Assembly (NCBI GenBank): GCA_000830295.1
Contig: CP010425.1
Location: 420,884-484,883 of the forward strand
DNA: 64,000 bases
Direction of reading: 5' to 3'
DNA from: an archaeon GW2011_AR15
GTDB lineage: Archaea > Nanobdellota > Nanobdellia > Woesearchaeales > GW2011-AR15
Shown: one piece after another, positions 1 to 64,000 of the stretch
Layout: the number at the start of each line of letters is the position of its first letter
How positions within the stretch are numbered: position 1 is the stretch's first letter
Position numbers and translations under genes: made by a program
The notes under the pieces: model-generated
The model's database searches: none
Seen by the model: only the letters and a program-made list of their open reading frames with translations
Told to the model about the DNA's origin: nothing

Positions 1-2117
1 TGGCAGAACATGTATGACAGTATCTCATCTGCCTTTTCTTCAGAAGCTGTTTTCATCAGGTCTGCCTTTACAGCTGCACTGTCCATCTTCAGGTATCTGT
101 AAATCAGATTCACGGAATCATATGTGTCACCGGTGAGCTTTGTTATTTCCTGTTCTGCTTTTGCTCCGCCGCAGTCAAGCATCCTCAGGATTCCAACTGA
201 AAGCTGCTCGTCATCTGTCAGCAGGGCATTGCCCACCCAGTGCGCCTGCTGCTCGTTCTGCGATGCACCGTCGCTTGTGACCCGCCTGTCTGCAAAATAC
301 TTGAACCAGTGGCCGAAATCCCACCACGAATTTATAATCGCATCAGGCTGGGACTCTGCTTTTATTTTTTCAAGGGATTCAACCCATGCGTCATTGACTC
401 CGGGGGCGTATGAATATGATACGGCTATGCCGTTTTTTACGGGCTGTATCAATACCAATGCTATCAGAAGAATGAAGACTGCCTTCGGGATTGTCTCCGA
501 CATATCAAGGGATTTGCCCAGCATTGATGACATCTTCTCTGCTGCTGTGCCGAAAAAGACGCCGAATGATACTGCAAATACAGGCGCTATCAGCACGATA
601 AACCTGACTCCCTTTGTTATTGCATATAACGTTGCCATCAGCCAGATAATTGTCAATATGGAATGTGCAGGCTCAAGCTCGTACTTGTAATACCATGAGA
701 GTATAAAGCCTGCAAGCATGGGAACCACAAGCAGCGCCGCAAACATTATGGTGCTGATGCCTCCTGAGCTTGCGCTTCCTACGATAATCATGAAATAAAG
801 GGCCGCTCCTGCAAGATATGCCGCTGTCAGCATTGAATGGTTTTTATTTTTGAGGTTGACAAAGGACAGTGTTGCGCCCATCAGCGCAAGTATGAAAAAC
901 AATGCTCCTCCGAGGCTGACGATTGCCTGCCCGACATCTGCGGAATTAAGCTCTGCAACTGTTGTATATACGTTCGGCCAGAGGCTCCCTCCTTTTGCAG
1001 CATCCTTGAGATTGACTATCCTCAGCGGGTTTGTGAACGATTGGATGAATTCCCCTGCATTGCCAAAGACAGCAAGAGAGATAAATGTCACAACTATATA
1101 AACCCCGAGAAGCATGAGCATCCTGCGGATGTTTTTGTTTGAGGCTATCTCCTTGATGTCTCTCTTCTTATCTATAAACTCGTATACTGCGATATATCCG
1201 ATATATATTCCAAGTGCAAGTATTATGAAAAGGAACATGAACCACCAGCCTGACCATGCAAAGCTGTAGGCCCCGAGGAGCAATCCTGCAACAGCTGAAA
1301 ATATCATTGTTTTTTTCTGGTCTTTCGAGTCAAAAGCATATACTGCAAAGAGCATTACCAGCAGCGGAAAAACCGCATTCACCATGTCATTGTCAGAGCC
1401 GAGAGACCTGCTCAGCACTGTCGGATTGACTGCTATCAGCAGCGCTGCGATGAGGCCTGCAATGTCCCCCGAAAGCTTTTTTCCGACCAGGAATGCTGCA
1501 ATTATGGCTATAAATGAGAGGAAAATAGGAGTATAGAATCCTGCCTTGAGCAGGTTCATGCCTGGGTCAAATATTCTCATGAACTTATATATGAATGCTT
1601 CAAGGTAAGGGTAAAGGTTCTGGGTTGCGGGAAGGCCGTTGGGCGCATTCATGTGGTTGTCATATGCAACTCCGTCCCTGTACTCATCTGCCAGCTGGCC
1701 TGTGTCAACTATGTTCCTTGCATACCTGAGCCAGAAATAAGAATCAATATCCCCCAGATATGTTGTGCCTGAATCATCCCTGTATAATGCCCTTATCTGC
1801 TCTGCATGGCCGGCTATCAGCGCCTCTATCTGCGACTGCTGCTGGGAAACCACTGTCTGCAGCTGCTCATTTATCATGGCTTCCTTGCTCTGCTGCGGCA
1901 GATTCGGATATTGCGTGTCAACCTGTGCCTGGATGTTCCTTGCTATGTTATTATATATGCTCTGCCTGGCCTGGTCTTCTGCCATCGGCAAATGATAGGG
2001 CATCATCCTTATGTAGGCTGAAAAAAGCATTATTAAAAGCAGAAGGGCATACACCCCGTATTTTTTTGCTGAGCTGCCTGAAAATATCTTCTTAAGTGAC
2101 GAGAAGTCAATAGCCAT
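1..2117 (-). CDS. aglB: Oligosaccharyltransferase STT3/AglB, 3' end beyond window
   Basis: Membrane oligosaccharyltransferase that moves a lipid-linked glycan to Asn of secreted proteins. Translating the minus strand gives a short cytosolic N-terminus, a first membrane helix, then a loop with the acidic motif GDIDSYFWLRYARN (family metal-binding DxD region), many hydrophobic helices, and the diagnostic WWDFGHWFKYFADRR (variant of the WWDYG signature), followed by a soluble domain. The C-terminus lies outside the window. ATG at 2117 is chosen; an in-frame TTG at 2144 preceded by a G-run is an alternative. A TATA-like TTTATATA lies near 2178-2185. It is next to secY, which fits co-translocational glycosylation, but has its own promoter. 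Confidence 0.9.
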   Translation of the reverse strand, partial: MAIDFSSLKKIFSGSSAKKYGVYALLLLIMLFSAYIRMMPYHLPMAEDQARQSIYNNIARNIQAQVDTQYPNLPQQSKEAMINEQLQTVVSQQQSQIEALIAGHAEQIRALYRDDSGTTYLGDIDSYFWLRYARNIVDTGQLADEYRDGVAYDNHMNAPNGLPATQNLYPYLEAFIYKFMRIFDPGMNLLKAGFYTPIFLSFIAIIAAFLVGKKLSGDIAGLIAALLIAVNPTVLSRSLGSDNDMVNAVFPLLVMLFAVYAFDSKDQKKTMIFSAVAGLLLGAYSFAWSGWWFMFLFIILALGIYIGYIAVYEFIDKKRDIKEIASNKNIRRMLMLLGVYIVVTFISLAVFGNAGEFIQSFTNPLRIVNLKDAAKGGSLWPNVYTTVAELNSADVGQAIVSLGGALFFILALMGATLSFVNLKNKNHSMLTAAYLAGAALYFMIIVGSASSGGISTIMFAALLVVPMLAGFILSWYYKYELEPAHSILTIIWLMATLYAITKGVRFIVLIAPVFAVSFGVFFGTAAEKMSSMLGKSLDMSETIPKAVFILLIALVLIQPVKNGIAVSYSYAPGVNDAWVESLEKIKAESQPDAIINSWWDFGHWFKYFADRRVTSDGASQNEQQAHWVGNALLTDDEQLSVGILRMLDCGGAKAEQEITKLTGDTYDSVNLIYRYLKMDSAAVKADLMKTASEEKADEILSYMFC

Positions 2118-2201
2118 GTCTGAATCTTCTTTATCTTTAGCCAAACTTTTCCCCCAGAAACCGTAAGAAGTGCATCCTATATAAAGATTATGGATTATTG
2201 C

Positions 2202-3632
2202 TTATTTGCCCATGAATTTCCTGACAGCTGGGTTGAGGTCGTACATGTGCTCCCTTGCAATATCTTCATAGAGCTTGTATATAATCATCACAGTAAGAAG
2301 TATACCTGTTCCCCTTGACAGTGCTCCCATCAAATCTGCTGTTGCTGCCAAAAACCCGACAACAATCCCGCCCATCACTGTAAGCGGCATTATGTATCTT
2401 GAAAGAATCCTCTCGAGTATTCTCTTGTCTTTCCTGAAACCGGGTATCTGCAGGCCTGAGGACATCATCTGCCCGGCAAGGCTCCCTGCATCCTGGCCGG
2501 ATGTCTGGACCCAGAATACTGAGAACAAGACAGCGCCCCCTACCATAAGCAGGATGTAAATCAGCGAGTTGAGCAGTGTAGGCCATATTATTGCCCACTG
2601 GCCCCCGCTCTGTATCAGTGTCTGCACAAGGTTGGGGCCGCTGAGGACTGCCATCAGCCCGACAGGGACATTGCCCTGAACAAATCCCCCCAGGACAGGC
2701 AGCGGGTTTCCTCCTGTCCAGTTCTGCAAAAGCCTTACCCACAGCTGCATTGTTGCGAATAATGATGCGACCAGGATGACCGGCATGTTGCTTGTGTATA
2801 TGAACTGCAGAGGCCACCTTATGCCGTGCCCCCTTATCCTGCCGAATGACAGCGGGATCTCAACCTTCATTGCCTGCGCATATATTGCTATTGCAAATAC
2901 AAGAAGGGTTGCTCCTATTGTTATCAGGCCGAGCATTGCGCCCTGTCCGTCTCCTGATGTCAGGGAGGATATTGTTCCCCATAAGGTTCCTACAATAGGC
3001 CCCTGGTAAGCAGGCTCCCAGATAAGGTTGCCTGTCGTATCTGTAAATGAAAACAATCTTATGAATATCTGCTTGCTGATTCCTGCGGCGATAAATAATG
3101 AGATGCCGGAGCCGAATCCCCACTTGCTTACAATCTCATCCATGAAAAGCACGATAAGCCCGCCCAGAGTCAGCTGGAACACCAGAAGGAATTTCATCTG
3201 GGTCATTATCCCTGCTGCCATTGCCGGCGGGGCGATTCCTCCCATGAAAACATAGATGAATGCCTCAAATACTATGAAAAACATCGATACCAGCTTCTGC
3301 ACTCCCTGGTAATGCTGCTTCCCCTCATGGGTTGTCAGGTCAAACTTCAGTATTCCTGCGCCGTTAAGAAGCTGGAGTATGATGGATCCTGTAACAATAG
3401 GCCCGATTCCCAGCGAAAGCAGGGAGCCGAACTCTGCCCCAAGAATGATTGAAAGGTATTCAAACTGCGCAAGGGTATTCTGGCCCAGAGGCCATAACGG
3501 GATCATTCCGAGCACAAAGAATAGTACAAGGACAATCAGCGTCCACTTGAGTTTTTCATTGAAAGAAAGCCTTTTTTGTTTCGGAGATGCAACTTCTGGA
3601 AGGTTCAGTATTATGTTGTCTAAGACCCCCAT
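2202..3632 (-). CDS. secY: Protein translocase subunit SecY
   Basis: Central channel subunit of the Sec translocon. The 476 aa product has about ten hydrophobic helices, an N-terminal amphipathic segment (LPEVASPKQKRLSFNEKLKW) before helix 1, and the family-typical FGSGISLFIAAGI and SFGRIRGHGIRWPLQFIYTSN regions. Length is usual for archaeal SecY. It begins 2 nt after uL15 ends and is the last gene of the ribosomal operon, the usual place in archaea. The next genes often found after secY in archaea (adk, cmk, eL34) are missing here. Confidence 0.97.
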   Translation of the reverse strand: MGVLDNIILNLPEVASPKQKRLSFNEKLKWTLIVLVLFFVLGMIPLWPLGQNTLAQFEYLSIILGAEFGSLLSLGIGPIVTGSIILQLLNGAGILKFDLTTHEGKQHYQGVQKLVSMFFIVFEAFIYVFMGGIAPPAMAAGIMTQMKFLLVFQLTLGGLIVLFMDEIVSKWGFGSGISLFIAAGISKQIFIRLFSFTDTTGNLIWEPAYQGPIVGTLWGTISSLTSGDGQGAMLGLITIGATLLVFAIAIYAQAMKVEIPLSFGRIRGHGIRWPLQFIYTSNMPVILVASLFATMQLWVRLLQNWTGGNPLPVLGGFVQGNVPVGLMAVLSGPNLVQTLIQSGGQWAIIWPTLLNSLIYILLMVGGAVLFSVFWVQTSGQDAGSLAGQMMSSGLQIPGFRKDKRILERILSRYIMPLTVMGGIVVGFLAATADLMGALSRGTGILLTVMIIYKLYEDIAREHMYDLNPAVRKFMGK

Positions 3633-3634
3633 TT

Positions 3635-4108
3635 TTACTCTTTGTCTGCCTTTTCAGGCTCTTCAGATGATGCTAAAAGCGTGACCTTTCCTCCGGCTTC
3701 CTCAACCCTTGCAACTGCATTTTCTGTTGCAGAGTCGACGGTTATGTGAAATTTAAGGCTGACATCCCCTTTTGAGAGCAGCTTCCTGTAGCCGAGCTTT
3801 GAAAGGTCTATTTCATAGGCATCCTTATTCTTTGATGCCTCCCCTCTTTTTACAAATGATTCAATCTCTGTCTGGAGTATGCTAAGGTTCATTGCCTTTA
3901 TATGCTTTTTCAGCGATGTAAACCCGTGCTTTCCCAGGACCTTCTCTCCCTTGGTAACCTTCATTATCTTGAAGTCTCCCCTTTTTCCTGATCCGGACTT
4001 TCCCCTTCCGCCCCTGTGGCCTGCGCCCCTGTTCTTTTTCTTGTGGCCGTGGCCTCCTGTTGGCTTGGCTGCCCTTATCCTGGATCTCTTGGTTCTTTTT
4101 GTCTGCAT
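3635..4108 (-). CDS. rpl15: 50S ribosomal protein uL15
   Basis: Large-subunit protein. The N-terminus is very basic and Gly-rich (GGHGHKKKNRGAGHRGGRGKSGSG), the classic uL15 tail that threads into 23S rRNA; a globular domain with LGKHGFTS follows. 157 aa is typical. It lies between uL30 and secY with 1-2 nt spacing, the conserved order uL30-uL15-SecY. Confidence 0.97.
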   Translation of the reverse strand: MQTKRTKRSRIRAAKPTGGHGHKKKNRGAGHRGGRGKSGSGKRGDFKIMKVTKGEKVLGKHGFTSLKKHIKAMNLSILQTEIESFVKRGEASKNKDAYEIDLSKLGYRKLLSKGDVSLKFHITVDSATENAVARVEEAGGKVTLLASSEEPEKADKE

Positions 4109-4109
4109 G

Positions 4110-4607
4110 CTACATCATTCTCTTTATCAGGTCATTTATCTTGGCTGCCCTGTAGCCAAGCGCCCCGTTCTTTGAGAAGGACATCTTGACTCCGTTGTTC
4201 CCGTATCCTTTCCTGGGAGGAGACAGCCTGAAATATTTCCTGTATTTTTTCTTGTTATGCGTAAAATACCTTCTGTACTGTATCTTCTTCTTTGAATCCT
4301 CTGTCCTTTCAGTGAATTCTTCCCCTCTTTTCTCTATCATTTCCTGGTGCACTTCATCTGATATCTCCCCCCATGTGACATAATCCTTCGCCCTCCTTAT
4401 CATGCCGAGGTTTGAAGGCGTTGCATCTATCACAACGCACCAGTTCTTGTTGTAGAGGTTGAGCATTTTCAGTGTCTTCTGGGCATCCGGGGCCATGCCT
4501 ATCCCGCCCCTTACCCTGACTACTGCAATCTTTCCGGAAGCTGGCTTTTCCTCTTTCACAGCCTTTTTCTTTTCTGCCGGCTTTCCTGCTGCTTTTTTCT
4601 CATCCAT
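4110..4607 (-). CDS. rpl30: 50S ribosomal protein uL30
   Basis: Archaeal/eukaryotic-type long uL30 (165 aa). A charged Lys/Ala/Glu/Pro N-terminal extension of about 25 residues precedes the core IAVVRVRGGIGM...TLKMLNLYNKNWCVV. The C-terminal part PPRKGYGNNGVKMSFSKNGALGYRAAKINDLIKRM matches the archaeal L30/L7 form. Its start overlaps the end of uS5 by 8 nt, implying translational coupling. Confidence 0.96.
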   Translation of the reverse strand: MDEKKAAGKPAEKKKAVKEEKPASGKIAVVRVRGGIGMAPDAQKTLKMLNLYNKNWCVVIDATPSNLGMIRRAKDYVTWGEISDEVHQEMIEKRGEEFTERTEDSKKKIQYRRYFTHNKKKYRKYFRLSPPRKGYGNNGVKMSFSKNGALGYRAAKINDLIKRMM

Positions 4608-5403
4608 TCTTCTTTTCCTCCGGCCTTTCAGAAATGCTCAGTATTTTGTAATGCTTCTCCTGAAGCTTTGTTGTGGTAAGTGTCTTAAGAGCCCTTTCAG
4701 CTGCTTTTATAAGGTTCAGCTTTGAGGTTGTCTGGCCGTTTGTCTGCGACCATACATCCTTTATCCCTGCCAGGTCAAGTATCCTTGCTATTTCCCTGTC
4801 GACCTTAAGCCCTGTTCCCTTGGGAGCAGGCATGAGTATAAGCTCTGCTGAGCCGCACTTCCCTTTTATCTTGAACGGCAGCGAGTGGGCTTCTCCGCAT
4901 CCGCATTCCCAGCTTCCGCATCCCCTTCTTATCTTGAAAACATTGAATTTTGCATTCCTTGCTGCCTTTTCCCTTGCAGGCACAGTCTCTTTTGCTTTTC
5001 CATATCCAAGGCCTATTATCCCTTTTCTGTTTCCCACAACTGCAAGTGTTGCGAACCTTGGCTTGTTTCCCTCTTTTGTCTTTTTCTGCGTCTGCCTGAA
5101 TACCCTTCTTTTTCCTCCTCCAAACTTTCCCTTTGCCTGGCCTATCTGGAGAAGGTCTGATTCTATGTCCGGGAGAAGCACGTCAATTATCTCTTTCTCC
5201 ATTATGACCTCTCCCCGGTCAAGGATGGTGTAGATGTCCCTCAGCTCACCTGAAGCTACTTTTTTCCCAAGCCCTGTCCTTGGTGTCCATACCAGCTCCT
5301 CTACTTTTTTATCTCTTGCTGTTTTCAGGGTTGCCTCATCCTCAAATTCTGCTATTGCCTCTATCTCTTCCACTTCCTCAGGTTTTGTTATTTTCTTAGC
5401 CAT
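4600..5403 (-). CDS. rps5: 30S ribosomal protein uS5
   Basis: Small-subunit protein at the mRNA entry and decoding region. 267 aa with the S5 double-stranded RNA-binding part (VVGNRKGIIGLGYGKAKET) followed by the C-terminal fold (RRGCGSWECGCGEAHSLPFKIKGKCGSAELILMPAPKGTGLKVD). The Cys-rich loop CGSWECGC is typical of archaeal/eukaryotic S5. An acidic N-terminal stretch (KPEEVEEIEAIAEFEDEA) precedes the conserved region. Confidence 0.97.
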   Translation of the reverse strand: MAKKITKPEEVEEIEAIAEFEDEATLKTARDKKVEELVWTPRTGLGKKVASGELRDIYTILDRGEVIMEKEIIDVLLPDIESDLLQIGQAKGKFGGGKRRVFRQTQKKTKEGNKPRFATLAVVGNRKGIIGLGYGKAKETVPAREKAARNAKFNVFKIRRGCGSWECGCGEAHSLPFKIKGKCGSAELILMPAPKGTGLKVDREIARILDLAGIKDVWSQTNGQTTSKLNLIKAAERALKTLTTTKLQEKHYKILSISERPEEKKNG

Positions 5404-5404
5404 T

Positions 5405-5980
5405 TTATTTTGACGATGCTATCTTCTCCTTTGTTTTTTCAAAAGCCTCCTGCATCTTTGCAGGGTCCTGCTTGTTCTTTACATATGATGAAAATAATCT
5501 GTTGAATCTCTCAGTGTCTGACTTAAGCAGTGCTGCATAGTCTGCAATGTGCTTTCCTGAAAGCCTGTCTGCCTTTGGCGCAATCTCTTCTGAATATTTT
5601 ATCTTCAGGCCTGCGTCTGCTGCTCCCTTGAGGACTGCGAATATCCTTGAGCCCGGGATTGGCGTGTGAAGCCCTATGTCCAGTATTGCCTCTTTTCCTT
5701 TTGCTGCATGGCCTATCATATACCCTACAAGGTATGATGCGGGGATGTTTCCTGTGTTGTATCCCCATCCGTGCTTTTCAAGGTTTCTTGAATGGGATGA
5801 TGCTATCACCCTGTCGCCGTCAGGATGGTATTCTATAAGCTGTGCAACGATGTTCTTGTTGAACCTTCTTACCACAAGCCTCGGCGTCCTTGACTTCAGG
5901 AGGATTATCCTTTTCCTGTAATCTGTCTTCCCTTCCCTCTTTCTCCTGTACTGGACTGTGGCTATTTTTTTGTGTACCAT
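5405..5980 (-). CDS. rpl18: 50S ribosomal protein uL18
   Basis: 5S rRNA-binding large-subunit protein. 191 aa of the archaeal/eukaryotic L5-type form: an N-terminus with YRRKREGKTDYRKRIILLKSR, then LVVRRFNKNIVAQLIEY and HAAKGKEAILDIGLHTPIPGSRIFAVLKGA, both family hallmarks. It sits between eL19 and uS5 with 1 nt spacing. Its RNA partner 5S is encoded far away in this window, at 61616. Confidence 0.97.
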   Translation of the reverse strand: MVHKKIATVQYRRKREGKTDYRKRIILLKSRTPRLVVRRFNKNIVAQLIEYHPDGDRVIASSHSRNLEKHGWGYNTGNIPASYLVGYMIGHAAKGKEAILDIGLHTPIPGSRIFAVLKGAADAGLKIKYSEEIAPKADRLSGKHIADYAALLKSDTERFNRLFSSYVKNKQDPAKMQEAFEKTKEKIASSK

Positions 5981-5981
5981 T

Positions 5982-6437
5982 TTACTTCTTTGCCTTTATG
6001 AGCCTGTGCTCTGTTATGTATAGCTTGATGTGTCTCCTGCTTCTGAAAAATCCGCCCTTTGCTTTTTTGTAAAGCCCCTTGTATGCTTCCTGCTCAAGCA
6101 TCTTGGCGTCTTTCAGCTCCTTGAGGAACTTCCTCTGGAGCCTTATCTTGTTCATCCATTTTTTCTTGCTTGAGCCCCTTGCATTTGCAGAGCCCTTCCT
6201 TGAGCCCTGGCCTTTCCTTCTTCCCTTTGACTTCTGCTTCTGGTGCTCTTTTGCCCTGCCCCTTGATATTCCCTTGTTTTTCTTTACTGTTATTGCTCCG
6301 TCCTTCATAAGGGCCCTGACATCTGCCCTTGTTATGGCTTCCTTTATCTCGTCCCTTCTTGATTCGTCAATGATGACTTTCTTGCGGGATCTCTTCGCAA
6401 TCTTTGCTGCCAGCCTTTTTTGTATTGTTGATTTCAC
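5982..6437 (-). CDS. rpl19e: 50S ribosomal protein eL19
   Basis: Archaeal/eukaryotic-specific large-subunit protein. 151 aa, highly basic, with TRADVRALMKDGAITVKKNKGISRGRAKEH and the Gly/Arg/Lys-rich linker KGRRKGQGSRKGSANAR that separates the globular head from the C-terminal helix, as in known eL19. The usual N-terminal LxxQ...A helix is kept in the form STIQKRLAAKI. Confidence 0.96.
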   Translation of the reverse strand: MKSTIQKRLAAKIAKRSRKKVIIDESRRDEIKEAITRADVRALMKDGAITVKKNKGISRGRAKEHQKQKSKGRRKGQGSRKGSANARGSSKKKWMNKIRLQRKFLKELKDAKMLEQEAYKGLYKKAKGGFFRSRRHIKLYITEHRLIKAKK

Positions 6438-6441
6438 TTGA

Positions 6442-6996
6442 TTACACCTTCTGAGTAAGCAGTTTGTCTATCTCCTTTTTTTCTGTCTTTTTCTTTTCTT
6501 CTTCAGACACGTCTTCCTTGACCTTGTCATCTATGTTATCCTTCTTCCCTGCTTTCTCTTTTTTCTCTTCCTTTTTCTTCTCTGCTTCTTTCTTGAGCTT
6601 CTTCTTTTCCTGGAGCATGCCCTCTTTCTCTGATATGTATTTCTCAGGGTCTGCAAAATTATGTATGCTTATCTTGTGCTTTATCAGCTCCTTCATTATG
6701 GGCAACTTCTTTTTCAGGCCGAGCTTTCCTGAGACTACTGCTGTGTGCTTTTTCGGGTCAAGCTCTTTTACCTGGGCAAGGGAGTTCACAACGACTACTT
6801 CCATGCCCCTGTATTTCCCTCTCTGGGATCTTGCGTTGCCGTATCCCGGCTTCGGTATGACCCTGTTTATCATCATTATCCTTATCTTTGAATCGATTCC
6901 CCTTGGCTTCCTCCATGTATTGGCAAGCCTCTTCTTCTTATGGATGTCCTGCCTGTTGAACTTCCTCCTTTTCCTTGCTGGCTGGGGCGTTTCCAT
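6442..6996 (-). CDS. rpl32e: 50S ribosomal protein eL32, with a long charged C-terminal tail
   Basis: eL32 core at residues ~8-125 (FNRQDIHKKKRLANTWRKPRGIDSK, then PKPGYGNARSQRGKY and VSGKLGLKKKLPIMKELIKHKI). The last ~60 residues are almost all Lys/Glu (QEKKKLKKEAEKKKEEKKEK...), probably a solvent-exposed helix or coiled coil, longer than usual for this family. It lies between uL6 and eL19 in the conserved order. Confidence 0.94.
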   Translation of the reverse strand: METPQPARKRRKFNRQDIHKKKRLANTWRKPRGIDSKIRIMMINRVIPKPGYGNARSQRGKYRGMEVVVVNSLAQVKELDPKKHTAVVSGKLGLKKKLPIMKELIKHKISIHNFADPEKYISEKEGMLQEKKKLKKEAEKKKEEKKEKAGKKDNIDDKVKEDVSEEEKKKTEKKEIDKLLTQKV

Positions 6997-7001
6997 TTTC
7001 T

Positions 7002-7550
7002 CTAAATCTGCTCTCCTTCTTTTTCTATTATGTATATGCCGTCCTGGAATATCCTCCTGTCGAAGCCCGGCCTCCTTGTTGCCTGCTCGATGTCAGCTGC
7101 AACCTGCCCTGCCTTCTCGATGTCAGGGGACTCCACTGTGATTGTGCTTCCGTCAACTTTTACTGCTGCGCCCGGCATAAGATTAACCTTTCTCGGAATC
7201 TTCTCGCCAAGGAAATTCTTTATCTCAAGCCTGTTGCCTGAAACAGAGACTGTTATGGGAAAGTGGCCTGAGCATACCTTCAGCTTGTATACATATCCCT
7301 CTGTGACTCCCTTCATGGCATTCCTTATATGGGCCTTGTATGTCTTCAAAACTGTCTTGTCCTTCCTTGTGTTGCCTGATGCTGAAAGCGTTATCTGCCT
7401 GCCTTCAAGCTTTATCCTGGCTTTCGGGCTGTTGAATTCTCTCACAACATTGCCTTTCGGCCCGCTTACAGTAAGGGATGTGCCATTCAGGGATGCGTTT
7501 GCTCCCTCGATGACTTCTATTTCCTCTGTAAGTGCTTTTTCTTCGGTCAT
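7002..7550 (-). CDS. rpl6: 50S ribosomal protein uL6
   Basis: Large-subunit protein near the sarcin-ricin loop. It has two tandem L6 folds (LNGTSLTVSGPKGNVVREF and GDRLEIKNFLGE-like NRLEIKNFLGEKIPRKV) and the C-terminal QATRRPGFDRRIFQDGIYII signature. ATG at 7550 is chosen because it lies 1 nt after the uS8 stop codon; an in-frame TTG at 7568 would overlap uS8 and add six non-conserved residues. Confidence 0.96.
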   Translation of the reverse strand: MTEEKALTEEIEVIEGANASLNGTSLTVSGPKGNVVREFNSPKARIKLEGRQITLSASGNTRKDKTVLKTYKAHIRNAMKGVTEGYVYKLKVCSGHFPITVSVSGNRLEIKNFLGEKIPRKVNLMPGAAVKVDGSTITVESPDIEKAGQVAADIEQATRRPGFDRRIFQDGIYIIEKEGEQI

Positions 7551-7551
7551 T

Positions 7552-7944
7552 TTAGTAAACGTATGCAATTAGCTTTCCTCCAAGCTTTTTCTTTATTGCC
7601 TCTTCCTGTGTCATCAGCCCCTGGTTTGTTGACACAATCAGGAAACCGAATCCGAATGCCGGAAGGTATCTTTTTTCAAATTTCTGGTATTCTTTCAGTG
7701 TGACGCTGTGCCTCGGCCTTACTACTCCTATCTTGTTTACAGCCCCAAGCAGGCTTATCTCTATCTCTCCTCCTCTGCCGTTTTCAATGACCTTGTATTC
7801 CCCGACATAGTTGTTTGCTTTAAGCAGGTCAAGCACAGCCCTTATTATCTTGGAGTTATTCCTGACTGTTATCTTCTGCTTCCCTTTTTTCTCCTCTATG
7901 TGGATGTGGGAAAGCACGTTTGCCAATGGATCGTTTAAGCTCAT
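7552..7944 (-). CDS. rps8: 30S ribosomal protein uS8
   Basis: Primary 16S-binding protein. 130 aa, starting SLNDPLANVLSHIHIEEKKGK with the C-terminal RYLPAFGFGFLIVSTNQGLMTQEEAIKKKLGGKLIAYVY, which contains the archaeal S8 signature. Length is standard. It lies 20 nt after uS14. Confidence 0.97.
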   Translation of the reverse strand: MSLNDPLANVLSHIHIEEKKGKQKITVRNNSKIIRAVLDLLKANNYVGEYKVIENGRGGEIEISLLGAVNKIGVVRPRHSVTLKEYQKFEKRYLPAFGFGFLIVSTNQGLMTQEEAIKKKLGGKLIAYVY

Positions 7945-7964
7945 TTTGTTCTCCTGTCTATCAA

Positions 7965-8201
7965 TCAGTTATATTTCTTGAACCCAAGTTTTGTTGCTAT
8001 GTCCCTGAAGCAGCACCTGCAGTATCTCAGGCCGTACTTGCCGACAAATCCGCCTACGCCTGTCCTACCGCATCTTGTGCACTTTGCCGTGTGCCTTCCG
8101 CATTTCCTTTCCTTCGGAAGGTTGTATTTCTCAAAGCGCTTCAGCTTCTGCGGCTTGTTCTTAAGCTGGCTTAGCATTTTCCTGGGATCTGAAGTTGTCA
8201 T
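7965..8201 (-). CDS. rps14: 30S ribosomal protein uS14, zinc-binding type
   Basis: 78 aa with the zinc ribbon formed by CTRCGR and CRCCFRD, spaced as in the C+ form of S14. An N-terminal extension of about 20 residues (MTTSDPRKMLSQLKNKP) makes it longer than the usual ~50-55 aa archaeal S14. The start codon overlaps the uL5 stop (TAATG), indicating translational coupling. Confidence 0.96.
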   Translation of the reverse strand: MTTSDPRKMLSQLKNKPQKLKRFEKYNLPKERKCGRHTAKCTRCGRTGVGGFVGKYGLRYCRCCFRDIATKLGFKKYN

Positions 8202-8713
8202 TATTCTTCCTCCGTTGTAACATTGAATTCTTTCTTGAAATAATCCATGCTGTCCTGCTGTGTTATATGGTGGCTTTTTCCCAGCTTCCTGTTCAGCTTC
8301 TTCCTGTATTTCACCCTGTGGCCGGGCCTTGACAGCGTTATTGTAACCTGGAAGCCTATTATGCCTATGGCTGAGTCGTACTCAAGCCCCGGAATATCTA
8401 TATACTCGTGGATTCCGAATGCCACGTTTCCGTTTGAGTCAAATGCTCCCGGAGGCAGCCTGTTGTCCTTTGCCTTCAGCAGCCTCTTCAGCAGCTCCCT
8501 GGCATGCTCCCTCCTTATTGTTATCTTGCATCCTATAGGAAGGCCCGGACGGACTCCCCAGCCAGGTATTCTCTTGTCTGTGATAGTCTTTACAGGCTCG
8601 ATGCCGGTTATATTCTTCAGCAGCTTCATGCCCTTCTTCAGCTTTTCCTGGTCTGTGCCGGCCCCTACATTTAGGGTAAGTTTCTCTATCCTTATCTCTC
8701 TCATAGGGTTCAT
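8201..8713 (-). CDS. rpl5: 50S ribosomal protein uL5
   Basis: Binds 5S rRNA at the central protuberance. 170 aa with EIRIEKLTLNVGAGTDQEKLKK at the N-terminus, TDKRIPGWGVRPGLPIGCKITIR, and FGIHEYIDIPGLEYDSAIGIIGFQV, all archaeal uL5 signatures. Its start overlaps eS4 by 4 nt (ATGA). Confidence 0.97.
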   Translation of the reverse strand: MNPMREIRIEKLTLNVGAGTDQEKLKKGMKLLKNITGIEPVKTITDKRIPGWGVRPGLPIGCKITIRREHARELLKRLLKAKDNRLPPGAFDSNGNVAFGIHEYIDIPGLEYDSAIGIIGFQVTITLSRPGHRVKYRKKLNRKLGKSHHITQQDSMDYFKKEFNVTTEEE

Positions 8714-9399
8714 TCTTTAAATTTCACCACAGGTTCTTTTTTCCCGACTACATATACGGATTCTCTCGGCGTCTCGAATTCCTCTTTCTTTGTCTTTATC
8801 TTCACAAGCCCAGATGCTGAAACATTTTCTATGCTTCCGTGCTGGCCTGTGTGGCTTCCGCTTGTAAGGAAAGCATAGCTGCCTTTCTCAAGCTTCAGCG
8901 TGTCCCTGATCTTATAGTCAGGAAGCGAAAGCACTGCTGAATCGCCTACTGCGAATTTGCCATCTTTCACAATAATGTTCTTGCCGTCATACATGTTAAG
9001 CTGCATCTTTCCGCCCTTCAGCACTGTCTTCCCTATTATCTTTGATACCTTAAATGATGATTCTTTCTTGTCTATCTTCTGGAGGCAGAGCTTCTCTGAC
9101 TCGTTTACAAGCAGGACATATTGCTCGTCTGAGACGGGTATGGAAAGCACGTCCATCAGCCCGAGCGGATATTTTGGGTCTTTTACCCTTCTTCCGTCTA
9201 CAAGGATTTCCTTGTCGTTCATGATTGCCTTCACTTCTTTCATTGTCCTTGCATCCTTCAGAAGGTTCTTGAATACCAGTCCCATCGGCATGCACTCATG
9301 CATCGGCTTTCCTGGAAGCGGCCTCAGTGAAAACTTGGTTGTCTTTCTCTTTACAGGCCATGATGCCGGTGCATTCAGTGATTTCAGGTGGTTTGCCAT
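8710..9399 (-). CDS. rps4e: 30S ribosomal protein eS4
   Basis: Archaeal/eukaryotic-specific S4e, 229 aa. The N-terminus HLKSLNAPASWPVKRKTTKFSLRPLPGKP is a family signature; an S4-like RNA-binding segment (KEILVDGRRVKDPKYPLGLMDVLSIP) and a C-terminal KOW-like part (GSHTGQHGSIENVSASGLVKI) follow. It lies between uL24 and uL5, the normal archaeal position. Confidence 0.97.
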   Translation of the reverse strand: MANHLKSLNAPASWPVKRKTTKFSLRPLPGKPMHECMPMGLVFKNLLKDARTMKEVKAIMNDKEILVDGRRVKDPKYPLGLMDVLSIPVSDEQYVLLVNESEKLCLQKIDKKESSFKVSKIIGKTVLKGGKMQLNMYDGKNIIVKDGKFAVGDSAVLSLPDYKIRDTLKLEKGSYAFLTSGSHTGQHGSIENVSASGLVKIKTKKEEFETPRESVYVVGKKEPVVKFKE

Positions 9400-9400
9400 T

Positions 9401-9772
9401 TTATTTCTTCAGCCTCTCCTGCCTTTTCTTGTCGTTCAAGTTCAGCTCTGTTATCATTATGTTTGAGACGTGCACTGATTTTCTCAGCTTGGTGCCGTCT
9501 GCCTTCTGGATATCTATCCCTATAACATATACTTTTGAATTTTTTACATCTACTTCTTCAACTTTTCCTGCCCTTCCCCTGAACTGGCCTGCCATTATGG
9601 TGACCTTGTCCCCCTCGGCAACCCTCACAGTCCTTTTCTTGTGCTTCGCGCTAAGGGGTTTTGCAAGGTGCGCCTTAAGGAATCTCCCTTTTACATGGAG
9701 AGGGGCAGCCAGCCTGTATAGCCTCTGCTTTGCCGGCTTCACGCTTGATTTCTGTGTTGTTGAAAATTTCAT
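9401..9772 (-). CDS. rpl24: 50S ribosomal protein uL24
   Basis: 123 aa with the N-terminal PAKQRLYRLAAPLHVKGRFLKAHLAKPLSAKHKKRTVRVAEGD and a KOW motif (DKVTIMAGQFRGRAGKVEEVDVKNSKVYV). It starts after a 59 nt gap from uL14, the largest gap inside the operon. It acts early in 50S assembly in characterised systems. Confidence 0.96.
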   Translation of the reverse strand: MKFSTTQKSSVKPAKQRLYRLAAPLHVKGRFLKAHLAKPLSAKHKKRTVRVAEGDKVTIMAGQFRGRAGKVEEVDVKNSKVYVIGIDIQKADGTKLRKSVHVSNIMITELNLNDKKRQERLKK

Positions 9773-9831
9773 TTTTTTAAAAATACCCGGTGTTTTTGAA
9801 ATTTGAAAATTGTTTTATTTTCATTTTTGCC
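9773..9831 (-). other. Unusually long intergenic gap between uL14 and uL24
   Basis: Other junctions in this operon are overlapping or within about 20 nt. This 59 nt A/T-rich spacer contains a 15-codon ORF (MKIKQFSNFKNTGYF) and a segment resembling the start of uL24 itself (ATGAAAATAAAACAATTTTC beside ATGAAATTTTC). No convincing TATA box at the proper distance is visible. It could be a regulatory spacer, an internal promoter or a scar. Confidence 0.35.
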
Positions 9832-10233
9832 TCATAATATTATGCTTGCAACCTTTGCGACTGCAGGCCACCTTTCTGTTGCCTCTTTTGCAATCGGCCC
9901 CTTGAATATTGTTCCCTTGGGGTTTCCCTTGTCATCCTTCAGCACAACTGCTGCATTGTCTTCAAATTTCACCCTTATGCCGCTGGCTCTCCTGTATTCC
10001 CTTTTCTGCCTCACTATTATTGCATATACCATCTGCTTCATCATGTCCGGCCTTCCCTTCTTGACAGCCGCCCTTACTATATCCCCGACTCCTGCTGCGG
10101 GCTTCCTGTTCTTCACTCCCTTGTAGCCGTATACTGAAATCAGCTCTATCACTTTCGCTCCTGAGTTGTCGCATGTCGGAACATTGGCTCCGACCGGAAG
10201 CCCCCTTGTGACCCTAGCCCTTACTGCTTTCAT
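9832..10233 (-). CDS. rpl14: 50S ribosomal protein uL14
   Basis: 133 aa: MKAVRARVTRGLPVGANVPTCDNSGAKVIELISVYGYKGVKNRKPAAGVGDIVRAAVKKGRP, where CDNSGAK and the VGD...AAVKKG segment are conserved in uL14. Binds 23S rRNA near the factor-binding site and bridges to 16S. Its start lies inside the last 20 nt of uS17. Confidence 0.97.
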   Translation of the reverse strand: MKAVRARVTRGLPVGANVPTCDNSGAKVIELISVYGYKGVKNRKPAAGVGDIVRAAVKKGRPDMMKQMVYAIIVRQKREYRRASGIRVKFEDNAAVVLKDDKGNPKGTIFKGPIAKEATERWPAVAKVASIIL

Positions 10234-10492
10234 CTTTCAATACCTCTACAACCACGAATTTTTTTGTCTTGCTTATCGGCCTGCACTCTTTTATTATTAC
10301 TGTGTCTCCCTCTTTTGCGTCCATCTCAGGAGGGTTGTGCGCTTTCACCTTGCTCCTCTTGTCATGGTAACGCTCGAATTTCGGGACATATACTCTCCTG
10401 TTCCATTCTACTGTGACAGTCTTCTGGGCCTTGCTGCTTACAACCTTGCCCTTGAATGTCCTTCCTCTTGTTTTCAGTGTGGTTTTTTTCAT
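10214..10492 (-). CDS. rps17: 30S ribosomal protein uS17
   Basis: OB-fold 16S-binding protein. Core residues RTFKGKVVSSKAQKTVTVEWNRRVYVPKFERYHDKRSKVKAHNPPEMDAKEGDTVIIKECRPISKTKKFVVVEVL match uS17. ATG at 10492 is chosen, 2 nt after the upstream TGA; an in-frame GTG at 10501 would overlap the rnp1 stop and add three residues. Confidence 0.95.
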   Translation of the reverse strand: MKKTTLKTRGRTFKGKVVSSKAQKTVTVEWNRRVYVPKFERYHDKRSKVKAHNPPEMDAKEGDTVIIKECRPISKTKKFVVVEVLKDESSKG

Positions 10493-10494
10493 TT

Positions 10495-10716
10495 TCAGCA
10501 CTCTTTGATCCTGTCCTCAGGCCTTTTTGCTATTTTTTCTCCTTCGATTGTTTTTCCGTTGATTTTGATTTTTGATGTTTTCTTGATGAATTTTTTTATC
10601 TTGTTTTTTGTCTCCAAATGAAGCATGTTTTTTGTTTCATTGACGATTGTTCCCTTGTGCGTCTTTCCGCTGCTTTCTGTTATCTCCGCCTCCTTCCCTA
10701 TCAGCTCTTCTTTCAT
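10495..10716 (-). CDS. rnp1: RNase P protein component 1 (Rpp29/Pop4)
   Basis: 73 aa: MKEELIGKEAEITESSGKTHKGTIVNETKNMLHLETKNKIKKFIKKTSKIKINGKTIEG, a compact Sm-like barrel typical of Rpp29, which partners the catalytic RNase P RNA in tRNA 5' maturation. ATG at 10716 overlaps the SUI1 stop by 4 nt; a longer in-frame reading to 10827 is just antisense-free read-through inside SUI1 with no conservation. Its location between uL29/SUI1 and uS17 is the standard archaeal one. Confidence 0.92.
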   Translation of the reverse strand: MKEELIGKEAEITESSGKTHKGTIVNETKNMLHLETKNKIKKFIKKTSKIKINGKTIEGEKIAKRPEDRIKEC

Positions 10717-11015
10717 CTGACCCTGATAGTCTCCTCGGGGAAGCCCAGCTTTACCAGCTCCGCAAACACTTTCTGCTTGTGGTCGCCCTGCAGCTCGATT
10801 TTCCCGTCCTTGAACGTGCCTCCGCACGCAAGGGTGTTCTTCAGCTTCTTCGCCAGGTCCTTAAGGTCGATCTGCCTGGTGTCGATGCCTTCAATCATCG
10901 TGTGAAGTTTCCCGAACTTCTTTTTTTCTGTATAAACCGTTATCTCCTGGTTTTCCTTTGCGATGTTTTCGCAAACGCAAAGTTCTTTTGGAAGCCCGCA
11001 TGTGTTACAAATCAT
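10713..11015 (-). CDS. Translation initiation factor SUI1 (aIF1)
   Basis: 100 aa. N-terminal zinc-type knuckle MICNTCGLPKELCVCE, then the SUI1 fold (KKFGKLHTMIEGIDTRQIDLKDLAKKLKNTLACGGTFKDGKIELQGDHKQKVFAELVKLGFPEETI). Helps start-codon selection on the small subunit. The start overlaps uL29 by 4 nt. In this genome, where many transcripts look leaderless, this factor is of special relevance. Confidence 0.96.
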   Translation of the reverse strand: MICNTCGLPKELCVCENIAKENQEITVYTEKKKFGKLHTMIEGIDTRQIDLKDLAKKLKNTLACGGTFKDGKIELQGDHKQKVFAELVKLGFPEETIRVR

Positions 11016-11194
11016 TTTTTCAGCTGTGACATTAGCCTCGCAATATTTTTTTTGACCAGTCCTGCCTGCCCTGGGCTTTTCAGTGTTGTGCCTGTTGCAA
11101 CCTGCGTGTTTATTTTTATCAGTTCTTTCTGCAGCTCCAGCAGCTGCGTTTCAAGTTCCTCACTGCTTTTTCCTTTCAGCTCTTTGGATTTCAT
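11012..11194 (-). CDS. rpl29: 50S ribosomal protein uL29
   Basis: 60 aa two-helix protein: KELKGKSSEELETQLLELQKELIKINTQVATGTTLKSPGQAGLVKKNIARLMSQLKK, with the family LxxLxxEL...NPxxIRxxRK-like layout (here SPGQAGLVKKNIARL). It lies at the polypeptide exit tunnel near uL23. Overlaps uS3 by 4 nt. Confidence 0.95.
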   Translation of the reverse strand: MKSKELKGKSSEELETQLLELQKELIKINTQVATGTTLKSPGQAGLVKKNIARLMSQLKK

Positions 11195-11991
11195 TCTTTA
11201 CCTTCCTTCTTTTTCGCTGCCCTTGCTTTCTTCGGCTTGGCTTCCTTTGATTCAGGCTCTTCTGCCTTTTTCTTTGCTGCTTTTTTCTTTGTCTTATCTT
11301 CTTTTGATGTTTCTTTTGTTTCTTCAACTGCTGTCTTTATCTCTGCTTCTGCCTCTTTTGATTCCTCTTCTTTGACTTCTTCAACTGTTGCCGCGTCCGG
11401 CCTGAACCTGATATCATCAGGCAGCCTTACTCCGGGAGGCATGATGCTTACCTTTATCCCTACAATCCCTGATTTCAGGTTTGCTATTGCATATGCTGTG
11501 TCAACTATTGAGACTGCTGCGTCTCCGCACTTCTTGATATAGCCCTGGTAGAACCTCCATGTCTTTGCCCTTGCGCTCGGTATCTTGCCTGAGATGAGTA
11601 TCTCGATTCCCAGTGCGCCTGCTGCCAGTGCATCCGTCATTACCTTATGGCCTATTCCCTTGAACCTCATTGTGCCGTATTTCTCAAGTGAGATTGCTAT
11701 TTTTTCCGCGATTGCCGCAGCAACTAAATTCTCATTCTGTATCTCTGATATCTCTATCTGCGGGTTCTCCAGGCTGAACTCGTTCTTCAAATCTTCTGTA
11801 AGCTTCTTGATATTTGCGCCCCCGCCCCCTATGACAAGTCCGGGCCTTGACGCGTAGATTACTATTTTTTCTCCCAGCGGAGTCCTCTGTATCTTTGAGT
11901 GGCTCAGCCCGACTCCCTTAAGGTTTTCCCTCAGGTATTCCTTTATCTGGAATTCCTTCTTCATCCTTGATATGAAATCGCGCTCAATCAT
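11191..11991 (-). CDS. rps3: 30S ribosomal protein uS3, with charged C-terminal extension
   Basis: 266 aa. The KH domain contains PGLVIGGGGANIKKLTEDL (GxxG loop); the S3 C-terminal domain has LGIEILISGKIPSARAKTWRFYQGYIKKCGD and VGIKVSIMPPGVRLPDDI. The last ~60 residues are Lys/Glu/Ala rich (KEDKTKKKAAKKKAEEPESKEAKPKKARAAKKKE), a low-complexity tail beyond the folded part. Part of the mRNA entry helicase surface. Confidence 0.96.
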   Translation of the reverse strand: MIERDFISRMKKEFQIKEYLRENLKGVGLSHSKIQRTPLGEKIVIYASRPGLVIGGGGANIKKLTEDLKNEFSLENPQIEISEIQNENLVAAAIAEKIAISLEKYGTMRFKGIGHKVMTDALAAGALGIEILISGKIPSARAKTWRFYQGYIKKCGDAAVSIVDTAYAIANLKSGIVGIKVSIMPPGVRLPDDIRFRPDAATVEEVKEEESKEAEAEIKTAVEETKETSKEDKTKKKAAKKKAEEPESKEAKPKKARAAKKKEGKE

Positions 11992-12500
11992 TTTTTATCC
12001 TTTTTCTCCTGCTTTGCTTCTTTCTTTTTTTCAGCCGGTTTTTCTCCAGCTTTCTTTTCTGCTTTTGGCTTTTTTTCCAGCAGCACGACCTGGATGTGGC
12101 TCCTCTTCATCACAGACCTTTTTTTTCTCCCGTACCTTGCCGGCCTTGATGCCAGGTGTGCGGAAATGTGGTATATTATTAAATATTCGGTGTCGAGGCC
12201 CTTGTCTTTTGCGTTTGATTCTGCGCTCTTGATTATTGAGAGGATCTCCTTTGCCGCGCTTACAGGATATTTCCCTGCAGCCATACCTTTCTTGTGGGCT
12301 GTGTCCTGGTTGTACCTTTTCATAGGCACTGCCCTTTCCAGTCTTGTTACCTGCTCAAGCATCAGCTTTGCCTTTTTTACAGGCATGCCCCTGATCATCC
12401 TTGTTATCTCGACAGACTGCTTCGTGGATATGCCCAGCGAATTCCCGTAGGCCCTTGCCACGTTTTCCCTGTCTGTCTTGAATGCATAATTTACTGTCAT
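11988..12500 (-). CDS. rpl22: 50S ribosomal protein uL22
   Basis: 170 aa of the archaeal L17e/L22 form: ENVARAYGNSLGISTKQSVEITRMIRGMPVKKAKLMLEQV and MAAGKYPVSAAKEILSIIKSAESNAKDKGLDTEYLIIYHISAHLA. A Lys-rich tail (EKKPKAEKKAGEKPAEKKKEAKQEKKDKK) follows. Its beta hairpin lines the exit tunnel in known structures. Confidence 0.96.
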   Translation of the reverse strand: MTVNYAFKTDRENVARAYGNSLGISTKQSVEITRMIRGMPVKKAKLMLEQVTRLERAVPMKRYNQDTAHKKGMAAGKYPVSAAKEILSIIKSAESNAKDKGLDTEYLIIYHISAHLASRPARYGRKKRSVMKRSHIQVVLLEKKPKAEKKAGEKPAEKKKEAKQEKKDKK

Positions 12501-12501
12501 T

Positions 12502-12882
12502 TTATCTCACTGACACCCCTGCGCTGCTCCTTGTTGCCCCTATTCCCGGAGCGCTGTGGTGCACTCCCCTTCTTGTAAGGGCGAACTCGCCAAGGAAATG
12601 GCCGAGCATCTCTCCTGTTATCACAACATCTGCAAATTCCTTCCCGCTGTGGACCTTTATTGTCTTTCCCAGCATTTCCGGGATGACTACCATGTCCCTG
12701 CAGTGGGTCTTTACCCTGTCTCCTGCCCTTATCTTCTCCAGCAGCAGCTTCTGCTGCTCTGTGAAGCCCCTTTCAAGGCTTCTTCTTGCCCTTGAAGGTA
12801 TGTGTTTCATGAAGTCCTTTAGTGAAAGCTTCTGCACTTCCTCTATTGTCATTCCCCTGAATGTGAATTCTTTCTTTGCCAT
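12502..12882 (-). CDS. rps19: 30S ribosomal protein uS19
   Basis: 126 aa: RVKTHCRDMVVIPEMLGKTIKVHSGKEFADVVITGEMLGHFLGEFALTRRGVHHSAPGIGATRSSAGVSVR, a near-textbook uS19 end with the basic tail reaching toward tRNA. N-terminal MAKKEFTFRGMTIEEVQKL is the archaeal extension. It lies 1 nt before uL22. Confidence 0.97.
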   Translation of the reverse strand: MAKKEFTFRGMTIEEVQKLSLKDFMKHIPSRARRSLERGFTEQQKLLLEKIRAGDRVKTHCRDMVVIPEMLGKTIKVHSGKEFADVVITGEMLGHFLGEFALTRRGVHHSAPGIGATRSSAGVSVR

Positions 12883-12884
12883 CT

Positions 12885-13586
12885 TTACCTCTTCATACCC
12901 GTCCTTCTCGGCCTTATCTTACCTACTTTTGCTCCCGGAGGCGCGTTCTTGTCTGCGATTGTAGGCTGGCCTTTCTTGGATGACCTGGATGTACCGAATG
13001 GATGGTCGACTGCGTTCATGGACTGTCCTGATACCTTAGGCCATAGTTTGTTCCTTGCCTTCATATAATGGTATTTCCTTCCTGCTGTCAGGAATGGCTT
13101 TTCTTTTCTTCCTGCTCCTGCAATCATGCCCACTGTTGCCCTGCATTCTGCATGGAATGTTTTTTCCTTCTTTGAAGGAAGCATGATTACCACGTCATTG
13201 TCCTTTTTTGACAGCAGCCTTGCAAAGCATCCGCTTGACCTGACGAACTTTCCCCCGTCTCCCGGCCTGCCTTCTATATTAAATAGTGCCGCTCCTATCG
13301 GGATGTCTTTCAGGTGGAGTGTGTTGCCGTTCTTCGGCTCTACGCTTCCTATGTTTACTGTGTCGCCTGTCCTCATGCCTTCTGCGGCAATGACGTATGT
13401 CTCTTCTCCTGAATCATACTGTATTTTTGCAAGCGGGCTTGAGTGGCCCCTGCATTTTATGAAATCAATAATTTTTCCGAATGATGCCCTTTGCGGGTAT
13501 GATACTTTTGCCTTGTACTTGAAGCTCGGAGCCCTGTATGTCGGGCTTCCCTTTCCCCTTGCCTGCTGTATCAGATTCTTTCCCAT
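12885..13586 (-). CDS. rpl2: 50S ribosomal protein uL2
   Basis: 233 aa: MGKNLIQQARGKGSPTYRAPSFKYK, then KGRPGDGGKFVRSSGCFARLLSKKDNDVVIMLPSKKEKTFHAECRATVGMIAGAGRKEKP and SGQSMNAVDHPFGTS. The GxAVDHPxG loop with conserved His next to the peptidyl-transferase centre is present. Length is normal for archaea. Confidence 0.98.
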   Translation of the reverse strand: MGKNLIQQARGKGSPTYRAPSFKYKAKVSYPQRASFGKIIDFIKCRGHSSPLAKIQYDSGEETYVIAAEGMRTGDTVNIGSVEPKNGNTLHLKDIPIGAALFNIEGRPGDGGKFVRSSGCFARLLSKKDNDVVIMLPSKKEKTFHAECRATVGMIAGAGRKEKPFLTAGRKYHYMKARNKLWPKVSGQSMNAVDHPFGTSRSSKKGQPTIADKNAPPGAKVGKIRPRRTGMKR

Positions 13587-13593
13587 GCTGTTC

Positions 13594-13842
13594 TCACATT
13601 ATCCCCAGTTGTGTTGCCAGGTCGATTGCGGGCGTCTCGTCTGAAAGCTTGACGTATGCCTTTTTCCTTCCTTTAGGGTCAATGGTTGTGTTTACCCTTG
13701 CCACCTTGACTTTATACAGTGATTCGACTGCTTCCTTTACCTGCTTCTTTGTTGCTGACCTCTCGACTATGAATATCAGCGAGTTGTCTGACTCCATCAG
13801 CCTTATTGTCTTCTCTGTTGCAAGCGGGTATTTGATTATCAT
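13594..13842 (-). CDS. rpl23: 50S ribosomal protein uL23
   Basis: 82 aa: IIKYPLATEKTIRLMESDNSLIFIVERSATKKQVKEAVESLYKVKVARVNTTIDPKGRKKAYVKLSDETPAIDLATQLGIM, the archaeal short L23 at the exit-tunnel rim, docking site for SRP. The start overlaps uL4 by 4 nt. Confidence 0.97.
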   Translation of the reverse strand: MIIKYPLATEKTIRLMESDNSLIFIVERSATKKQVKEAVESLYKVKVARVNTTIDPKGRKKAYVKLSDETPAIDLATQLGIM

Positions 13843-14732
13843 TCTTTAACCTTCTTTACTGCAGGCTTTTTTACCGCAGGTTTTTTGGCGGGCTTCGGCT
13901 CTGCCTTTTTCTCTTCTTTTACCGGCGAGTCTGTAAATAGCCTCAGCTCTGCAATTTTCTTTATGCTGCCTTCTGTGTATAATGTAAGCCTGCCCATGTC
14001 TGCTCCCGGGGCAAGCACTTCCGCGTTTAAATTGGCGACTTCAACAACTTCCACTCCCGGGATGTTGCATGCTGCCCCGATAAGGCTGCATTTCCCTGAA
14101 ACAACTATTAGCGGGCCGATTGCCTGCTGGTATGGCCTTCCCCTTCTTTTTGCGTTCCCTGTTTTTGAGGATCTCCTTGCTGCCCTCTCAAGCTCTTTTT
14201 CAAGCCCAAGCTTGGCAAGCATGTCAAGAACCTCTTTTGTTTTCTTCATATCTTCTGCTGAGTTCTCAATAACTAATGGATATTCTGATACTACGTGGCC
14301 CCTTGCTGAGACAAGCTCCTTTATTACAGATGCTGCCATTGCAGACCTTATTGCCTTCCTTCTCTCTTTCCTGTTCAGCTTCCTGTAGATAACTTTCTCT
14401 GCCTGAGGGGGGTGGGCTTCCCTTCCGCCCCTTGTGTTGGGGTTTGTGGCTCCCATCCAGTTGAACCTTGTTCCCCTGTGGCTCATTATTTTTCTTGAAA
14501 CCCTGGATATTCCTATCCCGTATGCGCCCTTATAATGCCTTCTCCTTCTTGATAGCTTTGATGAGTATTTTTTTCCTGCTTCAGGGTCTGTCCCGTATGG
14601 CTGCTTTTTGTGGCTGTGTATTGCCAGGACTGCCCTCTTGATTAAGTCATCCCTTACAGGCTCCTTAAACTGGCTTGGCAAATCTATGTTCCCTTTGCCT
14701 TCCCCTGCTTTTGTTTTGAGTATCGCTTTCAT
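13839..14732 (-). CDS. rpl4: 50S ribosomal protein uL4
   Basis: 297 aa with the archaeal L4 signatures KYSSKLSRRRRHYKGAYGIGISRVSRKIM and MGATNPNTRGGREAHPPQAEKVIYRKLNRKERRKAIRSAMAA. The tail holds a Lys-Pro-Ala-Val repeat (KKPAVKKPAVKK). L4 reaches into the tunnel; in bacteria it also autoregulates its operon through the leader RNA, which makes the structured leader at 15763-15779 of interest. Confidence 0.97.
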   Translation of the reverse strand: MKAILKTKAGEGKGNIDLPSQFKEPVRDDLIKRAVLAIHSHKKQPYGTDPEAGKKYSSKLSRRRRHYKGAYGIGISRVSRKIMSHRGTRFNWMGATNPNTRGGREAHPPQAEKVIYRKLNRKERRKAIRSAMAASVIKELVSARGHVVSEYPLVIENSAEDMKKTKEVLDMLAKLGLEKELERAARRSSKTGNAKRRGRPYQQAIGPLIVVSGKCSLIGAACNIPGVEVVEVANLNAEVLAPGADMGRLTLYTEGSIKKIAELRLFTDSPVKEEKKAEPKPAKKPAVKKPAVKKVKE

Positions 14733-14733
14733 A

Positions 14734-15714
14734 TTATATTCCCTGCATCTCGTGCAGGCTTATTTTTTCTATTGTCGGAAGAGACTGCTTCTTGTTGGAC
14801 CTTACTGCCAGCTGCATGACCACAAGGCGCTTCTTTGCCCCTGCAACCCCGCCCTTGACTAAGGCTGCTGCGGTCTTCACATTGCCGTATCTTATTATGC
14901 CGCCCTTGAATTTTATCTCCTCGGGCTTTACTATTTTGAATAGCTGCTTGTTGTATTCTGTCCTCTGGTGGTAGCCCATCTTTCCTGCATGCGCGACCCT
15001 CCACATTACCTGGCCCTGGCCTCTCCATGCTCCCAGTGATCCCGGGTTCCTTATGGATTTCTCGGACTTGGCCTGCCTTATGTGGATGCCGAACCTCTTT
15101 AGCGGGCCCTGGAACCCTTTCCCTTTTGTGAATGATTTCAGGTCCAGCATGGTGCCGTCTGCAAATACAGAATCTATTGATATCTCCTTTCCTATGTTGC
15201 TTTTTACAAATTCAATCTTGTCTTTCACTTCAGTGCCGCCTATGCCGATTTCCGCCATGTCGGGCATTTTCTTTCCTATGCCTGTTGCTGCAGGCTGTGA
15301 ATATACTAACACCCTTGCATCGTCGTATTCCTCAGGGTTGATTTTCTCCAAAGTGTGCGCTTTCTTTGGCAGGCTCATTCTTTTCTCCAGATTCTTGTCT
15401 TTTGACGCCAGGATTATTTCTGTCTTCAGCTTCAGGTCTACGCCGTCTTTCTTGTATAGTCTCAGAGAAGCAATCTTTACAGGGGGGCACTCGATTATTG
15501 TCACAGGGAATGAGACTTCCTGTCCTTTAAGGTGGGAATGCTTGCTGGTCTCTGTTGTCTGGACATGCGTCATACCTGCCTTGTATCCTAAGAAGCCTGT
15601 CAGCTTTACATCCTTTGATTCTGCATAGGACCTGATCCTCGGAGTGCTTCTCTTAGACCTGACTCTAGGCCAGAACTGCATTGACCCTGCTCTTGGTTTT
15701 CTTACTGTTGGCAT
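14734..15714 (-). CDS. rpl3: 50S ribosomal protein uL3
   Basis: First gene of the operon, 326 aa. Archaeal L3 markers: RAGSMQFWPRVRSKRSTPRIRSY, LTGFLGYKAGMTHV, and FTKGKGFQGPLKRFGI...GSLGAWRGQGQVMWRVAHAGKMGYHQRTEYNK. The ATG at 15714 follows a leader of about 110 nt counted from the TATA box at 15846-15853. Confidence 0.97.
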   Translation of the reverse strand: MPTVRKPRAGSMQFWPRVRSKRSTPRIRSYAESKDVKLTGFLGYKAGMTHVQTTETSKHSHLKGQEVSFPVTIIECPPVKIASLRLYKKDGVDLKLKTEIILASKDKNLEKRMSLPKKAHTLEKINPEEYDDARVLVYSQPAATGIGKKMPDMAEIGIGGTEVKDKIEFVKSNIGKEISIDSVFADGTMLDLKSFTKGKGFQGPLKRFGIHIRQAKSEKSIRNPGSLGAWRGQGQVMWRVAHAGKMGYHQRTEYNKQLFKIVKPEEIKFKGGIIRYGNVKTAAALVKGGVAGAKKRLVVMQLAVRSNKKQSLPTIEKISLHEMQGI

Positions 15715-15762
15715 TTCTAATATCCCTTATTTTTCTTCAAACAGACCTATTCTTGGCTTCTC

Positions 15763-15779
15763 CTCAGAAACACTCTGAG
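15763..15779 (-). promoter_or_regulatory. Stem-loop in the leader of the ribosomal protein operon
   Basis: On the minus strand, CTCAGA-GTGTT-TCTGAG forms a perfect 6 bp stem with a 5 nt loop. Flanking GGCT and AGCC can extend it across an asymmetric internal loop (G opposite GAGA). It lies about 50 nt upstream of the uL3 start, inside the expected transcript. This genome mostly uses leaderless starts, so a structured leader here suggests autoregulation by a ribosomal protein; which one is unknown. Confidence 0.45.
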
Positions 15780-15845
15780 CAGCCTTTTCAGGTCGCATTA
15801 AGCATGTGAAGTGCGTGCTTAGTATAACTTCGGAATTATAAGTGG

Positions 15846-15853
15846 TTTATAAA
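15846..15853 (-). promoter_or_regulatory. TATA box of the ribosomal protein operon
   Basis: TTTATAAA, preceded by a purine-poor BRE region on the minus strand, with expected transcription start near 15823. This is the only strong box A before uL3 and should drive all 25 genes down to secY. Confidence 0.6.
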
Positions 15854-15889
15854 TGTTGTGGATGGAGGAGTTTTGCCTTAAAAGTCTAC

Positions 15890-15931
15890 AATAAGTAAGA
15901 CTTATTAGGCAGATTTCACACTTATTGGGCA
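15890..15931. repeat. Inverted and direct half-sites upstream of the ribosomal operon promoter
   Basis: AATAAGT (15890-15896), a 3 nt gap, then ACTTATT (15900-15906) form a perfect 7 bp inverted repeat. ACTTATTAGGCA (15900-15911) recurs as ACTTATTGGGCA (15920-15931), exactly 20 bp on, two helical turns. The group lies between the stop of the small island gene and the operon TATA box. It may be a regulator site for the operon or an edge signature of the island. Confidence 0.45.
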
Positions 15932-15936
15932 AAAAA

Positions 15937-16278
15937 TTATTTATCAAAAACTGATTTAAGCTTGTTCTCAATAACAATTTTAGTATCTCCTTGCGTAATT
16001 ATAACATTATTATTTATTATTATCTCAATTGGTTTCTTAGTTTTTGACTTTGTTTTTTCAAAGAATCGAATAATATAATGTGCTACTAACTCACTAGCTA
16101 CACCAACACCAATAACAAAAATCAGATTAGTAGCTACTTCTTTAAATTTAAGGAAGCTTTCTTGAATTCTACCATAAACACGTAAATTTTCTATTGAGTT
16201 AAGGTTTTCAACTAATTCACTTACTCCAAAATCATCTACCCCCCCAATCCTAACGTCTATTTCTCCAATCATTTTCAA
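15937..16278 (-). CDS. Small protein with one predicted membrane helix, unknown
   Basis: 113 aa, not recognised. Residues ~1-45 are soluble (IGEIDVRIGGVDDFGVSELVENLNSIENLRVYGRIQES), followed by a hydrophobic stretch NLIFVIGVGVASELVAHYII that may span or lie on the membrane, then a Lys-rich link and a beta-like tail (IEIIINNNVIITQGDTKIVIENKLK). It lies 27 nt after the methyltransferase-nuclease gene on the same strand, so probably shares its transcript. AT-rich like the rest of the island. The co-location hints at a membrane-linked accessory of a modification or defence system; no function is assigned. Confidence 0.6.
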   Translation of the reverse strand: MKMIGEIDVRIGGVDDFGVSELVENLNSIENLRVYGRIQESFLKFKEVATNLIFVIGVGVASELVAHYIIRFFEKTKSKTKKPIEIIINNNVIITQGDTKIVIENKLKSVFDK

Positions 16279-16305
16279 ATGCTTTTAATTTATATCAAAA
16301 ATAAT

Positions 16306-17511
16306 TTATTCTTCTACTTTTCCATCTATTAACTCCTGGACTGTCCTTAGAATAATAGTAATTCCTTTTTGATTTTTAACTCTAGCTACTTCTTCATATG
16401 CTCCCTTTGCAAATGAAAAAGCGACTATATATCCTTTCTTTTTATGGACTCTGTCCATAGCTGGTTGAAAATTATCTATAACATTCCGTCCTACACCTTC
16501 GCTTTGTTTAACCTGTATAGGATAACCTCCAGATATTTGAGGAGTAACCCCATCTATTCCCATATCTCCTGATTTTGTTCCACTAACATTGCCAAGAAAT
16601 TTATCAACAACAACCCAATTTTGAAAATCAAAGGGGTTTAACTTCTGAACATATTTTAAATCTACTTTCCCTTTGATAATTTGTGGGCTTACTCCCAAAT
16701 CTTGCCTTAATCTTCTTGCCATAACTTTACAGGCAGTGGGACTTATATCAATACCAATCCACCTTCTTTTAAGTTTTTGAGATACAACTAAAGTGGTTCC
16801 ACAACCACAAAAAGGGTCTAAAACTATACTACCTTCATTTGAAGAGGCTTTAATTATTCTTTTTAATAATGGTTCTGGTTTTTGCGTTGGAAACATTTGT
16901 TTTATTGGTGGAACTCTACCAATATCCCATACATCATCCATTGGAACCCCCTCAGAGTCTTCTTTTGACATTTTGGCAGGAATTCTTTTACCATTATCAT
17001 CATAACCTGAAATTATTTTTGCATTTCCAAATCGCTTTAAGGTTGATTCTGACCTTTCCATAAACATCTTATTGAATACCCTTTTGTCATTATCTGTCTT
17101 TGAATAGAATAAGAGGACATCATGATTTCGTTGAAATTGTTGCCATCCTCCCGACCATTTTCTATAATGCCATATTATCTCATTTCTAAAATTATTTTCT
17201 CCAAAAATATTATCCATTAATATTCTTAGATGTGCGTCGGCGTGCCAATCACAATGCAAATATATACTACCTGTTTTTTTAAGGATTCTATTACATTCCC
17301 TTAATCTTGGCTCCATCCATGTTATATAGTGCTCTATTCCCCCTTGCCATCGGTCTTGAAATGCTCTAAGTTCAGCACCATCTTTCCATATAACTTCATA
17401 ATGTCTATTAGAGAAGAAAGGTGGGTCTAAATAAATTAAGTCAACGCTTTCACTTGGAAATTTGCTTAATATCTCTAAGTTATCTCCTTCATAAATAGCA
17501 TTTACTTCCAT
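16306..17511 (-). CDS. Beta-class DNA methyltransferase fused to Mrr-like nuclease domain
   Basis: 401 aa from ATG at 17511. Methyltransferase part: DPPF at residues 29-32 (catalytic motif IV), then a target-recognition stretch, then DPFCGCGTTL at ~232-241 (SAM-binding motif I); the IV-to-I order marks the beta class of N4-cytosine/N6-adenine enzymes. After ~290 comes a second domain, LNPFDFQNWVV...SGDMGIDGVTP...YPIQVKQSE, with Asp ~320 and QVK 333-335 matching the D...QxK active site of Mrr-type PD-(D/E)xK nucleases. A single chain may thus both modify and cut. The start at 17511 is supported by TTTATATAA at 17535-17543, about 28 nt upstream (leaderless). An extra 20 in-frame codons upstream (TTG/GTG-type start) are rejected. 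Confidence 0.85.
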   Translation of the reverse strand: MEVNAIYEGDNLEILSKFPSESVDLIYLDPPFFSNRHYEVIWKDGAELRAFQDRWQGGIEHYITWMEPRLRECNRILKKTGSIYLHCDWHADAHLRILMDNIFGENNFRNEIIWHYRKWSGGWQQFQRNHDVLLFYSKTDNDKRVFNKMFMERSESTLKRFGNAKIISGYDDNGKRIPAKMSKEDSEGVPMDDVWDIGRVPPIKQMFPTQKPEPLLKRIIKASSNEGSIVLDPFCGCGTTLVVSQKLKRRWIGIDISPTACKVMARRLRQDLGVSPQIIKGKVDLKYVQKLNPFDFQNWVVVDKFLGNVSGTKSGDMGIDGVTPQISGGYPIQVKQSEGVGRNVIDNFQPAMDRVHKKKGYIVAFSFAKGAYEEVARVKNQKGITIILRTVQELIDGKVEE

Positions 17512-17533
17512 TAATGTATTCGTTATCGTCTTA

Positions 17534-17585
17534 GTTATATAAATTTTTTCAAAAATGAACGGGAGCAACACAAAATTTATATTAA
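17534..17585. promoter_or_regulatory. Divergent promoters of the two island methyltransferase genes
   Basis: Minus strand: TTTATATAA at 17535-17543, centred 28 nt from the ATG at 17511. Plus strand: TTTATATTA at 17577-17585, centred 19 nt before ATG 17600 and 37 nt before an in-frame ATG at 17618. The plus-strand spacing would fit a start at 17618 with a short leader. Confidence 0.45.
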
Positions 17586-17599
17586 ATTCCTACTAGATT

Positions 17600-18502
17600 A
17601 TGTTCAAAATAAAGAAAATGGAAGAAATTATCTCACAATTGCCCAAATCTAGAGTGAAAATAGTCTCAAAAAATAAAACTTCTCATGTTTTGGTTAATGG
17701 AAATTCACTAAAATTAATGAAAAATATGCCGGAGGAAAGTATACACTTGATAATAACGGACCCTCCATATAACATTGGATTGGATTATGGAGATGAGTAT
17801 AATGACAATAAGTCTAAAAAGGAATATTACCGGTGGTGTGAGGAATGGTTAACTGAATGCGCAAGAATTCTACATAAGGAGGGAAGTTTTTATCTGATCA
17901 GTTACCCTGAGATAAATGCCAGATTACTACCATTTATTGAAGATAATTTAAAATTAAATTTTCAGAGATGGATAACTTGGCATTATCCAACCAATATTGG
18001 ACACTCAAACAAGAATTACACAAGAAGTCATAGGTCAATACTATTTTTTACAAAATCAAGAAAATATGTTTTTAACAGAGAAAAGGTGTTACAGGCCTAT
18101 AAAAATCCTGAGGTTGGTAAAATCAAAGATAAAATCAGAGAGGGTTCTATAGGAAGGGCCGCATATGATTATCTTGAGAACAAAGATGTTCTAGAAATGC
18201 AGGAATTAGAGAAACTGCAGGAAAGATATTATGATATTCAAAAGATAAATCTCCTAAAAAATGTATCAAAAGATAGGGTTGGATCACTAAAAAAAGGAGA
18301 CAAGGACCACCATCCATGCCAATTACCATTACCACTATTGGAGAGGCTTGTTAAGGTTAGCAGCAAAGAAAAACAAATTTTATTTGACCCATTTGCTGGA
18401 ACATTTACACTCGCAAAAATTGCTTCTGATTTAGAAAGAAATTCAATAGGGATAGAGCAAAACCGATATTTTGTGAAGCTGGGAAGAGAGAGATTAGAAT
18501 GA
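17600..18502 (+). CDS. Beta-class DNA methyltransferase (N4-C or N6-A)
   Basis: 300 aa. DPPYNIG at residues 54-60 is motif IV, and DPFAGTFTLAKIASDLERNSIGIEQN at ~263-288 is motif I plus the following acidic strand; again IV before I. The middle part (IGHSNKNYTRSHRSILFFTKSRKYVFNREKV...KKGDKDHHPCQLPLPLLERL) resembles Type II/III modification enzymes that methylate adenine or cytosine N4. Sequence recognised is unknown. M7 (17618) may be the true start given the TATA spacing. Stop overlaps the DGQHR gene start by 4 nt. AT-rich codon use, unlike the ribosomal genes next door. Confidence 0.85.
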   Translation: MFKIKKMEEIISQLPKSRVKIVSKNKTSHVLVNGNSLKLMKNMPEESIHLIITDPPYNIGLDYGDEYNDNKSKKEYYRWCEEWLTECARILHKEGSFYLISYPEINARLLPFIEDNLKLNFQRWITWHYPTNIGHSNKNYTRSHRSILFFTKSRKYVFNREKVLQAYKNPEVGKIKDKIREGSIGRAAYDYLENKDVLEMQELEKLQERYYDIQKINLLKNVSKDRVGSLKKGDKDHHPCQLPLPLLERLVKVSSKEKQILFDPFAGTFTLAKIASDLERNSIGIEQNRYFVKLGRERLE

Positions 18503-20265
18503 AACAAAAATATTCAGCTAATGATGAGTTAAAAACCTTTGCTCAAAATCTTGGATTTAAAATATTTTTATTTGATGATATTATTACACTTGGCCCAGAA
18601 ATTAAACTTAGAGAACAAAGCAAAAGCTGTGAAATAGATGCTATTTTGATATATGAGAATTTAATTATTTTAGTTGGTATAACTAAAGGGGATTCTACAG
18701 GAACGAAAAAAGAAATAAACAAGTTTTTTGAAAGATTGGATAAAGTATATTATACAAAAGATATGAAGTTAAATTTAGAAATAAACACTTCAAATAAAGA
18801 GGCAATTAAAAAAAATATAATTAAGGCGAATATTTTGTATGAAGAACTTGAAAAAAATATTAAAGAAATTGAAAAAAATTATGAGCCAAAATTAACTAAG
18901 CTTTTTTTCTGCCCGAGACATAGTCTAGATGAATTAAAATTAAGAGATAGAAGCTCCTCTGGTGAATATATTATAGACAAAGATGTGAATGGGTATTTTA
19001 TTGCGGTTGTAGACAGGTTAAACACAAAAGTTCTTTTTAATGATTTTATGTATTTTTTAAATATAAAAAAAGTGGATTTGGAAAAAAAATCACCATCCAA
19101 AACAAAGAAACCCGGAAAAACATCACCTTACAGTCATGTAAGCAGGATGGAACTTGAGAAAGATAAAAGTATAATGTATTCATTTGCGGTTAAAGTAGAA
19201 GAAATAGTAGATTTTATCACTGTTCTAAGAGTATCACAAAAATATAATAAGAAAGGGTTCCAAAGGATGATAAAGAAGAAAAGATTAGATAAAATTAATG
19301 ATGGGTACCTAAATGAAAATGAAACATTTCCAAATAATGTTATTTTGACTCTAAACCCAAAAATATACCTAAATGAAAATGAGTTCTATGATAGAAATGA
19401 AAATGAGTTTAGATTTCTCGATGAGTTTAATTCATTGTATGTGATTGATGGTCAGCATAGAATTTTTTCCTTTATTAAAGGGGAAAAATTGGATAGGCCT
19501 GTGTTAATTTCTTTAATTTTCTTTAAAACTGGAAATGATGATGAGAAAGCACTCAGTATGGATAGAATGTTTTATGAAATAAATAAAAAACAAGAAAAAA
19601 TTGATCCGAATTTAAGTTTCATTCTTAAGGCGAGGATTGATCAAGATTCCAATGAAAATTTCTGGTATGGTGTGTTTGATAAGTTAAAAGAAGATATATT
19701 GGGCAATTCTTATTCTTTTAAAGAAACAACAATTAGAGATAAAGAGAAAAAAAGTATAGTGAGCCTAATAACGTACGGTGGTGTATTCGCACTAAATGAT
19801 ACAAAAAAGAAAAAAGGAATAGAGCTGTTTGGTCTCAAAAAATTTTATTCAGAAGAAAAACAAAAGAATATAGAGTTTGTTATTTGTTTTTTAAACAATT
19901 ATTTCAAAATTATAGCTAAAGTTCTGAATAAACAAAATATAGATGAAAAAAAATTAACTGTAAGAGATATAGGTGCACTTTTGAGATTAATTAAACATTT
20001 CTTATTGTCTAAAAAAGAAGAATTAAAACTTTTAGGAGAAGTTAAAAATATAATAAAAAATGAAGAAAATAAAGATCTTATCAACTATTTAGAAAAAATA
20101 TTGAACTATATACCATTCAAGGAGGTAGTAATGTTAGAGTATGGGTCAAGTAAGTGGGCAGCAATAGAAGGATATATGCTTAAAAAAATTAATGATATTG
20201 ATCAACGTTTTGGCAATAAAATTTTGCTCTCAAAAAAAGGACTTGAAGTATATAACCAAATATAA
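18499..20265 (+). CDS. DGQHR-domain protein with N-terminal nuclease-like region
   Basis: 588 aa. The motif VIDGQHRIFSF sits at residues ~315-325 (DGQHR at 317-321), the signature of the DndB/DpdB-type family related to ParB/sulfiredoxin folds; downstream MDRMFYEINKKQEKIDPNLSFILKAR is also typical. In the N-terminal ~100 residues, CEIDAILIYENLIILVGITKGDS has the look of a degenerate PD-(D/E)xK core (E..D...V.ITK). Known relatives regulate or take part in DNA phosphorothioation or 7-deazaguanine modification, and others occur as orphans near methyltransferases, as here. No Dnd or Dpd partner is present in the window. It overlaps the methyltransferase gene by 4 nt, so they are co-expressed. Confidence 0.75.
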   Translation: MKQKYSANDELKTFAQNLGFKIFLFDDIITLGPEIKLREQSKSCEIDAILIYENLIILVGITKGDSTGTKKEINKFFERLDKVYYTKDMKLNLEINTSNKEAIKKNIIKANILYEELEKNIKEIEKNYEPKLTKLFFCPRHSLDELKLRDRSSSGEYIIDKDVNGYFIAVVDRLNTKVLFNDFMYFLNIKKVDLEKKSPSKTKKPGKTSPYSHVSRMELEKDKSIMYSFAVKVEEIVDFITVLRVSQKYNKKGFQRMIKKKRLDKINDGYLNENETFPNNVILTLNPKIYLNENEFYDRNENEFRFLDEFNSLYVIDGQHRIFSFIKGEKLDRPVLISLIFFKTGNDDEKALSMDRMFYEINKKQEKIDPNLSFILKARIDQDSNENFWYGVFDKLKEDILGNSYSFKETTIRDKEKKSIVSLITYGGVFALNDTKKKKGIELFGLKKFYSEEKQKNIEFVICFLNNYFKIIAKVLNKQNIDEKKLTVRDIGALLRLIKHFLLSKKEELKLLGEVKNIIKNEENKDLINYLEKILNYIPFKEVVMLEYGSSKWAAIEGYMLKKINDIDQRFGNKILLSKKGLEVYNQI

Positions 20266-20337
20266 ACTAGATAATTATTTCTTTTTTATTAGGAGAGTCT
20301 TCAACCCCACAACATCTACATCCACAACCAAAAACCT
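20266..20337. terminator. Convergent intergenic spacer with T-rich terminator signal
   Basis: Between the convergent DGQHR and HEPN genes. The plus strand has TTTCTTTTTTATTA at ~20279-20291, a T-run of the kind that ends archaeal transcripts. No clear hairpin or gene is seen. Confidence 0.35.
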
Positions 20338-20763
20338 CTATCTCCGGATTAATCCCTCCAGAACATCAATACTATGCCTAAACTCCGGCTCATTCTGCTC
20401 AAGGTAAGAAGGCTCTACAAATATGCCGTCATAATTGATCCTGTTTCTTATGTTTTTCAGCTGATGAACTGTAAATGACTCATACTCATATTCCGGATAT
20501 GTTTCTTTAAAGAAAGATATCAGGCACTCGTGATTGCCGGATTTAAGGCCGTTTTTCAATAATAGAGCTGTCAGCAATTCTCTTATTGTTTCATAATACA
20601 TAACAGCAATTATCGACGATGTCTCCCTGTCTTTTTTGATCTGCTGTATTGACTTAACCCTGGCCTTTGAAACTTTTAATATAGATATAATTTTGTCTTT
20701 ATCAGGTTCCACTTTCTTAAGAAATTCCTTTTTGCACCTTTCATAGTGTATGATTTCCCTCAT
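20338..20763 (-). CDS. HEPN-domain toxin, probable RNase of a HEPN-MNT pair
   Basis: 141 aa, helical. The segment LKNIRNRINYDGIFV near residues 105-119 gives R-N-R-I-N-Y, a variant of the HEPN active motif Rx4-6H in which Tyr takes the His place. Upstream helix YYETIRELLTALLLKNGLKSGNHECLISFFKE is also typical. In known pairs the HEPN protein is an RNase toxin silenced by adenylylation by its MNT partner. Start overlaps the MNT gene by 4 nt, as expected for such a pair. Confidence 0.75.
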   Translation of the reverse strand: MREIIHYERCKKEFLKKVEPDKDKIISILKVSKARVKSIQQIKKDRETSSIIAVMYYETIRELLTALLLKNGLKSGNHECLISFFKETYPEYEYESFTVHQLKNIRNRINYDGIFVEPSYLEQNEPEFRHSIDVLEGLIRR

Positions 20764-21257
20764 AACCTACCGTATAAAGGTATGCCGTTGATAATATTGT
20801 TTCTTAGTTCCTCGGACAGTTTCCGGAAATCCGGCTCAAAGAACAAGTTAACCCTGTGGTTAAGTGCTCTCTCAAACTTTCCTAAATTAACTTCTTTTTC
20901 GTTTGCCATGATATACAGATCAATGTCGCTCTCTTTGTCATATTCCCCTTTTGCCACGCTGCCGAATAAGACTATTGCTTTGGGGTATATGCTCTCTGCA
21001 AGGGCCTGTATCAACCCTGAGCTGTAAATCTTTTCTATAAGAAAATGCTTTTTATACACCTTATACAGCATATTTTCGGTGGCAGCCACATATTTATCAT
21101 ACGGCTCGTCTTTTTTCCTTATTACTATCCCCTGCTTTACCAGCTCTTTTAATTTGCCTGAAGCGGTTGTTTTGGGCGTTTTAGTTAATCTTGCAACTTG
21201 CCTCAGGTAGAATTCTTTTCCCGGGTTTTCATAGAATAGTTCTGCTAACTGTCCCAT
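20760..21257 (-). CDS. Winged-helix MNT nucleotidyltransferase, antitoxin of HEPN pair
   Basis: 165 aa. Residues 1-65 form a winged helix (FYLRQVARLTKTPKTTASGKLKELVKQGIVIRKK). Residues ~93-118 hold the minimal nucleotidyltransferase motif AIVLFGSVAKGEYDKESDIDLYIM, with GS and DxD metal ligands. The N-terminal DNA-binding part suggests it represses its own operon; three matching half-sites TGTCCCA lie at its promoter and start codon. Forms an operon with the downstream HEPN gene. Confidence 0.85.
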   Translation of the reverse strand: MGQLAELFYENPGKEFYLRQVARLTKTPKTTASGKLKELVKQGIVIRKKDEPYDKYVAATENMLYKVYKKHFLIEKIYSSGLIQALAESIYPKAIVLFGSVAKGEYDKESDIDLYIMANEKEVNLGKFERALNHRVNLFFEPDFRKLSEELRNNIINGIPLYGRL

Positions 21258-21297
21258 TTTTAGTACATTTGTCCCATAGTTGGGACATATATTTAAA
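21250..21297 (-). promoter_or_regulatory. MNT-HEPN promoter with palindromic operator
   Basis: TGTCCCA-TAGT-TGGGACA at 21270-21287 is a perfect 7 bp inverted repeat. A third half-site TGTCCCAT at 21250-21257 covers the start codon, exactly 20 bp from the first. The TATA-like TTTAAATAT lies at ~21288-21296 (minus strand reading), so the palindrome spans the expected transcription start, the common repressor position in archaea. Confidence 0.65.
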
Positions 21298-21345
21298 TGT
21301 TTGTAAAAAAATATCCTAAATTACTAAGATTATTGCAAAAACATA

Positions 21346-21468
21346 TTATAAATACAAAGTTCTAAACTGTTTAAACCTCCTCTTTCCCTGTTCGTCCCGC
21401 AGGTTCTCATTTTTATCTAAAGAATACTCCTCTATCATCTTTCTATATTCAAACACATTCAAAAACAT
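21346..21468 (-). CDS. Possible 40 aa leaderless ORF, unknown
   Basis: ATG at 21468, stop at 21346-21348. Product starts MFLNVFEYRKMIEEYSLDKN and is highly charged; no family recognised. The AT box around 21488-21495 lies 24 nt upstream, the leaderless spacing used elsewhere here. May be chance in AT-rich DNA. Confidence 0.35.
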   Translation of the reverse strand: MFLNVFEYRKMIEEYSLDKNENLRDEQGKRRFKQFRTLYL

Positions 21469-21487
21469 ACATCAAATCCCAACAATC

Positions 21488-21495
21488 TTTAAATA
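21488..21495. promoter_or_regulatory. Near-palindromic TATA box between two tiny divergent ORFs
   Basis: TTTAAATA, containing the palindrome TTTAAA. It lies ~26 nt before a plus-strand ATG (21518) and ~24 nt before a minus-strand ATG (21468), so it could drive both leaderless ORFs. Confidence 0.45.
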
Positions 21496-21517
21496 TCAGC
21501 CTATCCAATAAAATCAC

Positions 21518-21667
21518 ATGAAATGCCCACATTGTAATAAAATAATTGAATCTAAAGAAACTAAACTAGTTAAGAAAATATATGAATTAGCTATTCAAGG
21601 CAAAAAAGACGAGATAAATGAAAAAATGGTTCCGCAATTGGAAGAATTAAAACTATCTGTTGAGTAG
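21518..21667 (+). CDS. Small 49 aa protein with CPHC knuckle, unknown
   Basis: Starts MKCPHCNKIIESKETKLVKK and ends with a charged helix; a single CxxC half-knuckle could bind metal as a dimer or be a remnant of a zinc ribbon. TTTAAATA lies ~26 nt upstream, the leaderless spacing. No family recognised. The stop lies 25 nt before the end of the convergent VapC gene. Confidence 0.5.
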   Translation: MKCPHCNKIIESKETKLVKKIYELAIQGKKDEINEKMVPQLEELKLSVE

Positions 21668-21692
21668 ATTCTACCCGACCAGCACCCTCTCC

Positions 21693-22061
21693 TTAGCCCC
21701 TAACAAACTCAACCCCGTCAACATTCTCAAAGTCTTTGTCGCCGGTAAGGAACTTCACGCCGTTCTTTACAGATAAAACATAACCCAATGCATCAACATA
21801 AGAGATATTACTGCCCTGCTTATGCTTAAAATAATTGGCATTGATTATATCTGTTTCACCAAATTCAATCATAAACCCTCTAAGTTCATTGAAAAACATC
21901 AGCGCATTTTCTTTCCCGAATTCTTTCATGGTTGAATAATGTAGCTCCATAAGATTGAGCAGCGTAGTAACAACTTTTGCATCCTTGTATTTTTCATAAT
22001 TTTTAGAGCCTTTTATTATCTCTATAAGGGCATACGTGTCGAAAAAATAAGCTTCGCTCAT
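21693..22061 (-). CDS. vapC: PIN-domain ribonuclease toxin, VapC type
   Basis: 122 aa from ATG at 22061. PIN acidic residues are visible: FFDTYALIEI (first Asp), MELHYS (Glu), YVDALGY (Asp) and FLTGDKDFENV (final Asp pair). Known VapC toxins are Mg-dependent RNases acting on tRNA or rRNA. A longer in-frame start at 22121 would overlap the antitoxin and adds a segment that looks like a duplicated piece of the gene's own start, so it is rejected. Confidence 0.85.
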   Translation of the reverse strand: MSEAYFFDTYALIEIIKGSKNYEKYKDAKVVTTLLNLMELHYSTMKEFGKENALMFFNELRGFMIEFGETDIINANYFKHKQGSNISYVDALGYVLSVKNGVKFLTGDKDFENVDGVEFVRG

Positions 22062-22103
22062 TTTTACGGACTCTCCGCTTTGCTGCGAGTGTCGAAAAAA
22101 TAA
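22036..22103. repeat. 15 bp direct repeat at the vapB/vapC junction
   Basis: GTGTCGAAAAAATAA occurs at 22036-22050 (inside vapC, encoding YFFDT) and again at 22089-22103 (just after the vapB stop). The copies are 53 bp apart. The pattern suggests a small duplication that opened the 43 nt gap between the two genes. Confidence 0.55.
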
Positions 22104-22104
22104 A

Positions 22105-22329
22105 CTATTTCCATCCTTCATCTATATCATCCATTATTTCTTGTGTAGATTTATTCCAGCCCTTTCCTGACCCAAATAATCTCTCAAGAGACTTTCTGCT
22201 CTGTTTTTCATCTATTATTATCATCTTCACTCTCCCTTTCAGATTATTCCTTTCCACTGTTTCTTTCCTTAATCTTATCCCAAATGAGTTGCCCCATCTC
22301 TTGACTTCTCCTTCAATTTCAACTGACAT
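22105..22329 (-). CDS. vapB: AbrB-type antitoxin, VapB family
   Basis: 74 aa from ATG at 22329: MSVEIEGEVKRWGNSFGIRLRKETVERNNLKG is the swapped-hairpin AbrB/MazE DNA-binding fold; the C-terminal part (SLERLFGSGKGWNKSTQEIMDDIDEGWK) should wrap the toxin. TATA-like TTTAAATA at 22353-22360 lies ~27 nt upstream, favouring a leaderless start at 22329 rather than the in-frame upstream codon at 22341. Confidence 0.85.
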   Translation of the reverse strand: MSVEIEGEVKRWGNSFGIRLRKETVERNNLKGRVKMIIIDEKQSRKSLERLFGSGKGWNKSTQEIMDDIDEGWK

Positions 22330-22333
22330 ATAA

Positions 22334-22348
22334 TTATACAATGTATAA
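22334..22348 (-). promoter_or_regulatory. VapB operator palindrome
   Basis: TTATACA-A-TGTATAA is a perfect 7 bp inverted repeat with a 1 nt centre, between the TATA box (22353-22360) and the vapB ATG (22329). Position and symmetry fit autorepression by the antitoxin. Confidence 0.6.
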
Positions 22349-22455
22349 TAAATATTTAAAGTTATCGGGGATAGGATTTAAGACAGGAAAAAATTAATAA
22401 GTTTATGCAGGAATTTTCCGAAAATTATTTATATTCTCAACCCATATATTAAACA

Positions 22456-22812
22456 ATGGTCAAGACGACAAGACACCATCGTTCTGTCATGTTTCTCAAT
22501 CTCGTTGCATTAGTAATTGTCCTCTTGGGATTAATATTAACAAGCAGATTATCCCACCCGACAGCCCACCTGGTAAGGATAACAGAAGGCAACAGCTTAG
22601 ATTCTAAATTATTGAAAACAGAAGACAGCTCGGCAATCATCTTCGAGACAGAGGACCGCAACACAACAACATACATACTCTCAACTTACCTAAACCACAG
22701 GAAATCAAATTACAACTCATTTATCGCACTGGCATTTTTCATAGCTGTTTTAACTTTCATCTATTTCATGTCTAAATTATATGTTTCTTACAAATCAGAG
22801 AAAACTATATAA
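22456..22812 (+). CDS. Small two-helix membrane protein, unknown
   Basis: 118 aa. Hydrophobic helices at ~11-29 (VMFLNLVALVIVLLGLILT) and ~88-108 (FIALAFFIAVLTFIYFMSKL) enclose a soluble loop with a run of charged and polar residues, probably outside the cell. TTTATATT at 22428-22435 lies ~25 nt before the ATG (leaderless). No family recognised. It ends 23 nt before the SpoIIM-like gene, which has its own TATA box. Confidence 0.65.
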   Translation: MVKTTRHHRSVMFLNLVALVIVLLGLILTSRLSHPTAHLVRITEGNSLDSKLLKTEDSSAIIFETEDRNTTTYILSTYLNHRKSNYNSFIALAFFIAVLTFIYFMSKLYVSYKSEKTI

Positions 22813-22835
22813 ACCAACCAATCCAAATCAGTTAA

Positions 22836-23687
22836 ATGGTCTTCGAGGACTTGATTGACCCTGCCAACGCAGAGTCCCATCCAAGAGCTGTCTTTCTCCA
22901 CAGCGTTATATACGTCTCTTTGGGGCTTTTTTTAGGATGGTGGATATTCGGGGAGTATGCCTCTTTAGTTGCAGTATTCCTGACGACAATGGCTGCCATC
23001 CCCCTGATGCACAGCATAATAAGGATAGAGGAAAAGAAAGATACAGTAATAGGTTCTGAAAAGAACCTGCTGAAAGAGCACTCAAAGGCCCTGAATGTCT
23101 TCATGGCATATTTCATAGGCGCGACGCTGACATTTGCCTTCTGGTATATAATACTGCCGCGGGACCTGAGCACTGCCATGTTCAATGTCCAGGAGAGCAC
23201 CCTGACTGCGCTGGGCGTCCAGGTCACCGGGTTTACCTTTGCTGATTTCAATACCTTCCTATCCATACTCGCAAACAACCTCAAAGTCCTGCTTTTCTGC
23301 ATACTGTTTTCCTTCCTTTACGGCGCGGGCGCGATATTCATACTCACGTGGAACGCGTCTGTCATAGGCTCGGCAATAGGCGTTACAATACTGAAGGGGA
23401 TGGCAGAATTAGGGTTAAGACTCCACGAGAATTTCAGCCTGAACCACCTGACCGTGATTTCATACGGCCTGCTGAGATATACAGTGCACGGCATCCCTGA
23501 GATACTTGCCTATTTCATAGCAGGGCTGGCAGGCGGGATAATTTCTGTTGCAGCAATAAGGCATGACTTCAGGACAAAAAGATACAGGCAGATAATAACA
23601 GATGCTTCTGTGCTGCTGCTGCTGAGCTTCATAATACTGGTTCTCGCTGCGTTCTTAGAAGTGTACGTGACGCCGGTATTATTCTAG
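22836..23687 (+). CDS. SpoIIM/DUF95-family membrane protein
   Basis: 283 aa with about six membrane helices. LFSFLYGAGAIFILTWNASVIGSAIG and YTVHGIPEILAYFIAGLAGGIISVA are hallmarks of the stage II sporulation protein M-like family widespread in archaea, function unknown there. The TATA box CTATATAAAC at 22805-22814 is centred 27 nt before ATG. The end overlaps the convergent OB-fold gene by 9 nt. Confidence 0.85.
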   Translation: MVFEDLIDPANAESHPRAVFLHSVIYVSLGLFLGWWIFGEYASLVAVFLTTMAAIPLMHSIIRIEEKKDTVIGSEKNLLKEHSKALNVFMAYFIGATLTFAFWYIILPRDLSTAMFNVQESTLTALGVQVTGFTFADFNTFLSILANNLKVLLFCILFSFLYGAGAIFILTWNASVIGSAIGVTILKGMAELGLRLHENFSLNHLTVISYGLLRYTVHGIPEILAYFIAGLAGGIISVAAIRHDFRTKRYRQIITDASVLLLLSFIILVLAAFLEVYVTPVLF

Positions 23688-24296
23688 TATCTTCACGCGG
23701 CCCGGGGAAATTTCGAAAATCTCGCCCTCTCCTATGAGGTCCTGGATTATTTTCTCGGAATTCTGTATCCTTATGTGCTTGACTATCTCTGAAATGTCGA
23801 CGCCGCTGCCCTTATCCATTATCGCGATTGCATTGAGTATCTTCTGGTAGGGACCTGTCTGTATCTCCTCATCTGCACCCTCTGTCTCCACAGGCAGTTT
23901 CGGCGTAATTTTTTTCTGCAGCTTCAATTCCATGCTGTGCACCTTGTGCCATTTCTTGTCGCTCTTTACAATGACCTCAGGCACAACATATATCTCATTA
24001 TTGCTTTCCCTGACCCTGCCGATGACCCTCATTATCTCGCCCAGGCCCGGGTCTGAGGCCAGCTTCTCAAAAGACCTCACTGTTATGCTGCCTGAGCCGT
24101 CATCAATAAGAAAAGACGCCCCGTTCTCAGAATCAGAGACAGAAACAACAAGCCCTATAATATTTACGCGGGAGATTTCGCCATATTTCGTGAGGACGCC
24201 GCTCGGCTCCCAGCCGGGCCTCTTTATGTAGGTGCCTTTCAGAATTTCAGCTACAGGAACTTTTCTTGCAACCTGCCTCTTGAACTGCTCTGCCAT
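23679..24296 (-). CDS. RPA-like OB-fold single-strand DNA-binding protein
   Basis: 205 aa from ATG at 24296, overlapping the MCM stop (TGATG). Residues ~45-115 look like an OB fold (ISRVNIIGLVVSVSDSENGASFLIDDGSGSITVRSFEKLASDPGLGEIMRVIGRVRESNNEIYVVPEVIV); residues ~145-205 form a winged helix (KILNAIAIMDKGSGVDISEIVKHIRIQNSEKIIQDLIGEGEIFEI). This OB plus winged-helix layout matches the RPA32-like subunit. Co-expression with MCM fits a replisome role. Confidence 0.8.
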   Translation of the reverse strand: MAEQFKRQVARKVPVAEILKGTYIKRPGWEPSGVLTKYGEISRVNIIGLVVSVSDSENGASFLIDDGSGSITVRSFEKLASDPGLGEIMRVIGRVRESNNEIYVVPEVIVKSDKKWHKVHSMELKLQKKITPKLPVETEGADEEIQTGPYQKILNAIAIMDKGSGVDISEIVKHIRIQNSEKIIQDLIGEGEIFEISPGRVKILE

Positions 24297-26314
24297 CAAA
24301 TCTTGGAGATATAGCCCTTCTTCGGCTCGTATATGTCTCCTGACCTCTTCAGTTTCTCAATGACTTCCATTACCTGGTCCTGCGAAAGCCCTCTTGAGGA
24401 AGCCTCTATGAATATGTCTTCAATGGCTACTGTCCTGCCTGATTTCACTTCAATCTCGGTTATGATTTCCTTGACCTGGACGATGTTGCCCCTTTCAGTT
24501 GCAGTGACGCCCGATGTAATCCTGTCAATGTCGAATTTCCCTGTCTCAGGGTCCTGGCCTATCTGGCTCAGGCAGTAATGCACAAGCTCGATTGCTCTTC
24601 TTGCATCTTTTCTCGTTACCTTGTCAGAAAGCCTTACTTTCGCGGATGCCTCTGCCAGCCTTACAAGCGCCTCAAGCTGCCTCGGCGATATCGGGATGGA
24701 TTTCACCCCGCCGTCATCGCTTCCGGCCTTTCTCATGTCAACATAGTATTTCTTTATCTCCTCGTTGGCTGCCGCAGTAAGGGTAGGGTGGACAGACTGT
24801 CTTGCATATGCAAAATATTTTTTCAGCATGTCTGTTGATATCTCTGAGACTATCTCGGTCTTCTTTGTATGCAGGTCAAGGATAAATGTGGCCATCTTCT
24901 CATCTTTAACCTCGTCAGGCAGGTCCTTGATCGGGAAAATCAGGTCAAACCTGTTGATAAGCGTTGAAGGCAGGTCAATCTGCTTCCCTATTACTTCATA
25001 CGGGTCGAACCTCCCGAATTTCGGGTTGGCTGCCGCAAGCACTGTTGTCTCAGCCCTCAAAGTTGCCTGGATATTCGCCTTGGAGATTGTAACTGTCTGC
25101 TGCTCAAGGGCCTCGTGCATCGCGCTTGTGTCTTCCTTGCTCATCTTGTCAAGCTCATCTATGCAGCACAGGCCGCCGTTTGTCAAAACCAGGGCCCCTG
25201 CCTCAAGGGCATATCCCCTGATAAATTCATCTTTCACAACTGTTGCAGTGAGCCCTGCCCCTGATGCGCCTTTTCCTGAAATATACCTTGACTTCGGCAC
25301 TACCTGTGATATCCTTTTCAATAGCTGCGATTTCCCTGCTCCGGGGTCGCCCAGCAGTAATATGTGCATGTCCCCCCTTGTCCTTGAGCCTTTCTGCCTT
25401 GATTTTTTCACTCCGCCCATTGCCTGCAATACCAACGCCTCCTTGATTTTTGTGTGGCCGTATATCGTGGGCGCAATTGATTCGACAATCTTTTCAAAAA
25501 CATTCGGGTCTTCTGCAAGCTTCTTTATCTGCTCCTGCTCTTCCTCGGAAACATTCAGATCGAGGAAATCCTCCTCTATAGGCTCAATGTAGTTTGCCTC
25601 TATCATCAGGTCAAACCTTGTGAGCTTGCCGCCCTCTTTTGCAGGTATGGGGACTTCCTTCAGCACGCCGTTTATTATTATCTTGCTGCCGGGGTTTGTC
25701 CTTTTCTCTGACATCGGACTCACCAAGTCTGATTTCAGGAAAACATCCAGTCTTTTGGGCTGCTCCCCTCCGTCAAGGTCTTCAGGGGCCTCCTCAAGGA
25801 CTATCTTCTGCGCATCCACAAGTTCCTTGCTCAATAGCCTGAATTTCCCCTTCCTCCCGCAGCCGCACCTTGAAGGCTCCTTGAATTTTGAGTCGAGCTG
25901 CAATACAGTTATTATATTGCCGCAGCTGGGACATTCAAACCTTGCGCTTGTTACCTGCGGCCTTACATCGGACTTCTGCCTGACAAGGCCTTTTGTGCTG
26001 ATGAACTTATTGATATGGCTGCTCCTGACGTCCTTTATCATGATAGAAGTTGTCTGCGGAAGGTTCTTCACCCTCAGCCTGAAATTCTTTATGTCGCCCT
26101 CAAGCTCAAACTGCTCCAGCGCCAGCTCTCCTGCCTTCAGCACCTCTTCTGTATTCTCAAGCATCTCCTCGGAAAGCTCCGGATCGTGCATCGCCAGCAG
26201 GCCGAAATCTACTACGAGGTGCTTCTCCCCCTTCCTCACCTTCTCGGAAAGCTCTGGGAGGTGGTTCTTCTCCAGGAATTTCTGGAATCTTTTGATTATC
26301 GCAGTAGGCTCCAT
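24296..26314 (-). CDS. mcm: MCM replicative helicase
   Basis: 672 aa. N-terminal domain with a zinc site (CPSCG ~128 and CGCGRKG), then the AAA+ core: Walker A GDPGAGKS near 321-328, ISGKGASGAGLTATVVKDE, Walker B CIDELDKM near 384, sensor AAANPKFGRFDPY and arginine-finger LINRFDLIFP near 451. A C-terminal winged helix (EDIFIEASSRGLSQDQVMEVIEKLKRSGDIYEPKKGYI) ends it. No intein. Typical archaeal length. Confidence 0.97.
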   Translation of the reverse strand: MEPTAIIKRFQKFLEKNHLPELSEKVRKGEKHLVVDFGLLAMHDPELSEEMLENTEEVLKAGELALEQFELEGDIKNFRLRVKNLPQTTSIMIKDVRSSHINKFISTKGLVRQKSDVRPQVTSARFECPSCGNIITVLQLDSKFKEPSRCGCGRKGKFRLLSKELVDAQKIVLEEAPEDLDGGEQPKRLDVFLKSDLVSPMSEKRTNPGSKIIINGVLKEVPIPAKEGGKLTRFDLMIEANYIEPIEEDFLDLNVSEEEQEQIKKLAEDPNVFEKIVESIAPTIYGHTKIKEALVLQAMGGVKKSRQKGSRTRGDMHILLLGDPGAGKSQLLKRISQVVPKSRYISGKGASGAGLTATVVKDEFIRGYALEAGALVLTNGGLCCIDELDKMSKEDTSAMHEALEQQTVTISKANIQATLRAETTVLAAANPKFGRFDPYEVIGKQIDLPSTLINRFDLIFPIKDLPDEVKDEKMATFILDLHTKKTEIVSEISTDMLKKYFAYARQSVHPTLTAAANEEIKKYYVDMRKAGSDDGGVKSIPISPRQLEALVRLAEASAKVRLSDKVTRKDARRAIELVHYCLSQIGQDPETGKFDIDRITSGVTATERGNIVQVKEIITEIEVKSGRTVAIEDIFIEASSRGLSQDQVMEVIEKLKRSGDIYEPKKGYISKI

Positions 26315-26341
26315 TCTACAAAAAAATATGAAAAATAAAAA

Positions 26342-26890
26342 TCAGTTTACTTTTTTAAGGTTGGCTATGAGCATGTCCAGTGCCTTGTGCACTTCCTTTT
26401 CGCTCTTTGTCCCTGTGCAGACAATCTTTCCGTTGCTGAACAGCAAAAAAGTAGCCTTTGCCTCATTAAGCTTGTAGACAAGCCCGGGAAACTGCTCCGG
26501 CTCGTACTCTGTGTTCTCCAGCTTCATTGCCAGGACATTGAGGTTTAGGTCCATGCCTATTGATCCTGATGCAACAATGTTCTGCACCGTAATTACAGGC
26601 GTTACCTTGATGTCGATATTTATTTTCTTCAGGCTCTTGATTATCTTGTCAATGGACTCATGGACTTTTTCCATGCTCCTTGCTCCTGTGCAGACAACCT
26701 TTCCTGAACTGAAAATCAGTGCAGATGTCTTAGGGTCCTTTATCCTTATGACCAGCCCGGGAAACTGCTCCGGATTGTACTCTGTATTGCTCAGAGTGGC
26801 AGCCATTTTTTCCAACGGTATGTCGTGCTCAAGGCTTGTAGAAACGACTATGTTCACAACTTCAATATTTTTTTCTCCCAAATATAACAC
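26342..26890 (-). CDS. tbp: TATA-box-binding protein
   Basis: 182 aa made of two direct ~90 aa repeats, each with the phrase (N)TEY(N/E)PEQFPGL...(A)L(I/L)FSxGKxVCTGxxS, the TBP saddle halves. The start is GTG at 26890 preceded by a G-run; TTTATAAATA at 26921-26930 is its likely TATA box, and a second box-like TTATAAAC at 26899-26906 sits near the start of transcription and could allow self-binding. Recruits TFB and RNA polymerase to the box A elements listed in this window. Confidence 0.96.
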   Translation of the reverse strand: MLYLGEKNIEVVNIVVSTSLEHDIPLEKMAATLSNTEYNPEQFPGLVIRIKDPKTSALIFSSGKVVCTGARSMEKVHESIDKIIKSLKKINIDIKVTPVITVQNIVASGSIGMDLNLNVLAMKLENTEYEPEQFPGLVYKLNEAKATFLLFSNGKIVCTGTKSEKEVHKALDMLIANLKKVN

Positions 26891-26940
26891 CCCCTGTTGT
26901 TTATAAGGAGAACCTGGGGGTATTTATAAAGCTTTTTAAA

Positions 26941-27103
26941 TAGAATACGGAAGGCAGGGATCACTCTTCCTTGGCCAGCATTTTCCTGACAACGCCGTAA
27001 GTTACAATAACGTATGTCCCGAATGCCGGGATAAGCGAGCTTCATCCTGCGGAAAACCAGGCAAAATACCTGGACAGAAAAATAAGAGAATTGTATAAAT
27101 AAG
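26941..27103. pseudogene. Spacer with two possible gene-tail remnants
   Basis: Minus strand (about 27033-26961): an open stretch reading LIPAFGTYVIVTYGVVRK then MLAKEE-stop looks like the end of a small membrane protein but lacks a start. Plus strand (about 27004-27102): VTIYV-like reading ending SELHPAENQAKYLDRKIREL-YK-stop, again without ATG. Both could be chance; together they suggest decayed genes between tbp and nnrD. Confidence 0.25.
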
Positions 27104-27892
27104 TTATTTGATGAATCTCCACAGCTCTTCAACCATGTCAAATGCCGTGTAGCCGTAGCTCTTCTGCTTATACATGAACTCGCCCAGCCTGCCGTTTATA
27201 TAAGCAGCCTCTTTTGCCGAGTCAAAAAGGTTTCCGGATTGTGCGAGGAATCCTGCGCAGATACCGGCAAGTATGTCTCCTGTCCCTCCCCTTGTCATGG
27301 AATTGTGGCCTGTCTTGTTCGTATGCCTCCTGTGCTTTGTGAATATTATGTCCTCCGGGCCTTTCAGGAGCATTATATTATTCCCCAGCTTTTCCTGCAT
27401 TGCCCTTATGTTCGGCTCCATATCAAGTTCGTCAAATTCCTTTTTGACAGTGTTCTCGTAAAGTATCCTGAATTCCTTCGGGTTCGGGGTAAGTATGCTG
27501 TTCGTGGGAACATCCAGTGCAATCACCTTCAGCGCATCTGCGTCTATCACAAAAGGCTTTTTTATGTCCCTGAGAAGCTTGAGCACGAATTCCTTTTTCT
27601 CTCCGAGGCCGGGACCAAGCAGCACAACGTCGTAATGTTCGCTCAGCGCCGCAATCTCCTTGGCATGCGTGGGCGCAAGCTCCTCTCCGAGGAATTTCCT
27701 TGTCATCAGGTCAGGCGAATAGCTGTTTATCTGCCATGCCACCCTTTCAGGGGCGCAGACTGTTACAATGTCAACCCCTGTCCTGAGTGCGGCTATTGCT
27801 GCAAGTGCCGGAGCTCCGACATATTCCCTGCTCCCCCCCACAACAAGGACCTTTCCGTTCTGGCCCTTGATGTCTTTTCGCGTTATTCTCAT
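27104..27892 (-). CDS. nnrD: ADP/ATP-dependent NAD(P)H-hydrate dehydratase
   Basis: 262 aa ribokinase-fold enzyme that repairs hydrated NAD(P)H. Markers: GKVLVVGGSREYVGAPALAA, GPGLG, DADAL, TPNPKEF and MTRGGTGDILAG (anion-hole GTGD motif with catalytic Asp). The NnrE epimerase domain often fused at the N-terminus in prokaryotes is absent, and no separate epimerase is in the window. Confidence 0.92.
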   Translation of the reverse strand: MRITRKDIKGQNGKVLVVGGSREYVGAPALAAIAALRTGVDIVTVCAPERVAWQINSYSPDLMTRKFLGEELAPTHAKEIAALSEHYDVVLLGPGLGEKKEFVLKLLRDIKKPFVIDADALKVIALDVPTNSILTPNPKEFRILYENTVKKEFDELDMEPNIRAMQEKLGNNIMLLKGPEDIIFTKHRRHTNKTGHNSMTRGGTGDILAGICAGFLAQSGNLFDSAKEAAYINGRLGEFMYKQKSYGYTAFDMVEELWRFIK

Positions 27893-27926
27893 GCTGTACC
27901 CTTCCTGTTATTTTCTGCAATATAAA

Positions 27927-29306
27927 TTATTTGCCCTTATTCTTTAAAGAGTCCCTGTACGCCTTCCTCATGGCCTTCTGCTCGTCTGTAAGCCGCCTTG
28001 ATTTTTTCTTGTTCTGCTCATATAGTGCCCTTGCATAGCTGACGGGATTCTTGTATCTCATCATTATTGTCTCGTTGTCCGCAATTCCCAGGTCCCTGTA
28101 ATACCCTGTGTTATAATTTGGCGGAGGCACAATCTCCTTGTTCTGTTTCATATATCTCAGCTGCCCTGTTATGTAATTCTCCTTCAGCGGCTCCGGGTTC
28201 TTCTTGTTCCACTCAATAACTAATTCCTCGATGTTCTTGTCAGACCATCCTGAAGACCTGAGGAAATTTATCAGTATGAATAGAAACCTTTTCTTCCCGT
28301 CCTTCAGGCCTGCCAGTCCTTTTTTTATGCTCTCCGGAAAATAATCAACGGGAATTGCCTGCTCCGGGAGCTCGTAGCTCTTCTTTTTTGCAGTCTTTGA
28401 TTCGCGCTCATAAAGCCTCCTGTAAATCATGTCTTCCTTGTCATAGTCAAATGCGCTTATCACGAGCTGCAGCGCCTCATTCTCCCTTGCCTTTGAAGCA
28501 TCCAGGAACTGCCTGTCTGCATTTTTCATGTTTTCCGGGGATGCTGATTTTTTCTCGAATGCCATTATTGCATCTGCATCAATAGGCAAGGACACAAGTT
28601 CGGATTTTTCATGCAGGCTGTACGGGCACCTGTACATGTGCCTTGATGAAATAAGGAGCGTGTCGAGCTCGATTATTGAAAGCGGATCGAATTTCTCCTG
28701 CCTTTTCCCGGTTGCCTTCTCTATGCTCTGCAGGGTTGTCCTGAATTTCCTGTCAAAGATGACTTCTTTGCCTTTTGTCTCGATGAGGTTCTTGGAAATA
28801 TAGCCGACAAGGTAGATTGCAATCCTCCTCGGGCCTTCCGGGAACCATTCTTTTATGTGCACATTATTGACTGCCTTGGGGAATGCCTCGAACGGCACGC
28901 CTATGTGGAATCCCTTGTTGCCTGAAAATTTGCATCCGATTGCAGTTATGCCATGCAGCCTTAATGCTTTCACAAAAAGGTACGCTGTAAGCTTTGAGTA
29001 GGTCCAGTTCGGGCAGTCAATGTCCAAAACAAGGTCCCAGCCTTTCCTCAGGCTGTCAAGCTCGGCCTGCCTCATTTCCGGGCTCAGGCTCAGCGGGTTC
29101 ATCCATCTCTCCTCTGAAATATGAAAACTTGTTGCGCCTTTTTTTACGGATTCAAGGATATCATTTTCATAGACTAGCACGTCCGGCCTCTTGCCGAATC
29201 CTGTGCCGTACCTTATGCCTACTTCCCTGCCCTTTGCGGCATTCACTATGGCCTTCTGCACGTCCCTTCTCTTGTAATACAAAAGGCGCCTGCTTATGTC
29301 GAACAT
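27927..29306 (-). CDS. priS: Single-chain DNA primase, PriS-like catalytic subunit
   Basis: 459 aa archaeo-eukaryotic primase. Catalytic DxD at residues 95-97 (DLVLDIDCPNW), the SGNKGFH nucleotide-binding motif at ~128-134, and RHMYRCPYSLHEKSELVSLPI. The ~150 residue C-terminal part (FLINFLRSSGWSDKNIEELVIEWNKKN...ITGQLRYMKQN...YRDLGIADNE) resembles the PriL C-terminal/PriCT helical region but without a four-Cys Fe-S set. A comparable minimal monomeric primase is known from Nanoarchaeum equitans. Shares an intergenic promoter with the Toprim gene. Confidence 0.85.
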   Translation of the reverse strand: MFDISRRLLYYKRRDVQKAIVNAAKGREVGIRYGTGFGKRPDVLVYENDILESVKKGATSFHISEERWMNPLSLSPEMRQAELDSLRKGWDLVLDIDCPNWTYSKLTAYLFVKALRLHGITAIGCKFSGNKGFHIGVPFEAFPKAVNNVHIKEWFPEGPRRIAIYLVGYISKNLIETKGKEVIFDRKFRTTLQSIEKATGKRQEKFDPLSIIELDTLLISSRHMYRCPYSLHEKSELVSLPIDADAIMAFEKKSASPENMKNADRQFLDASKARENEALQLVISAFDYDKEDMIYRRLYERESKTAKKKSYELPEQAIPVDYFPESIKKGLAGLKDGKKRFLFILINFLRSSGWSDKNIEELVIEWNKKNPEPLKENYITGQLRYMKQNKEIVPPPNYNTGYYRDLGIADNETIMMRYKNPVSYARALYEQNKKKSRRLTDEQKAMRKAYRDSLKNKGK

Positions 29307-29325
29307 ATTGCCTGATAATATCCAT

Positions 29326-29338
29326 AAATTTATATTAT
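29326..29338. promoter_or_regulatory. Shared bidirectional promoter of primase and Toprim genes
   Basis: ATAAATTTATATTA is nearly symmetric. Reading plus, TTTATATT (29329-29336) is centred 27 nt before ATG 29359. Reading minus, AATATAAATTTAT is centred ~24 nt before the primase ATG at 29306. One AT block seems to serve both leaderless genes. Confidence 0.5.
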
Positions 29339-29358
29339 TTTAGTTGCTGGAATCGTTT

Positions 29359-29715
29359 ATGGAGGAAGCAGAGGAGATACTTGGGGAAATAGAGAGGCTG
29401 AAGGAATCGGGGAAAGCTGTCGTCGCCGAGGGCATAAAAGACCTTGCTGCATTAAAAAAGCTCGGCCTGAAAAACATATATATTATCTCCGCGCCCCTAT
29501 TTGAGGTCTGCGAGAAAATCGGGGAAAATAATGATGAGACAGCCATACTTACAGACCTTGACAGGGAAGGGAAGCTGCTTTACTCAAAAATAAAGGAAAA
29601 TCTCACAAGGCTCGGCGTAAAGATTGACGACAGGCTTAGAGAAAGACTGTTCAGGACAAAGCTCGTGCACATGCAGGGCCTTGACACATATATTGAGAAT
29701 TTAATGTCTTCTTAG
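29359..29715 (+). CDS. Small Toprim-domain protein (UPF0292/RNase M5-like)
   Basis: 118 aa. Toprim motifs: VVAEGIKDLAALKKLG (Glu) and AILTDLDREGKLLYSKI (DxD), as in the catalytic fold of primases and topoisomerases. ATG at 29359 is chosen from TATA spacing; a TTG at 29344 is too close to the box. The last 15 nt overlap the convergent surface-protein gene. In vivo substrate not known; expression with the primase suggests a nucleic-acid role. Confidence 0.8.
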   Translation: MEEAEEILGEIERLKESGKAVVAEGIKDLAALKKLGLKNIYIISAPLFEVCEKIGENNDETAILTDLDREGKLLYSKIKENLTRLGVKIDDRLRERLFRTKLVHMQGLDTYIENLMSS

Positions 29716-31377
29716 CCTGACGAGGAGAAGATATGCTGCAATGACAGCAGCCAGCACAATGAAATATTTTGAATAGGCCTTTATTCTGCCTGCGGATGAT
29801 TCATAGACAACACTCCCTGCGGCCTTATTCTGGAAAAGCTTTTCAGAAATCTCCTCTGGCTCCCGCGGCCCGGCTGTTTCTGTTTCCTCTTTCTCTTTTT
29901 TTTCTTTTATCTCCTCAGGGCATGAGGGGTTGTGGCTTATGTCAATCTTTTCAGAAGCATTCAGCCCAATCCCCTCAGCAATCAGGTCGTAGCTGCCCTC
30001 ATTATATTTCCTGTTGCAGTTGTCTTTCAGCAGGATTGGAACTGTAACCGCATATTTCTGGTTGCTGCCATAGAGATTCATCGAGGAGACCTCGCTGACA
30101 GTGTTCTCCCCCTTTACATACAACTTGACTGCATTCTTCAGCGTATCCCCTTTTGTAATATCAAGCTTTATTTTTACAATATCGCCGAAAGCAGCGCCCG
30201 GAGGAATTTCACTTATGGCAATGCTGTCCGTGAGCCGGCTTTCTTCTGCATCCGCCCTGAAGACAACCAACTTCTGTGAAAAAGTATTATTGTTAATGTT
30301 GCTGCAGGCAACCTTCGTCAGGTTGGAATTTATTATAAATGCCTTTTCTGCCCCGCTGATTTTAGGGGTATATGATTTCCTGTTTGTGTTTGATGTAATT
30401 GCCCTCTGTTTTACAGCATCTCCGAAAACATCCTCGACCCAGTATTCAATCTCAAAAGGGAATGTCCTGTTACTGACCCTGTGGGCTATCCCTATGCTCT
30501 CCCCTTCATCATAGACCTGCTTGTCTGTTTCCAGTTCCAGTGTGATATTGCAGTCAGCTTCTTCAGACGGGGAAACTGTTATTCTGCTGCAGAGCCCGTT
30601 GTTGCTGCTGTTTGTATCGTTCGCGGACATATCTACAATCTTTCCGCACACGTCATAGCTTCCGAAACTGCCAAAGACAAACTCTGCAGCCGTAGTTGTA
30701 TATGATTTGAAATCCGTTTCTTTTGTCTCCTCATATATTATTGTGGAGTTTTTTGAGATATTATAATATAATGTTGCGTTTATCTGTTCGCTGAATTCAG
30801 GATAGTCAGTATTCTCCAGCATGAAAAGCCTGTAGTTTATGTTTGTAAAGATATCTTCAGGAAGGAGGAGGCTCAGGACAATATCGGGAATTTCACGGAC
30901 AGGCTCGTGATAAAAAATGTTCTCTGCTCCTGGCGTCGGCTCTGTCTCTATCCATGCTGAGCCAATCAGGGAGAGCGATTTCCCTTTTCCTGTTTCTGCT
31001 GAATATGACATGTTGTCTATTGTACTGTTTTCTTTCTTTATCCTTATCTCATCTGCTGAATTTCCAAGCCCGTTGCCTATTGAATTGTCATCAACGCAGA
31101 GCATAACTGCCGAAAAATTCAGTGTGCTGTCCTGGTCAGCTATTATTATATGTGTGTTTTCCTGGATAATGTACTCACAGGCTGCATTCCCGCAGCAGAT
31201 TATCTGGTCTGTATTGAGATTGTCAGAAAGCTCAAGCCCGCTCATGTTGTAGCTTTCATTTGTATAGAGTTCAATCCATTCATTCCCGTCTTCAGGATTG
31301 TACATGACCTCTGAAATGTAAATGGCCGAGGCAGCATCAAGGCATACAAAGAGCAATATAATGTAGCACAGTTTCAT
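29701..31377 (-). CDS. Secreted, membrane-anchored protein with lamin-tail domain
   Basis: 558 aa from ATG at 31377, right before a signal peptide (KLCYIILLFVCLDAASA). The mature N-terminus IYISEVMYNPEDGNEWIELYTNESYNMSGLELSDN is a lamin-tail (LTD) domain, extending to GKGKSLSLIGSAWIETEPTPGAEN. The centre has beta-sandwich-like segments rich in N-x-S/T sequons (many possible AglB targets), and a C-terminal helix (YFIVLAAVIAAYLLLVRLRRH) anchors it after a Glu/Lys-rich linker. CTATAAAAT at 31403-31411 lies ~29 nt upstream. Surface function unknown. Confidence 0.8.
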   Translation of the reverse strand: MKLCYIILLFVCLDAASAIYISEVMYNPEDGNEWIELYTNESYNMSGLELSDNLNTDQIICCGNAACEYIIQENTHIIIADQDSTLNFSAVMLCVDDNSIGNGLGNSADEIRIKKENSTIDNMSYSAETGKGKSLSLIGSAWIETEPTPGAENIFYHEPVREIPDIVLSLLLPEDIFTNINYRLFMLENTDYPEFSEQINATLYYNISKNSTIIYEETKETDFKSYTTTAAEFVFGSFGSYDVCGKIVDMSANDTNSSNNGLCSRITVSPSEEADCNITLELETDKQVYDEGESIGIAHRVSNRTFPFEIEYWVEDVFGDAVKQRAITSNTNRKSYTPKISGAEKAFIINSNLTKVACSNINNNTFSQKLVVFRADAEESRLTDSIAISEIPPGAAFGDIVKIKLDITKGDTLKNAVKLYVKGENTVSEVSSMNLYGSNQKYAVTVPILLKDNCNRKYNEGSYDLIAEGIGLNASEKIDISHNPSCPEEIKEKKEKEETETAGPREPEEISEKLFQNKAAGSVVYESSAGRIKAYSKYFIVLAAVIAAYLLLVRLRRH

Positions 31378-31484
31378 GCAGCCTTGCCATAGAAACATCA
31401 TTTTATAGACTGATGCGCATTTTCCGTTGTTTTTCCGCAGGAATAAAAAGCTTTAAAAATATCTGGAGTCTTATTGTGAATAGG

Positions 31485-32081
31485 ATGGGGTTTTTTGACA
31501 ATTTAAAGAAAAGAGATAGTTCTCCTGGTAAAACGCCGGAAAAAGAGGAGTTCAATGAGCTTCCTCCGGCTCCGCCGGGATTAAAAAAGATTGAAGCGGA
31601 GAAGCCTGTGGAAATGCCTGAATATTATGCTGACACAGAGGAGGAAAAAAATGTTTTCACGGATTCGCCTGTGCAGGAGGATGTTGCTGAAAGCAATGCT
31701 GAGATAATAAAGGATGACAGGCCGAAGATCAGTGTTCCCGACAGCCTGCCTGACATTGACATCCCTGTGCCTCCTGATATTGAGGAAATCCCTTTTTTCA
31801 GGAATGCTGCAGTTGCAAAGCCTGCTGCAGAGCTGCCTGAATTCGCAGTAAAGGAAATAAAGAAGGGGCCTGTCTTCGTAAGGACTGATGAATACAGCGG
31901 GATGCTTTCCGGCATAGATTCAATGGAAGGCGTGATGAAGGAGGGGCAGGAAACAGTATACCTGCTGAAGAACCTGAAGAAGAATGCCGATACTGTGCAT
32001 GAGAAATACTTAAATACGCTGGAAGATATACAAAAGAAACTTATGTATGTCGATCATCTCCTGTTTGAATCAATGAAGTGA
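31485..32081 (+). CDS. Proline-rich protein with C-terminal coiled coil, paralogue 1 of 3
   Basis: 198 aa from ATG at 31485 (CTTTAAAAATA about 30 nt upstream). Residues 1-120 are low-complexity, acidic and Pro-rich (PPAPPGLKK, DIDIPVPPDIEEIPFF). The C-terminal ~70 residues VFVRTDEYSGMLSGIDSMEGVMKEGQETVYLLKNLKK...LNTLEDIQKKLMYVDHLLFE match the next two proteins. No membrane helix. No known family recognised; the shared domain looks like a helical, possibly multimerising module. Confidence 0.7.
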   Translation: MGFFDNLKKRDSSPGKTPEKEEFNELPPAPPGLKKIEAEKPVEMPEYYADTEEEKNVFTDSPVQEDVAESNAEIIKDDRPKISVPDSLPDIDIPVPPDIEEIPFFRNAAVAKPAAELPEFAVKEIKKGPVFVRTDEYSGMLSGIDSMEGVMKEGQETVYLLKNLKKNADTVHEKYLNTLEDIQKKLMYVDHLLFESMK

Positions 32082-32314
32082 TGAAAATGGAAAAGGAAAC
32101 TAATGTGTTTGTGAAAATCTCTGAATACAATGACCTGCTTGATGTCATCGCCCTTATCAACGAAAAAGTGAAGGAGGCAAGGGAGATACTTGCAAAGATA
32201 TACGACCTCAAGAACCAGGAGGATGCTGAGCTGGACCACTGGAAAAACTCGCTGGACGATGTTGAGAGAAAGCTGAAATATATCGACCAGGCGCTGTACC
32301 GCCCGAAATACTGA
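32081..32314 (+). CDS. Coiled-coil protein, paralogue 2 of 3
   Basis: 77 aa, consisting of just the shared helical module: VFVKISEYNDLLDVIALINEKVKEAREILAKIYDLKN...LDHWKNSLDDVERKLKYIDQALYR. Aligns without gaps with the C-terminus of the preceding protein (VFVRTDEY / VFVKISEY; KLMYVDHLL / KLKYIDQAL). The start codon overlaps the previous stop (TGATG); a GTG at 32078 is an alternative. Confidence 0.75.
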   Translation: MKMEKETNVFVKISEYNDLLDVIALINEKVKEAREILAKIYDLKNQEDAELDHWKNSLDDVERKLKYIDQALYRPKY

Positions 32315-32316
32315 GA

Positions 32317-32637
32317 ATGGCAGATAAGGATTTTTACGTCGGCATATATGAGCCGGAGGATGTGAAGAGGAATGTTCTTGAAAGCTCAAAAGAGATTGTG
32401 TCCTCAATGCAGTCCTACAGGAACCTTGAGTCAATAAGGAATGCCAAGGTAAAGGAATACGAAAACCTGAGAAAAGTGATGGAAGAGATTGATTACCTTC
32501 TTGCAAAGTTAAAGCTAAAGATGCCGAGGGGTGTGAGAAAATCCCACGGTTCTGTGAAAGACGACTTGTCTCCCGGCGTGAGGAAGCTGGATAAGGAGCT
32601 GGATGAGCTTGAGGACAGGTTCTCCAAAACCGGCTAA
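32317..32637 (+). CDS. Coiled-coil protein, paralogue 3 of 3
   Basis: 106 aa. N-terminal ~65 residues FYVGIYEPEDVKRNVLESSKEIVSSMQSYRNLESIRNAKVKEYENLRKVMEEIDYLLAKLK are a diverged copy of the same helical module; a basic segment (KMPRGVRKSHGSVK) and a second acidic helix follow. Starts 2 nt after the previous stop. The three together look like a multi-subunit complex. Confidence 0.75.
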   Translation: MADKDFYVGIYEPEDVKRNVLESSKEIVSSMQSYRNLESIRNAKVKEYENLRKVMEEIDYLLAKLKLKMPRGVRKSHGSVKDDLSPGVRKLDKELDELEDRFSKTG

Positions 32638-32669
32638 AATATAAATATGATTTCACCTTCTGTTTGCCC

Positions 32670-33344
32670 ATGAAGACCTTTATTGTTATTGCCGCATTCA
32701 ATGAGGAAAAGAAGATAGGAAAAGTCCTTGACAGTCTTCTGGCGGAAAAATGCGGAAATATTGTTGTTGTGGATGACGGCTCTGCAGACAACACAGCAAA
32801 AATTGCTGAATCAAAAAAAGTCCATGTGCTGAAGCATTCCCTTAACCGGGGGCAGGGCGCTGCGCTTAAGACGGGCATTGATTATGCCCTGCAGGAAGGC
32901 GCTGATATTATCGTGACATATGACGCAGACGGCCAGTTTCTCCCTGAAGATATAGAAAAGGTTGTTGCGCCTGTAAAAAGAAAAGAAGCTGATATTGTCC
33001 TTGGCTCAAGATTCCTCGGAAAGGCAGTCAACATGCCGTTTTCAAAAAAGATTGTGCTGAAGCTCGGTGTCCTTGTCGTTTTACTGCTTTACAGGATCAA
33101 GATAACAGACTCGCAGTCAGGGTTCAGGGCACTGTCAAGAAAGGCAGCGGAAAAGATAAAGCTCACAACAGACAGGATGGAGCACGCCTCTGAATTTTTC
33201 TGGGAGATAATGAGGAACAGACTTAAATACAAAGAGGTCCCCATAACTGTAATATATGATGACTATTCCATTTCCAAAGGCCAGAAATGGACAAAGAGCA
33301 TAGAATTGGGCCTGAAGATGCTGTTCAGGAGGTTTTTGATGTAA
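32670..33344 (+). CDS. Family 2 glycosyltransferase, dolichol-phosphate-mannose-synthase type
   Basis: 224 aa from ATG at 32670; AAATATAAATATG is centred ~26 nt upstream. GT-A motifs: VIAAFNEEKKIGKVLDSLL, VVVDDGSADNT (first Asp pair), VTYDADGQFLPEDIEKV (DxD), then LGSRFLG and TDSQSGFRALSR. No C-terminal membrane helices; the partner DUF2304 protein downstream (1 nt spacing) is membrane-bound. Likely makes a polyprenol-linked sugar for the AglB or surface-glycan path. Confidence 0.88.
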   Translation: MKTFIVIAAFNEEKKIGKVLDSLLAEKCGNIVVVDDGSADNTAKIAESKKVHVLKHSLNRGQGAALKTGIDYALQEGADIIVTYDADGQFLPEDIEKVVAPVKRKEADIVLGSRFLGKAVNMPFSKKIVLKLGVLVVLLLYRIKITDSQSGFRALSRKAAEKIKLTTDRMEHASEFFWEIMRNRLKYKEVPITVIYDDYSISKGQKWTKSIELGLKMLFRRFLM

Positions 33345-33345
33345 A

Positions 33346-33681
33346 ATGATAACAACAATACAGATAATCGTGCTTGTTTTTGTCGTGTTTGCCGCCAGCA
33401 GGGTAATACTGAGGGCCAAGGACAAAAAGATTTCAGTGACTGAGCTGTTCTTCTGGCTCGCTGTCTGGGCCGGGCTGACGGGTGTTGTTTTCTTTCCTGA
33501 GCTTACTGCCCCTGCTGCCGCGTTCCTCGGTGTAGGAAGGGGGATTGATGTAATAATATATATGAGCATCGGGCTGCTGTTCTATCTCATATTCAGGCTC
33601 TATGTGAAAATAGAAGAGCTGCAGCAGGACGTAACCGCTGTTGTAAGGAAGGAAGCAATAGACAGGAAGAAAAAGAAGTGA
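33346..33681 (+). CDS. DUF2304 membrane protein
   Basis: 111 aa: three hydrophobic segments (IIVLVFVVFAASRVI, LFFWLAVWAGLTGVVFF, IIYMSIGLLFYLIFRLYV) with LGVGRGIDVIIYMSIGLLFYLI, the DUF2304 pattern, and a Lys-rich tail. Genes of this family commonly follow GT2 glycosyltransferases, as here, and may anchor the enzyme. Confidence 0.8.
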   Translation: MITTIQIIVLVFVVFAASRVILRAKDKKISVTELFFWLAVWAGLTGVVFFPELTAPAAAFLGVGRGIDVIIYMSIGLLFYLIFRLYVKIEELQQDVTAVVRKEAIDRKKKK

Positions 33682-33734
33682 TTGCTTTCTTTGAAACCAT
33701 AATCTTTTAATTCATGCTGTCTTACCCGCTATCC

Positions 33735-34181
33735 ATGAAATGCCCATACTGCGGCTCTGAGAGAAGCAAGGTTGTTGACAAGAGAGAGACTGAAGAGGGT
33801 GCGGCAACAAGGAGAAGACGGGAGTGCCTTGAGTGCGAAAAAAGGTACACAACTTATGAGAAGATTGAGACGGTAATCCTTACTGTAAGGAAAAAGAGCG
33901 GGGAGATTCAGGCATTTGACAGGAACAAGCTGAAAACTGGGATAATGAAAGCCTGCGAAAAGCGCCCGATATCCGCAGGGCAGATAGATGATATTGTATC
34001 TGATATTATTTTTCACCTGCGGAACAAGGAGAGCACTGAAATAACCTCGGCGCTGATAGGCAGGCTTGTAATGACACGGCTGAAAAAACTGGATAAGGTT
34101 GCATACATAAGATTCGCCTCTGTATATAAGGATTTCAAGGACCCTGAAGAATTCCAGGATGTTGTCAGCAAAGTGAAATAA
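33735..34181 (+). CDS. nrdR: Transcriptional repressor NrdR
   Basis: 148 aa from ATG at 33735: zinc ribbon MKCPYCGSERSKVVDKRETEEGAATRRRRECLECEKRYTTYEKIE followed by an ATP-cone (TVRKKSGEIQAFDRNKLKTGIMKACEKRPIS...IGRLVMTRLKKLDKVAYIRFASVYKDF). NrdR senses (d)ATP and controls ribonucleotide reductase genes in bacteria; it is sporadic in archaea. Zn Cys pairs and the ATP-cone are intact. No nrd gene lies nearby. Confidence 0.92.
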   Translation: MKCPYCGSERSKVVDKRETEEGAATRRRRECLECEKRYTTYEKIETVILTVRKKSGEIQAFDRNKLKTGIMKACEKRPISAGQIDDIVSDIIFHLRNKESTEITSALIGRLVMTRLKKLDKVAYIRFASVYKDFKDPEEFQDVVSKVK

Positions 34182-34198
34182 AGTTCTGTTACCCTTAC

Positions 34199-34236
34199 TT
34201 TTTCGAAAAACTTTATAAAGAATTAACAATTGTTAA
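34199..34236 (+). promoter_or_regulatory. Promoter and operator of the suf regulator gene
   Basis: TATA box CTTTATAAAG at 34211-34220. A perfect 14 bp palindrome TTAACAATTGTTAA lies at 34223-34236, over the expected start of transcription and just before ATG 34243. A 12 bp palindrome TTTTTCGAAAAA at 34199-34210 covers the BRE region. The setup fits autorepression. Confidence 0.6.
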
Positions 34237-34242
34237 CTTTTT

Positions 34243-34593
34243 ATGGATACTCCGCAGGAGATTGAGGTGTGGTTTATACTTCCCGGCCTGAGAAGGGAAT
34301 TTGTGGTTGCCCTCAAAAGGCAGGGCATTGCGCAGAAAAAGATTGCCAGGCTGCTGAACATATCAGAGCCGGCAGTAAGCCAGTATCTCAGCAACAAGAG
34401 AGGGGCAACAACATTCAATGATGCCCTCCATAAGGAGATAGACGCTTCTGCAGGAAAAATCATTGCAAAAAAGAGCGATTTCAGGACAGAGCTCCAGAAA
34501 ATGCTCAGGATAATCAAGAAAACAAGGTTCATCTGCGGTGTCTGCCACGAGCATCTGGACACTGAGGATGACTGTGAAGTATGTTATGTATGA
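34243..34593 (+). CDS. HTH regulator with C-terminal zinc ribbon, linked to suf operon
   Basis: 116 aa. Residues ~15-55 are an XRE-like helix-turn-helix (RREFVVALKRQGIAQKKIARLLNISEPAVSQYLSNKRG). The C-terminus CGVCHEHLDTEDDCEVC has four Cys that could bind zinc or a metal cluster. It precedes sufC by 18 nt, so it is probably co-transcribed with sufCBDS and may sense Fe-S status; that role is inference from context. Confidence 0.78.
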   Translation: MDTPQEIEVWFILPGLRREFVVALKRQGIAQKKIARLLNISEPAVSQYLSNKRGATTFNDALHKEIDASAGKIIAKKSDFRTELQKMLRIIKKTRFICGVCHEHLDTEDDCEVCYV

Positions 34594-34597
34594 AACC

Positions 34598-34603
34598 AGG
34601 AGG
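34598..34603 (+). promoter_or_regulatory. Strong Shine-Dalgarno site of sufC
   Basis: AGGAGG, 8 nt before the sufC ATG at 34612. It stands out because most first genes in this window lack a leader; internal operon genes such as sufC can use this route. Confidence 0.7.
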
Positions 34604-34611
34604 TTTTTAGT

Positions 34612-35373
34612 ATGTCAGAACTGAAGATTGAAAATTTGCATGTCAGCGTTGAAGGAAAAGAGATTCTTAAAGGCGTAAACCTAGTAATAAAGAAAGGGGA
34701 GATACACGCCCTGATGGGCCCGAACGGCTCAGGAAAGAGCACGCTGTCATTTGCGCTTATGGGCCACCCGAAGTATGAGATAACGGGCGGGAAAGTCACG
34801 CTGGACGGAAAGAACCTTTTTGAGATGGAAGTAGATGAGAGAGCCAAGGCAGGCCTCTTTCTAAGTTTCCAGTACCCGAGCGAAATCCCGGGGGTCTCGC
34901 TGGCAAATTTCCTGAGGACTGCATACAATGAAGTGAAATACCCGGATTCTGAGAAAAAAGTCAATATTGTTGATTTCATGAAGCTGCTCTACGGGAAAAT
35001 GGAGCTTTTGAAGATGGACAAGGAGTTTGCAAAAAGGCATCTCAATGTAGGATTTTCAGGAGGGGAGAAGAAGAGGACTGAGATACTGCAGCTTGCAGTG
35101 CTTGAACCCAAGTTTGCAATCCTTGACGAGACAGATTCCGGGCTGGATGTTGACGCGCTGAGGGTTGTGGCAGCAGGAGTCAAAAAGCTTGTAGGCCCGC
35201 ACCTGGGTGTGCTTGTGATAACACACTACCAGAGGATACTGCACCACATCAAGCCGCATTTTGTCCACATACTTGTTGACGGAAAGATCGTGAAGTCCGG
35301 AGACTACAGGCTGGCTGAGGATGTTGAGAAGTCCGGATATGAAATCTATGAAAAAGAAAAGGTGGCTGCATAA
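34612..35373 (+). CDS. sufC: Fe-S cluster assembly ATPase SufC
   Basis: 253 aa ABC-type ATPase: Walker [11 protein letters not shown]-loop [10 protein letters not shown], signature [14 protein letters not shown], Walker [13 protein letters not shown] (with the Asp-Glu), and a switch His in VITHYQRIL. Works with SufB and SufD as the scaffold for Fe-S clusters in the cytosol. Stop overlaps the sufB start (TAATGG). Confidence 0.96.
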
Positions 35374-36788
35374 TGGCACAGGCAGATGCAGAAGAGGTAA
35401 AGAATTTCCTGGGAACTGAATACAGGTATGGGTTCAGCGACCCTGAGAAATTTGCATTCAGGACAGAAAAAGGACTGAGTGAAAAAGTTGTAAGGCAGAT
35501 CTCAAAAATAAAGAAAGAGCCTGAGTGGGTGACGGATATGAGGGTAAGGGCCTATAAGCATTTCATGGAAAGACCTATGCCGAAATGGGGGGCTGACCTG
35601 AGCACAATAGATTTCGACAATATATATTATTACGGCAAGCCTGAGGGAGAGCAGACAAAGGATTGGGACAAAGTCCCACAGGACATCAAAAAGACATTTG
35701 ACAGGCTTGGGATTCCTGAAGCAGAGAAAAAATTCCTGGCAGGTGTCGGAGCGCAGTATGAATCAGAAGTTGTATACCATAATCTAAGAAAAGATCTTGA
35801 GAAGAAAGGCGTCATCTTCCTTGACATGGACGGCGGGCTTAGGGAGCATCCGGAAATTGTGAAGAAATGGTTTGGCAAGATAATACCTTTCAACGACAAT
35901 AAGTTTTCAGCCTTAAACACTGCTGTCTGGTCCGGCGGCTCATTCATCTATATCCCTCCGGGAGTCAGGGTGGACCTTCCGCTGCAGGCGTATTTCAGGA
36001 TAAATGCAAAAAACATCGGGCAGTTCGAGAGGACACTGATAATCGCTGACAAGGGCTCATATGTCCATTATGTAGAGGGATGCACTGCGCCTGTATACAG
36101 CACAGACTCGCTGCACTGCGCAGTGGTTGAGCTTGCCGCGCTTGAAGGGGCCACAATAAGATACACTACAATCCAGAACTGGTCCTCAAATGTATACAAC
36201 CTTGTTACAAAGAGGGCTTTCGCTTACAAGAACGCAAGGGTCGAATGGATCGACGGGAACCTTGGAAGCAAGATAACCATGAAATATCCGGGAGTTGTGC
36301 TGCTTGGCGAGCACGCGCATGGCGAAGTCATTTCAGTTGCGTTTGCAGGAAAAGGCCAGCATCAGGATGCGGGCGCAAAAATAACCCACCTCGCCCCAAA
36401 TACTACCTCACAGATAATCTCCAAGTCTGTTTCAAAGGACGGCGGAAGGACAACATACAGAGGGCTGCTGAGGGTTGCAAAGGGATGCAAGAATGTGAAA
36501 AGCTCTGTTGTCTGCGACGCACTGATACTGGATCCGAAATCTGCAACAGACACTGTCCCTTATATGGAAGTGGAAGAGAAAGATGTTTCAATAGGACATG
36601 AGGCCTCTGTCGGCCGTGTCTCAGAAGAGCAGTTGTTCTATCTGATGAGCAGGGGCTATAGCGAAGAGCATGCCCTCGGCATGATTGTAAGGGGATTCAT
36701 GGATGCCTTCGTAAGGGAGCTTCCGATGGAATATGCTGTCGAGCTTAACAGGCTGATTGAGCTGAACATGGAAGGCTCTGTAGGATAA
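35373..36788 (+). CDS. sufB: Fe-S cluster assembly scaffold SufB
   Basis: 471 aa with the SufB N-terminus ([57 protein letters not shown]) and a right-handed beta-helix core. EGCTAP (the conserved Cys) and the C-terminal [49 protein letters not shown] are present. Builds the cluster together with SufD and SufC. Confidence 0.96.
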
Positions 36789-36790
36789 AA

Positions 36791-37951
36791 ATGAAAGGAA
36801 AAAGCACAGAAGGAAAAAGAACTGAGGCACTGAGCATTTTCCAGAAGCTTCCGATGCCCTCACCCAAAGAAGAAAGCTGGAAATATACTGACGTGCGTGA
36901 CCTTAATCTCCAGGAATTCGGCCCGGCCGCCCAGAAAATAGAATTTCCCGGCCTAAGTGATGAGCTTAAAGAAAAAGGCGTTATTTTTACTGACATAAAA
37001 ACAGCAGTGGAAAAGCATAAAGAGCTGATGGAAGACCATGAGCCGCTTTCCCTTATCTCCCCTGAAGAAGACAAGTTCACTGCAATGCACGGTGCATTCT
37101 GGAATGACGGCGTGTTCATCTACGTGCCGAGGAATGTCTCCCTTAAGATGCCGCTGAGGAATATTTTCAGAGGAAGCGGAAGCGGCGGAGTGTTTTCGCA
37201 TACTCTCATCATTCTTGAAGAGGGCGCAGGTATAGATTATATTGAAGAGCACTACTCAGAAAAATTTGAAGGTGTGTGCCTGAGGAATGATGCTGTTGAG
37301 ATCTTTGCAGGGCCAAATTCCCGCATAACCTTCCACAATTTCCAGAAATGGGAAGATAATGTGATGAACTTCACTTACTGGAAAGCCCGGCTTGCAAAAG
37401 ACGCAAGGGTAAACTGGATACTTGGGCAGTTCGGCGGAAAATTCAGCAGGGTAAAAATAGATTCTTTCTTCGACGGCCCGGGCTCAGAGTCAAAAAACCT
37501 TGGCGTTTTTTACGGAAGCGGGGAGCAGCACTTTGATTTCACTACAAATGTCCACCATCTTGTTCCAAATACAACAGCAGACATACTTATGAAGGGTGTG
37601 CTGGACGGGAAGGCAAGCTCTGTCTACAGGGGAAAGATAAAGATAGCCAAAATCGCGCAGGGCACAAATTCTTATCTTTCAGACCATTCGCTCATCCTCA
37701 GCAATGGCGCGGTTTCGCATTCAATACCCTCTCTTGAAATAGACGCGAATGATGTAAAGGCAAGCCACGGCGCAACACTAGGCAAGCCGGATGAGGAGGA
37801 GATATTCTATCTCATGAGCAGGGGCTTAAGGAGAAAAGAAGCAGAGAGACAGATAATTTTAGGCTATTTTTCTCCTGTAACAGATAATATCATGTTTGAT
37901 GATCTCAGAGAGAAATTCAACGAGGCACTGCATGACAAGGTTAGAGGATAA
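36791..37951 (+). CDS. sufD: Fe-S cluster assembly protein SufD
   Basis: 386 aa SufB paralogue: N-terminal PMPSPKEESWKYTDVRDLNLQEF, core VRNVxLKMPLRNIF-like, LVPNTTADILMKGVLDGKASSVYRGKIKIAKIAQGTNSYLSDHSLILSNGAVSHSIPSLEIDANDVKASHGATLGKPDEEEIFYLMSRGL. The conserved His in KASHGAT is kept. Lies 2 nt after sufB. Confidence 0.95.
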   Translation: MKGKSTEGKRTEALSIFQKLPMPSPKEESWKYTDVRDLNLQEFGPAAQKIEFPGLSDELKEKGVIFTDIKTAVEKHKELMEDHEPLSLISPEEDKFTAMHGAFWNDGVFIYVPRNVSLKMPLRNIFRGSGSGGVFSHTLIILEEGAGIDYIEEHYSEKFEGVCLRNDAVEIFAGPNSRITFHNFQKWEDNVMNFTYWKARLAKDARVNWILGQFGGKFSRVKIDSFFDGPGSESKNLGVFYGSGEQHFDFTTNVHHLVPNTTADILMKGVLDGKASSVYRGKIKIAKIAQGTNSYLSDHSLILSNGAVSHSIPSLEIDANDVKASHGATLGKPDEEEIFYLMSRGLRRKEAERQIILGYFSPVTDNIMFDDLREKFNEALHDKVRG

Positions 37952-37958
37952 GATAAAT

Positions 37959-39191
37959 ATGTATGATGTAAAAAAGATCAGGGGAGATTTTCCGATACTG
38001 AAAAGAACAGTCCATGGAAAGCCACTTGTTTACCTTGACAATGCAGCAACCACACAAAAGCCAAAACAGGTAATAGATACTATTTCTGATTACTATACGC
38101 AGCATAATGCAAATATACACAGGGGCCTGCATACGCTTTCGCAGGAAGCCTCTGACATGTATGACAATGCCCATGTCCTTCTGGGGAAATTTGTCAATGC
38201 AAGATATCCAATGGAAGAAACAATCTTCATAAGGAACGCAACAGAGGGGCTCAATCTTGTTGCGAATGCGTGGGGAAGGTATAACCTGAAAGAAGGAGAT
38301 GAAATTGTAAGCACAGAGATGGAGCATCATTCTAATATTGTGCCCTGGCAACTGCTGAAGGAGGAAATGGGTGCTAAGCTTAAGTTTGTGAATGTAAGGG
38401 AAGACGGCACCCTTGATATGGAAGACCTCAGAAAGAAAATGTGCAGCAGAACTAAGATTGTTGCATGCGTCTATGCATCCAACATGCTCGGTACAATAAA
38501 TCCTGTTAAAGAGATTGGCAAGATTGCGCATAAGTATGGTGCATTGTTTGTTGTGGATGCTGCGCAGGCTGTCCCCCATATGCCGGTTGATGTGCAGGAG
38601 ATTGGCGCTGATTTTATGGCCTTTTCAGGGCACAAGATGCTTGGGCCGACAGGCATAGGGGTATTGTACGGGAAAAAAGAGCTTTTGGAAAAAATGCACC
38701 CGTATATGGCCGGGGGAGATATGATAAGCGAAGTGAAGCTTGAAGGCTCAAAATGGAATATTCTGCCGTGGAAATTTGAGGCAGGGACGCCAAATATTGC
38801 AGGAGGAATTGCCCTGGCGGCTGCAGTGGAATATCTTAATGCATTGGGCATGAAAAATGTAAGGGCCCACGAAAAGGAGCTTATTGGATACGGGATTGAA
38901 ACGCTTTCCAAAATTGCAGGGGTTGAGATATACGGGCCTCTTAATACCGATATAAGAGGCGGCGTGCTTACGTTTAACATAAAGGGGATTGACCCGGCTG
39001 ATGTGGCGGCTGTGCTGGACAGTGAATACGGAATTGCAATAAGAACCGGCCATCACTGCGCACAACCCATCACCGAAAAGTTCGGGCTGAAATCCACGTG
39101 CAGAGCAAGCTTTTATGTATATAACACAAAAGAAGAAATTGATTTCCTTGCCAGTTCGCTTAAAAAAGTGAAGGATATTTTCAGAAAATAA
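37959..39191 (+). CDS. sufS: Cysteine desulfurase SufS
   Basis: 410 aa PLP enzyme that pulls sulfur from cysteine. PLP-lysine in FSGHKMLGPTGIGVLYG, substrate-binding NAATTQKP at the start, and RTGHHCAQP with the reactive Cys near the C-terminus (group II). ATG at 37959 is used; upstream in-frame codons overlap sufD and are not conserved. No SufE or SufU is seen in the window, so sulfur may pass straight to SufBCD or to the carrier set downstream. Confidence 0.95.
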   Translation: MYDVKKIRGDFPILKRTVHGKPLVYLDNAATTQKPKQVIDTISDYYTQHNANIHRGLHTLSQEASDMYDNAHVLLGKFVNARYPMEETIFIRNATEGLNLVANAWGRYNLKEGDEIVSTEMEHHSNIVPWQLLKEEMGAKLKFVNVREDGTLDMEDLRKKMCSRTKIVACVYASNMLGTINPVKEIGKIAHKYGALFVVDAAQAVPHMPVDVQEIGADFMAFSGHKMLGPTGIGVLYGKKELLEKMHPYMAGGDMISEVKLEGSKWNILPWKFEAGTPNIAGGIALAAAVEYLNALGMKNVRAHEKELIGYGIETLSKIAGVEIYGPLNTDIRGGVLTFNIKGIDPADVAAVLDSEYGIAIRTGHHCAQPITEKFGLKSTCRASFYVYNTKEEIDFLASSLKKVKDIFRK

Positions 39192-40148
39192 TCAGTTCCC
39201 TATAATCCTGTCGTATATTTTTCTTGCTTCTGTTTCATTCTCTGCCTTCACAAGCGCCCTTCCGTCTTCAAAGAGGGTTATACTGCCAAAATGAAGCAGG
39301 CCGTTAAACATTTTCACTTCACCAAGTTTTTTCAGATTCTTTTCAACTGCAGCAAGGTCTTTTTTCCGCCCCCTTATCTGGTAGCTTCCCTTTTCGCACA
39401 TCCTTACAAGAGAAGATTTCCTTTCTCCTGAAAGATATTCATATTTTCCTGTGCAGGCCGGACAGTCCTTATTCTGCGCTACCTTTATCTTTGAAAAATC
39501 ATTTTTCCAGAAATCTATTCTGACAAGGTTTTTCTCATAGTCTTTCCCAAGAATGATTTTAATTGCCTCGTTTGACATTATGGCTGCAACCGCTGCTGTA
39601 TTTGCGTTGAGCACCCCGACAGTGTCACATGTCTCCTCTGTGCTTCCTTTGAAAATGCACCGCAAGCACGCGCCTCCGTGTACTACATTAAATACATAAC
39701 CCCTGTCTGAAACAGCCCCGCCGTAGACAAATGGGATTTTGTTTTTGAGGGCATAGTCATTAAGCAGAAACCTGCTTTCCATGTTATCTGTGCAGCCGAG
39801 AATTATGTCGGGGTTTCCTATCCCGCTGATATTTTCGAAAGTCATGTCGATATTCTTTGCTGTTATTTTTACTTCAGCATTTATTTTTCTCAGTTTCTCT
39901 GCTGCTGTTTCTGCTTTTAGTTTTCCGATGTCGGATTCATCAAACAATGACTGCCGCTGCAGGTTATTCAGCTCTATAAAATCCCGGTCTATAAGTATAA
40001 GGTTGCCGACGCCTGCCCTTGCCAAAAGTTCTGCCGCGACTGTTCCCAGTGCCCCCATCCCAACAACAGAAACTGTGCTTTCAGAAATTTTTTTCTGGCC
40101 GGCTTTACCTATGTTCCTGTACAGCTCCTGTCTTGAATATCTGTCCAT
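39192..40148 (-). CDS. E1-like adenylyltransferase, MoeB/ThiF/UBA4-type
   Basis: 318 aa from ATG at 40148. Nucleotide-binding VSVVGMGALGTVAAELLARAGVGNLILIDRDFIELNNLQRQ, LGCTDNMESR, the catalytic-region Cys in GGACLRCIF...CDTVGVL, and CPAC (zinc Cys pair). The C-terminal segment FGSITLFEDGRALVKAENETEARKIYDRIIG is common in archaeal family members. It activates the C-terminal Gly-Gly of ubiquitin-like sulfur carriers. AATATATTAAAAAG is centred ~28 nt upstream. The longer in-frame upstream reading is rejected. Confidence 0.88.
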   Translation of the reverse strand: MDRYSRQELYRNIGKAGQKKISESTVSVVGMGALGTVAAELLARAGVGNLILIDRDFIELNNLQRQSLFDESDIGKLKAETAAEKLRKINAEVKITAKNIDMTFENISGIGNPDIILGCTDNMESRFLLNDYALKNKIPFVYGGAVSDRGYVFNVVHGGACLRCIFKGSTEETCDTVGVLNANTAAVAAIMSNEAIKIILGKDYEKNLVRIDFWKNDFSKIKVAQNKDCPACTGKYEYLSGERKSSLVRMCEKGSYQIRGRKKDLAAVEKNLKKLGEVKMFNGLLHFGSITLFEDGRALVKAENETEARKIYDRIIGN

Positions 40149-40221
40149 GCCGCAATGGAAAGCCGGCATGCTTTTTAATATATTGGATAGTTTTAAGAAG
40201 ACTTTTGGATTCTTTTGATTC

Positions 40222-40416
40222 ATGGATGTGTTTATTGACAAGGACAACAGGGAAATGAAAATAGAGTTCACTGGGGATGTAAAGGGCCTTCTTGAAAAGT
40301 TGAAAATAAACCCGGAAACCGTGATTGTTGTAAGGGATGATGAGCTGCTGACAGATGATGTTGTGCTGAAGAATAATGATAAGATAAAAGTACTGAGCGT
40401 AATAAGCGGTGGATAG
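40222..40416 (+). CDS. Ubiquitin-like sulfur-carrier protein (MoaD/ThiS/SAMP type)
   Basis: 64 aa beta-grasp protein: EFTGDVKGLLEKLKINPETVIVVRDDELLTDDVVLKNNDKIKVLSVISGG, ending in the diagnostic Gly-Gly which is adenylated by an E1 (the divergent gene) and loaded with sulfur. Directly followed by a tRNA thiolase gene (stop TAG then ATG), so its most likely job is sulfur delivery for tRNA 2-thiolation. Confidence 0.88.
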   Translation: MDVFIDKDNREMKIEFTGDVKGLLEKLKINPETVIVVRDDELLTDDVVLKNNDKIKVLSVISGG

Positions 40417-41292
40417 ATGAAATGCGGCCTTTGTGAGAAAAATGCAGTATTCGGGAATCCTGCATACTGCAAAGAGCATTTTTGCGGTTATATTGAGAAA
40501 AAAGTTCTTGGGACAATAGAGAAATACAATCTTATAGAAAAGGGGCAGAAGGTCGCTGTCGCGGCATCTGGCGGAAAGGATTCACTGAGTGTTCTATATA
40601 TTCTGAACAAATACGGTTATGGTGTAACCGCGCTGGCGATTGATGAGGGAATAAGCGGGTACAGAGACAGAACTTTGGCTACATTAAAAAAAATCTGCGG
40701 GGCGCATAAAATAAAGCTGAGAATCGTGAGTTTCAAGGGAAAATTCAGCAAATCGCTTGATGAGATACTATTCACAAACAGAGAGCGGCCGTGCACTGTG
40801 TGCGGCGTTTTCAGGCGATACCTGCTTAACCTGCATGCAAGGGACTATGACGTGCTTGCCACAGGGCATAATATGGATGATGAAGCACAGGTTACACTAA
40901 TGAATCTTATCAAAAACAACCTTTCTGCAATGCAGAGGATGGGCCCGAGTGCCGGTGTTGTTTCCTCGGAAAAATTTACCAGACGGGTAAAGCCGCTGTA
41001 TTTCTGCACTGAAAAAGAGATTATGACTTATGCCTTCATAAATAAGCTGACTGCAGATTTCAACGAATGCCCCAATGTGAGCAGGGCTTTCAGGCTTAGG
41101 GTCAGGGATATGCTGAATGAGATTGAGCAGGAAGTTCCCGGCGCAAAAAAGAATCTCATTGAATGGTCGCTGAAAAGCAAAACCGGAATGAAGACAGGCG
41201 AAGAGGGCTTGAGAGAATGCCGGGCCTGCGGCGAGCTTTCATCGGCTGACGTCTGCATGGCCTGCAGATATATGGAAAAAATAAGTGTATAA
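40417..41292 (+). CDS. tRNA 2-thiolation enzyme, NcsA/TtuA family
   Basis: 291 aa. N-terminal zinc finger (CGLCEKNAVFGNPAYCKEHF), PP-loop SGGKDSLSVLYIL, RPCTVCGVFRRYLLN with the CxxC, TGHNMDDEAQVTLMN, and a C-terminal CRACGELSSADVCMAC zinc ribbon. These are shared by TtuA, Ncs6 and archaeal NcsA, which thiolate U54 or U34 of tRNA, using an Fe-S cluster in TtuA. Which base is modified cannot be told here. Confidence 0.9.
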   Translation: MKCGLCEKNAVFGNPAYCKEHFCGYIEKKVLGTIEKYNLIEKGQKVAVAASGGKDSLSVLYILNKYGYGVTALAIDEGISGYRDRTLATLKKICGAHKIKLRIVSFKGKFSKSLDEILFTNRERPCTVCGVFRRYLLNLHARDYDVLATGHNMDDEAQVTLMNLIKNNLSAMQRMGPSAGVVSSEKFTRRVKPLYFCTEKEIMTYAFINKLTADFNECPNVSRAFRLRVRDMLNEIEQEVPGAKKNLIEWSLKSKTGMKTGEEGLRECRACGELSSADVCMACRYMEKISV

Positions 41293-41293
41293 A

Positions 41294-41860
41294 ATGTTCA
41301 TAGATGTATGCTTTCCAAAAAATAACGAAGAGGAATTCCTGAGAACTGCTGAGAGGCTTTCTATTGGTGGTTTGTGTTTTGTATATGGCGGGCAGGCAAT
41401 GGGGCAGATAGTGCATGGCAAAATGCCGGTCTGGAGCGCCTCTTCCGGTGCTGCAAAAATCCCAGGTACATTATTCGGCCTTGTGCCCTTGTCAAGGAAT
41501 ATCTCAAAAGCAGGAAAGATTGTGTATTATTATATACCTGCAGAAGAAAAACCGCGGTTTCATTATCCGCTGAAAGAAATAAATCAGGTTGTCATGAAGG
41601 ACCTGAAGATGCATGGCAGAATACTTGGGTTTTCATTTGCTTCTGTGCTTCATGGCTCTCCAAAGGATATTGAGAAAATAAGATTTGTTGCCGGATTGGC
41701 TGAAAAATATAAAGTAAAGACATTTTTTGCCTCTTTTGCCGCATCGCCCGAAGAATTGAGAAGTGAGAAAGAGATGCTCGGGGCTGCAAGAGCCATGAGG
41801 ATGAAGTGCGGCATCGGGGTTCCTGAAGATTTTTTATCAGCAGACAACAAGAACTTTTAA
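41294..41860 (+). CDS. rnp3: RNase P protein component 3 (Rpp30)
   Basis: 188 aa, TIM-barrel-like. The C-terminal region MHGRILGFSFASVLHGSPKDIEKIRFVAGLAEKYKVKTFFASFAASPEELRSEKEMLGAARAMRM closely matches the end of archaeal Rpp30 (FSFSDVL...R.C.KYKV...SSFA.SP.E.R....L.A....GM). N-terminus MFIDVCFPKNNEEEFLRTAERLSIGGLCFVY is a diverged version of the Rpp30 start. ATG at 41294 follows the thiolase stop by 1 nt. A second RNase P subunit gene is at 10495. Confidence 0.82.
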   Translation: MFIDVCFPKNNEEEFLRTAERLSIGGLCFVYGGQAMGQIVHGKMPVWSASSGAAKIPGTLFGLVPLSRNISKAGKIVYYYIPAEEKPRFHYPLKEINQVVMKDLKMHGRILGFSFASVLHGSPKDIEKIRFVAGLAEKYKVKTFFASFAASPEELRSEKEMLGAARAMRMKCGIGVPEDFLSADNKNF

Positions 41861-41885
41861 ATATGGTCTCTTTTTCCCTAAACAT

Positions 41886-42284
41886 ATGGATTACGACAAA
41901 CTCCTTAAGAAAGCCAGGGAAAAGCTGCCTGACTCTGTTCTGAAGAAAGAGCGGTTTGAAGTGCCTAAGATAATGGGGCACCTGCAGGGAAACAAGACAG
42001 TGTTATCAAATTTCTCACAGATAGCAACACATCTCAACAGGGATCCTGACTGGATGCTTAAGTATATACTGAAGGAGCTCGCAACACCCGGAGAGATGCA
42101 GAAAAACCTGGTTGTGCTTGGAAGGAAAGTCAGCGCATCAAACATAAATGAGAAAATAAGCGAGTTCGCCAGAAAATATGTCATATGCAAAGAATGCGGA
42201 AAGCCTGACACCAAAATCAGCAGGCAGAACAGGATTATTTTCCTCAAGTGCAATGCCTGCGGGGCGCGATATCCTGCAATATGA
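41886..42284 (+). CDS. Translation initiation factor 2 subunit beta
   Basis: 132 aa: N-terminal YDKLLKKAREKLPDSVLKKERFEVPK, core LSNFSQIATHLNRDPDWMLKYILKELATPGEMQK, C-terminal zinc ribbon CKECGKPDTKISRQNRIIFLKCNACGARYP. Complete and typical for archaea. TTTTAAAT is centred ~27 nt upstream of the ATG (leaderless). Overlaps DUF424 by 4 nt. Confidence 0.97.
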   Translation: MDYDKLLKKAREKLPDSVLKKERFEVPKIMGHLQGNKTVLSNFSQIATHLNRDPDWMLKYILKELATPGEMQKNLVVLGRKVSASNINEKISEFARKYVICKECGKPDTKISRQNRIIFLKCNACGARYPAI

Positions 42285-42571
42285 TCATAAAAAAACATGC
42301 CAGACAGGGAAAGCTTGTTCTTGCGATTTGCGACTCTGATATTCTTGGGAAATCATTTTCAGAAGGAGATGCTGTTCTCGACCTTAAATCCGAGTTCTAC
42401 AAAGGTGAAAAGATGCCTGAGGAAAATATCCTGAAGCTTGTCAGGGTATGCTACATGATCAATGCTATCGGAAAAAAATCGACCGGGTTCCTGATAGAGA
42501 AAGAGATCATATCAAAAGAAGATATAAAAGAAATCGGCGGTGTTCCTTATACCCTTGTCCTTTTTGGCTAG
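42281..42571 (+). CDS. DUF424 family protein
   Basis: 96 aa from ATG at 42281: LVLAICDSDILGKSFSEGDAVLDLKSEFYKGEKMPEENILKLVRVCYMINAIGKKSTGFLIEKEII. The GKxFxEGxxxLxLxxxFYxGE pattern is the DUF424 signature; the family often neighbours aIF2-beta or Nmd3 genes in archaea. Function unknown; context suggests translation. Its last 4 nt overlap the convergent PolD gene. Confidence 0.8.
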   Translation: MIIKKHARQGKLVLAICDSDILGKSFSEGDAVLDLKSEFYKGEKMPEENILKLVRVCYMINAIGKKSTGFLIEKEIISKEDIKEIGGVPYTLVLFG

Positions 42572-45500
42572 CCAAACCACTTGCCCAGGCCTTCCTGCCT
42601 TTCCTTTTCCTTTCCAAGAACAGAGTCAACCTGCTTCTGCAGAAAATACAATGTCTGCATCAGGTAATCCGATACTTTATATTTTTCAGCGAGGCTTATT
42701 GTCGGCTGCAGATACTTAACTATGCTTCCCTCTGCCACTGTGAAGATTATCTTGCCCTGGCATGATGTGCACCTGCCGGCCAGCGGCGGCCTCCTGTATT
42801 TCTTATTGCATGATACGCACCTGAATCTCTGTGTTGAGAATTTTCTTAGGTTTCCCCTTATGTCCTTCAGGAAATGCTTTTCTATCACAAGCTGGGCAAC
42901 GTCTCCTGTATTGACTGCGACTATCTTCTCAGCCAGGTCCATCTGCCCCATCAGCTTGTCCTGCATTGTGGGCAGAAGCTTATATGCCGACCTGAGTACT
43001 CCTGAATTTATATCTGATATTTCATGCGTGTATCCCATGCCCTCATACTGCTCTTCTGTGTTGAGGACATCATCTATCTGGAGGATTTCAACCTCCCACG
43101 GATACTTGTATTCAAGGGCTGCCTCATACAGCTCAAGAGGATAGCTCCATGCAATGTCCATGCCGTGCACCTCGTCATCAACTTCTCCGGGCACAAGCAG
43201 GGAAGTCAGTACTAACGGAGCGTCCATTGTCCTTGAGCCTCTCTTGTCCGGAAGATATGACCTTGAAAAATTGAGGAATGCGTCAAGAAGAAGTATTACG
43301 CTTGCCTCGTCCCCATCGCAATTCCTCCTCATTGCTGCGTGGAACATGGGGTGGGTGAGCATGCCCTGTGTTTTTGAAAACCCTATTACCCTCCCGACTG
43401 TCCCTGCTGACGTATGAGGCGCAAGGCCGACAACAAGATGGCCTATGATGTCTTTTTTTGTTTTAAGGTTGTAATACGGCGGAAGCCTGTACAGCCTGGC
43501 CAGCAGCTCGTCTATAAAATTTGCTGTCCTGTACAGCATCTCATCTGCAGGCTCTTCTGCTGATTCCGGAGATCCGGGAAGAATCATATCCTGCGGCTTA
43601 AGCTCCGCTACCTGCTCTGCTGACTCCAGTTTTTTTCCATGGATGTCGTGCTTATATCCCAGCTTCTGCAGTTCTGCTATGCTTGTTCCTATTTCTTTCG
43701 GCCTGAAATGTGTTATAGGAAGCTCTATCATATCATACCTTGTTGTGCCGTCTTTGTTAACGTATATTTTATGTTTTGCGCGCAGGACGCCCTTGAGCAG
43801 ATTTTCTGTAATGTGCGTTCTGTTGCTTGTTCCCCTTACGCCTTTTATCAGGTCCGGATAGATGGAAAGCCCTGCTCTTTCGAGTGTTTTTGTGAAGATA
43901 TCATTTATGTCAATGTCTCTTTTCATGTATTCGTAGACCCTGTCATGCTGGCATTTTTCAGCTATTATCTTGCAGGTTTCGCAGTAATATCTCTTTCTGG
44001 TTTTTGTTGCGCAGGTTTCACAGACAGAGAAGATTGTTTCTTTGCTGCATTTTTCGCAGAAAAAGACAGGGAACTCTGCTGTTATTTTTTTCTTTTCAAA
44101 TGCAGACTGCAGGCTCTTCAGCCTTCCTCCCTCTGCGCCGACAGGAAATAGGAAATGCGGGCTGCCTGTCAGCTTTCTCATTTTTGCCTTTTCCGGCCTG
44201 CCCATTCTTGCTCCGATAAATGTGCCTCCCTTATCCATTATTTGAATTCCTGACGCTGCGGAGAGTATTTCCAAGGTTCCCTCTTCTTTCTTTAGCGCGT
44301 CTTTTATTTTCTCCTGGTTTTTTATGAAAAGCATGTAAACAGTATGGGCGTGCTCCTTTTCTATGACTATAAACTCCCTGTTCACCAGAAGGTGAGGCAT
44401 GCCTATCTTTTCCAGGATCTCTTTTTCTTTCTGGCTGTTGCCCAGTATTAATTTTGTTATTTTTTCATCTTCTTTTTTGACATTGGCAGAAGATATCCAT
44501 TCTGACAGCGCAGAAAGCTCTTCTTTTGTGATGTTTTGCCAGAAATATGTGTAATCGGGATGAAGCGGTATCCTAAATTGTTTTGAGATCCTGAACGCCA
44601 TCCTTGCGGATATTTTTATTTTCATTGGGCTTTCGAACAGGTGCCTTATGTTTTCCGGTTCCGCGCCTATAATTTCCGCACACTTGTCAATATCAAGCGA
44701 ACCAAAGAGTCCTACTGCCGCCTTTTCAAGGTCCTTTATCCACCATTCCTGGCAATATCCTGCAGGCACAAGCCTGTGCCCGTTCTCTGAAAAATCTCCG
44801 TAATTGAAAAGCACGTCCCCGAGAAACAGTATCTTGTCTATTTCCTCCGTCTTTACTTTATTTGAAGACAGCTGGAGCACTGACCCGTCTTTTATTTTTA
44901 CTATTGGCCCGTCAATTGAGTCGCATGGCACAATTGCTGCTGCTTTTCCCGGCCTCTCCATTTTTAGCTGTGTGCCTGTCGCAATATAATTATTCAGAAT
45001 GTCCATTGTCCTCGGGTGGATTGCTGCCGCTGCAAGCCCCGTCGTCCTTGTCCTCCCGTATCTGAGCCTAAGCCCCCCTACCCTCATGGGAAAAGACAGC
45101 ACCGGACGGCCCGCAACGAGATCTTCTATAAAAGTATAGTTGGGGGTTATCTTTGCCTTTGTTTCTGTTTTCTCCCCCTTTGCCTTTGCTTTTTTCTGGA
45201 GTTCAAGGAATTCTGTGAGGAAGCCCCAGTCAATGCCGAATTCTTTTCCCCATATCTGGAGCTGCTTGTCGATTTTTTTTGCCTTCTGTGCCATTCCCTC
45301 TGCAACAACAAGGCAAATTCCCCCCCTTATCCTGTTTGTTTCGACTCTCTCAAGGTCCTTATAGTTTGAGACCTCAAAATCTTCTGTCGGGTCGCCGTTG
45401 ATCTCTATCGGCATATGCTCTACCAGATATGTAATCTCTTCTTCTGACGGCACATACTGGAGATTGGTGACCCTGTCATGGTAGTCCCTTATTTCTATTG

Positions 45501-46074
45501 CTGTCCTCAGGATTTCTTTTGCTGTGGGGTCATACGGATAGTAGCCCATCTTTATTCGGACATAGTCCGCAATGATGACAGAAAAGGCCTCTGCTGTTCC
45601 TCCTGCTGCCCTGATTGGCCCGGCATAAAATGCAGAGAGATATTCCTTGCCGTCCCTTCTTTTTTTTATTTTAAGCTCTATAAATCCCTCCAGCGGCGCT
45701 GAAATAACCCCGAGGGTTATATACGCCAGGCCTACCCTGATTCCTGTTTCCATTGCCTTTAGTTTTGATTCGTGCCTGTAGAATTTATCCTGGGCAACTT
45801 CTTCTGCAATCTTCAGCGCAACCCTCCAGTCGAGCTGGCCGTATTTTTTTTCAAGCTGGACTATCCTCTGGGCAACTCCCGAGCCGAGTATCTTCGGAGA
45901 AACAGCACTTATCAGACCTTCAACTCTCTGGGCAACTCCCTTTGCAATTGGTATGTCAACCTTTTGCTCAGGGTCAAAAGATAGTTCCCTCGCTTTTTTT
46001 GCAAGCTCGTATGTTTCCAGGACTCCTGAATCTATCCTGTCAAAGTATTCTGTCATCCCTTTTGAAGCGTTCAT
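42568..46074 (-). CDS. polC: DNA polymerase D large subunit DP2
   Basis: 1168 aa from ATG at 46074, whose start overlaps the DP1 stop. Catalytic double-psi-barrel region contains NCDGDEASVILLLDAFLNFSR near residue 917 (the DxD metal motif), plus NRHRIGxxMxRPEKA-like GARMGRPEKAKMRKLTGSPHFLFPVG. Zinc sites: CEKCSKETIFSVCETC...YYCETC (~680-710) and CVSCNKKYRRPPLAGRCTSCQG (~1080-1100). No intein interrupts the catalytic core. The C-terminus ends GLGKWFG, a possible PCNA-binding tail. Main replicative polymerase of many archaea. Confidence 0.97.
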   Translation of the reverse strand: MNASKGMTEYFDRIDSGVLETYELAKKARELSFDPEQKVDIPIAKGVAQRVEGLISAVSPKILGSGVAQRIVQLEKKYGQLDWRVALKIAEEVAQDKFYRHESKLKAMETGIRVGLAYITLGVISAPLEGFIELKIKKRRDGKEYLSAFYAGPIRAAGGTAEAFSVIIADYVRIKMGYYPYDPTAKEILRTAIEIRDYHDRVTNLQYVPSEEEITYLVEHMPIEINGDPTEDFEVSNYKDLERVETNRIRGGICLVVAEGMAQKAKKIDKQLQIWGKEFGIDWGFLTEFLELQKKAKAKGEKTETKAKITPNYTFIEDLVAGRPVLSFPMRVGGLRLRYGRTRTTGLAAAAIHPRTMDILNNYIATGTQLKMERPGKAAAIVPCDSIDGPIVKIKDGSVLQLSSNKVKTEEIDKILFLGDVLFNYGDFSENGHRLVPAGYCQEWWIKDLEKAAVGLFGSLDIDKCAEIIGAEPENIRHLFESPMKIKISARMAFRISKQFRIPLHPDYTYFWQNITKEELSALSEWISSANVKKEDEKITKLILGNSQKEKEILEKIGMPHLLVNREFIVIEKEHAHTVYMLFIKNQEKIKDALKKEEGTLEILSAASGIQIMDKGGTFIGARMGRPEKAKMRKLTGSPHFLFPVGAEGGRLKSLQSAFEKKKITAEFPVFFCEKCSKETIFSVCETCATKTRKRYYCETCKIIAEKCQHDRVYEYMKRDIDINDIFTKTLERAGLSIYPDLIKGVRGTSNRTHITENLLKGVLRAKHKIYVNKDGTTRYDMIELPITHFRPKEIGTSIAELQKLGYKHDIHGKKLESAEQVAELKPQDMILPGSPESAEEPADEMLYRTANFIDELLARLYRLPPYYNLKTKKDIIGHLVVGLAPHTSAGTVGRVIGFSKTQGMLTHPMFHAAMRRNCDGDEASVILLLDAFLNFSRSYLPDKRGSRTMDAPLVLTSLLVPGEVDDEVHGMDIAWSYPLELYEAALEYKYPWEVEILQIDDVLNTEEQYEGMGYTHEISDINSGVLRSAYKLLPTMQDKLMGQMDLAEKIVAVNTGDVAQLVIEKHFLKDIRGNLRKFSTQRFRCVSCNKKYRRPPLAGRCTSCQGKIIFTVAEGSIVKYLQPTISLAEKYKVSDYLMQTLYFLQKQVDSVLGKEKERQEGLGKWFG

Positions 46075-47492
46075 TTTGATTCGAAGTTTATCTTGGTTGT
46101 TTTTCTTGTCTGGAGGTCTATGTATATTGCCCATGCCGGCTGCGGCATAAGTCCCCTCCTTTCCTGGTATTTTGTCTGTGATATCCAGCAGGAGCAGTTG
46201 AGGAGTGTGACATTCCTGTAAGTATCGACAGATATCCTGTGAACGTGCCCGGTTGCGAGTATGTCCGGTACATCTTCTATTACAAGCGGGTCTCCATCAT
46301 ATCCCAGCTGATACTGTGTTGAGCCGTGTGTGGGGGCCAGGTGCCGCCTCTTTAGAAGGTATTTTAGAATGTTTTCTGTTGCCTCAAGGCCGCCTGCCTG
46401 CCTGATGGAATTGATGCTGGAAGCATAATAAGGGAAGGAAAACCCGTGGTAAAGCAAAATATCGATGCCGCTGAATGCCGCTGTCCTCCCTATGTTCACT
46501 ATGCTCGGGCTGGAAACGAGTATAATGTTTTCCTTTGATACAAGTTCCGGGATTAACTCTGACGGGAGTTCCGGCTGGGGCTCTGCTATTCTCACCGGGT
46601 CGTGGTTGCCGGGGCAGAGGATTATGGTAATATGCTCAGGAATTTTTTTTATGTAGTCGCTGAACTGCCTGTACTGCCCATATATATCTTCAACCTCAAG
46701 CTCTTTTTCCTGGCCGGGAAAAATTCCTATCCCCTCAACCAGGTCGCCGACTATGAAAAGGTATTTTATTTTTGATACCAATTCTTTCTGTGCTGCATCT
46801 CCTGTTTCTCCCCTTATCCAGGAAATAAATTTTTCAAATTCTTTTCTCAGAAAAACCTGTGAGCCTATGTGAATGTCACTTATGAACACGGCTGCTTCTG
46901 CGTCCGGGCTTTTTTTAAGTTCTTTCGTGAGCGGAACGTCCGGCTGGACAATTGTGTTAAGGAAAATTATGTCGTTTCCTTTCATCCCTCCCACACCAAC
47001 AACCTCATCCGGCGTCAGGTCTTTTGCCTGAGTGTGGAGGTCTTTGTTGTTTTTTGTGACAACTGCCTTTATAGTGCCTGTCTGGTCTTCCAGAACAAGC
47101 ATGACATTGTCATTTTTTGTGACGCTAACATCCATTATCATGGCAATCAGTGAAACCTGTTCGCCTTCCTGGGCGGTCTTGCACTTTCTTATGGACATCG
47201 CATGCTCAAGCTCTCTCCTGCCCATAAGGATAGACTGGAGAAGTAGGTATCTGCTGTTATAAGTGTTGACAAAATCCATGAGGTCTTTTTTTGCGCTCTG
47301 TTCCTCATATGTTTTCACAACCTCCACTTTTCTCCTGTGTGCCGGATGTTTTTTATCCTCTTTTCTTATTGGTGTTGTCTCGGTGGCGGGTTGGCCCTCC
47401 TGTTTTTCTGGGATGTTGCCAAGGTCTGCCTCGGTCATGTCTGGGCTTACCAGTATGCCCTTCTCCAGATATTCCTTTATTTTATCCCTCAT
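46071..47492 (-). CDS. polB: DNA polymerase D small subunit DP1, 3'-5' exonuclease
   Basis: 473 aa. Phosphodiesterase motifs: SDIHIGS near residue 200, GDLVEGIGIFPGQ near 235, CPGNHDPVR near 293, and ATGHVHR near 414, all expected for the active proofreading nuclease. An OB-fold (VSLIAMIMDVSVTKNDNVMLVLEDQTGTIKAVV) precedes. N-terminal ~80 residues are charged. Sits between orc1/cdc6 and DP2 in one operon. Confidence 0.96.
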   Translation of the reverse strand: MRDKIKEYLEKGILVSPDMTEADLGNIPEKQEGQPATETTPIRKEDKKHPAHRRKVEVVKTYEEQSAKKDLMDFVNTYNSRYLLLQSILMGRRELEHAMSIRKCKTAQEGEQVSLIAMIMDVSVTKNDNVMLVLEDQTGTIKAVVTKNNKDLHTQAKDLTPDEVVGVGGMKGNDIIFLNTIVQPDVPLTKELKKSPDAEAAVFISDIHIGSQVFLRKEFEKFISWIRGETGDAAQKELVSKIKYLFIVGDLVEGIGIFPGQEKELEVEDIYGQYRQFSDYIKKIPEHITIILCPGNHDPVRIAEPQPELPSELIPELVSKENIILVSSPSIVNIGRTAAFSGIDILLYHGFSFPYYASSINSIRQAGGLEATENILKYLLKRRHLAPTHGSTQYQLGYDGDPLVIEDVPDILATGHVHRISVDTYRNVTLLNCSCWISQTKYQERRGLMPQPAWAIYIDLQTRKTTKINFESK

Positions 47493-47493
47493 T

Positions 47494-48708
47494 CTACAAA
47501 CCCAGGGCCTGTGTAAGAATCGTTTTGCATTTCTGCTTTATTGTACTCCCTATTTCTGATTTTATCTCCCTTGTCCTCCCGTATCTCCCCTTTGAAATTA
47601 TAGTTGCATTTATGATTCCGAGCATGTCAAGTTCGCCGATTATATCTGATATCCTCCTCTGTGTAAGCGGCCTAAGATCTGTCTTGAGGCAGAGTTTCTT
47701 GTAAATTTCATAAACATCGCCAGTATATACGCTCAGACTGTTGTTTTTTTCAAACATGAAAAGGATGCTGAGCAGTGCAACCTGAGACTGCTTTGGCTGG
47801 GTCTTTACTATCTCCAGAATCCTTTCTTTCTCTATTTTTTCCTCCGCATCGTCCAGGTGGTCTATTCTGACTTTTGAAATCCCTTTTCTTTCAGCAATCT
47901 CTCCTGCAACCCTCAGCAATTCCAGCGCCCTTCTGGCGTCCCCGTGCTCCCTTGCCGAATATGCTGCGCATTTTTCAATCACTCCTGCTTCAAGTGCATC
48001 ATTTTTGAATGCCTGCTCTGCTCTTTTCTTCAGGATTTCCTTGAGCTGCACTGCATTGTATGGTGGAAACACGAGCTCCTCTTCGCTAAGCGAACTCCTC
48101 ACCCTTGGGTCCATGCTTTCTGTAAATATCAGGTTGTTGCTGATCCCTATCAGGGTAATTGTTGTGGCGGAGATTTCCGTGTTGATTCTCGTCAGGTTGT
48201 AAATAACTTCGTCTCCGGCCTTTTTGATCAGCTGGTCTATTTCGTCAAGAATTATAATCACGTTCTTTTGCTTGGATTTCTCAAGAATCTTGAAAAATTT
48301 GTTGTATACCTCGTCTGTCGGCAGGCCGGTGTACGGCACCTCTTCTTCAAATTCTTTTATCAGCTGTGCAATCAGCCGGTATTCTGTGTCTGCAATCCTT
48401 TTCATCTTGCAGTTGAGGTATATTATTTTAAGCGGAATTTTTCTTTCTGTTGCAATCTGCTCCATCTTTCCGGAGACGTGCTTTATCGTAAGTGTCTTGC
48501 CGGACCCGGTCTTGCCATAAATGAAGAGATTGGAGGGTTTGTCCTGCTTCAGTGCGGGCGCAAGGATGGCGGCAATTGTGTTTATCTGCTCCTCCCTGTG
48601 GATAACTGTTTCCGGAGTATATGATGCCTGAAGGGACTTCTTGTCCTTGAAAATAAGATTCTCATCAAGATACTTCTCAAAAAACCCCGCCAGCCCCTTT
48701 TGTGCCAT
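47494..48708 (-). CDS. cdc6: Origin-binding initiator Orc1/Cdc6
   Basis: 404 aa from ATG at 48708. AAA+ motifs: Walker A GKTGSGKTLT near 64-71, Walker B IILDEIDQL near 152, sensor LIGISNNL, arginine region DPRVRSSLSEEELVFPPY, and a C-terminal winged helix (LSVYTGDVYEIYKKLCLKTDLRPLTQRRISDIIGELDMLG). TTTATAAACC at 48731-48740 lies ~28 nt upstream, indicating a leaderless start; the in-frame upstream start at 48777 is not conserved. Next to a probable origin at 48765-48917. Confidence 0.97.
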   Translation of the reverse strand: MAQKGLAGFFEKYLDENLIFKDKKSLQASYTPETVIHREEQINTIAAILAPALKQDKPSNLFIYGKTGSGKTLTIKHVSGKMEQIATERKIPLKIIYLNCKMKRIADTEYRLIAQLIKEFEEEVPYTGLPTDEVYNKFFKILEKSKQKNVIIILDEIDQLIKKAGDEVIYNLTRINTEISATTITLIGISNNLIFTESMDPRVRSSLSEEELVFPPYNAVQLKEILKKRAEQAFKNDALEAGVIEKCAAYSAREHGDARRALELLRVAGEIAERKGISKVRIDHLDDAEEKIEKERILEIVKTQPKQSQVALLSILFMFEKNNSLSVYTGDVYEIYKKLCLKTDLRPLTQRRISDIIGELDMLGIINATIISKGRYGRTREIKSEIGSTIKQKCKTILTQALGL

Positions 48709-48712
48709 TCGG

Positions 48713-48726
48713 GTTTCCAGATGAAA
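48713..48726 (-). promoter_or_regulatory. Possible mini-ORB in the cdc6 promoter
   Basis: Minus strand TTTCATCTGGAAAC resembles a mini-ORB dyad without the G-string. It lies between the TATA box and the cdc6 ATG, where binding by the initiator could repress its own gene. Tentative. Confidence 0.3.
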
Positions 48727-48764
48727 TATAGGTTTATAAAGTTTTGTGTTCTCAATCTTTCGTG

Positions 48765-48917
48765 CCCCCCTCCCCATGTTTTCCTGTGGAACTCGCGTAT
48801 TTGGTTTTTTTGTTTCTTGGTTTTTATTTTATTTATTTTTATTTTTCAATATAGTAAATAATATAATTTTAAGAATTCTTTTTTATTTTATACCCGTTCC
48901 AAAAGAAACCGGGGGGG
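48765..48917. other. Predicted replication origin (oriC): inverted ORBs around AT-rich unwinding region
   Basis: ORB-1 on the minus strand (48792 down to 48765): dyad GTTCCACAGGAAAAC followed by ATGGGGAGGGGGG. ORB-2 on the plus strand (48896-48917): GTTCCAAAAGAAAC, then C and seven G. Both match the archaeal origin-recognition-box layout (TTCC..GGAA-type dyad plus G-string) and face opposite ways with the dyads inward. Between them, ~48800-48893 is almost only A and T (runs of T and ATTTATTTTTATTTTT), suitable for duplex opening. The site abuts orc1/cdc6, the usual archaeal location. Confidence 0.78.
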
Positions 48918-48960
48918 CCGGGCGGATGCCACCACTACCTAATGATAAATAACCTAAACC

Positions 48961-48980
48961 TTTAAATATAAACAATTGTT
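48961..48980 (+). promoter_or_regulatory. TrmB gene promoter with AACAATTGTT palindrome
   Basis: Box A TTTAAATATAAA at 48961-48972, overlapped by the 10 bp palindrome AACAATTGTT at 48971-48980. The expected start of transcription near 48992 gives a ~75 nt leader ending in GAGGGG about 10 nt before the ATG, one of the few leadered genes here. Confidence 0.45.
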
Positions 48981-49066
48981 CACTTCCACTCTCACAGGCA
49001 GAAGGTTCAGGGAAGCCACAAAGAAAAGGGAGAACACAGCAAAGAAAGAACGCGAGGGGAAAAAGA

Positions 49067-49840
49067 ATGATTGTTGAAAAAAAAATATTATCAAAACTAA
49101 AGGACTTTGGCCTTAATTCATATGAAAGTAAGGTGTGGGTTGCTCTGCTCTCAAGGGGAGTTTCTACCGCAGGGGAGCTTTCTGACATTGCAAATGTTCC
49201 AAGGTCAAGATCCTATGATGTTCTGGAAAGCCTTGAAAAAAAGGGATTTGTTGTGATGAAACTGGGAAAGCCAATAAAATATATTGCAGTGCCGCCGCCC
49301 GAGGCAATAGAAAGGCTAAAGAAGAGAGTTGCTGCAGAGGCCGAGGAGCACAGCAAGATTCTTGAAGAACTAAAGGACAGTGAGGTTATGTTACAGCTTA
49401 CCTCTCTCCATACCGACGGGATAGAGACACAGGACCCAAGCGAGCTGACAGGGAGCCTGAAGGGAAGAGAAAATATATACAACCACCTCGAATATCAAAT
49501 AAAATCTGCAAAGAACCGCGTTGTTATAGCAACAACAGAAGAGGGGCTCAAAAGAAAAACAGTGGCACTCCTTAAGCAGATAAAAAAAGCAAAAGAGAGG
49601 GGAGTTGAGATTATGATTGCAGCACCCTATACAGAAAAGACAAAGAAAGAAAGGGAAATGCTTTCAGAATATGCAGAGATGAAAAACATAACCATGCCAA
49701 GCACAAGGGCATGCATTGTGGACAACAAACAGGTTACGCTGATGCTTACAGACGACAAAGAGGTTCATCCGAGCTATGATCTTGCGATATGGATGAACTC
49801 GCCATATTTTGCCAAATCTTTGACGTCGGCTCTTAACTGA
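49067..49840 (+). CDS. TrmB-family transcriptional regulator
   Basis: 257 aa. Winged helix at 1-75 (LKDFGLNSYESKVWVALLSRGVSTAGELSDIANVPRSRSYDVLESLEKKGFVV), a coiled-coil linker (~80-110), then an effector domain with phospholipase-D-like fold (ENIYNHLEYQIKSAKNRVVIATTEEGL...GVEIMIAAPYTEK...RACIVDNKQVTLMLTDD). TrmB proteins control sugar or central metabolism; target unknown here. Sits on the far side of the origin. Confidence 0.9.
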   Translation: MIVEKKILSKLKDFGLNSYESKVWVALLSRGVSTAGELSDIANVPRSRSYDVLESLEKKGFVVMKLGKPIKYIAVPPPEAIERLKKRVAAEAEEHSKILEELKDSEVMLQLTSLHTDGIETQDPSELTGSLKGRENIYNHLEYQIKSAKNRVVIATTEEGLKRKTVALLKQIKKAKERGVEIMIAAPYTEKTKKEREMLSEYAEMKNITMPSTRACIVDNKQVTLMLTDDKEVHPSYDLAIWMNSPYFAKSLTSALN

Positions 49841-49871
49841 TTTTTCTCTTACTTTATTCTCTTTTTTCTTT
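49841..49871 (+). terminator. T-rich terminator after the TrmB gene
   Basis: Directly after the stop, pyrimidine- and T-rich DNA (ATTTTTCTCTTACTTTATTC then TCTTTTTTCTTT), the type of run at which archaeal RNA polymerase stops. Confidence 0.45.
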
Positions 49872-49935
49872 ATCAAAAACTTTATATAGTCTATTCTTTA
49901 ATTTATATTTAAAAACTCAAAGAGGTGCGCAAAAC

Positions 49936-50166
49936 ATGGTATTTTCATCAGGAGAACAGGTAATTTTAGCGGTCATAATCGGCACGCTTGCGGCAATAGT
50001 GTACAGTCTCAGAGTCCTTGTATTAATGGAAAGAAGGATTGCAAGGCTGGATGAAAATATTGAGAAGCTGGTTAAATCCGTGCTGAGAGAAGAACTGAAG
50101 ATAGAAAAAGAAGAGCAAGTGATAGAAAAGGAACTGGGTAGAAAAAGAAAAATAAAGAAGAGATAA
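49936..50166 (+). CDS. Small membrane-anchored coiled-coil protein, unknown
   Basis: 76 aa: one N-terminal membrane helix (VILAVIIGTLAAIVYSLRVLVLM) followed by a charged helix (RRIARLDENIEKLVKSVLREELKIEKEEQVIEKELGRKRKIKKR). TTTATATAG at 49881-49889 and an SD-like GAGGTG at ~49922-49927 precede it, so it is leadered. No family recognised. 1 nt separates it from the eIF2B-like gene. Confidence 0.65.
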   Translation: MVFSSGEQVILAVIIGTLAAIVYSLRVLVLMERRIARLDENIEKLVKSVLREELKIEKEEQVIEKELGRKRKIKKR

Positions 50167-50167
50167 A

Positions 50168-51004
50168 ATGGAACACCAGGTAGGGAAAGAGCTCCTTACA
50201 TACTATAACCAGGACATTTCTGCAAAAGCAGGGCTTGAGACAATATATGCCCTTACACAGGAGGAAGGAATAGGGTTTGCAGAGCTGTTCCACGCCAGGG
50301 ACGCGCTTTTGTCCAAAGAGCCGCACAATATTGTTCTCAGGAATATTACAGAGCAGTTTTTAAGCAAACTGTCCCGGCACAACCTTGGGCAGGAGGCGGG
50401 AGAAAAAAAACAAAGGCTGCAGGAGGCACTTGACGAAGCAGAGAAAAACGTCGCAATCCACGTATCAAAGAAGATAAAAAAAGGCAGCACCGCCTTTTTT
50501 CATTCATTGAACCACCACCTTGTCTCTGCGGAAAAGCACACATCAAAGCACAAGAACTTCTGGGTAAATCTTGTTGATAACTATCCGCTGAACTTTGGGT
50601 CTCTCTTTCACAATTTTCTTCAGAAAAACAGAAAAAATTCAAAGCTCTTCTTTGATCTTGCAATGGAAAAGGCAGTAGCTGAATCAGACGCGTGCTTTCT
50701 TGGTGCAGATGCAGTTACAAACAAAGGAAACTCAATCGTAAAGACAGGAAGTCAAATGGCTGCGGATATGGCGGCAAAGAACCGCGTGCCCCTCTATGTC
50801 TGTGCACCCTCATGGAAATTTGACTTCAGGGGGGAAGCAGCCAAGCATTTTTTCAAAGAAAAAGAGATAAAAAACAGGCAGGGCCACATCTTTGAAGAGC
50901 TCCCGAAGAACAAGATTACTGCCTATATAACGGAAAACGGAATTTTCAAGCCAGACCAGGCGTTCTCGGAGCTGAAAATCCATGGCAACCTTTTTAACTT
51001 CTGA
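50168..51004 (+). CDS. eIF2B-alpha/R15P-isomerase superfamily protein, degenerate
   Basis: 278 aa. The C-terminal signature DACFLGADAVTNKGNSIVKTGSQMAADMAAKNRVPLYVCAPSWKFD is unmistakable for the IF-2B family. The usual central E-x-R-P phosphate/catalytic region reads VDNYPLNFGSLFHNFL, without the expected residues, and the protein is shorter than the ~320 aa isomerases, so enzyme activity is doubtful. It could be a regulatory or GTP-exchange-like relative. Converges with hjc, overlapping by 11 nt. Confidence 0.75.
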   Translation: MEHQVGKELLTYYNQDISAKAGLETIYALTQEEGIGFAELFHARDALLSKEPHNIVLRNITEQFLSKLSRHNLGQEAGEKKQRLQEALDEAEKNVAIHVSKKIKKGSTAFFHSLNHHLVSAEKHTSKHKNFWVNLVDNYPLNFGSLFHNFLQKNRKNSKLFFDLAMEKAVAESDACFLGADAVTNKGNSIVKTGSQMAADMAAKNRVPLYVCAPSWKFDFRGEAAKHFFKEKEIKNRQGHIFEELPKNKITAYITENGIFKPDQAFSELKIHGNLFNF

Positions 51005-51377
51005 CCAGGGTATCAAAGTCCAGGCCTTTGTTTTCACACTCTTTTTTATGAAATACCATGTTCTGCCCCGTGTCCTCAAGGTCCTCAGGATTGACAAATA
51101 CCCAGTCTCTTGAAAATTTTATTGCGATCCAGGGCTCTGCCCCAAAATACTGTGAGAAATTGGACAGCTGCTTTATCTGGTCTTTCTGAAAATATTTTTT
51201 ATCGGCTTTTGTTGCCTTTACTTCTATTGCCAGTCTTCTTATGCCGTTGCCTGCAAGAAGATCAGGAGAAGGAAAGTGCATGCTTCCTGAACCTGCAGAC
51301 CGCATTGCTGCCCAGGAAGCACCCCAGAGCATGTTAAGAAGTTCTCTCTCAGCATTGCTGCCTTTTATCTTTGACAT
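50994..51377 (-). CDS. hjc: Holliday junction resolvase Hjc
   Basis: 127 aa: KIKGSNAERELLNMLWGASWAAMRSAGSGSMHFPSPDLLAGNGIRRLAIEVKATKADKKYF. The nuclease core E(10), PD(38) and ExK (51-53) is in place and the family KGxxxERELVxxL start is kept. Cuts four-way junctions during recombination. Starts 4 nt after RNase Z ends, probably same transcript. Confidence 0.94.
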   Translation of the reverse strand: MSKIKGSNAERELLNMLWGASWAAMRSAGSGSMHFPSPDLLAGNGIRRLAIEVKATKADKKYFQKDQIKQLSNFSQYFGAEPWIAIKFSRDWVFVNPEDLEDTGQNMVFHKKECENKGLDFDTLVRS

Positions 51378-51381
51378 ATTT

Positions 51382-52269
51382 TTAGGGCCTGATTTTCATG
51401 AAATCGTGCGCAATTCGCACATCTCTGAAAACAGTTTTTGCCTCTTCCAGCACATTTTCCGGAGTTTTATATCGCTGTGACAAGTGAGTAAGTATAAGCT
51501 CCTTTACCCCGGACCGAGATGCGGCTGTTGCTGCCTGCCTTGCAGTCATATGCTTATATTCCTCTGCTTTGTTCTCCAAATCCGAAGTAAAGGAAGCCTC
51601 GGAGATAAGAAGATCCGCGTCCTGTGCCAGATCATAGACCCCGTTGCAGAGCATAGTATCAAGCACAACAGCAATTTTTTTGCCTTCTACAACATAAGTT
51701 GTGTCTTTAGGCGACACAATTTTTCCCTTCCACCTCACTGGTTTATTTTCCTGCAGTTTTCCCAGCAGCGGCCCATCCGGAATCCCAAGTTTTTTTATGA
51801 CATTTGTCTTTATCCTTCTTTTATCCTTTTCTTCAATCCTGTAACCAAGGCACGGCATGCCGTGTTCAAGTTCCCTGGAAATGACAGAAAAGTCCCTGAA
51901 TTTCAGTTCTGTGTTTTTTATTTCCTTAATCGAATGTTCAAACTCTATATTAAATGAAAATGCCTTAAACAGGTGTTCAAGCCTTTCTTTTGTCCCTTCC
52001 GGGCCGTATATCTCGAGCTTCCTGTCATAATCTGACGTGCCGAGCGTCTGCAGAAGCCCGGGGAGCCCAAGGACATGGTCTCCGTGCCAATGCGTTATGA
52101 ATATCTTTGATATCCTGCCCGGCCGTATATCCGCTATTTTCAGCTGCCGTTGCGTCCCCTCCCCGCAGTCTATAAGAAGGCCTTCGCCATTATGAGAGAT
52201 AAAAATAGACTGGTGGTTTCTTTCCTTTGTTGGCACCATGCTTCCTGTGCCGAGAAAAACAACTTCCAT
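51382..52269 (-). CDS. rnz: Ribonuclease Z (tRNA 3' processing)
   Basis: 295 aa metallo-beta-lactamase-fold enzyme: FLGTGSMVPTKERNHQSIFISHNGEGLLIDCGEGTQRQL and FITHWHGDHVLGLPGLLQT (HxHxDH), plus LISEASF, and the C-terminal KELILTHLSQRY His. The PxKxRN motif appears as PTKERN. Removes 3' trailers from tRNA precursors. ATATAAAAAC (~52294-52303) is centred about 29 nt upstream. Confidence 0.95.
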   Translation of the reverse strand: MEVVFLGTGSMVPTKERNHQSIFISHNGEGLLIDCGEGTQRQLKIADIRPGRISKIFITHWHGDHVLGLPGLLQTLGTSDYDRKLEIYGPEGTKERLEHLFKAFSFNIEFEHSIKEIKNTELKFRDFSVISRELEHGMPCLGYRIEEKDKRRIKTNVIKKLGIPDGPLLGKLQENKPVRWKGKIVSPKDTTYVVEGKKIAVVLDTMLCNGVYDLAQDADLLISEASFTSDLENKAEEYKHMTARQAATAASRSGVKELILTHLSQRYKTPENVLEEAKTVFRDVRIAHDFMKIRP

Positions 52270-52317
52270 TTATGCAGGTAATGTATGTTTGTTTTTATAT
52301 ATTGTGAAGGGCAAGTT

Positions 52318-52341
52318 ATTATTTTCTATATAGAAAATAAT
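52318..52341. promoter_or_regulatory. 24 bp perfect palindrome between rnz and endA
   Basis: The 24 bp from 52318 to 52341 read the same on both strands, centred in TATATA (core TTTTCTATATAGAAAA). It lies between the divergent TATA boxes of RNase Z (minus) and the splicing endonuclease (plus, TTTTTATA at 52358-52365). A dimeric regulator site controlling both tRNA-processing genes is the simplest reading. Confidence 0.6.
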
Positions 52342-52387
52342 TAATAAAATAAAATTCTTTTTATACCCGGCAGGGTTCCAGACATAT

Positions 52388-52942
52388 ATGCCAAAACAAA
52401 AAGAAGATCCGGGGCCAAGAGAACCAGTCATGGCAAAATTCTACAAAGGAGAGGTGTTGCTGGAAAAATCTCCGGCAGCCCTTGAATTATTTAACCAGAG
52501 CAGATACGGGGCACTGCGCGGGGAGAGGGTAATTCTTTCACCAATAGAAGGGCTATACCTTCTTGAAAAAGAGAGACTTGAAGTAACAGATGCCAGAAAC
52601 CATAAGCTGGACTATGATGAATATCTGAAAAAAGCAGCAAGGGCACAGCCGAATTTTCCAACAAGATATGCAGTGTTTAGGGATTTGAGGAACAGGGGAT
52701 ATATAGTCAAGACAGCCCTCAAGTTTGGAGCAGATTTCAGAGTATATGAAAGGGGAGTCAGGCCAGGAGACGACCATGCAAAATGGGTTGTTTATCCTGT
52801 CCAGGAAGGAGAAACCCTGACATGGTATGAATTTGCAGCAAAGAACAGGGTCGCGCATTCAACAAAAAAGAGGCTTCTGCTTGGAGTTGCTGATGAGGAG
52901 CAGGATGTTTCCTACTGGGAATGCCGCTGGGTGAGACCATAA
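52388..52942 (+). CDS. endA: tRNA-splicing endonuclease EndA
   Basis: 184 aa homotetramer-type single-domain enzyme (alpha4 size). Catalytic triad visible: Tyr in GADFRVYERG, His in GDDHAKWVV, Lys in HSTKKRLLLGV. An N-terminal fold (GEVLLEKSPAALELFNQSRYG...LSPIEGLYLLEKERLEV) precedes. Cuts bulge-helix-bulge intron borders. Leaderless: TATA centre 27 nt upstream. Confidence 0.94.
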   Translation: MPKQKEDPGPREPVMAKFYKGEVLLEKSPAALELFNQSRYGALRGERVILSPIEGLYLLEKERLEVTDARNHKLDYDEYLKKAARAQPNFPTRYAVFRDLRNRGYIVKTALKFGADFRVYERGVRPGDDHAKWVVYPVQEGETLTWYEFAAKNRVAHSTKKRLLLGVADEEQDVSYWECRWVRP

Positions 52943-52975
52943 TCTTTATATAAGTACTTCACAATTTCTGAATGT

Positions 52976-53908
52976 ATGATTGACAGGAACAAAGTGCTTT
53001 CTATTGTTAAGCTAAAAGGGCCGGTGCTTCCAATGGAGGTTGCAAAAGAGGTCGGCAGCGACACGATTTTCACAGGGGCGGTCCTCAGCGAACTCCTTGA
53101 CAAAAAACTCATCAAAATAAGCTCTGCAAAAATAGGCGGAAGCCCGGTTTATTATGCAGAAGGACAGGAAGAAAGGCTCCACAGGCTCTATAATTATCTG
53201 AATGAAAAGGACAGGCGCGCATATGACCTGTTGAAGCAGCAAAAGATAATCAATGACTCAGAGGCAGATCCCCTTCTCAGAGTCGCGCTTAGGAGTATAA
53301 AGGATTTTGCAAAGGCACTTGAAGTAAATATGGACGGGGAGAAGATAATTTTCTGGAAATGGTATTTATTATCTGGAGCAGATGCAGAAAGAATAATAAG
53401 GGAAAAGCTTGGTATCAGGCAGGCTGAGCCAGAAGAGAGGAAAACAGAAGAGCCAAAAGAATCAAAAAAAGAGCCAGAGCAGAGAAAAGCCCAGAGAGAA
53501 GAAAGGAAAGAGGAGAAAAAAGAGACCCTGCCTGAGAAGAAAGAAGAGCAGAAAAAGCTTGAGAAAGAGGATACAGATGAAGGCGGCCACGAGCTCCTTG
53601 CAGATGTAAAGAAAGTTTTCAGGGAGAAAGGGATTGAAGTTCTTGAAACCGCAGTTATAAGGAAGAATTCAGACATAGAGATGACTATAAAAGTGCCCTC
53701 CCAGGTCGGCAGGCTGACATATTTCTGCAAGATAAGAAACAAGAAGAAAAGCAATGACAAGGACCTCAGCAGTGTCTATGTCGACGGCCAGGTAAAAAAA
53801 CTCCCTGTATTGTATGTGACCACGGGGGAGCTGACAAAGAAGGCGCTTGAGAAATTAGAGAACGAATTCAAGATGATATCTGTACTATACCTGAAAAATG
53901 GGAACTAA
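52976..53908 (+). CDS. Winged-helix protein with charged linker and nuclease-like C-terminus
   Basis: 310 aa, not a named family I can place. Residues 1-75 form a winged helix (VLSIVKLKGPVLPMEVAKEVGSDTIFTGAVLSELLDKKLIKISSAKIGGSPVYY). Residues ~145-205 are Lys/Glu low complexity. Residues ~210-310 (EVLETAVIRKNSDIEMTIKVPSQVGRLTYFCKIRNKKKSNDKDLSSVYVDGQVKKLPVLYVTTGELTKKAL) resemble a restriction-endonuclease-like core with D...(C)xK, probably inactive. TATA centred 26 nt upstream. Its 3' end overlaps FEN1 by 11 nt, hinting at a joint DNA-repair role. Confidence 0.65.
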   Translation: MIDRNKVLSIVKLKGPVLPMEVAKEVGSDTIFTGAVLSELLDKKLIKISSAKIGGSPVYYAEGQEERLHRLYNYLNEKDRRAYDLLKQQKIINDSEADPLLRVALRSIKDFAKALEVNMDGEKIIFWKWYLLSGADAERIIREKLGIRQAEPEERKTEEPKESKKEPEQRKAQREERKEEKKETLPEKKEEQKKLEKEDTDEGGHELLADVKKVFREKGIEVLETAVIRKNSDIEMTIKVPSQVGRLTYFCKIRNKKKSNDKDLSSVYVDGQVKKLPVLYVTTGELTKKALEKLENEFKMISVLYLKNGN

Positions 53909-54917
53909 CCTCAGCACGATAATAGTGTCAAAAGAGATTACCCTGTCAGACCTTTCCGGAAAGCCTCTTGCAGTTGATGCATACAACCTTCTTTACCAGT
54001 TTATCACAACAATAAGGCAGCCGGACGGCACGCCTCTTATGGACTCCAAAGGGAATATAACAAGCCACCTTTCAGGCCTCTTTTTCAGGGTGACAAAGCT
54101 CATGAACAGCAACATAAAGCTGGCATTTGTGTTTGACGGAAAGCCGCCGGAGCTGAAGAAAGAAGAGATTGAGAGGAGAAAAGAGGTAAAGCAGGACGCC
54201 CAGAGGAAATATGAGAAGGCGGTTGAGGAAGAGGACATTGAGCTGATGAGAAAGTATTCGGCAAGGACAGCAAGGCTTACCCAGGAAATGATTGATGAAT
54301 CCAAAGAGCTTGTTGCTGCACTGGGGCTTCCTGTAATCCAGGCGCCTTCAGAGGGAGAGGCGCAGGCATCATACATGGCAAAAAAAGGGGACGTATACGG
54401 CATAGTCAGCCAGGACACAGACGGGATGCTGTTCGGCAGCCCTATAATTATAAAAAACCTCTCTATAACAGGCAGGAGAAAAATAAGGGAGGCATACCAT
54501 AAAGTCCTGCCTGAACAGATTTCACTTTCCGACAACCTTAATGAGCTCGGGCTGGATCAGGAACAGCTTATCATTGTTGCGATGCTTTGCGGCACAGACT
54601 TCAATGTGGGAGGAGTTAAGGGGATTGGACCGAAAAAGGCGCTCGCTCTTGTGAAGAAGCATAAAAAGGATTTCAATAAGGTTTTTGAAGAAGCGAAATG
54701 GAGCGAGTTTTTTGAGTATCCCTGGAAAAAAGTTTTCAGCACAATAAAAAATATTCCGACGACAGATGAGTATAGCCTGAAATGGGGGGCAGTTGACAGG
54801 GAAAAAATCTATGAAATACTTGTTGAAAGGCACGAATTCCTGAAGGAAAGAATTGACAGCTCAATTTCAGGAGTTTCAAAGAAACAGGCCCAGAAAGGCC
54901 TTTCAGACTTTTTTTGA
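53898..54917 (+). CDS. fen: Flap endonuclease FEN1
   Basis: 339 aa. N and I nuclease domains: LAVDAYNLLYQFI, FVFDGKPPELK, APSEGEAQASYMAKKGDVYGIVSQDTDGMLFG (acidic metal cluster), CGTDFNVGGVKGIGPKKALALV (helix-hairpin-helix). The C-terminus KQAQKGLSDFF is a PIP box for PCNA. Removes 5' flaps in Okazaki maturation and repair. Confidence 0.97.
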   Translation: MGTNLSTIIVSKEITLSDLSGKPLAVDAYNLLYQFITTIRQPDGTPLMDSKGNITSHLSGLFFRVTKLMNSNIKLAFVFDGKPPELKKEEIERRKEVKQDAQRKYEKAVEEEDIELMRKYSARTARLTQEMIDESKELVAALGLPVIQAPSEGEAQASYMAKKGDVYGIVSQDTDGMLFGSPIIIKNLSITGRRKIREAYHKVLPEQISLSDNLNELGLDQEQLIIVAMLCGTDFNVGGVKGIGPKKALALVKKHKKDFNKVFEEAKWSEFFEYPWKKVFSTIKNIPTTDEYSLKWGAVDREKIYEILVERHEFLKERIDSSISGVSKKQAQKGLSDFF

Positions 54918-54953
54918 ATTACTTTTTTAAATCCAGATATAGTTCTAGACAGC

Positions 54954-55961
54954 ATGCTTGCAGTAAAAGTCGAATTAAAAGATGCAGAGAAAGTAAAGAG
55001 AGAGATGATAGCCAAAGGCATATATGACAAAAATTACAAGCCAAAGAAGACAAAGACACACATTTTCTTTCCGGTCCAGGAAAAGCCAATGCCCCCGGCA
55101 CTGAAAAAAGCAGTTGTCAAGACAAAGCTGAAAAAGACAGAACCAGAAGATTATAAAAAAATGCTCCTGGCCAGCATCCCAAAAGGTGTCAGTCTTCCCG
55201 CCTCATATGATATTGTCGGCGACATAATTATATTGGAGATAAAAGAGGACCAGGAAAAATACGAGAAGGAGATTGCCGGGGTACTTCTGAAAGCCCATAG
55301 GAACGTGAAGACAATCCTGAAGAAAGCCGGGATTCACGGAGGGGAATTCAGAACCCAGAAACTTAAGTGCCTTGCCGGAGAAAACAAAAAAGAGACCACA
55401 TACACGGAGAACGGAGCAAGAATGAAGCTTGATGTTGAAAAAACTTATTTTTCATCCAGGCTTGCAACAGAAAGAAAAAGGATTGCAGCGCAGGTAAAAA
55501 AGAAAGAGAAAATTCTTGTCATGTTTTCAGGCATAGGCGTCTATCCCCTGGTTATATCCAAAAACACACCAGCCAGAAAGATAGTCGGGATAGAGAAAAA
55601 CCCGGTTGCGCATAAATATGCAGAACAGAACCTGAAGCTGAACAAAGCAGTTAATATTGCACTGTATAAAGGAGATGTCAGGAAAATAGTGCCGAAGCTG
55701 AAAGAGAAATTTGACAGAATAATAATGCCCCTCCCGAAGGAGGCAGCAGGGTTCCTTGATGTTGCAGAGAAAGCATGGAAGAAGGGCACAATAGTCCATC
55801 TCTACGGATTCTCGCACCAGGATAATCTGGATGAGACAGAGAAAGAAGTCAGAAAATTCTGCAAGGCTAACAAAATAAAGGCGGGGATAATCAGGACCAT
55901 AACCTGCGGCCAGTATTCACCAAGAAAATATCGTGTCTGCGTGGATTTTAAGATAAAATAG
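54954..55961 (+). CDS. trm5: tRNA (guanine37-N1)-methyltransferase Trm5 family
   Basis: 335 aa. D1-like N-terminus, then FRTQKLKCLAGENKKETTYTENGARMKLDVEKTYFSSRLATERKRIAAQV, SAM motif VMFSGIGVYPLVISK and IEKNPVAHKYAEQNLKLN, and IIMPLPKEAAGFL in the NLPxxA position. Methylates G37 beside the anticodon or, in some paralogues, serves wyosine synthesis. TTTTTTAAAT is centred ~26 nt upstream. Confidence 0.9.
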   Translation: MLAVKVELKDAEKVKREMIAKGIYDKNYKPKKTKTHIFFPVQEKPMPPALKKAVVKTKLKKTEPEDYKKMLLASIPKGVSLPASYDIVGDIIILEIKEDQEKYEKEIAGVLLKAHRNVKTILKKAGIHGGEFRTQKLKCLAGENKKETTYTENGARMKLDVEKTYFSSRLATERKRIAAQVKKKEKILVMFSGIGVYPLVISKNTPARKIVGIEKNPVAHKYAEQNLKLNKAVNIALYKGDVRKIVPKLKEKFDRIIMPLPKEAAGFLDVAEKAWKKGTIVHLYGFSHQDNLDETEKEVRKFCKANKIKAGIIRTITCGQYSPRKYRVCVDFKIK

Positions 55962-55971
55962 AAAAGCACAT

Positions 55972-56034
55972 GCTCAGCAGTTACTACCCTTCTTCATCCT
56001 TGCGTCAGCGGGTGTTCACCTAATCATCGCATGC
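55972..56034 (-). ncRNA. Probable C/D box guide sRNA
   Basis: Minus strand order: C box GCGATGA (56030-56024), 15 nt guide, D' box CTGA (56008-56005), 4 nt spacer, C' box AGGATGA (56000-55994), 16 nt guide, D box CTGA (55977-55974). Flanking GCATGC/GCATG(T) segments can close a terminal stem. The total of ~63 nt and tight D'-C' spacing are classic for archaeal 2'-O-methylation guides. TTTTTAAAAC at ~56053-56062 is placed to start transcription near 56033, after the PAN gene. Guide targets were not determined. Confidence 0.62.
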
Positions 56035-56065
56035 ATCATATGAGAATGAGTATTGTTTTAAAAAC

Positions 56066-57211
56066 TTAACCAAACATGTTCTTGTATTCCTTTGCTTCTG
56101 AATCTTCCTGTTCTTTGACCTTCTCCACAGCCCTTACAAAATCACTCTCAGTAACCCTGTCCCTGTTGTCCCTTATTGCAAAATACCCTGCCTCCGTGCA
56201 TACGGCCCGTATCTCTGCTCCTGAGAAATCATCCATCAGGCTGTAAAGCTTTTCCTTATTTACTGAATCGGTGCTCATATTTTTTGAATGTATCTTGAAT
56301 ATCTCTTTTATGCCTTCTCTGTCAGGCAGAGGGACATTCACCATCCTGTCAAGCCTTCCCGGTCTTGTTACTGCAGGGTCAAGTATATCCCTTCTGTTTG
56401 TGCAGCCTATTATCTTTACATTGCCTAATGGCTCAAATCCGTCAATTTCTGCAAGAAGCTGCATGAAAGTCCTCTGCACTTCCCTTTCTCCTGATGTGCC
56501 GATATCAACCCTTTTTGCGGCAAGAGCATCTATCTCATCAATAAAAACAATTGAAGGTGCCTTTTCCTTGGCAAGCTGGAAAATTTCTTTCACAAGCTTT
56601 GCACCCTCTCCTATAAATTTCTGGACGAGCTCAGAACCGACAACTTCTATGAATGTGCTGTCTGTTGCATTAGCGACTGCCTTTGCCAGGATTGTCTTTC
56701 CTGTTCCCGGAGGGCCAAACAGCAAAACTCCCTTTGGAGGAGTTATGCCAATCTTTTTGAATATCTCGGGCCTCTTAAGCGGAAGCTCAACAACCTCTTT
56801 CAGTTCCTGTATCTGCTTATCAAGCCCGCCGATCTCCGCGAAGGTAAGTTCGGGCTTTTCAAGTATTACAAAGCGCTCAACATTGAATCCCTTTGTGCCC
56901 TGTATTTTCCTCAGGATATTGAGATTCTTCTGGTCAACAAGCACGTTGTCTCCTGCCCTAAGCCTTCCGCAGGATTCTGAAATGCATACAAAGAACTGGT
57001 TGCCATTAGGGACTTTTATGATGGCATTCTTGCCCATTATTTCCATTATCTCGCACATCATCAGAGGGGGGGTCCTGAACCTGTCAATCTCATTCTTAAG
57101 ATGGTTGACGGTTTCCCTCAGTATCTTGTTCTCCTCTTCAAGGTCTGAAAGATTGGTAGAATAGGTAAACATCACATTGGATATTTCGTCTCCGCCGCTG
57201 TTGCTCCCCAT
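56066..57211 (-). CDS. pan: Proteasome-activating nucleotidase PAN
   Basis: 381 aa from ATG at 57211. N-terminal coiled coil (LSDLEEENKILRETVNHLKNEIDRF), OB domain, then AAA+: Walker A GPPGTGKT near 166-173, Walker B IVFIDEIDAL, second region of homology TNRRDILDPAVTRPGRLD. The tail ends N-M-F-G; the HbYX docking motif thus has Phe in place of Tyr and may be weak. Unfolds substrates for the 20S proteasome, which is not in this window. Confidence 0.93.
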   Translation of the reverse strand: MGSNSGGDEISNVMFTYSTNLSDLEEENKILRETVNHLKNEIDRFRTPPLMMCEIMEIMGKNAIIKVPNGNQFFVCISESCGRLRAGDNVLVDQKNLNILRKIQGTKGFNVERFVILEKPELTFAEIGGLDKQIQELKEVVELPLKRPEIFKKIGITPPKGVLLFGPPGTGKTILAKAVANATDSTFIEVVGSELVQKFIGEGAKLVKEIFQLAKEKAPSIVFIDEIDALAAKRVDIGTSGEREVQRTFMQLLAEIDGFEPLGNVKIIGCTNRRDILDPAVTRPGRLDRMVNVPLPDREGIKEIFKIHSKNMSTDSVNKEKLYSLMDDFSGAEIRAVCTEAGYFAIRDNRDRVTESDFVRAVEKVKEQEDSEAKEYKNMFG

Positions 57212-57258
57212 CTTTATCAAGGATAGAAAATATATTAATAAATCTTATGTATAAACTA

Positions 57259-59010
57259 TCAGAGGACAAAAGCCCCGGATTTTATTATCCAGTGCCTGTT
57301 TTTCTTTTTGTCTACGCCATAGATATCCAGTTTCTGCCTTGGAGAGTCTATGACAACATCCATATGATATTCTGTCGCGGCGTCTACTTCAAAACCAGAG
57401 CCAAAGGCGACATGGATCATATTGGCAATCTTCTCATTGACTATCAGGTAATCGCACAGCCTGGCGCTCGGGCTTGTGTTTATGGCGAACTCACCGACGT
57501 GGTTAAAATTCCTTTTTTTCAGCTCAATTATTTCCTTATCCAGGGATTTGTTCTTTTCCTGCTCAAGGATGGTTTTCCACGCATCCCTTTTTCTTTTTCT
57601 GAAGGCGTCACCAACAATTTTCGGGGCGCTGATTAATTTATAGCCGTTCTTTTCCGCCTCGACAATGAACAGATTGTCTTTGTCAAGCCTGTAGCTCCTG
57701 TCAACATTTATTATGACATCCCCAACAATCCTCCCGATAACATATGTTGGTGTTGTAAATGCCTCCCCGCCCGGGATATTGGCCATCATGCCGGTTTTCT
57801 TCTTCATTATTTTTAGTATCTGCGGCTCGATAATGTATCTGGCGTCCGAATCGCTGTCCATTATAAGCCTTCTTGTCCCGTCTTTTTTCACTAAGCCGAC
57901 TTCGAAATCACAGCCGTTTTTTATGTTGCTCCTGACGACAATTTTTTCACATTTTTCCATGATTGCAGCGATTTCCCTGTTCCTTGCCCTCATCTTCTTG
58001 TAGTCGACAAGTGTGCTGTCAACAAAGATATCAATCGGGACAGTAGAGGTGAATGCCAGTCTTGTCCTCGGCGGCCTCGGGTCAACCATTGCCTGCGGAT
58101 ACCAGTGGAATTTGTATATTATCCCGCCGGGAGAATTCCATTTTGTCTTGAGGTCCGGGCTCGGGTATCCAATCATTTCTCCAAAAAGATGCTTTCCGTG
58201 GTATCCTTTCCCTGAAATAAAGAATGAGGCCTCGTTTGTCTTTATCCTGTCAAGCCTAAGTGCCTTTGAAAGCTTCTTGTATGCTTTGAAGACAGGCAGT
58301 TTTATGTCTTTTGAAAGCTCCAGCCCAAGCAGCGTGGTTGAAAGCTCAGAGACCTTTTCAGGCACATCCCTGAGCCCGGACCTCGGAGTGGAGGCCTTTA
58401 TTGATATTGATCTGCAGAATTTTGAAGAGAGGAACATGTCATAGGCAATAGCATAGGAATCCATGTAATCCTGCAGAGGGTGTGCCAGGAATTCCTTCTC
58501 CCTTATCAGCTCAAACCCTATTCCGAATTTCTCTGATTTCTTGATGGCAAACACATTTTCTACAACAGCGTCTGTTGTTTTCTTTAATTTTACTGCCATA
58601 AAGGGCCTGAACCATTTTGTTTTGTATGCCAGCTTCAGATCGCCCTCAAAACCTTTTGCTCCGACCTTCAGGATTAAATCCGGCTTTTCAAAAAACTTCT
58701 CCAGCCCCTTTATGTTTGCTTTGTCAAAGACCTCTCGCAGGGCTTTTTCAGCGGCTCCAGATTTCTTTGCCAGAAGGTTTTCATATGTTTTCCAGACATC
58801 AAACAGCACTTCATAACCTTTGTTTTTGTAGCCCATTGAGACATGCATGTCCATCTTGAGTTCTGATGCTGCCCTGGAAAAAGGGGCGAATGAGAAAAAG
58901 GCATCCCGGTTTATCTTGCCGCAGACAAAAATATTTTTTGCCTTTTCCTTTCCTAAGGCTTTTTTATAATACGCGACTTCCTTATCAAATATTTCCTTGT
59001 TATATCTCAT
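57259..59010 (-). CDS. M29-like metallo-aminopeptidase, large divergent form
   Basis: 583 aa. The C-terminal half carries M29 (aminopeptidase T) hallmarks: IPGGEAFTTPTYVIGRIVGDVIINVD (metal Glu), HVGEFAINTSPSARLCDYLIVNEKIANMIHVAFGSGF (Glu, Glu-Lys, His) and TEYHMDVVID (HxD). M29 enzymes are ~410 aa, so the N-terminal ~200 residues are extra and unrecognised. Start overlaps the M24 peptidase stop by 4 nt: the two peptidases are one transcript, with PAN just downstream. Confidence 0.7.
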   Translation of the reverse strand: MRYNKEIFDKEVAYYKKALGKEKAKNIFVCGKINRDAFFSFAPFSRAASELKMDMHVSMGYKNKGYEVLFDVWKTYENLLAKKSGAAEKALREVFDKANIKGLEKFFEKPDLILKVGAKGFEGDLKLAYKTKWFRPFMAVKLKKTTDAVVENVFAIKKSEKFGIGFELIREKEFLAHPLQDYMDSYAIAYDMFLSSKFCRSISIKASTPRSGLRDVPEKVSELSTTLLGLELSKDIKLPVFKAYKKLSKALRLDRIKTNEASFFISGKGYHGKHLFGEMIGYPSPDLKTKWNSPGGIIYKFHWYPQAMVDPRPPRTRLAFTSTVPIDIFVDSTLVDYKKMRARNREIAAIMEKCEKIVVRSNIKNGCDFEVGLVKKDGTRRLIMDSDSDARYIIEPQILKIMKKKTGMMANIPGGEAFTTPTYVIGRIVGDVIINVDRSYRLDKDNLFIVEAEKNGYKLISAPKIVGDAFRKRKRDAWKTILEQEKNKSLDKEIIELKKRNFNHVGEFAINTSPSARLCDYLIVNEKIANMIHVAFGSGFEVDAATEYHMDVVIDSPRQKLDIYGVDKKKNRHWIIKSGAFVL

Positions 59011-60062
59011 TTTATTATCACTAGCTCCTTTTTTGACTTTGTCAATATCTTCAGCCTGCTATTCTTCAGGACAACAGTGTCCTCCACCCTTATCCCGTAT
59101 TTTCCCGGAAAATAAAGCCCGGGCTCTATGGTGAATACAATGTTCTCCTTAATATGCTTTTTGTCTTCTGAATAGAGAGACGGCGGCTCATGTATTTCCA
59201 GGCCTACGCCGTGCCCGAGAGCATGCGTGAAAAATTCTGCATGGCTGTTGAACATTTTTATGGCCGAATTGTAAAGCTCGCTGAAAGCCACCCCTTCTTT
59301 GACTTCGCTCTCGCAGGCAGCAAGCACACCAAGCACAAGGGAGTAATTTCCCAGCTCTTCTTTTGTGGGATTTCCCATATAAAGCATCCTGCTCATGTCA
59401 GAGCAATAGCCCCTGTATTTTGCGCCGAAATCAAGCAGGAGAAACCCATTTTCAATTTTCTTATCTCCGGCATAATGCGGCTGGGAGCTTCCTTTTCCGG
59501 AAGCAACAATAGGCGGAAATGACAGCTCGCACCCTGCCTTTCTTATGTTTCCCTCTATGAATTTTTTCAGTTCCCCTTCACTTCTGAACCTGAAATTCCT
59601 GCATATGTCAGAGAAAACCCTGTCTGCAACATCGCTTGCTTTTTGCATATATGCAATTTCCTTATCCTCTTTTACCATGCGTATCTCAGCGCACAGCCCG
59701 GAGATATCGGTATATCTTGCTTTTACGGATTTCTTAAGCCTCTTATAGAGTGCTACAGAACATTTGTTTTCCTCAATCCCTGCCTTATCAATCTTGGACC
59801 TTGACAATATTCTTGAAAGGATCTCCAATAAGAATTTCTTTTTTTCAGCTTTATATACTTTTAATTTTGTCTTCAGCGCCCTCTCATATTCCATTTCGGG
59901 TGCAAGCAAGAATGAAGATTTCTGGGTGATAACAAGAATCCCAAGCCCCAAATACCCAGCAAGATATTCCATGTTGACATTGGGCGGATTGTCAAGGCAG
60001 AAAAAGAAAGCAGCACCTATGTTCTTTTCTTCTAGTGCAGATTGCAATTTCCTGATTCGCAT
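59007..60062 (-). CDS. pepQ: M24 metallopeptidase, Xaa-Pro dipeptidase/aminopeptidase
   Basis: 351 aa from ATG at 60062. N-terminal creatinase-like domain, then pita-bread fold: LLDFGAKYRGYCSDMSRMLYMG (two Asp), HALGHGVGLEIHEPP (His), FTIEPGLYFPGKYGIRVEDTVVL (two Glu), the full five-ligand metal set. Likely trims proline-containing peptides from proteasome products. CTTTTATTAA is centred ~27 nt upstream. Confidence 0.9.
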   Translation of the reverse strand: MRIRKLQSALEEKNIGAAFFFCLDNPPNVNMEYLAGYLGLGILVITQKSSFLLAPEMEYERALKTKLKVYKAEKKKFLLEILSRILSRSKIDKAGIEENKCSVALYKRLKKSVKARYTDISGLCAEIRMVKEDKEIAYMQKASDVADRVFSDICRNFRFRSEGELKKFIEGNIRKAGCELSFPPIVASGKGSSQPHYAGDKKIENGFLLLDFGAKYRGYCSDMSRMLYMGNPTKEELGNYSLVLGVLAACESEVKEGVAFSELYNSAIKMFNSHAEFFTHALGHGVGLEIHEPPSLYSEDKKHIKENIVFTIEPGLYFPGKYGIRVEDTVVLKNSRLKILTKSKKELVIIK

Positions 60063-60103
60063 TTCCAGCAAATAAAAGTCAGGGCTTAATAAAAGTTGCT
60101 ATC

Positions 60104-60454
60104 TTATGGCATTATGTTTCTGCTAAAGAAAAACATAAATGCATATATTATACAGAAAATGATAAAGAAAACATACCAAGAAGACAACAATAAATCCAAG
60201 GTTTTATTAGTAAAACCTTTGGAAATTTCAGTCTCATTAATTCTCCTTCTGTCTTTTGCTTTCCTCTTCTGAATCTTCTTTTTAAATACTTTAAGTTCTT
60301 CCTTCCTCATCTCAGGAAATACAATTGAGGAATAATTACAGTTTCTACACATTTTTCTTGTGGAACCGCCCCAAGCAAGCATATCTCTAGATAGGTCGTT
60401 TTCGACATTAGTACTTCCGCATCTTGGGCAAACCAGAAAAAAGCTTTTTCTCAT
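60104..60454 (-). CDS. Zinc-ribbon protein with C-terminal membrane helix, unknown
   Basis: 116 aa: CPRCGSTNVENDLSRDMLAWGGSTRKMCRNCNYSSIVFPE forms a zinc ribbon; a basic linker (KKKIQKRKAKDRRR) and a membrane segment (SWYVFFIIFCIIYAFMFFF) follow. Tail-anchored soluble-face ribbons of this sort are frequent in archaea without known function. Confidence 0.75.
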   Translation of the reverse strand: MRKSFFLVCPRCGSTNVENDLSRDMLAWGGSTRKMCRNCNYSSIVFPEMRKEELKVFKKKIQKRKAKDRRRINETEISKGFTNKTLDLLLSSWYVFFIIFCIIYAFMFFFSRNIMP

Positions 60455-60479
60455 CTTTTCAAAGAGACAAATTTTAGTA

Positions 60480-61559
60480 TTATCTAGTTACCTGATAGCT
60501 TTCAACAAGCTCTTTCAACGCCTTTGCTTTTTTGTCTTTCTCAAAATGCTCCCTGACAGGGTGTACAAGCTCGTTGATGTAATATGCAGTTGCTTTCTTC
60601 AGGTCAAGAGGATGAATCTTTCCTTCTCCATATAGCTTTTCAAGTTTTGCATAGCCTTTTACAGTGAGATTTCCGCCGAACTTCTCAGGCCTCTTTATCT
60701 CAAAAGCCTCAAATTTCTCAAAAACAATATACCTGCAGTATTCCAGAACAGGATTTTCGGCAGTCTGTCTCTCAGGACACCAGGCCTTGTTCATCTTTCT
60801 TTCAATGTCCTCTTTTGTGTCTGTCATGAAGATGGCTGTATCGGGTTTTGACTTAGACATCTTGAGGTCGATGGTGCGCTCTGCTGCATCCTTTCCTTCT
60901 GTTTTCGGAGGCTCATTAAGCCCCATAAGCATATGATGCGAGACAATGACGGGCTTCCAGAACCCTATAGACGGCCCGATTTCCCTTGCCAGGACATTGA
61001 CTTTCCTCTGGTCCATTCCAAGCTGGCAGATGTCTGCTTTCAGGTGAAAAATATCAGCAGCCTGCATGCAGGGGTAAATGATATGGGATGCCTGCAGTGA
61101 TTCACTTTCTGAGCGGCCCATGATCTGCACTGTCCTGAGAATTCTTTTCACTGTGCTGTGCCTTGCAATCTGCATTACAGTCTTCCAGTATTCGCGGTTG
61201 TTAAGGAGCTCAGAAGCCCAGACAAACTCAACATTCTCGAAATCCATGTCGCAGGCTTTCCACACCTCTATGAAATATTTGCCGACATTCTGTATCCTGT
61301 CAAGGTCGCCGCCCATCTTGTTGTTTGCCCAGCCGTGCCAGTCTGCAACAAGCATCTTGAAATGCGCCCCGGCCTTTACCATCTTGTTGACATTGATGGC
61401 TCTAAGGATTCCCTGTGCAATATGTATCCTGCCGGACGGCTCAAATCCGTCGTAGGCAATGAACTTCTTTTTTTTGCTGAGAAGCTCTTTCAGCTCCTCT
61501 TCCAGAACAATCTCTTCCCCGACTTCCCTAACCAGCTTCAGCCTGTCTTCTGTATTCAT
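60480..61559 (-). CDS. tyrS: Tyrosyl-tRNA synthetase
   Basis: 359 aa class I synthetase. HIGH-type motif HIAQ at 46-49 (YDGFEPSGRIHIAQG), YFIEVWKACDMD, AADIFHLKADICQLGMDQRKVNVLAREI (tyrosine pocket) and KMSKSKPDTAIFM near 233. Archaeal/eukaryotic size without the bacterial S4 tail. TTTATTAAT is centred ~28 nt before the ATG. Confidence 0.95.
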   Translation of the reverse strand: MNTEDRLKLVREVGEEIVLEEELKELLSKKKKFIAYDGFEPSGRIHIAQGILRAINVNKMVKAGAHFKMLVADWHGWANNKMGGDLDRIQNVGKYFIEVWKACDMDFENVEFVWASELLNNREYWKTVMQIARHSTVKRILRTVQIMGRSESESLQASHIIYPCMQAADIFHLKADICQLGMDQRKVNVLAREIGPSIGFWKPVIVSHHMLMGLNEPPKTEGKDAAERTIDLKMSKSKPDTAIFMTDTKEDIERKMNKAWCPERQTAENPVLEYCRYIVFEKFEAFEIKRPEKFGGNLTVKGYAKLEKLYGEGKIHPLDLKKATAYYINELVHPVREHFEKDKKAKALKELVESYQVTR

Positions 61560-61599
61560 ACGGGAAGCTTAAAGGAGAATGATTAATAAATTTTATGCT

Positions 61600-61613
61600 G
61601 AAAATAAAGAAAG
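61600..61613 (-). terminator. Terminator after 5S rRNA
   Basis: The minus strand reads CCTTTCTTTATTTTCAG just after the 3' end of 5S, a T-rich stop signal. Confidence 0.4.
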
Positions 61614-61615
61614 GC

Positions 61616-61726
61616 GGACAGCGAACCAGTTTTCCCACACATAGTGCAGTACCGGCTGGAACGTCGGCAGTTTTTACTTCTGTGTTCGAAATGGGAACAG
61701 GTAGCTCCCTGCCACTATGGCCGTCC
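61616..61726 (-). rRNA. rrf: 5S ribosomal RNA
   Basis: Minus strand starts GGACGGCCATAGTGGCAGGG and contains CCCATTTCGAACACAGAAG (loop B/C region), GTACTGCACTATGTGTGGG and ends ...GGTTCGCTGTCC; the 5' GGACGGC pairs with 3' GCTGTCC as helix I. Length ~111 nt. It stands alone, without 16S or 23S. Box A AACTTTATAAAG at ~61748-61759 is placed ~27 nt upstream of the 5' end. Confidence 0.93.
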
Positions 61727-61733
61727 ATAGTGG
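61712..61733 (-). repeat. 9 bp inverted repeat across the 5S 5' end
   Basis: CCACTATGG-CCGT-CCATAGTGG: perfect arms of 9 bp. One arm is within 5S (CCATAGTGG), the other just upstream. If included in a precursor, the hairpin would compete with helix I and could guide processing or slow folding. Confidence 0.5.
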
Positions 61734-61747
61734 TGGAAACAAGGACC

Positions 61748-61759
61748 CTTTATAAAGTT
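61748..61759 (-). promoter_or_regulatory. 5S rRNA promoter
   Basis: AACTTTATAAAG on the minus strand, a strong BRE plus box A. Expected start near 61728 coincides with the mature 5' end of 5S. Confidence 0.6.
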
Positions 61760-61786
61760 AACTTTTTATAGTCACTCACGAAAAAA

Positions 61787-62857
61787 CTAGTGATTATTTC
61801 TTACTTCGACCATTTCTTTTATAATTTCCCTTATATTCATAGTTATTTTCCAATCAGGATAATCTCTCTTAAATTTCGACATATCAGTATAATAGCATAT
61901 ATGGTCTCCAACCCTGTTTTTGTCGCTGTATCTGTAATCCAGTTTCAGTCCGAATTCTTTTTCTAGGATTTCTATTATCTCAAGTATTGAAGCAGAATTT
62001 TCCTTGCCCCCTCCAAGGTTATAGACAGCGCCCTTTTTCGGTTTTTTATAGAATTCATAGAAAGCAGAAACAACGTCCCTGCTGTGGATCTGGTCCCTAA
62101 CCTGCTTTCCCTTGTAGCCGAAAATAGTATACGGCAGTTTTTTCTTTGCGCAGTTCACAATATAAGCCAGGAAGCCATGCAGCTTTACTGCGCTGTGCTG
62201 CGGGCCCGTCAGACAGCCCCCCCTGAACACACCAACATTCAACCCGAAATATTTCCCGTATTCCTGGCACAAAACATCAGCGGCTGTTTTTGAAGCCCCC
62301 ATAAGACTATGCGTGCTGTTGTCTATAGACATCTCTTCACTGATACCTTTTTGCGATACCCCAGCCAGCTTTTGTTTTTTCCTGTAATCAAATCTTGCAG
62401 CGGTCTCTGTAAGCTCTGCCATGTTAGGCATATCACCGTATACTTTGTTTGTTGATGTAAATATGAACACGCCATTCTGGGAATAGAGCCTGAATGCCTC
62501 GAGAAGGTTAAGAGTGCCTACAGCATTAATATCAAAATCAGTGAAAGGCTCTTTTGCCGCCCAGTCATGGGAAGGCTGCGCTGCCGTGTGTATTATCAAA
62601 TCGAATGGTCCTTTTTCTTTAAACAATTTCAGAATCTTTTCCCTTTCTCTTATATCAACATCCATATGTTCAAAGTTTTTGCTGAGTTTTGTTAGGTATG
62701 CGGTATTTCCTCTGGTATCTCCGCCTTCTCCGAAGAAATATTTTCTCATATTGTTGTCAATGCCGATGACAGTTGCCCCCTTTTCCAGGAAAGACCTTGA
62801 GGATTCAAAACCAATAAGTCCGCCGCAGCCGGTAATGAGAATTTTTTCTTTTTTCAT
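61787..62857 (-). CDS. NAD-dependent sugar epimerase/dehydratase, CDP-paratose-2-epimerase-like
   Basis: 356 aa short-chain dehydrogenase, extended type. GCGGLIG (10-16) binds NAD; FTSTNKVYGDMPN and HSLMGASKTAADVLCQEYGKYFGLNVGVFRGGCLTGP fit the CDP-paratose/tyvelose epimerase subgroup. The catalytic YxxxK reads M186-G-A-S-K190, so the usual Tyr is Met (related proteins show Phe here); activity may rely on another residue. Start overlaps the upstream nucleotidyltransferase gene stop by 4 nt. Confidence 0.82.
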   Translation of the reverse strand: MKKEKILITGCGGLIGFESSRSFLEKGATVIGIDNNMRKYFFGEGGDTRGNTAYLTKLSKNFEHMDVDIREREKILKLFKEKGPFDLIIHTAAQPSHDWAAKEPFTDFDINAVGTLNLLEAFRLYSQNGVFIFTSTNKVYGDMPNMAELTETAARFDYRKKQKLAGVSQKGISEEMSIDNSTHSLMGASKTAADVLCQEYGKYFGLNVGVFRGGCLTGPQHSAVKLHGFLAYIVNCAKKKLPYTIFGYKGKQVRDQIHSRDVVSAFYEFYKKPKKGAVYNLGGGKENSASILEIIEILEKEFGLKLDYRYSDKNRVGDHICYYTDMSKFKRDYPDWKITMNIREIIKEMVEVRNNH

Positions 62858-63666
62858 CTTTTATTTTCGTTTCTGTATTTATTTAAATCATTTTTTGATT
62901 TTATCTTTATCACGCCGGAAGTGCTCAGATAGCCGTTAAGCAGACCTTTTTTGGCAAGCTCAGGGAACAGCTCGTTTTCCAGGCTGTTGTTTGTGTATTC
63001 AAGTATTTCCGGCCTGGCAACAAAAACAGAGGAAAACCCAAGGTAGATGTCATTTTTATCAGGCTTTTGTATGAAATCCAGTATTTTTGAGCCCTCAACC
63101 TTAACAATCCCCTTTTTGCCTGGATCAGGAGAAGCAGTCAGCAGCAATGTTGCAAACCCCTTTTTCTTGATATGCTCATTCCAGAGCTCTTCCACGTTAA
63201 GATGCGGAAACAGTATGTCGCTATAAACAACAAGGAAATCCGAGGTTATTTTGCCTTTTACAAGCCTCAGCGAGTCAGCTGAGCCTAATGATTCTTTTTC
63301 CTCAACATATTCCAGCACAACTCCGTATTTTGAGCCGTTCTGCACTATTGAGAATACAGCGTTTATTATGTTTCTTCTGGCAATAAGAAAGACTTTCCTA
63401 AAGCCATTTTCCTTCAGGGTCTTGAGCGTGCTTTCAACCACAGTCATGCTGCCTGCTTTTGCGGTTATCCTGTAGTCTTTATCTGACAGCTTAAGATCCT
63501 CTTCAGGCCCGCCTGAGAGGATTACGGCAACTTTGCTGTCTCCAAGCGCATTATTTACAAGAAGCTCTATTGCCTGGCTCCTGTTCCTTATGTAGATATT
63601 GTCTATTATTTCGTCTATTTCTCTAAGCGTGCTTTCACTCAGAGTAATAGATATTTTTTCCTTCAT
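62854..63666 (-). CDS. Ribbon-helix-helix domain fused to sugar nucleotidyltransferase
   Basis: 270 aa from ATG at 63666. Residues 1-45 (MKEKISITLSESTLREIDEI then IRNRSQAIELLVNNAL) are a CopG-like DNA-binding fold. From ~46 on, VAVILSGGPEEDLKL...MTVVESTLKTLKENGFRKVFLIA...SDFLVVYSDILFPHL...GIVKVEG...LDFIQKPDKNDIYLGFSSVFVARPEILEY resembles the NTP-transferase family of sugar-1-phosphate nucleotidyltransferases, but the usual GxGTR loop reads GGPEEDL. It may be an active enzyme that also regulates its operon, or a sensor. CGTTTATATATTTG is centred ~26 nt upstream. Confidence 0.8.
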   Translation of the reverse strand: MKEKISITLSESTLREIDEIIDNIYIRNRSQAIELLVNNALGDSKVAVILSGGPEEDLKLSDKDYRITAKAGSMTVVESTLKTLKENGFRKVFLIARRNIINAVFSIVQNGSKYGVVLEYVEEKESLGSADSLRLVKGKITSDFLVVYSDILFPHLNVEELWNEHIKKKGFATLLLTASPDPGKKGIVKVEGSKILDFIQKPDKNDIYLGFSSVFVARPEILEYTNNSLENELFPELAKKGLLNGYLSTSGVIKIKSKNDLNKYRNENKR

Positions 63667-63686
63667 ATACGGGGGTGGGAAAATCA

Positions 63687-63738
63687 AATATATAAACGTA
63701 TCGTATAAAGTAGGATAAGGGTAAGATATTTATATAAT
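63687..63738. promoter_or_regulatory. Divergent promoters of sugar-nucleotide genes
   Basis: Minus strand CGTTTATATATTTG (~63685-63698) serves the RHH fusion gene; plus strand TATTTATATAATC (~63727-63739) serves the dehydrogenase. If the RHH domain binds DNA, this spacer, with repeated CGTAT steps (~63691-63702), is the first place to look. Confidence 0.4.
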
Positions 63739-63756
63739 CTGCATTACCAGAGAGCC

Positions 63757-64000
63757 ATGAACATATCAGTTGTAGGTTTGGGTTACGTAGGCCTTATACA
63801 GGCCGCAGGAATGGCAAAACTGGGCCATAATGTGCTTGGCTCTGATATGGATAAGAATAAAGTTGATAAAATCAACAGCAAAGAGCCGCCGATATATGAG
63901 AACGGCCTGAAAGAAATACTCCAGGAGACAGTTCCTTCCAGATTTTCAGCTTATCAGGAGCTGAAAAAGCCGTTTATGGAGTCAGATGCCACATTCATCT
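63757..64000 (+). CDS. UDP-glucose/GDP-mannose 6-dehydrogenase, 5' part
   Basis: First 81 residues only; the gene runs off the window. MNISVVGLGYVGLIQAAGMAKLGHNVLGSDMDKNKVDKIN has the GxGYVG NAD-binding motif and conserved Asp of the UDPGDH N-terminal domain; PPIYENGLKEIL matches the PxxExGL motif. Oxidises UDP-glucose or a similar sugar nucleotide to the uronic acid. Leaderless: TTTATATAAT at 63729-63738 is ~25 nt upstream. Divergent from the RHH-nucleotidyltransferase gene. Confidence 0.92.
   Translation, partial: MNISVVGLGYVGLIQAAGMAKLGHNVLGSDMDKNKVDKINSKEPPIYENGLKEILQETVPSRFSAYQELKKPFMESDATFI

Follow-up and report, generated by a model that had tools for sequence, protein, structure and literature searches.

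The window, that is, the whole 64-kb stretch of DNA that was analyzed, comes from a single-contig genome of 1.16 Mb and contains three tandem genes on the forward strand, here named P1, P2 and P3. P1 (31485..32081) encodes a protein of 198 aa with three parts: a hydrophobic and basic N-terminus, MGFFDNLKKR (31485..31514), which is the putative membrane-touching start; a Pro-rich and acidic arm (31515..31865), presumed to be disordered from its composition; and a C-terminal module (31866..32078), paralogous to P2 and predicted to consist of an extended head and a coiled-coil helix. P2 (32081..32314) encodes a protein of 77 aa which is a bare module, and P3 (32317..32637) encodes a protein of 106 aa with a probable diverged module, a linker and a short C-terminal helix. 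The open reading frames were found as three tandem genes with overlapping or 2-nt junctions, as given in the preliminary description of this DNA: P1 and P2 overlap by 1 nt, with stop and start in TGATG, and a 2-nt gap separates P2 from P3. A TATA-box-like sequence, TTTAAAAATA, is located on the same strand at 31452..31461, 24-33 nt upstream of the P1 start; the count of this motif is not significant (2 in the window vs. 0.66 expected).

According to Pfam and NCBIfam, P1, P2 and P3 of the window show no model above cut-off, and profile searches of the PDB with P2 and P3 gave best E-values of 0.027 and 0.013, neither credible. The earlier statement that no family could be recognized is thus borne out by these databases. 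Pfam searches with 34 P2 and 37 P3 family sequences gave scattered weak matches only, except for C2H2 fingers in two P3 proteins. Matches to eIF3c_N, Med9, MtrG, CdsZ and others were scattered, below cut-off for the window proteins, and were judged to be coiled-coil noise, as were the PDB sequence matches of the P2 and P3 profiles. Foldseek found no match with the P2 model, a result that says little for a lone helix. A search of the literature, judged by titles and abstract openings, found no description of such a trio. Lineage-specific hypothetical families of archaea are a known class in two reports (PMC8204110, PMC9258230), the first of which gives 51 families widespread in Woesearchaeota and Pacearchaeota, mostly without function (compare its module 98). 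The trio would be a new family within a familiar class, the coiled-coil scaffolds, with unusually wide retention, and may already hide among such hypothetical families.

A P2-type match was found in 89 of 99 relatives and in 259 members of a phylum sample of 279 genomes, including genomes of 0.6 and 0.7 Mb, each a single contig, in which the module is kept; the module is therefore probably important to the cell. P3 was found in 51 of 60 relatives, and its profile matches 209 of the 279 phylum genomes and misses 70, although P3 is probably under-counted in other orders because the profile was trained on the window's order only. Within this order, 13 genomes lack a P2 match, and these include all 12 that lack a P3 match; this joint absence could also reflect assembly gaps, since the genes adjoin. 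In a scan of named genome contigs only three close relatives of P2 were found, two of them in Candidatus Woesearchaeota MAGs, and we accordingly take the host to be a DPANN archaeon. Viral contigs, searched with one pattern, gave no relative, and plasmids gave no P2 match.

To describe the gene order, 167 loci were chosen because they carry P2 or its single-copy homologue: 147 belong to the window's order and 20, the better-scoring ones, belong to other orders. All 167 chosen loci have P3 next downstream, and 146 of the 147 same-order loci have P1 ahead of P2, no P1 being found in locus L192; four of 60 loci lacked a match in the first BLAST extraction and were recovered with profiles. Counted from the first possible start codon, the P2-P3 junction is of 10 nt or less in 144/167 loci and the P1-P2 junction in 117/146. 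Inspection by eye covered eight further loci with weak matches, from distant families and including the 0.6- and 0.7-Mb genomes: six show a P3-like protein downstream, while loci L194 and L196 show none beside the module gene. In one of the six, locus L197, the P3-like protein is set off by a gap of roughly 440 nt. Loss of the trio as a set, named earlier as the outcome that would refute the proposal, was looked for and not found, though with these two distant loci lacking a P3-like neighbor. P1, P2 and P3 likely form one complex, though the coupling analysis described below did not show it.

The same description had proposed that the three proteins carry copies of one module. With P2 as query, the C-terminus of P1 in the same genome was matched with an E-value of 4.5e-8, and in many relatives a second match lies directly upstream. 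Profile-profile comparison of P1 C-termini and P2 (57 sequences each) gave 99.7% probability and an E-value of 1.7e-25 over 72 columns. Their likeness is beyond chance, and the sequence comparison makes the P1 C-terminus and P2 certain paralogues. The likeness of P3 is more distant. Small profiles (57 sequences each) gave 55.6% between P1 and P3 over 60 columns, in the register originally proposed, and 60.9% between P2 and P3, where the best local match falls on the P3 C-terminal helix, outside the module. Larger alignments compared with hhalign (313 module sequences against 167 P3 sequences) gave 84% and an E-value of 7e-6 in a gapless alignment of 64 columns, and 71% when P2 sequences alone were used. 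Ungapped offset scans between P2 and P3, P1 and P3, and two pairs of single-copy protein and P3 all peak at offset 0 (z of 2.96-3.80), whereas the control with reversed P3 reached a best z of 2.59. Scans restricted to the helix show a weak peak at 0 (z of 2.2-2.8), and offset 0 ranks third for P2-P3; as this helix-only signal is weak, much of the kinship signal of P3 is carried by the head strand.

The N-terminal part of P3 is then probably a more distant copy of the module, at 84% and resting largely on the head strand. For P3 the original proposal is supported by the gapless alignment and offset, and it is weakened by the small profiles and by the off-module position of the P2-P3 match. Its detail of a shared C-terminal Y-x-D-x-L anchor was not confirmed for P3; the gapless register places EIDYLL of P3 seven columns, or one heptad, before YIDQAL of P2. 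A different explanation is convergence of coiled coils, with P1 and P2 alone related and P3 an unrelated basic partner; the low small-profile scores, the P2-P3 match on the C-terminal helix and the weak helix-only scans fit this explanation. However, the best offset was 0, without gaps, in four of four full-length comparisons, hhalign gave 84%, and the head strand occupies the same place in both proteins, so we consider convergence unlikely.

In other orders a single arm-plus-module gene precedes P3 (20 loci), and for this reason P1 and P2 look like the products of a duplication. An unrooted tree of 311 modules, from which two of the 146 P1 modules were left out, groups 143 of 144 P1 modules with a support of 0.98, the 147 P2 modules together with one P1 (support 0.79), and the single-copy modules (20 of 20, support 0.74). 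Of the 20 other-order proteins, 16 score higher with the P2 profile than with the P1 profile, which points to P2 as the closest to the ancestral rod. The simplest reading of these sequences is a single duplication basal to the window's order, with P2 nearest to the ancestral rod; loss of one copy in the other orders is a possible alternative. Under a single duplication, the ancestral form would have been a two-gene operon of an arm-plus-module gene and P3, and the module gene would have duplicated in the window's order so that P1 retained the arm and P2 became the bare rod. The trio would thus illustrate how duplication can expand a set of two genes to three.

AlphaFold2, with input alignments of eight sequences for P2 and four for P3, modeled P2 as an extended N-terminus followed by one helix at residues 13-73 (32117..32299, forward strand), with a mean pLDDT of 86.3 and a pTM of 0.48. 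P3 was modeled with helices at residues 13-68 (32353..32520) and 86-105 (32572..32631), both on the forward strand, with a mean pLDDT of 75.8 and a pTM of 0.39; the second helix shows the family pattern ELxxLExELxxIExKLxxL. That the module is helical, as first described, agrees with the single long helix predicted in P2 and in the module part of P3. Averaged over the family, hydrophobicity has a period of 3.5 when the P1, P2 and single-copy modules are pooled, and of 3.45 in P3. Couplings within the chain lie at i+3/i+4 (310 of 313 module sequences were used for periodicity and couplings). A helical hairpin is not favored, given one helix per model and no convincing anti-diagonal, the best antiparallel z being 2.4. 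Heptad periodicity over a continuous helix, the criterion for a coiled coil, was found in P2 and P3, and the length and hydrophobic stripe of the module helix indicate that it should pack against others. The module is accordingly predicted to be a coiled-coil subunit, with an extended "FVKI" head and a single uninterrupted helix, some 60 residues long, that shows heptad periodicity.

When a period of 3.5 is imposed, the core falls on columns 19, 23, 26, 30, 33, 37, 40, 44, 47, 51, 54, 58, 61, 65, 68, and 72, identical across all five groups; columns 44 and 47 were excluded from the phase fitting. At core column 47, Glu is found in 147 of 147 P2 proteins (Glu47 in the window, 32219..32221, forward strand) and in 20 of 20 single-copy proteins. 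The same column in P3, Lys44 in the window (32446..32448, forward strand), contains Lys in 139 of 147 same-order proteins, with five Arg, and in 18 of 20 proteins of other orders, with two Glu. P1 has drifted at this column (E 54, K 32, and Q 17 of 146). Opposite charges at one level of P2 and P3 suggest, from the alignments, a parallel and in-register ionic layer; the core is not simply complementary, as P2 and P3 alike have basic residues at column 44. Couplings between the proteins in 146 trios (Neff 142) showed no significant diagonal, with a best z of 2.7 among about 100 offsets. Conserved charged or polar residues in the middle of a heptad hydrophobic core are found in the SNARE zero layer and in other polar layers of coiled coils. 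The trio would resemble the zero layer in having a polar core layer and differ from it in the residues, Glu and Lys.

The N-terminus of P1 and of single-copy proteins shows a short hydrophobic stretch followed by lysines in 143/166 sequences, most commonly M-G-[LFW]-[FL]-...-KKK. This pattern is home-made and permissive, and it is also found in 261 of 949 mechanical open reading frames of at least 200 aa (28%), in 48/147 P2 and in 70/167 P3; it fails in 23 of the 146 P1 proteins, some of them through a wrong start or a contig end. A membrane-peripheral scaffold, suggested in the preliminary description, is possible in view of this difference (143/166 vs. 261/949). Among same-order P1 proteins, 145 have arms of at least 40 residues, with a median length of 137. 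Beyond residue 30, these arms contain 18% Pro and a fraction of 0.19 acidic residues, and they are net acidic in 122/144. In other orders the arms are shorter and close to neutral, and in the f103 genomes they look, by eye, rich in Q, N, and G. A hydrophobic-P-x-hydrophobic-P motif occurs in 106/166 arms vs. 26.5 in shuffles. The P3 linkers are basic, with a median of 27% Lys plus Arg vs. 13% in the background, and net positive in 132/158; the mean net charge of P3 is +7.3 in 56 same-order proteins. In two of 167 P3 proteins, a C2H2 zinc finger lies in the linker, between the module and the C-terminal helix. These two homologues (L045:8517-9074 and L076:3108-3539) come from two different families.

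Our main reading, to which we give a probability of about 0.5, is that the trio would be an intracellular, membrane-peripheral scaffold of hetero-coiled coils in which P3 holds a cargo. It starts from the computed P1-P2 paralogy, the conservation of the set, the predicted heptad helices, the conserved core charges and the composition of the arm and N-terminus; from these we infer complex formation, parallel orientation, membrane contact and cargo. Each subunit would have an extended, strand-like head (VFVKI or FYVGI) that leads into a helix some 60 residues long. The helices would zip up in parallel orientation and matching register (P1 with both P2 and P3), with a Glu(P2)/Lys(P3) layer, buried halfway along the rod, setting register and choice of partner. 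A hetero-coiled coil is quite probable. The hydrophobic and poly-lysine N-terminus of P1 would contact the inner face of the membrane, for which we see an even chance, and its long, mostly acidic Pro-rich arm may serve as a spacer between rod and membrane and as a carrier of binding motifs. The basic linker and C-terminal helix of P3 might bind the cargo, for which nucleic acid (nucleoid or ribosome) would be the most likely kind, though this choice is itself doubtful.

PopZ, the polar organizing protein of Caulobacter, offers the closest comparison for P1. As described in PMC9512792, PopZ has a disordered arm with fractions of 0.29 acidic residues and 0.23 Pro, and it shares with P1 a short N-terminal segment, an acidic Pro-rich disordered arm and a C-terminal helical part. 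This order and composition were found in P1, where the helix is taken from the P2 model; however, the arms of other orders are near neutral. In the same account, PopZ self-oligomerizes from one gene through several helices, whereas the archaeal system has two or three long-helix subunits that are probably paralogues, and the PopZ N-terminus is a client-binding helical region, whereas that of P1 is hydrophobic and poly-Lys. No PopZ match is found in the Pfam and NCBIfam results for P1, P2 and P3 of the window, and PopZ is used here as an analogy of working only. It seems that a core component of these cells, probably a scaffold, has been overlooked, as most sampled phylum genomes carry it and the searched family databases do not recognize it. 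We think it improbable that the trio goes further and is an undescribed core machine of the phylum, that is, a membrane-anchored heteromeric coiled-coil organizer with a Glu/Lys core layer, tethering nucleic acid to the membrane, in the role that scaffolds like PopZ play in bacteria, and duplicated in one order. As a membrane-peripheral scaffold, the trio is a testable candidate for the interior organization of tiny archaeal cells.

The genomic neighborhood changes between loci and orders, so it names no function. Same-order neighbors, counted as clusters in 57 loci, include RNase J (27), PCNA (26), ScpB (23) and gyrase A (19), all lower bounds owing to contig ends and BLAST clustering; the first three were confirmed by Pfam and gyrase A was identified by eye. 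These four clusters have no member in other orders, where TFE (15 of 20 loci, Pfam) and AlaRS (16 of 20, by eye) are found instead. A LeuRS-like gene lies near the module locus in the f103 genomes (by eye). A protein of 193 aa without a Pfam match, encoded in locus L073 at position -6 from P2, was also observed in 22 of the 57 same-order loci, together with ScpB in 22 of 22 and with gyrase A in 18. The gyrase A, ScpB and PCNA neighbors, together with the basic P3 proteins and, as thin support, their two zinc-finger linkers, would suit a tether between membrane and chromosome or a part in nucleoid occlusion, with the P3 linker on DNA and P1 on the membrane. However, the restriction of these clusters to one order argues against it, basic linkers are common, and the P3 model of the window shows no DNA-binding fold; we hold such a tether to be unlikely.

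An accessory scaffold of cell division, alongside FtsZ and SepF, is rather less likely. SepF is the archaeal FtsZ anchor (PMC8178401). The trio resembles SepF (Pfam PF04472) in being small and near-universal in the phylum. The N-terminus of SepF contacts the membrane, as that of P1 may do. SepF, a separate gene, was found in 97 of 100 phylum genomes and so provides a system to help, and the putative membrane-contact N-terminus and scaffold anatomy of the trio would suit such a role. The same presence speaks against the trio simply replacing SepF, a substitution that is ruled out; furthermore, P1-P3 show no match to PF04472 in Pfam, and the SepF match of this genome (G000:C1:803237-803440) lies about 350 kb from the trio.

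A tether of the ribosome or translocon at the membrane, with the basic P3 tail on rRNA and P1 on the membrane, is less likely still. The P3 tail and P1 N-terminus would suit it, and retention of the module in genomes of 0.6-0.7 Mb is what would be expected of translation or secretion parts; however, the ribosomal-protein and SecY cluster of the window lies about 16 kb from the trio (by eye).

The preliminary description had also linked the trio to the cell surface, from the surface protein and glycosyltransferase beside it. According to Pfam, the surface protein (29701-31401) has a lamin-tail domain; it is transcribed away from the trio, across a gap of 83 bp. A lamin-tail protein on the opposite strand lies in the flanks of 26 of the 57 same-order loci, 477 to 6502 bp away, adjoins P1 in 11 of them, and has no cluster member in other orders. 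A surface-linked assembly tied to glycosylation could draw on this neighbor and on the adjacent GT2 gene, but GT2 and DUF2304 genes are cluster members in 3 of the 57 loci, including the window, and in none of the other orders, and the P1 start appears by eye charged and of cytosolic type, with no signal peptide; as the changing context also argues against a glycan or surface role, the link is not supported and we regard this assembly as very improbable.

Further genes of the window were identified by eye. An NrdR-like regulator (33714-34181) lies shortly downstream of the trio and is followed by SufC/SufB/SufD/SufS-like genes; NrdR is better known from bacteria. A long minus-strand run of ribosomal-protein genes (2202-15714) ends in a SecY-like gene and shows an AT skew of about -0.4. 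Beside it, the region 16306-20265 contains two DNA methyltransferase-like genes and a gene for a 588-aa protein with a DGQHR motif, which we take to be DndB-like. The GC content is 30% at 16001-20000 vs. about 45% around it, and the region may represent a mobile module for restriction or modification.

Follow-up and report, generated by a model that had tools for sequence, protein, structure and literature searches.

Does the DNA upstream of orc1/cdc6 in this archaeon serve as the origin of chromosomal replication, and which proteins would act on it? An earlier note had proposed an origin here and had guessed at a DPANN lineage. We analysed the surrounding window, a stretch of 64,000 nucleotides (G000:C1:420884-484883) from a genome contig of 1,157,690 bp. 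(Positions below are those of the window unless they are given in kb or Mb or with a contig.) The nearest named loci, as judged from the Orc1 proteins of the relatives, belong to metagenome-assembled genomes of Candidatus Woesearchaeota and Nanoarchaeota, so the guess about the lineage was right.

The orc1/cdc6 locus and its origin recognition boxes

The genes around the locus are:

47494..48708, minus strand: orc1/cdc6 initiator gene, with AAA+, Cdc6 lid, and winged-helix C-terminal (Cdc6_C) domains and with PDB matches
46071..47492, minus strand: small subunit of DNA polymerase D (DP1), directly 3' of orc1
42568..46134, minus strand: large subunit of DNA polymerase D (DP2), in the same direction as orc1 and DP1
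49067..49840, plus strand: TrmB-family regulator gene, divergent, on the side of the origin that faces away from orc1

The domains and the best PDB matches, 2qby_A (E 4.6e-102) and 2v1u_A (E 9e-96), identify the orc1/cdc6 product as an initiator-type Orc1. (We take these structures to be Sulfolobus Orc1-1 and Aeropyrum ORC1.) As the earlier note had described, orc1/cdc6 abuts the site and is followed by both PolD genes in one operon. The adjacency of orc1 and DP1 is kept in 77 of 79 named relatives. Of 63 readable relatives, 20 have a TrmB-family gene upstream of orc1.

Two origin recognition boxes (ORBs) flank an A+T-rich core:

48765..48792, minus strand: left ORB (dyad TTCCACAGGAAA and G-string), with its polarity outward, toward orc1
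48793..48895: A+T-rich core, 103 bp between the dyads, 83.5% A+T
48896..48917, plus strand: right ORB (dyad TTCCAAAAGAAA and G-string), inverted relative to the left ORB

The left ORB, read on the minus strand from 48792 to 48765, is GTTCCACAGGAAAACATGGGGAGGGGGG, and the right ORB, read on the plus strand from 48896 to 48917, is GTTCCAAAAGAAACCGGGGGGG. We confirmed both positions, and the dyads do face inward and the G-runs outward. The relatives have the same element as the left ORB in the position nearest to orc1. If orc1 is drawn from the ATG at 48777, then it overlaps the left ORB. But the alignment with Orc1 homologs begins at MxQKGLxxFFE, so the true start is most likely the ATG at 48708, and both ORBs are intergenic. 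A TATA box at 48741-48731 lies shortly before this ATG.

The earlier reading would have been undermined if ORB-like sites were just as common at random positions, and they are not. The entire contig has three exact matches to TTCCANNNGAAANNNNGGGG, two of which are the ORBs described here; the chance expectation is about 0.035 (for 13 fixed bases, both strands, and equal base frequencies). We also built a weight matrix from the relatives' ORBs only, leaving out this genome's own, and scanned 464 kb (the window and 20 sampled stretches, each of 20 kb, which together cover 40% of the contig). The two origin ORBs scored 28.0 and 25.4. Only a site at 870.4 kb scored above both (37.3), and the next score after these three was 13.1.

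The core was expected to be about 95 bp of nearly pure A/T. It is indeed A+T-rich, but it is 103 bp long and, at 83.5% A+T, not nearly pure. Equally A+T-rich windows of 103 bp make up only 0.025% of the sampled sequence. Because the known design of archaeal origins includes an unwinding region, we presume that the core is the duplex unwinding element. Nearly every readable relative from the order has three elements upstream of orc1: an ORB that points outward, A+T-rich DNA, and then an ORB in inverted orientation. Throughout the class, inverted ORBs upstream of orc1 are a conserved arrangement.

A third dyad lies at the promoter of orc1:

48715..48732, plus strand: ORB-like dyad TTCCAGATGAAA, between the TATA box and the start of orc1
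48731..48741, minus strand: TATA/BRE region of orc1 CTTTATAAACC, from its sequence and its conservation beside the dyad

This dyad is weaker than the two origin ORBs. A dyad of the form TTC-N4-GGA (TTTCNNNTGGAAA) is found between the TATA box and the start of orc1 at 34 of the order's 49 origins, versus 0.8 expected. We predict that it is an autoregulatory site for Orc1.

Strand asymmetry around the locus

If replication starts at this locus, then nucleotide skew should change there, as the earlier note had pointed out. The raw cumulative GC skew is noisy and follows gene orientation. Because gene orientation dominates it, we replaced it with skew at fourfold-degenerate sites, centred separately for the genes of each strand, and computed this across the same 464 kb (20 stretches of 20 kb and the window).

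Within the window, the fourfold A/T skew is -0.174±0.035 to the left of the locus and +0.135±0.036 to the right. The strongest A/T transition is at 470 kb (t = 10.2, with trial positions every 5 kb). If the window is left out, the transition is at 485 kb (t = 8.8), which is inside the unsampled gap. When all pairs of breakpoints were searched, the best fit for the A/T skew was 470 kb and 1.06-1.09 Mb, and none of 20,000 block permutations reached the observed contrast. The transition in GC skew is weak, with a t of 2.2 at 470 kb and a peak of 3.5 at 320 kb. Overall, the skew agrees with an origin at the locus: the A/T skew changes sign there.

A second single-contig genome (G019) has GC-skew breakpoints at about 770 kb and at 150-190 kb, and the palindrome of its orc1 origin (see below) is at 763.7 kb. 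(The A/T skew of G019 behaves differently from that of the genome studied here.) The results from these two genomes support a single origin at the locus.

Two other features of the window's composition are a long run of strongly negative A/T skew in the left replichore (3000-16000, down to -0.46) and an island of low G+C content (15000-23000, with 28-38% G+C, versus 43-47% in the rest of the window), where the skew also changes. The island may be foreign DNA.

Could the locus be inactive, or only one of several origins, with replication starting at, for example, the ORB near 870 kb? That ORB is the strongest single one in the sampled genome, and the skew is noisy. However, the A/T skew turns positive at 470 kb and remains so past 870 kb, until about 1.06 Mb, and the 870-kb ORB stands alone. 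As there is no skew change at this ORB, we disfavour it as a second origin, and we consider a start elsewhere to be highly improbable.

The 870-kb site (870429-870448, minus strand, in G000:C1:870300-871019; L084 10300-11019) is the third perfect ORB. It is about 115 bp upstream of a gene for a 152-amino-acid coiled-coil/HTH protein, which has weak YabA-like and FUR-like matches. It lies inside an array of GTCTC/GAGAC repeats, with 6-13 repeats per 400 bp. The ORB and the array are both kept in most of the closer orthologs, from several families of the order (the relatives are L298-L305, L308, L309, and L314). This ORB is a candidate for an Orc1-controlled promoter or an auxiliary Orc1 site.

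The rarity of the ORBs, the skew transition, the conserved layout, the synteny of orc1 and DP1, and the initiator-type Orc1 encoded next door all support the proposal of a chromosomal replication origin. The locus is very probably the single origin (oriC) of a Woesearchaeota-like DPANN archaeon, and of the archaeal oriC1 kind.

A central palindrome and a candidate protein

The earlier description of the core did not mention a palindrome at its center. The palindrome and the related features in this genome are:

48841..48860: central palindrome TATTTWC-WATATW-GWAAATA, 20 bp, with a 16-bp core at 48843-48858 (TTTTCAATATAGTAAA)
52322..52337: second exact palindrome TTTTCTATATAGAAAA, midway in the divergent promoter region of RNase Z and EndA, 3.5 kb from oriC
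G000:C1:728254-728571: gene for the candidate binder, a small putative winged-helix protein

Between the core of the central palindrome and the ORBs there are 50 bp on the left side and 37 bp on the right. We scored sites out of 20, with a cutoff of at least 18, and used dinucleotide shuffles to compute the expectation. At this cutoff, the palindrome is found at 35 of 49 origins from the order, versus 0.09 expected (some of the order's origins had served to define the pattern), and at 8 of 34 origins from other orders of the class, none of which were used to define the motif, versus 0.10 expected. Inverted ORBs lie on both sides in 32 of the 40 full-length upstream regions that carry it. Many families have retained the palindrome. 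A few origins in the order (G047, G192, and G308) have no clear palindrome. The C and the G are nearly invariant, at fixed positions. Given this conservation, the palindrome is almost certainly a real and specific site for a protein.

In relatives from the class that lack the palindrome (L126, L132, L135, L137, L142, and similar loci), we often saw a different layout of the origin. On the side of orc1, these have two ORBs in direct orientation, separated by about 50-72 bp, and a single inverted ORB lies upstream, at a distance of about 200-350 bp.

The palindrome is not confined to origins. Across 60 genomes, there are about 75 exact matches, versus 3 for a reversed control. Most of those away from origins lie in the intervals between divergent genes, at distances of 30-140 bp from the start codons. 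In G002, G006, and G052, the palindrome has the same position between RNase Z and EndA as it does here. (Other observations are a near-match at 52293-52308 and additional palindromes about 1-11 kb from orc1 in G059, G019, G006, G052, and G021.)

These copies also bear on whether the palindrome needs a protein at all. It is self-complementary and lies within the A+T core, so it might be a structural element of the unwinding region, such as a cruciform or an easily melted segment, with no dedicated protein. But neither structure nor melting alone would require near-invariant C and G positions, and exact copies are found in ordinary promoters. We view a purely structural role as very improbable.

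Which protein binds the palindrome? We looked for repeated families among the genes that adjoin palindromes and found a family of small proteins (105-115 amino acids) with a helix-turn-helix and a wing-like pattern (RSIYYHLKKG...GDYSWG). In two of the order's families, its gene adjoins palindromes. In a search of 40 genomes, it was present in all 21 that have the palindrome and in none of the 19 that do not. (For two of the 21, G046 and G052, the palindrome at the origin was confirmed after the search.) With two more genomes whose origins carry both, the agreement is 42 of 42, but on the Orc1 tree this comes down to only 1-2 independent changes of state (gains or losses), so it is statistically weak and is not independent evidence.

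Two other observations stand independently of this count. First, 15 of the candidate's 24 orthologs have a palindrome-like site in their own promoter (within 120 bp and with a score of at least 16). The same holds for 12 of 763 control genes (1.6%), and the expectation from shuffling is 0.65. These sites are mostly 34-51 bp from the start codon. The other 9 orthologs have no clear palindrome in the promoter, and the site at the candidate gene in this genome is degenerate (16/20). Second, in nine palindrome-positive genomes from other orders, which form one clade, the candidate gene is within about 3.5 kb of orc1/oriC. In the Woesearchaeales-like genomes that we examined, the gene is not beside oriC (the distance in this genome is 258 kb).

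The family had no meaningful match in Pfam, NCBIfam, or PDB (comparing its profile to PDB gave no convincing chain), and folding one ortholog (L271) as a single sequence gave a poor model (pLDDT of 50). We therefore describe it as a putative winged-helix family, based on its sequence pattern. Overall, this family is likely to be what binds the palindrome.

Other candidates fared less well. Two ribbon-helix-helix proteins are encoded downstream of palindromes, but their relatives are not, and we rejected them. The TrmB-family neighbor is disfavoured because it is upstream of orc1 in so few relatives (20/63). (In a profile comparison, TrmB and the candidate family gave no alignment.) The remaining idea is that a second Orc1/Cdc6 paralog, rather than the winged-helix family, binds the palindrome. 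Most of the genomes do contain a paralog, and Sulfolobus Orc1-2 is described as a transcriptional regulator (PMC9738581). But the distributions do not match: the palindrome is perfect in G121 and G096, where the paralog gave no hit, while most palindrome-negative genomes have the paralog. We rejected it on these grounds; a role for it here is most improbable. In this genome, the paralog (G000:C1:990973-992040; L010 1504-2574) is 34% identical to the initiator. It is kept in most of the order and the class, and by eye, the gene after it (L010 2609-3244) resembles a GINS subunit.

A proposed mechanism and its relation to other archaeal origins

By extension from the systems of Sulfolobus and Pyrococcus, Orc1/Cdc6 would bind the two inverted ORBs and load MCM onto the A+T-rich DNA between them. 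Orc1 would probably also bind the third dyad, in the promoter of its gene, and repress itself. The small putative winged-helix protein would sit on the palindrome as a dimer. The same protein would control its own gene, occupy a number of other intergenic sites, and double as a general nucleoid or regulatory protein. We think that this reading as a whole, an oriC with ORBs bound by Orc1 and a palindrome bound by the small winged-helix protein, is probably correct.

What might a protein do at the center of the origin? In Sulfolobus, a motif known as ucm lies between ORB2 and ORB3 and is essential for the activity of oriC1 (PMC12141716). It is bound by UBP, which contacts the N-terminal domains of MCM and has over 300 sites (PMC12141716). 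Like Sulfolobus oriC1, the locus described here has an A+T-rich region that is flanked by inverted ORBs and contains a short conserved motif near its middle, and this motif, like ucm, recurs at many other intergenic sites. There are also differences. The ucm is 11 bp and is bound by monomeric UBP (the free dimer is saddle-shaped), whereas the motif here is a 20-bp palindrome, and the fold of UBP differs from the putative winged-helix pattern of our candidate. UBP has been reported only from Desulfurococcales and Sulfolobales (PMC12141716). Because UBP is restricted to two orders and has another fold, we claim only that the palindrome and the candidate protein would work like ucm and UBP; we propose that they are analogues, not homologues. 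By this analogy, the winged-helix protein, positioned between two loaded MCM hexamers, might aid in activating or spacing the helicases. We consider a UBP-like role in origin activation to be plausible, but slightly less than an even bet.

Alternatively, this could be an ordinary ORB-type oriC in which the palindrome plays no part in initiation and is only an operator through which a transcription regulator controls the surrounding divergent promoters. The palindrome is in many other divergent promoter regions, and the origin in this genome is itself between divergent genes. However, the palindrome is kept in the A+T core even where the neighbor is not TrmB (which is the neighbor in 20/63), most of the palindromes (32/40) are between inverted ORBs, and in another clade the gene for the candidate binder adjoins oriC. 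Also, Sulfolobus provides a documented case of dual use, with many genomic sites and an essential site at the origin (PMC12141716). We consider an operator with no other role to be unlikely, but it deserves to be taken seriously.

Origins with this type of ORB were already known. In Pyrococcus, the single origin is directly upstream of cdc6, has ORB repeats, and is flanked by eukaryotic-like replication genes (PMC4010727). The locus here has the same placement upstream of the initiator gene (in orc1-DP1-DP2), but it differs in having two inverted ORBs and a conserved central palindrome. Haloarchaeal oriC1 also has ORBs with G-strings, but is from a different lineage. What is new is the central palindrome and its putative dedicated protein, and the palindrome's partner is likely an undescribed small DNA-binding protein. 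We did not find a description of Woesearchaeota origins or ORBs in the literature searched (subscription papers were mostly outside the search's reach).

The discoverers of UBP wrote in 2025 that it would be of considerable interest to know whether analogues of UBP exist at the origins of other archaea that are more divergent (PMC12141716). This locus offers a concrete site and a candidate protein in a lineage that is very distant from Sulfolobus. Tentatively, and with more doubt than about the UBP-like role itself, we suggest that a DPANN lineage evolved its own further component of initiation, independently of UBP: a small winged-helix protein on a palindrome between Orc1 sites, acting on two MCM hexamers. 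A central spacer factor would then be a recurrent need of archaeal origins. If this is true, then a central factor between two loaded helicases arose more than once.
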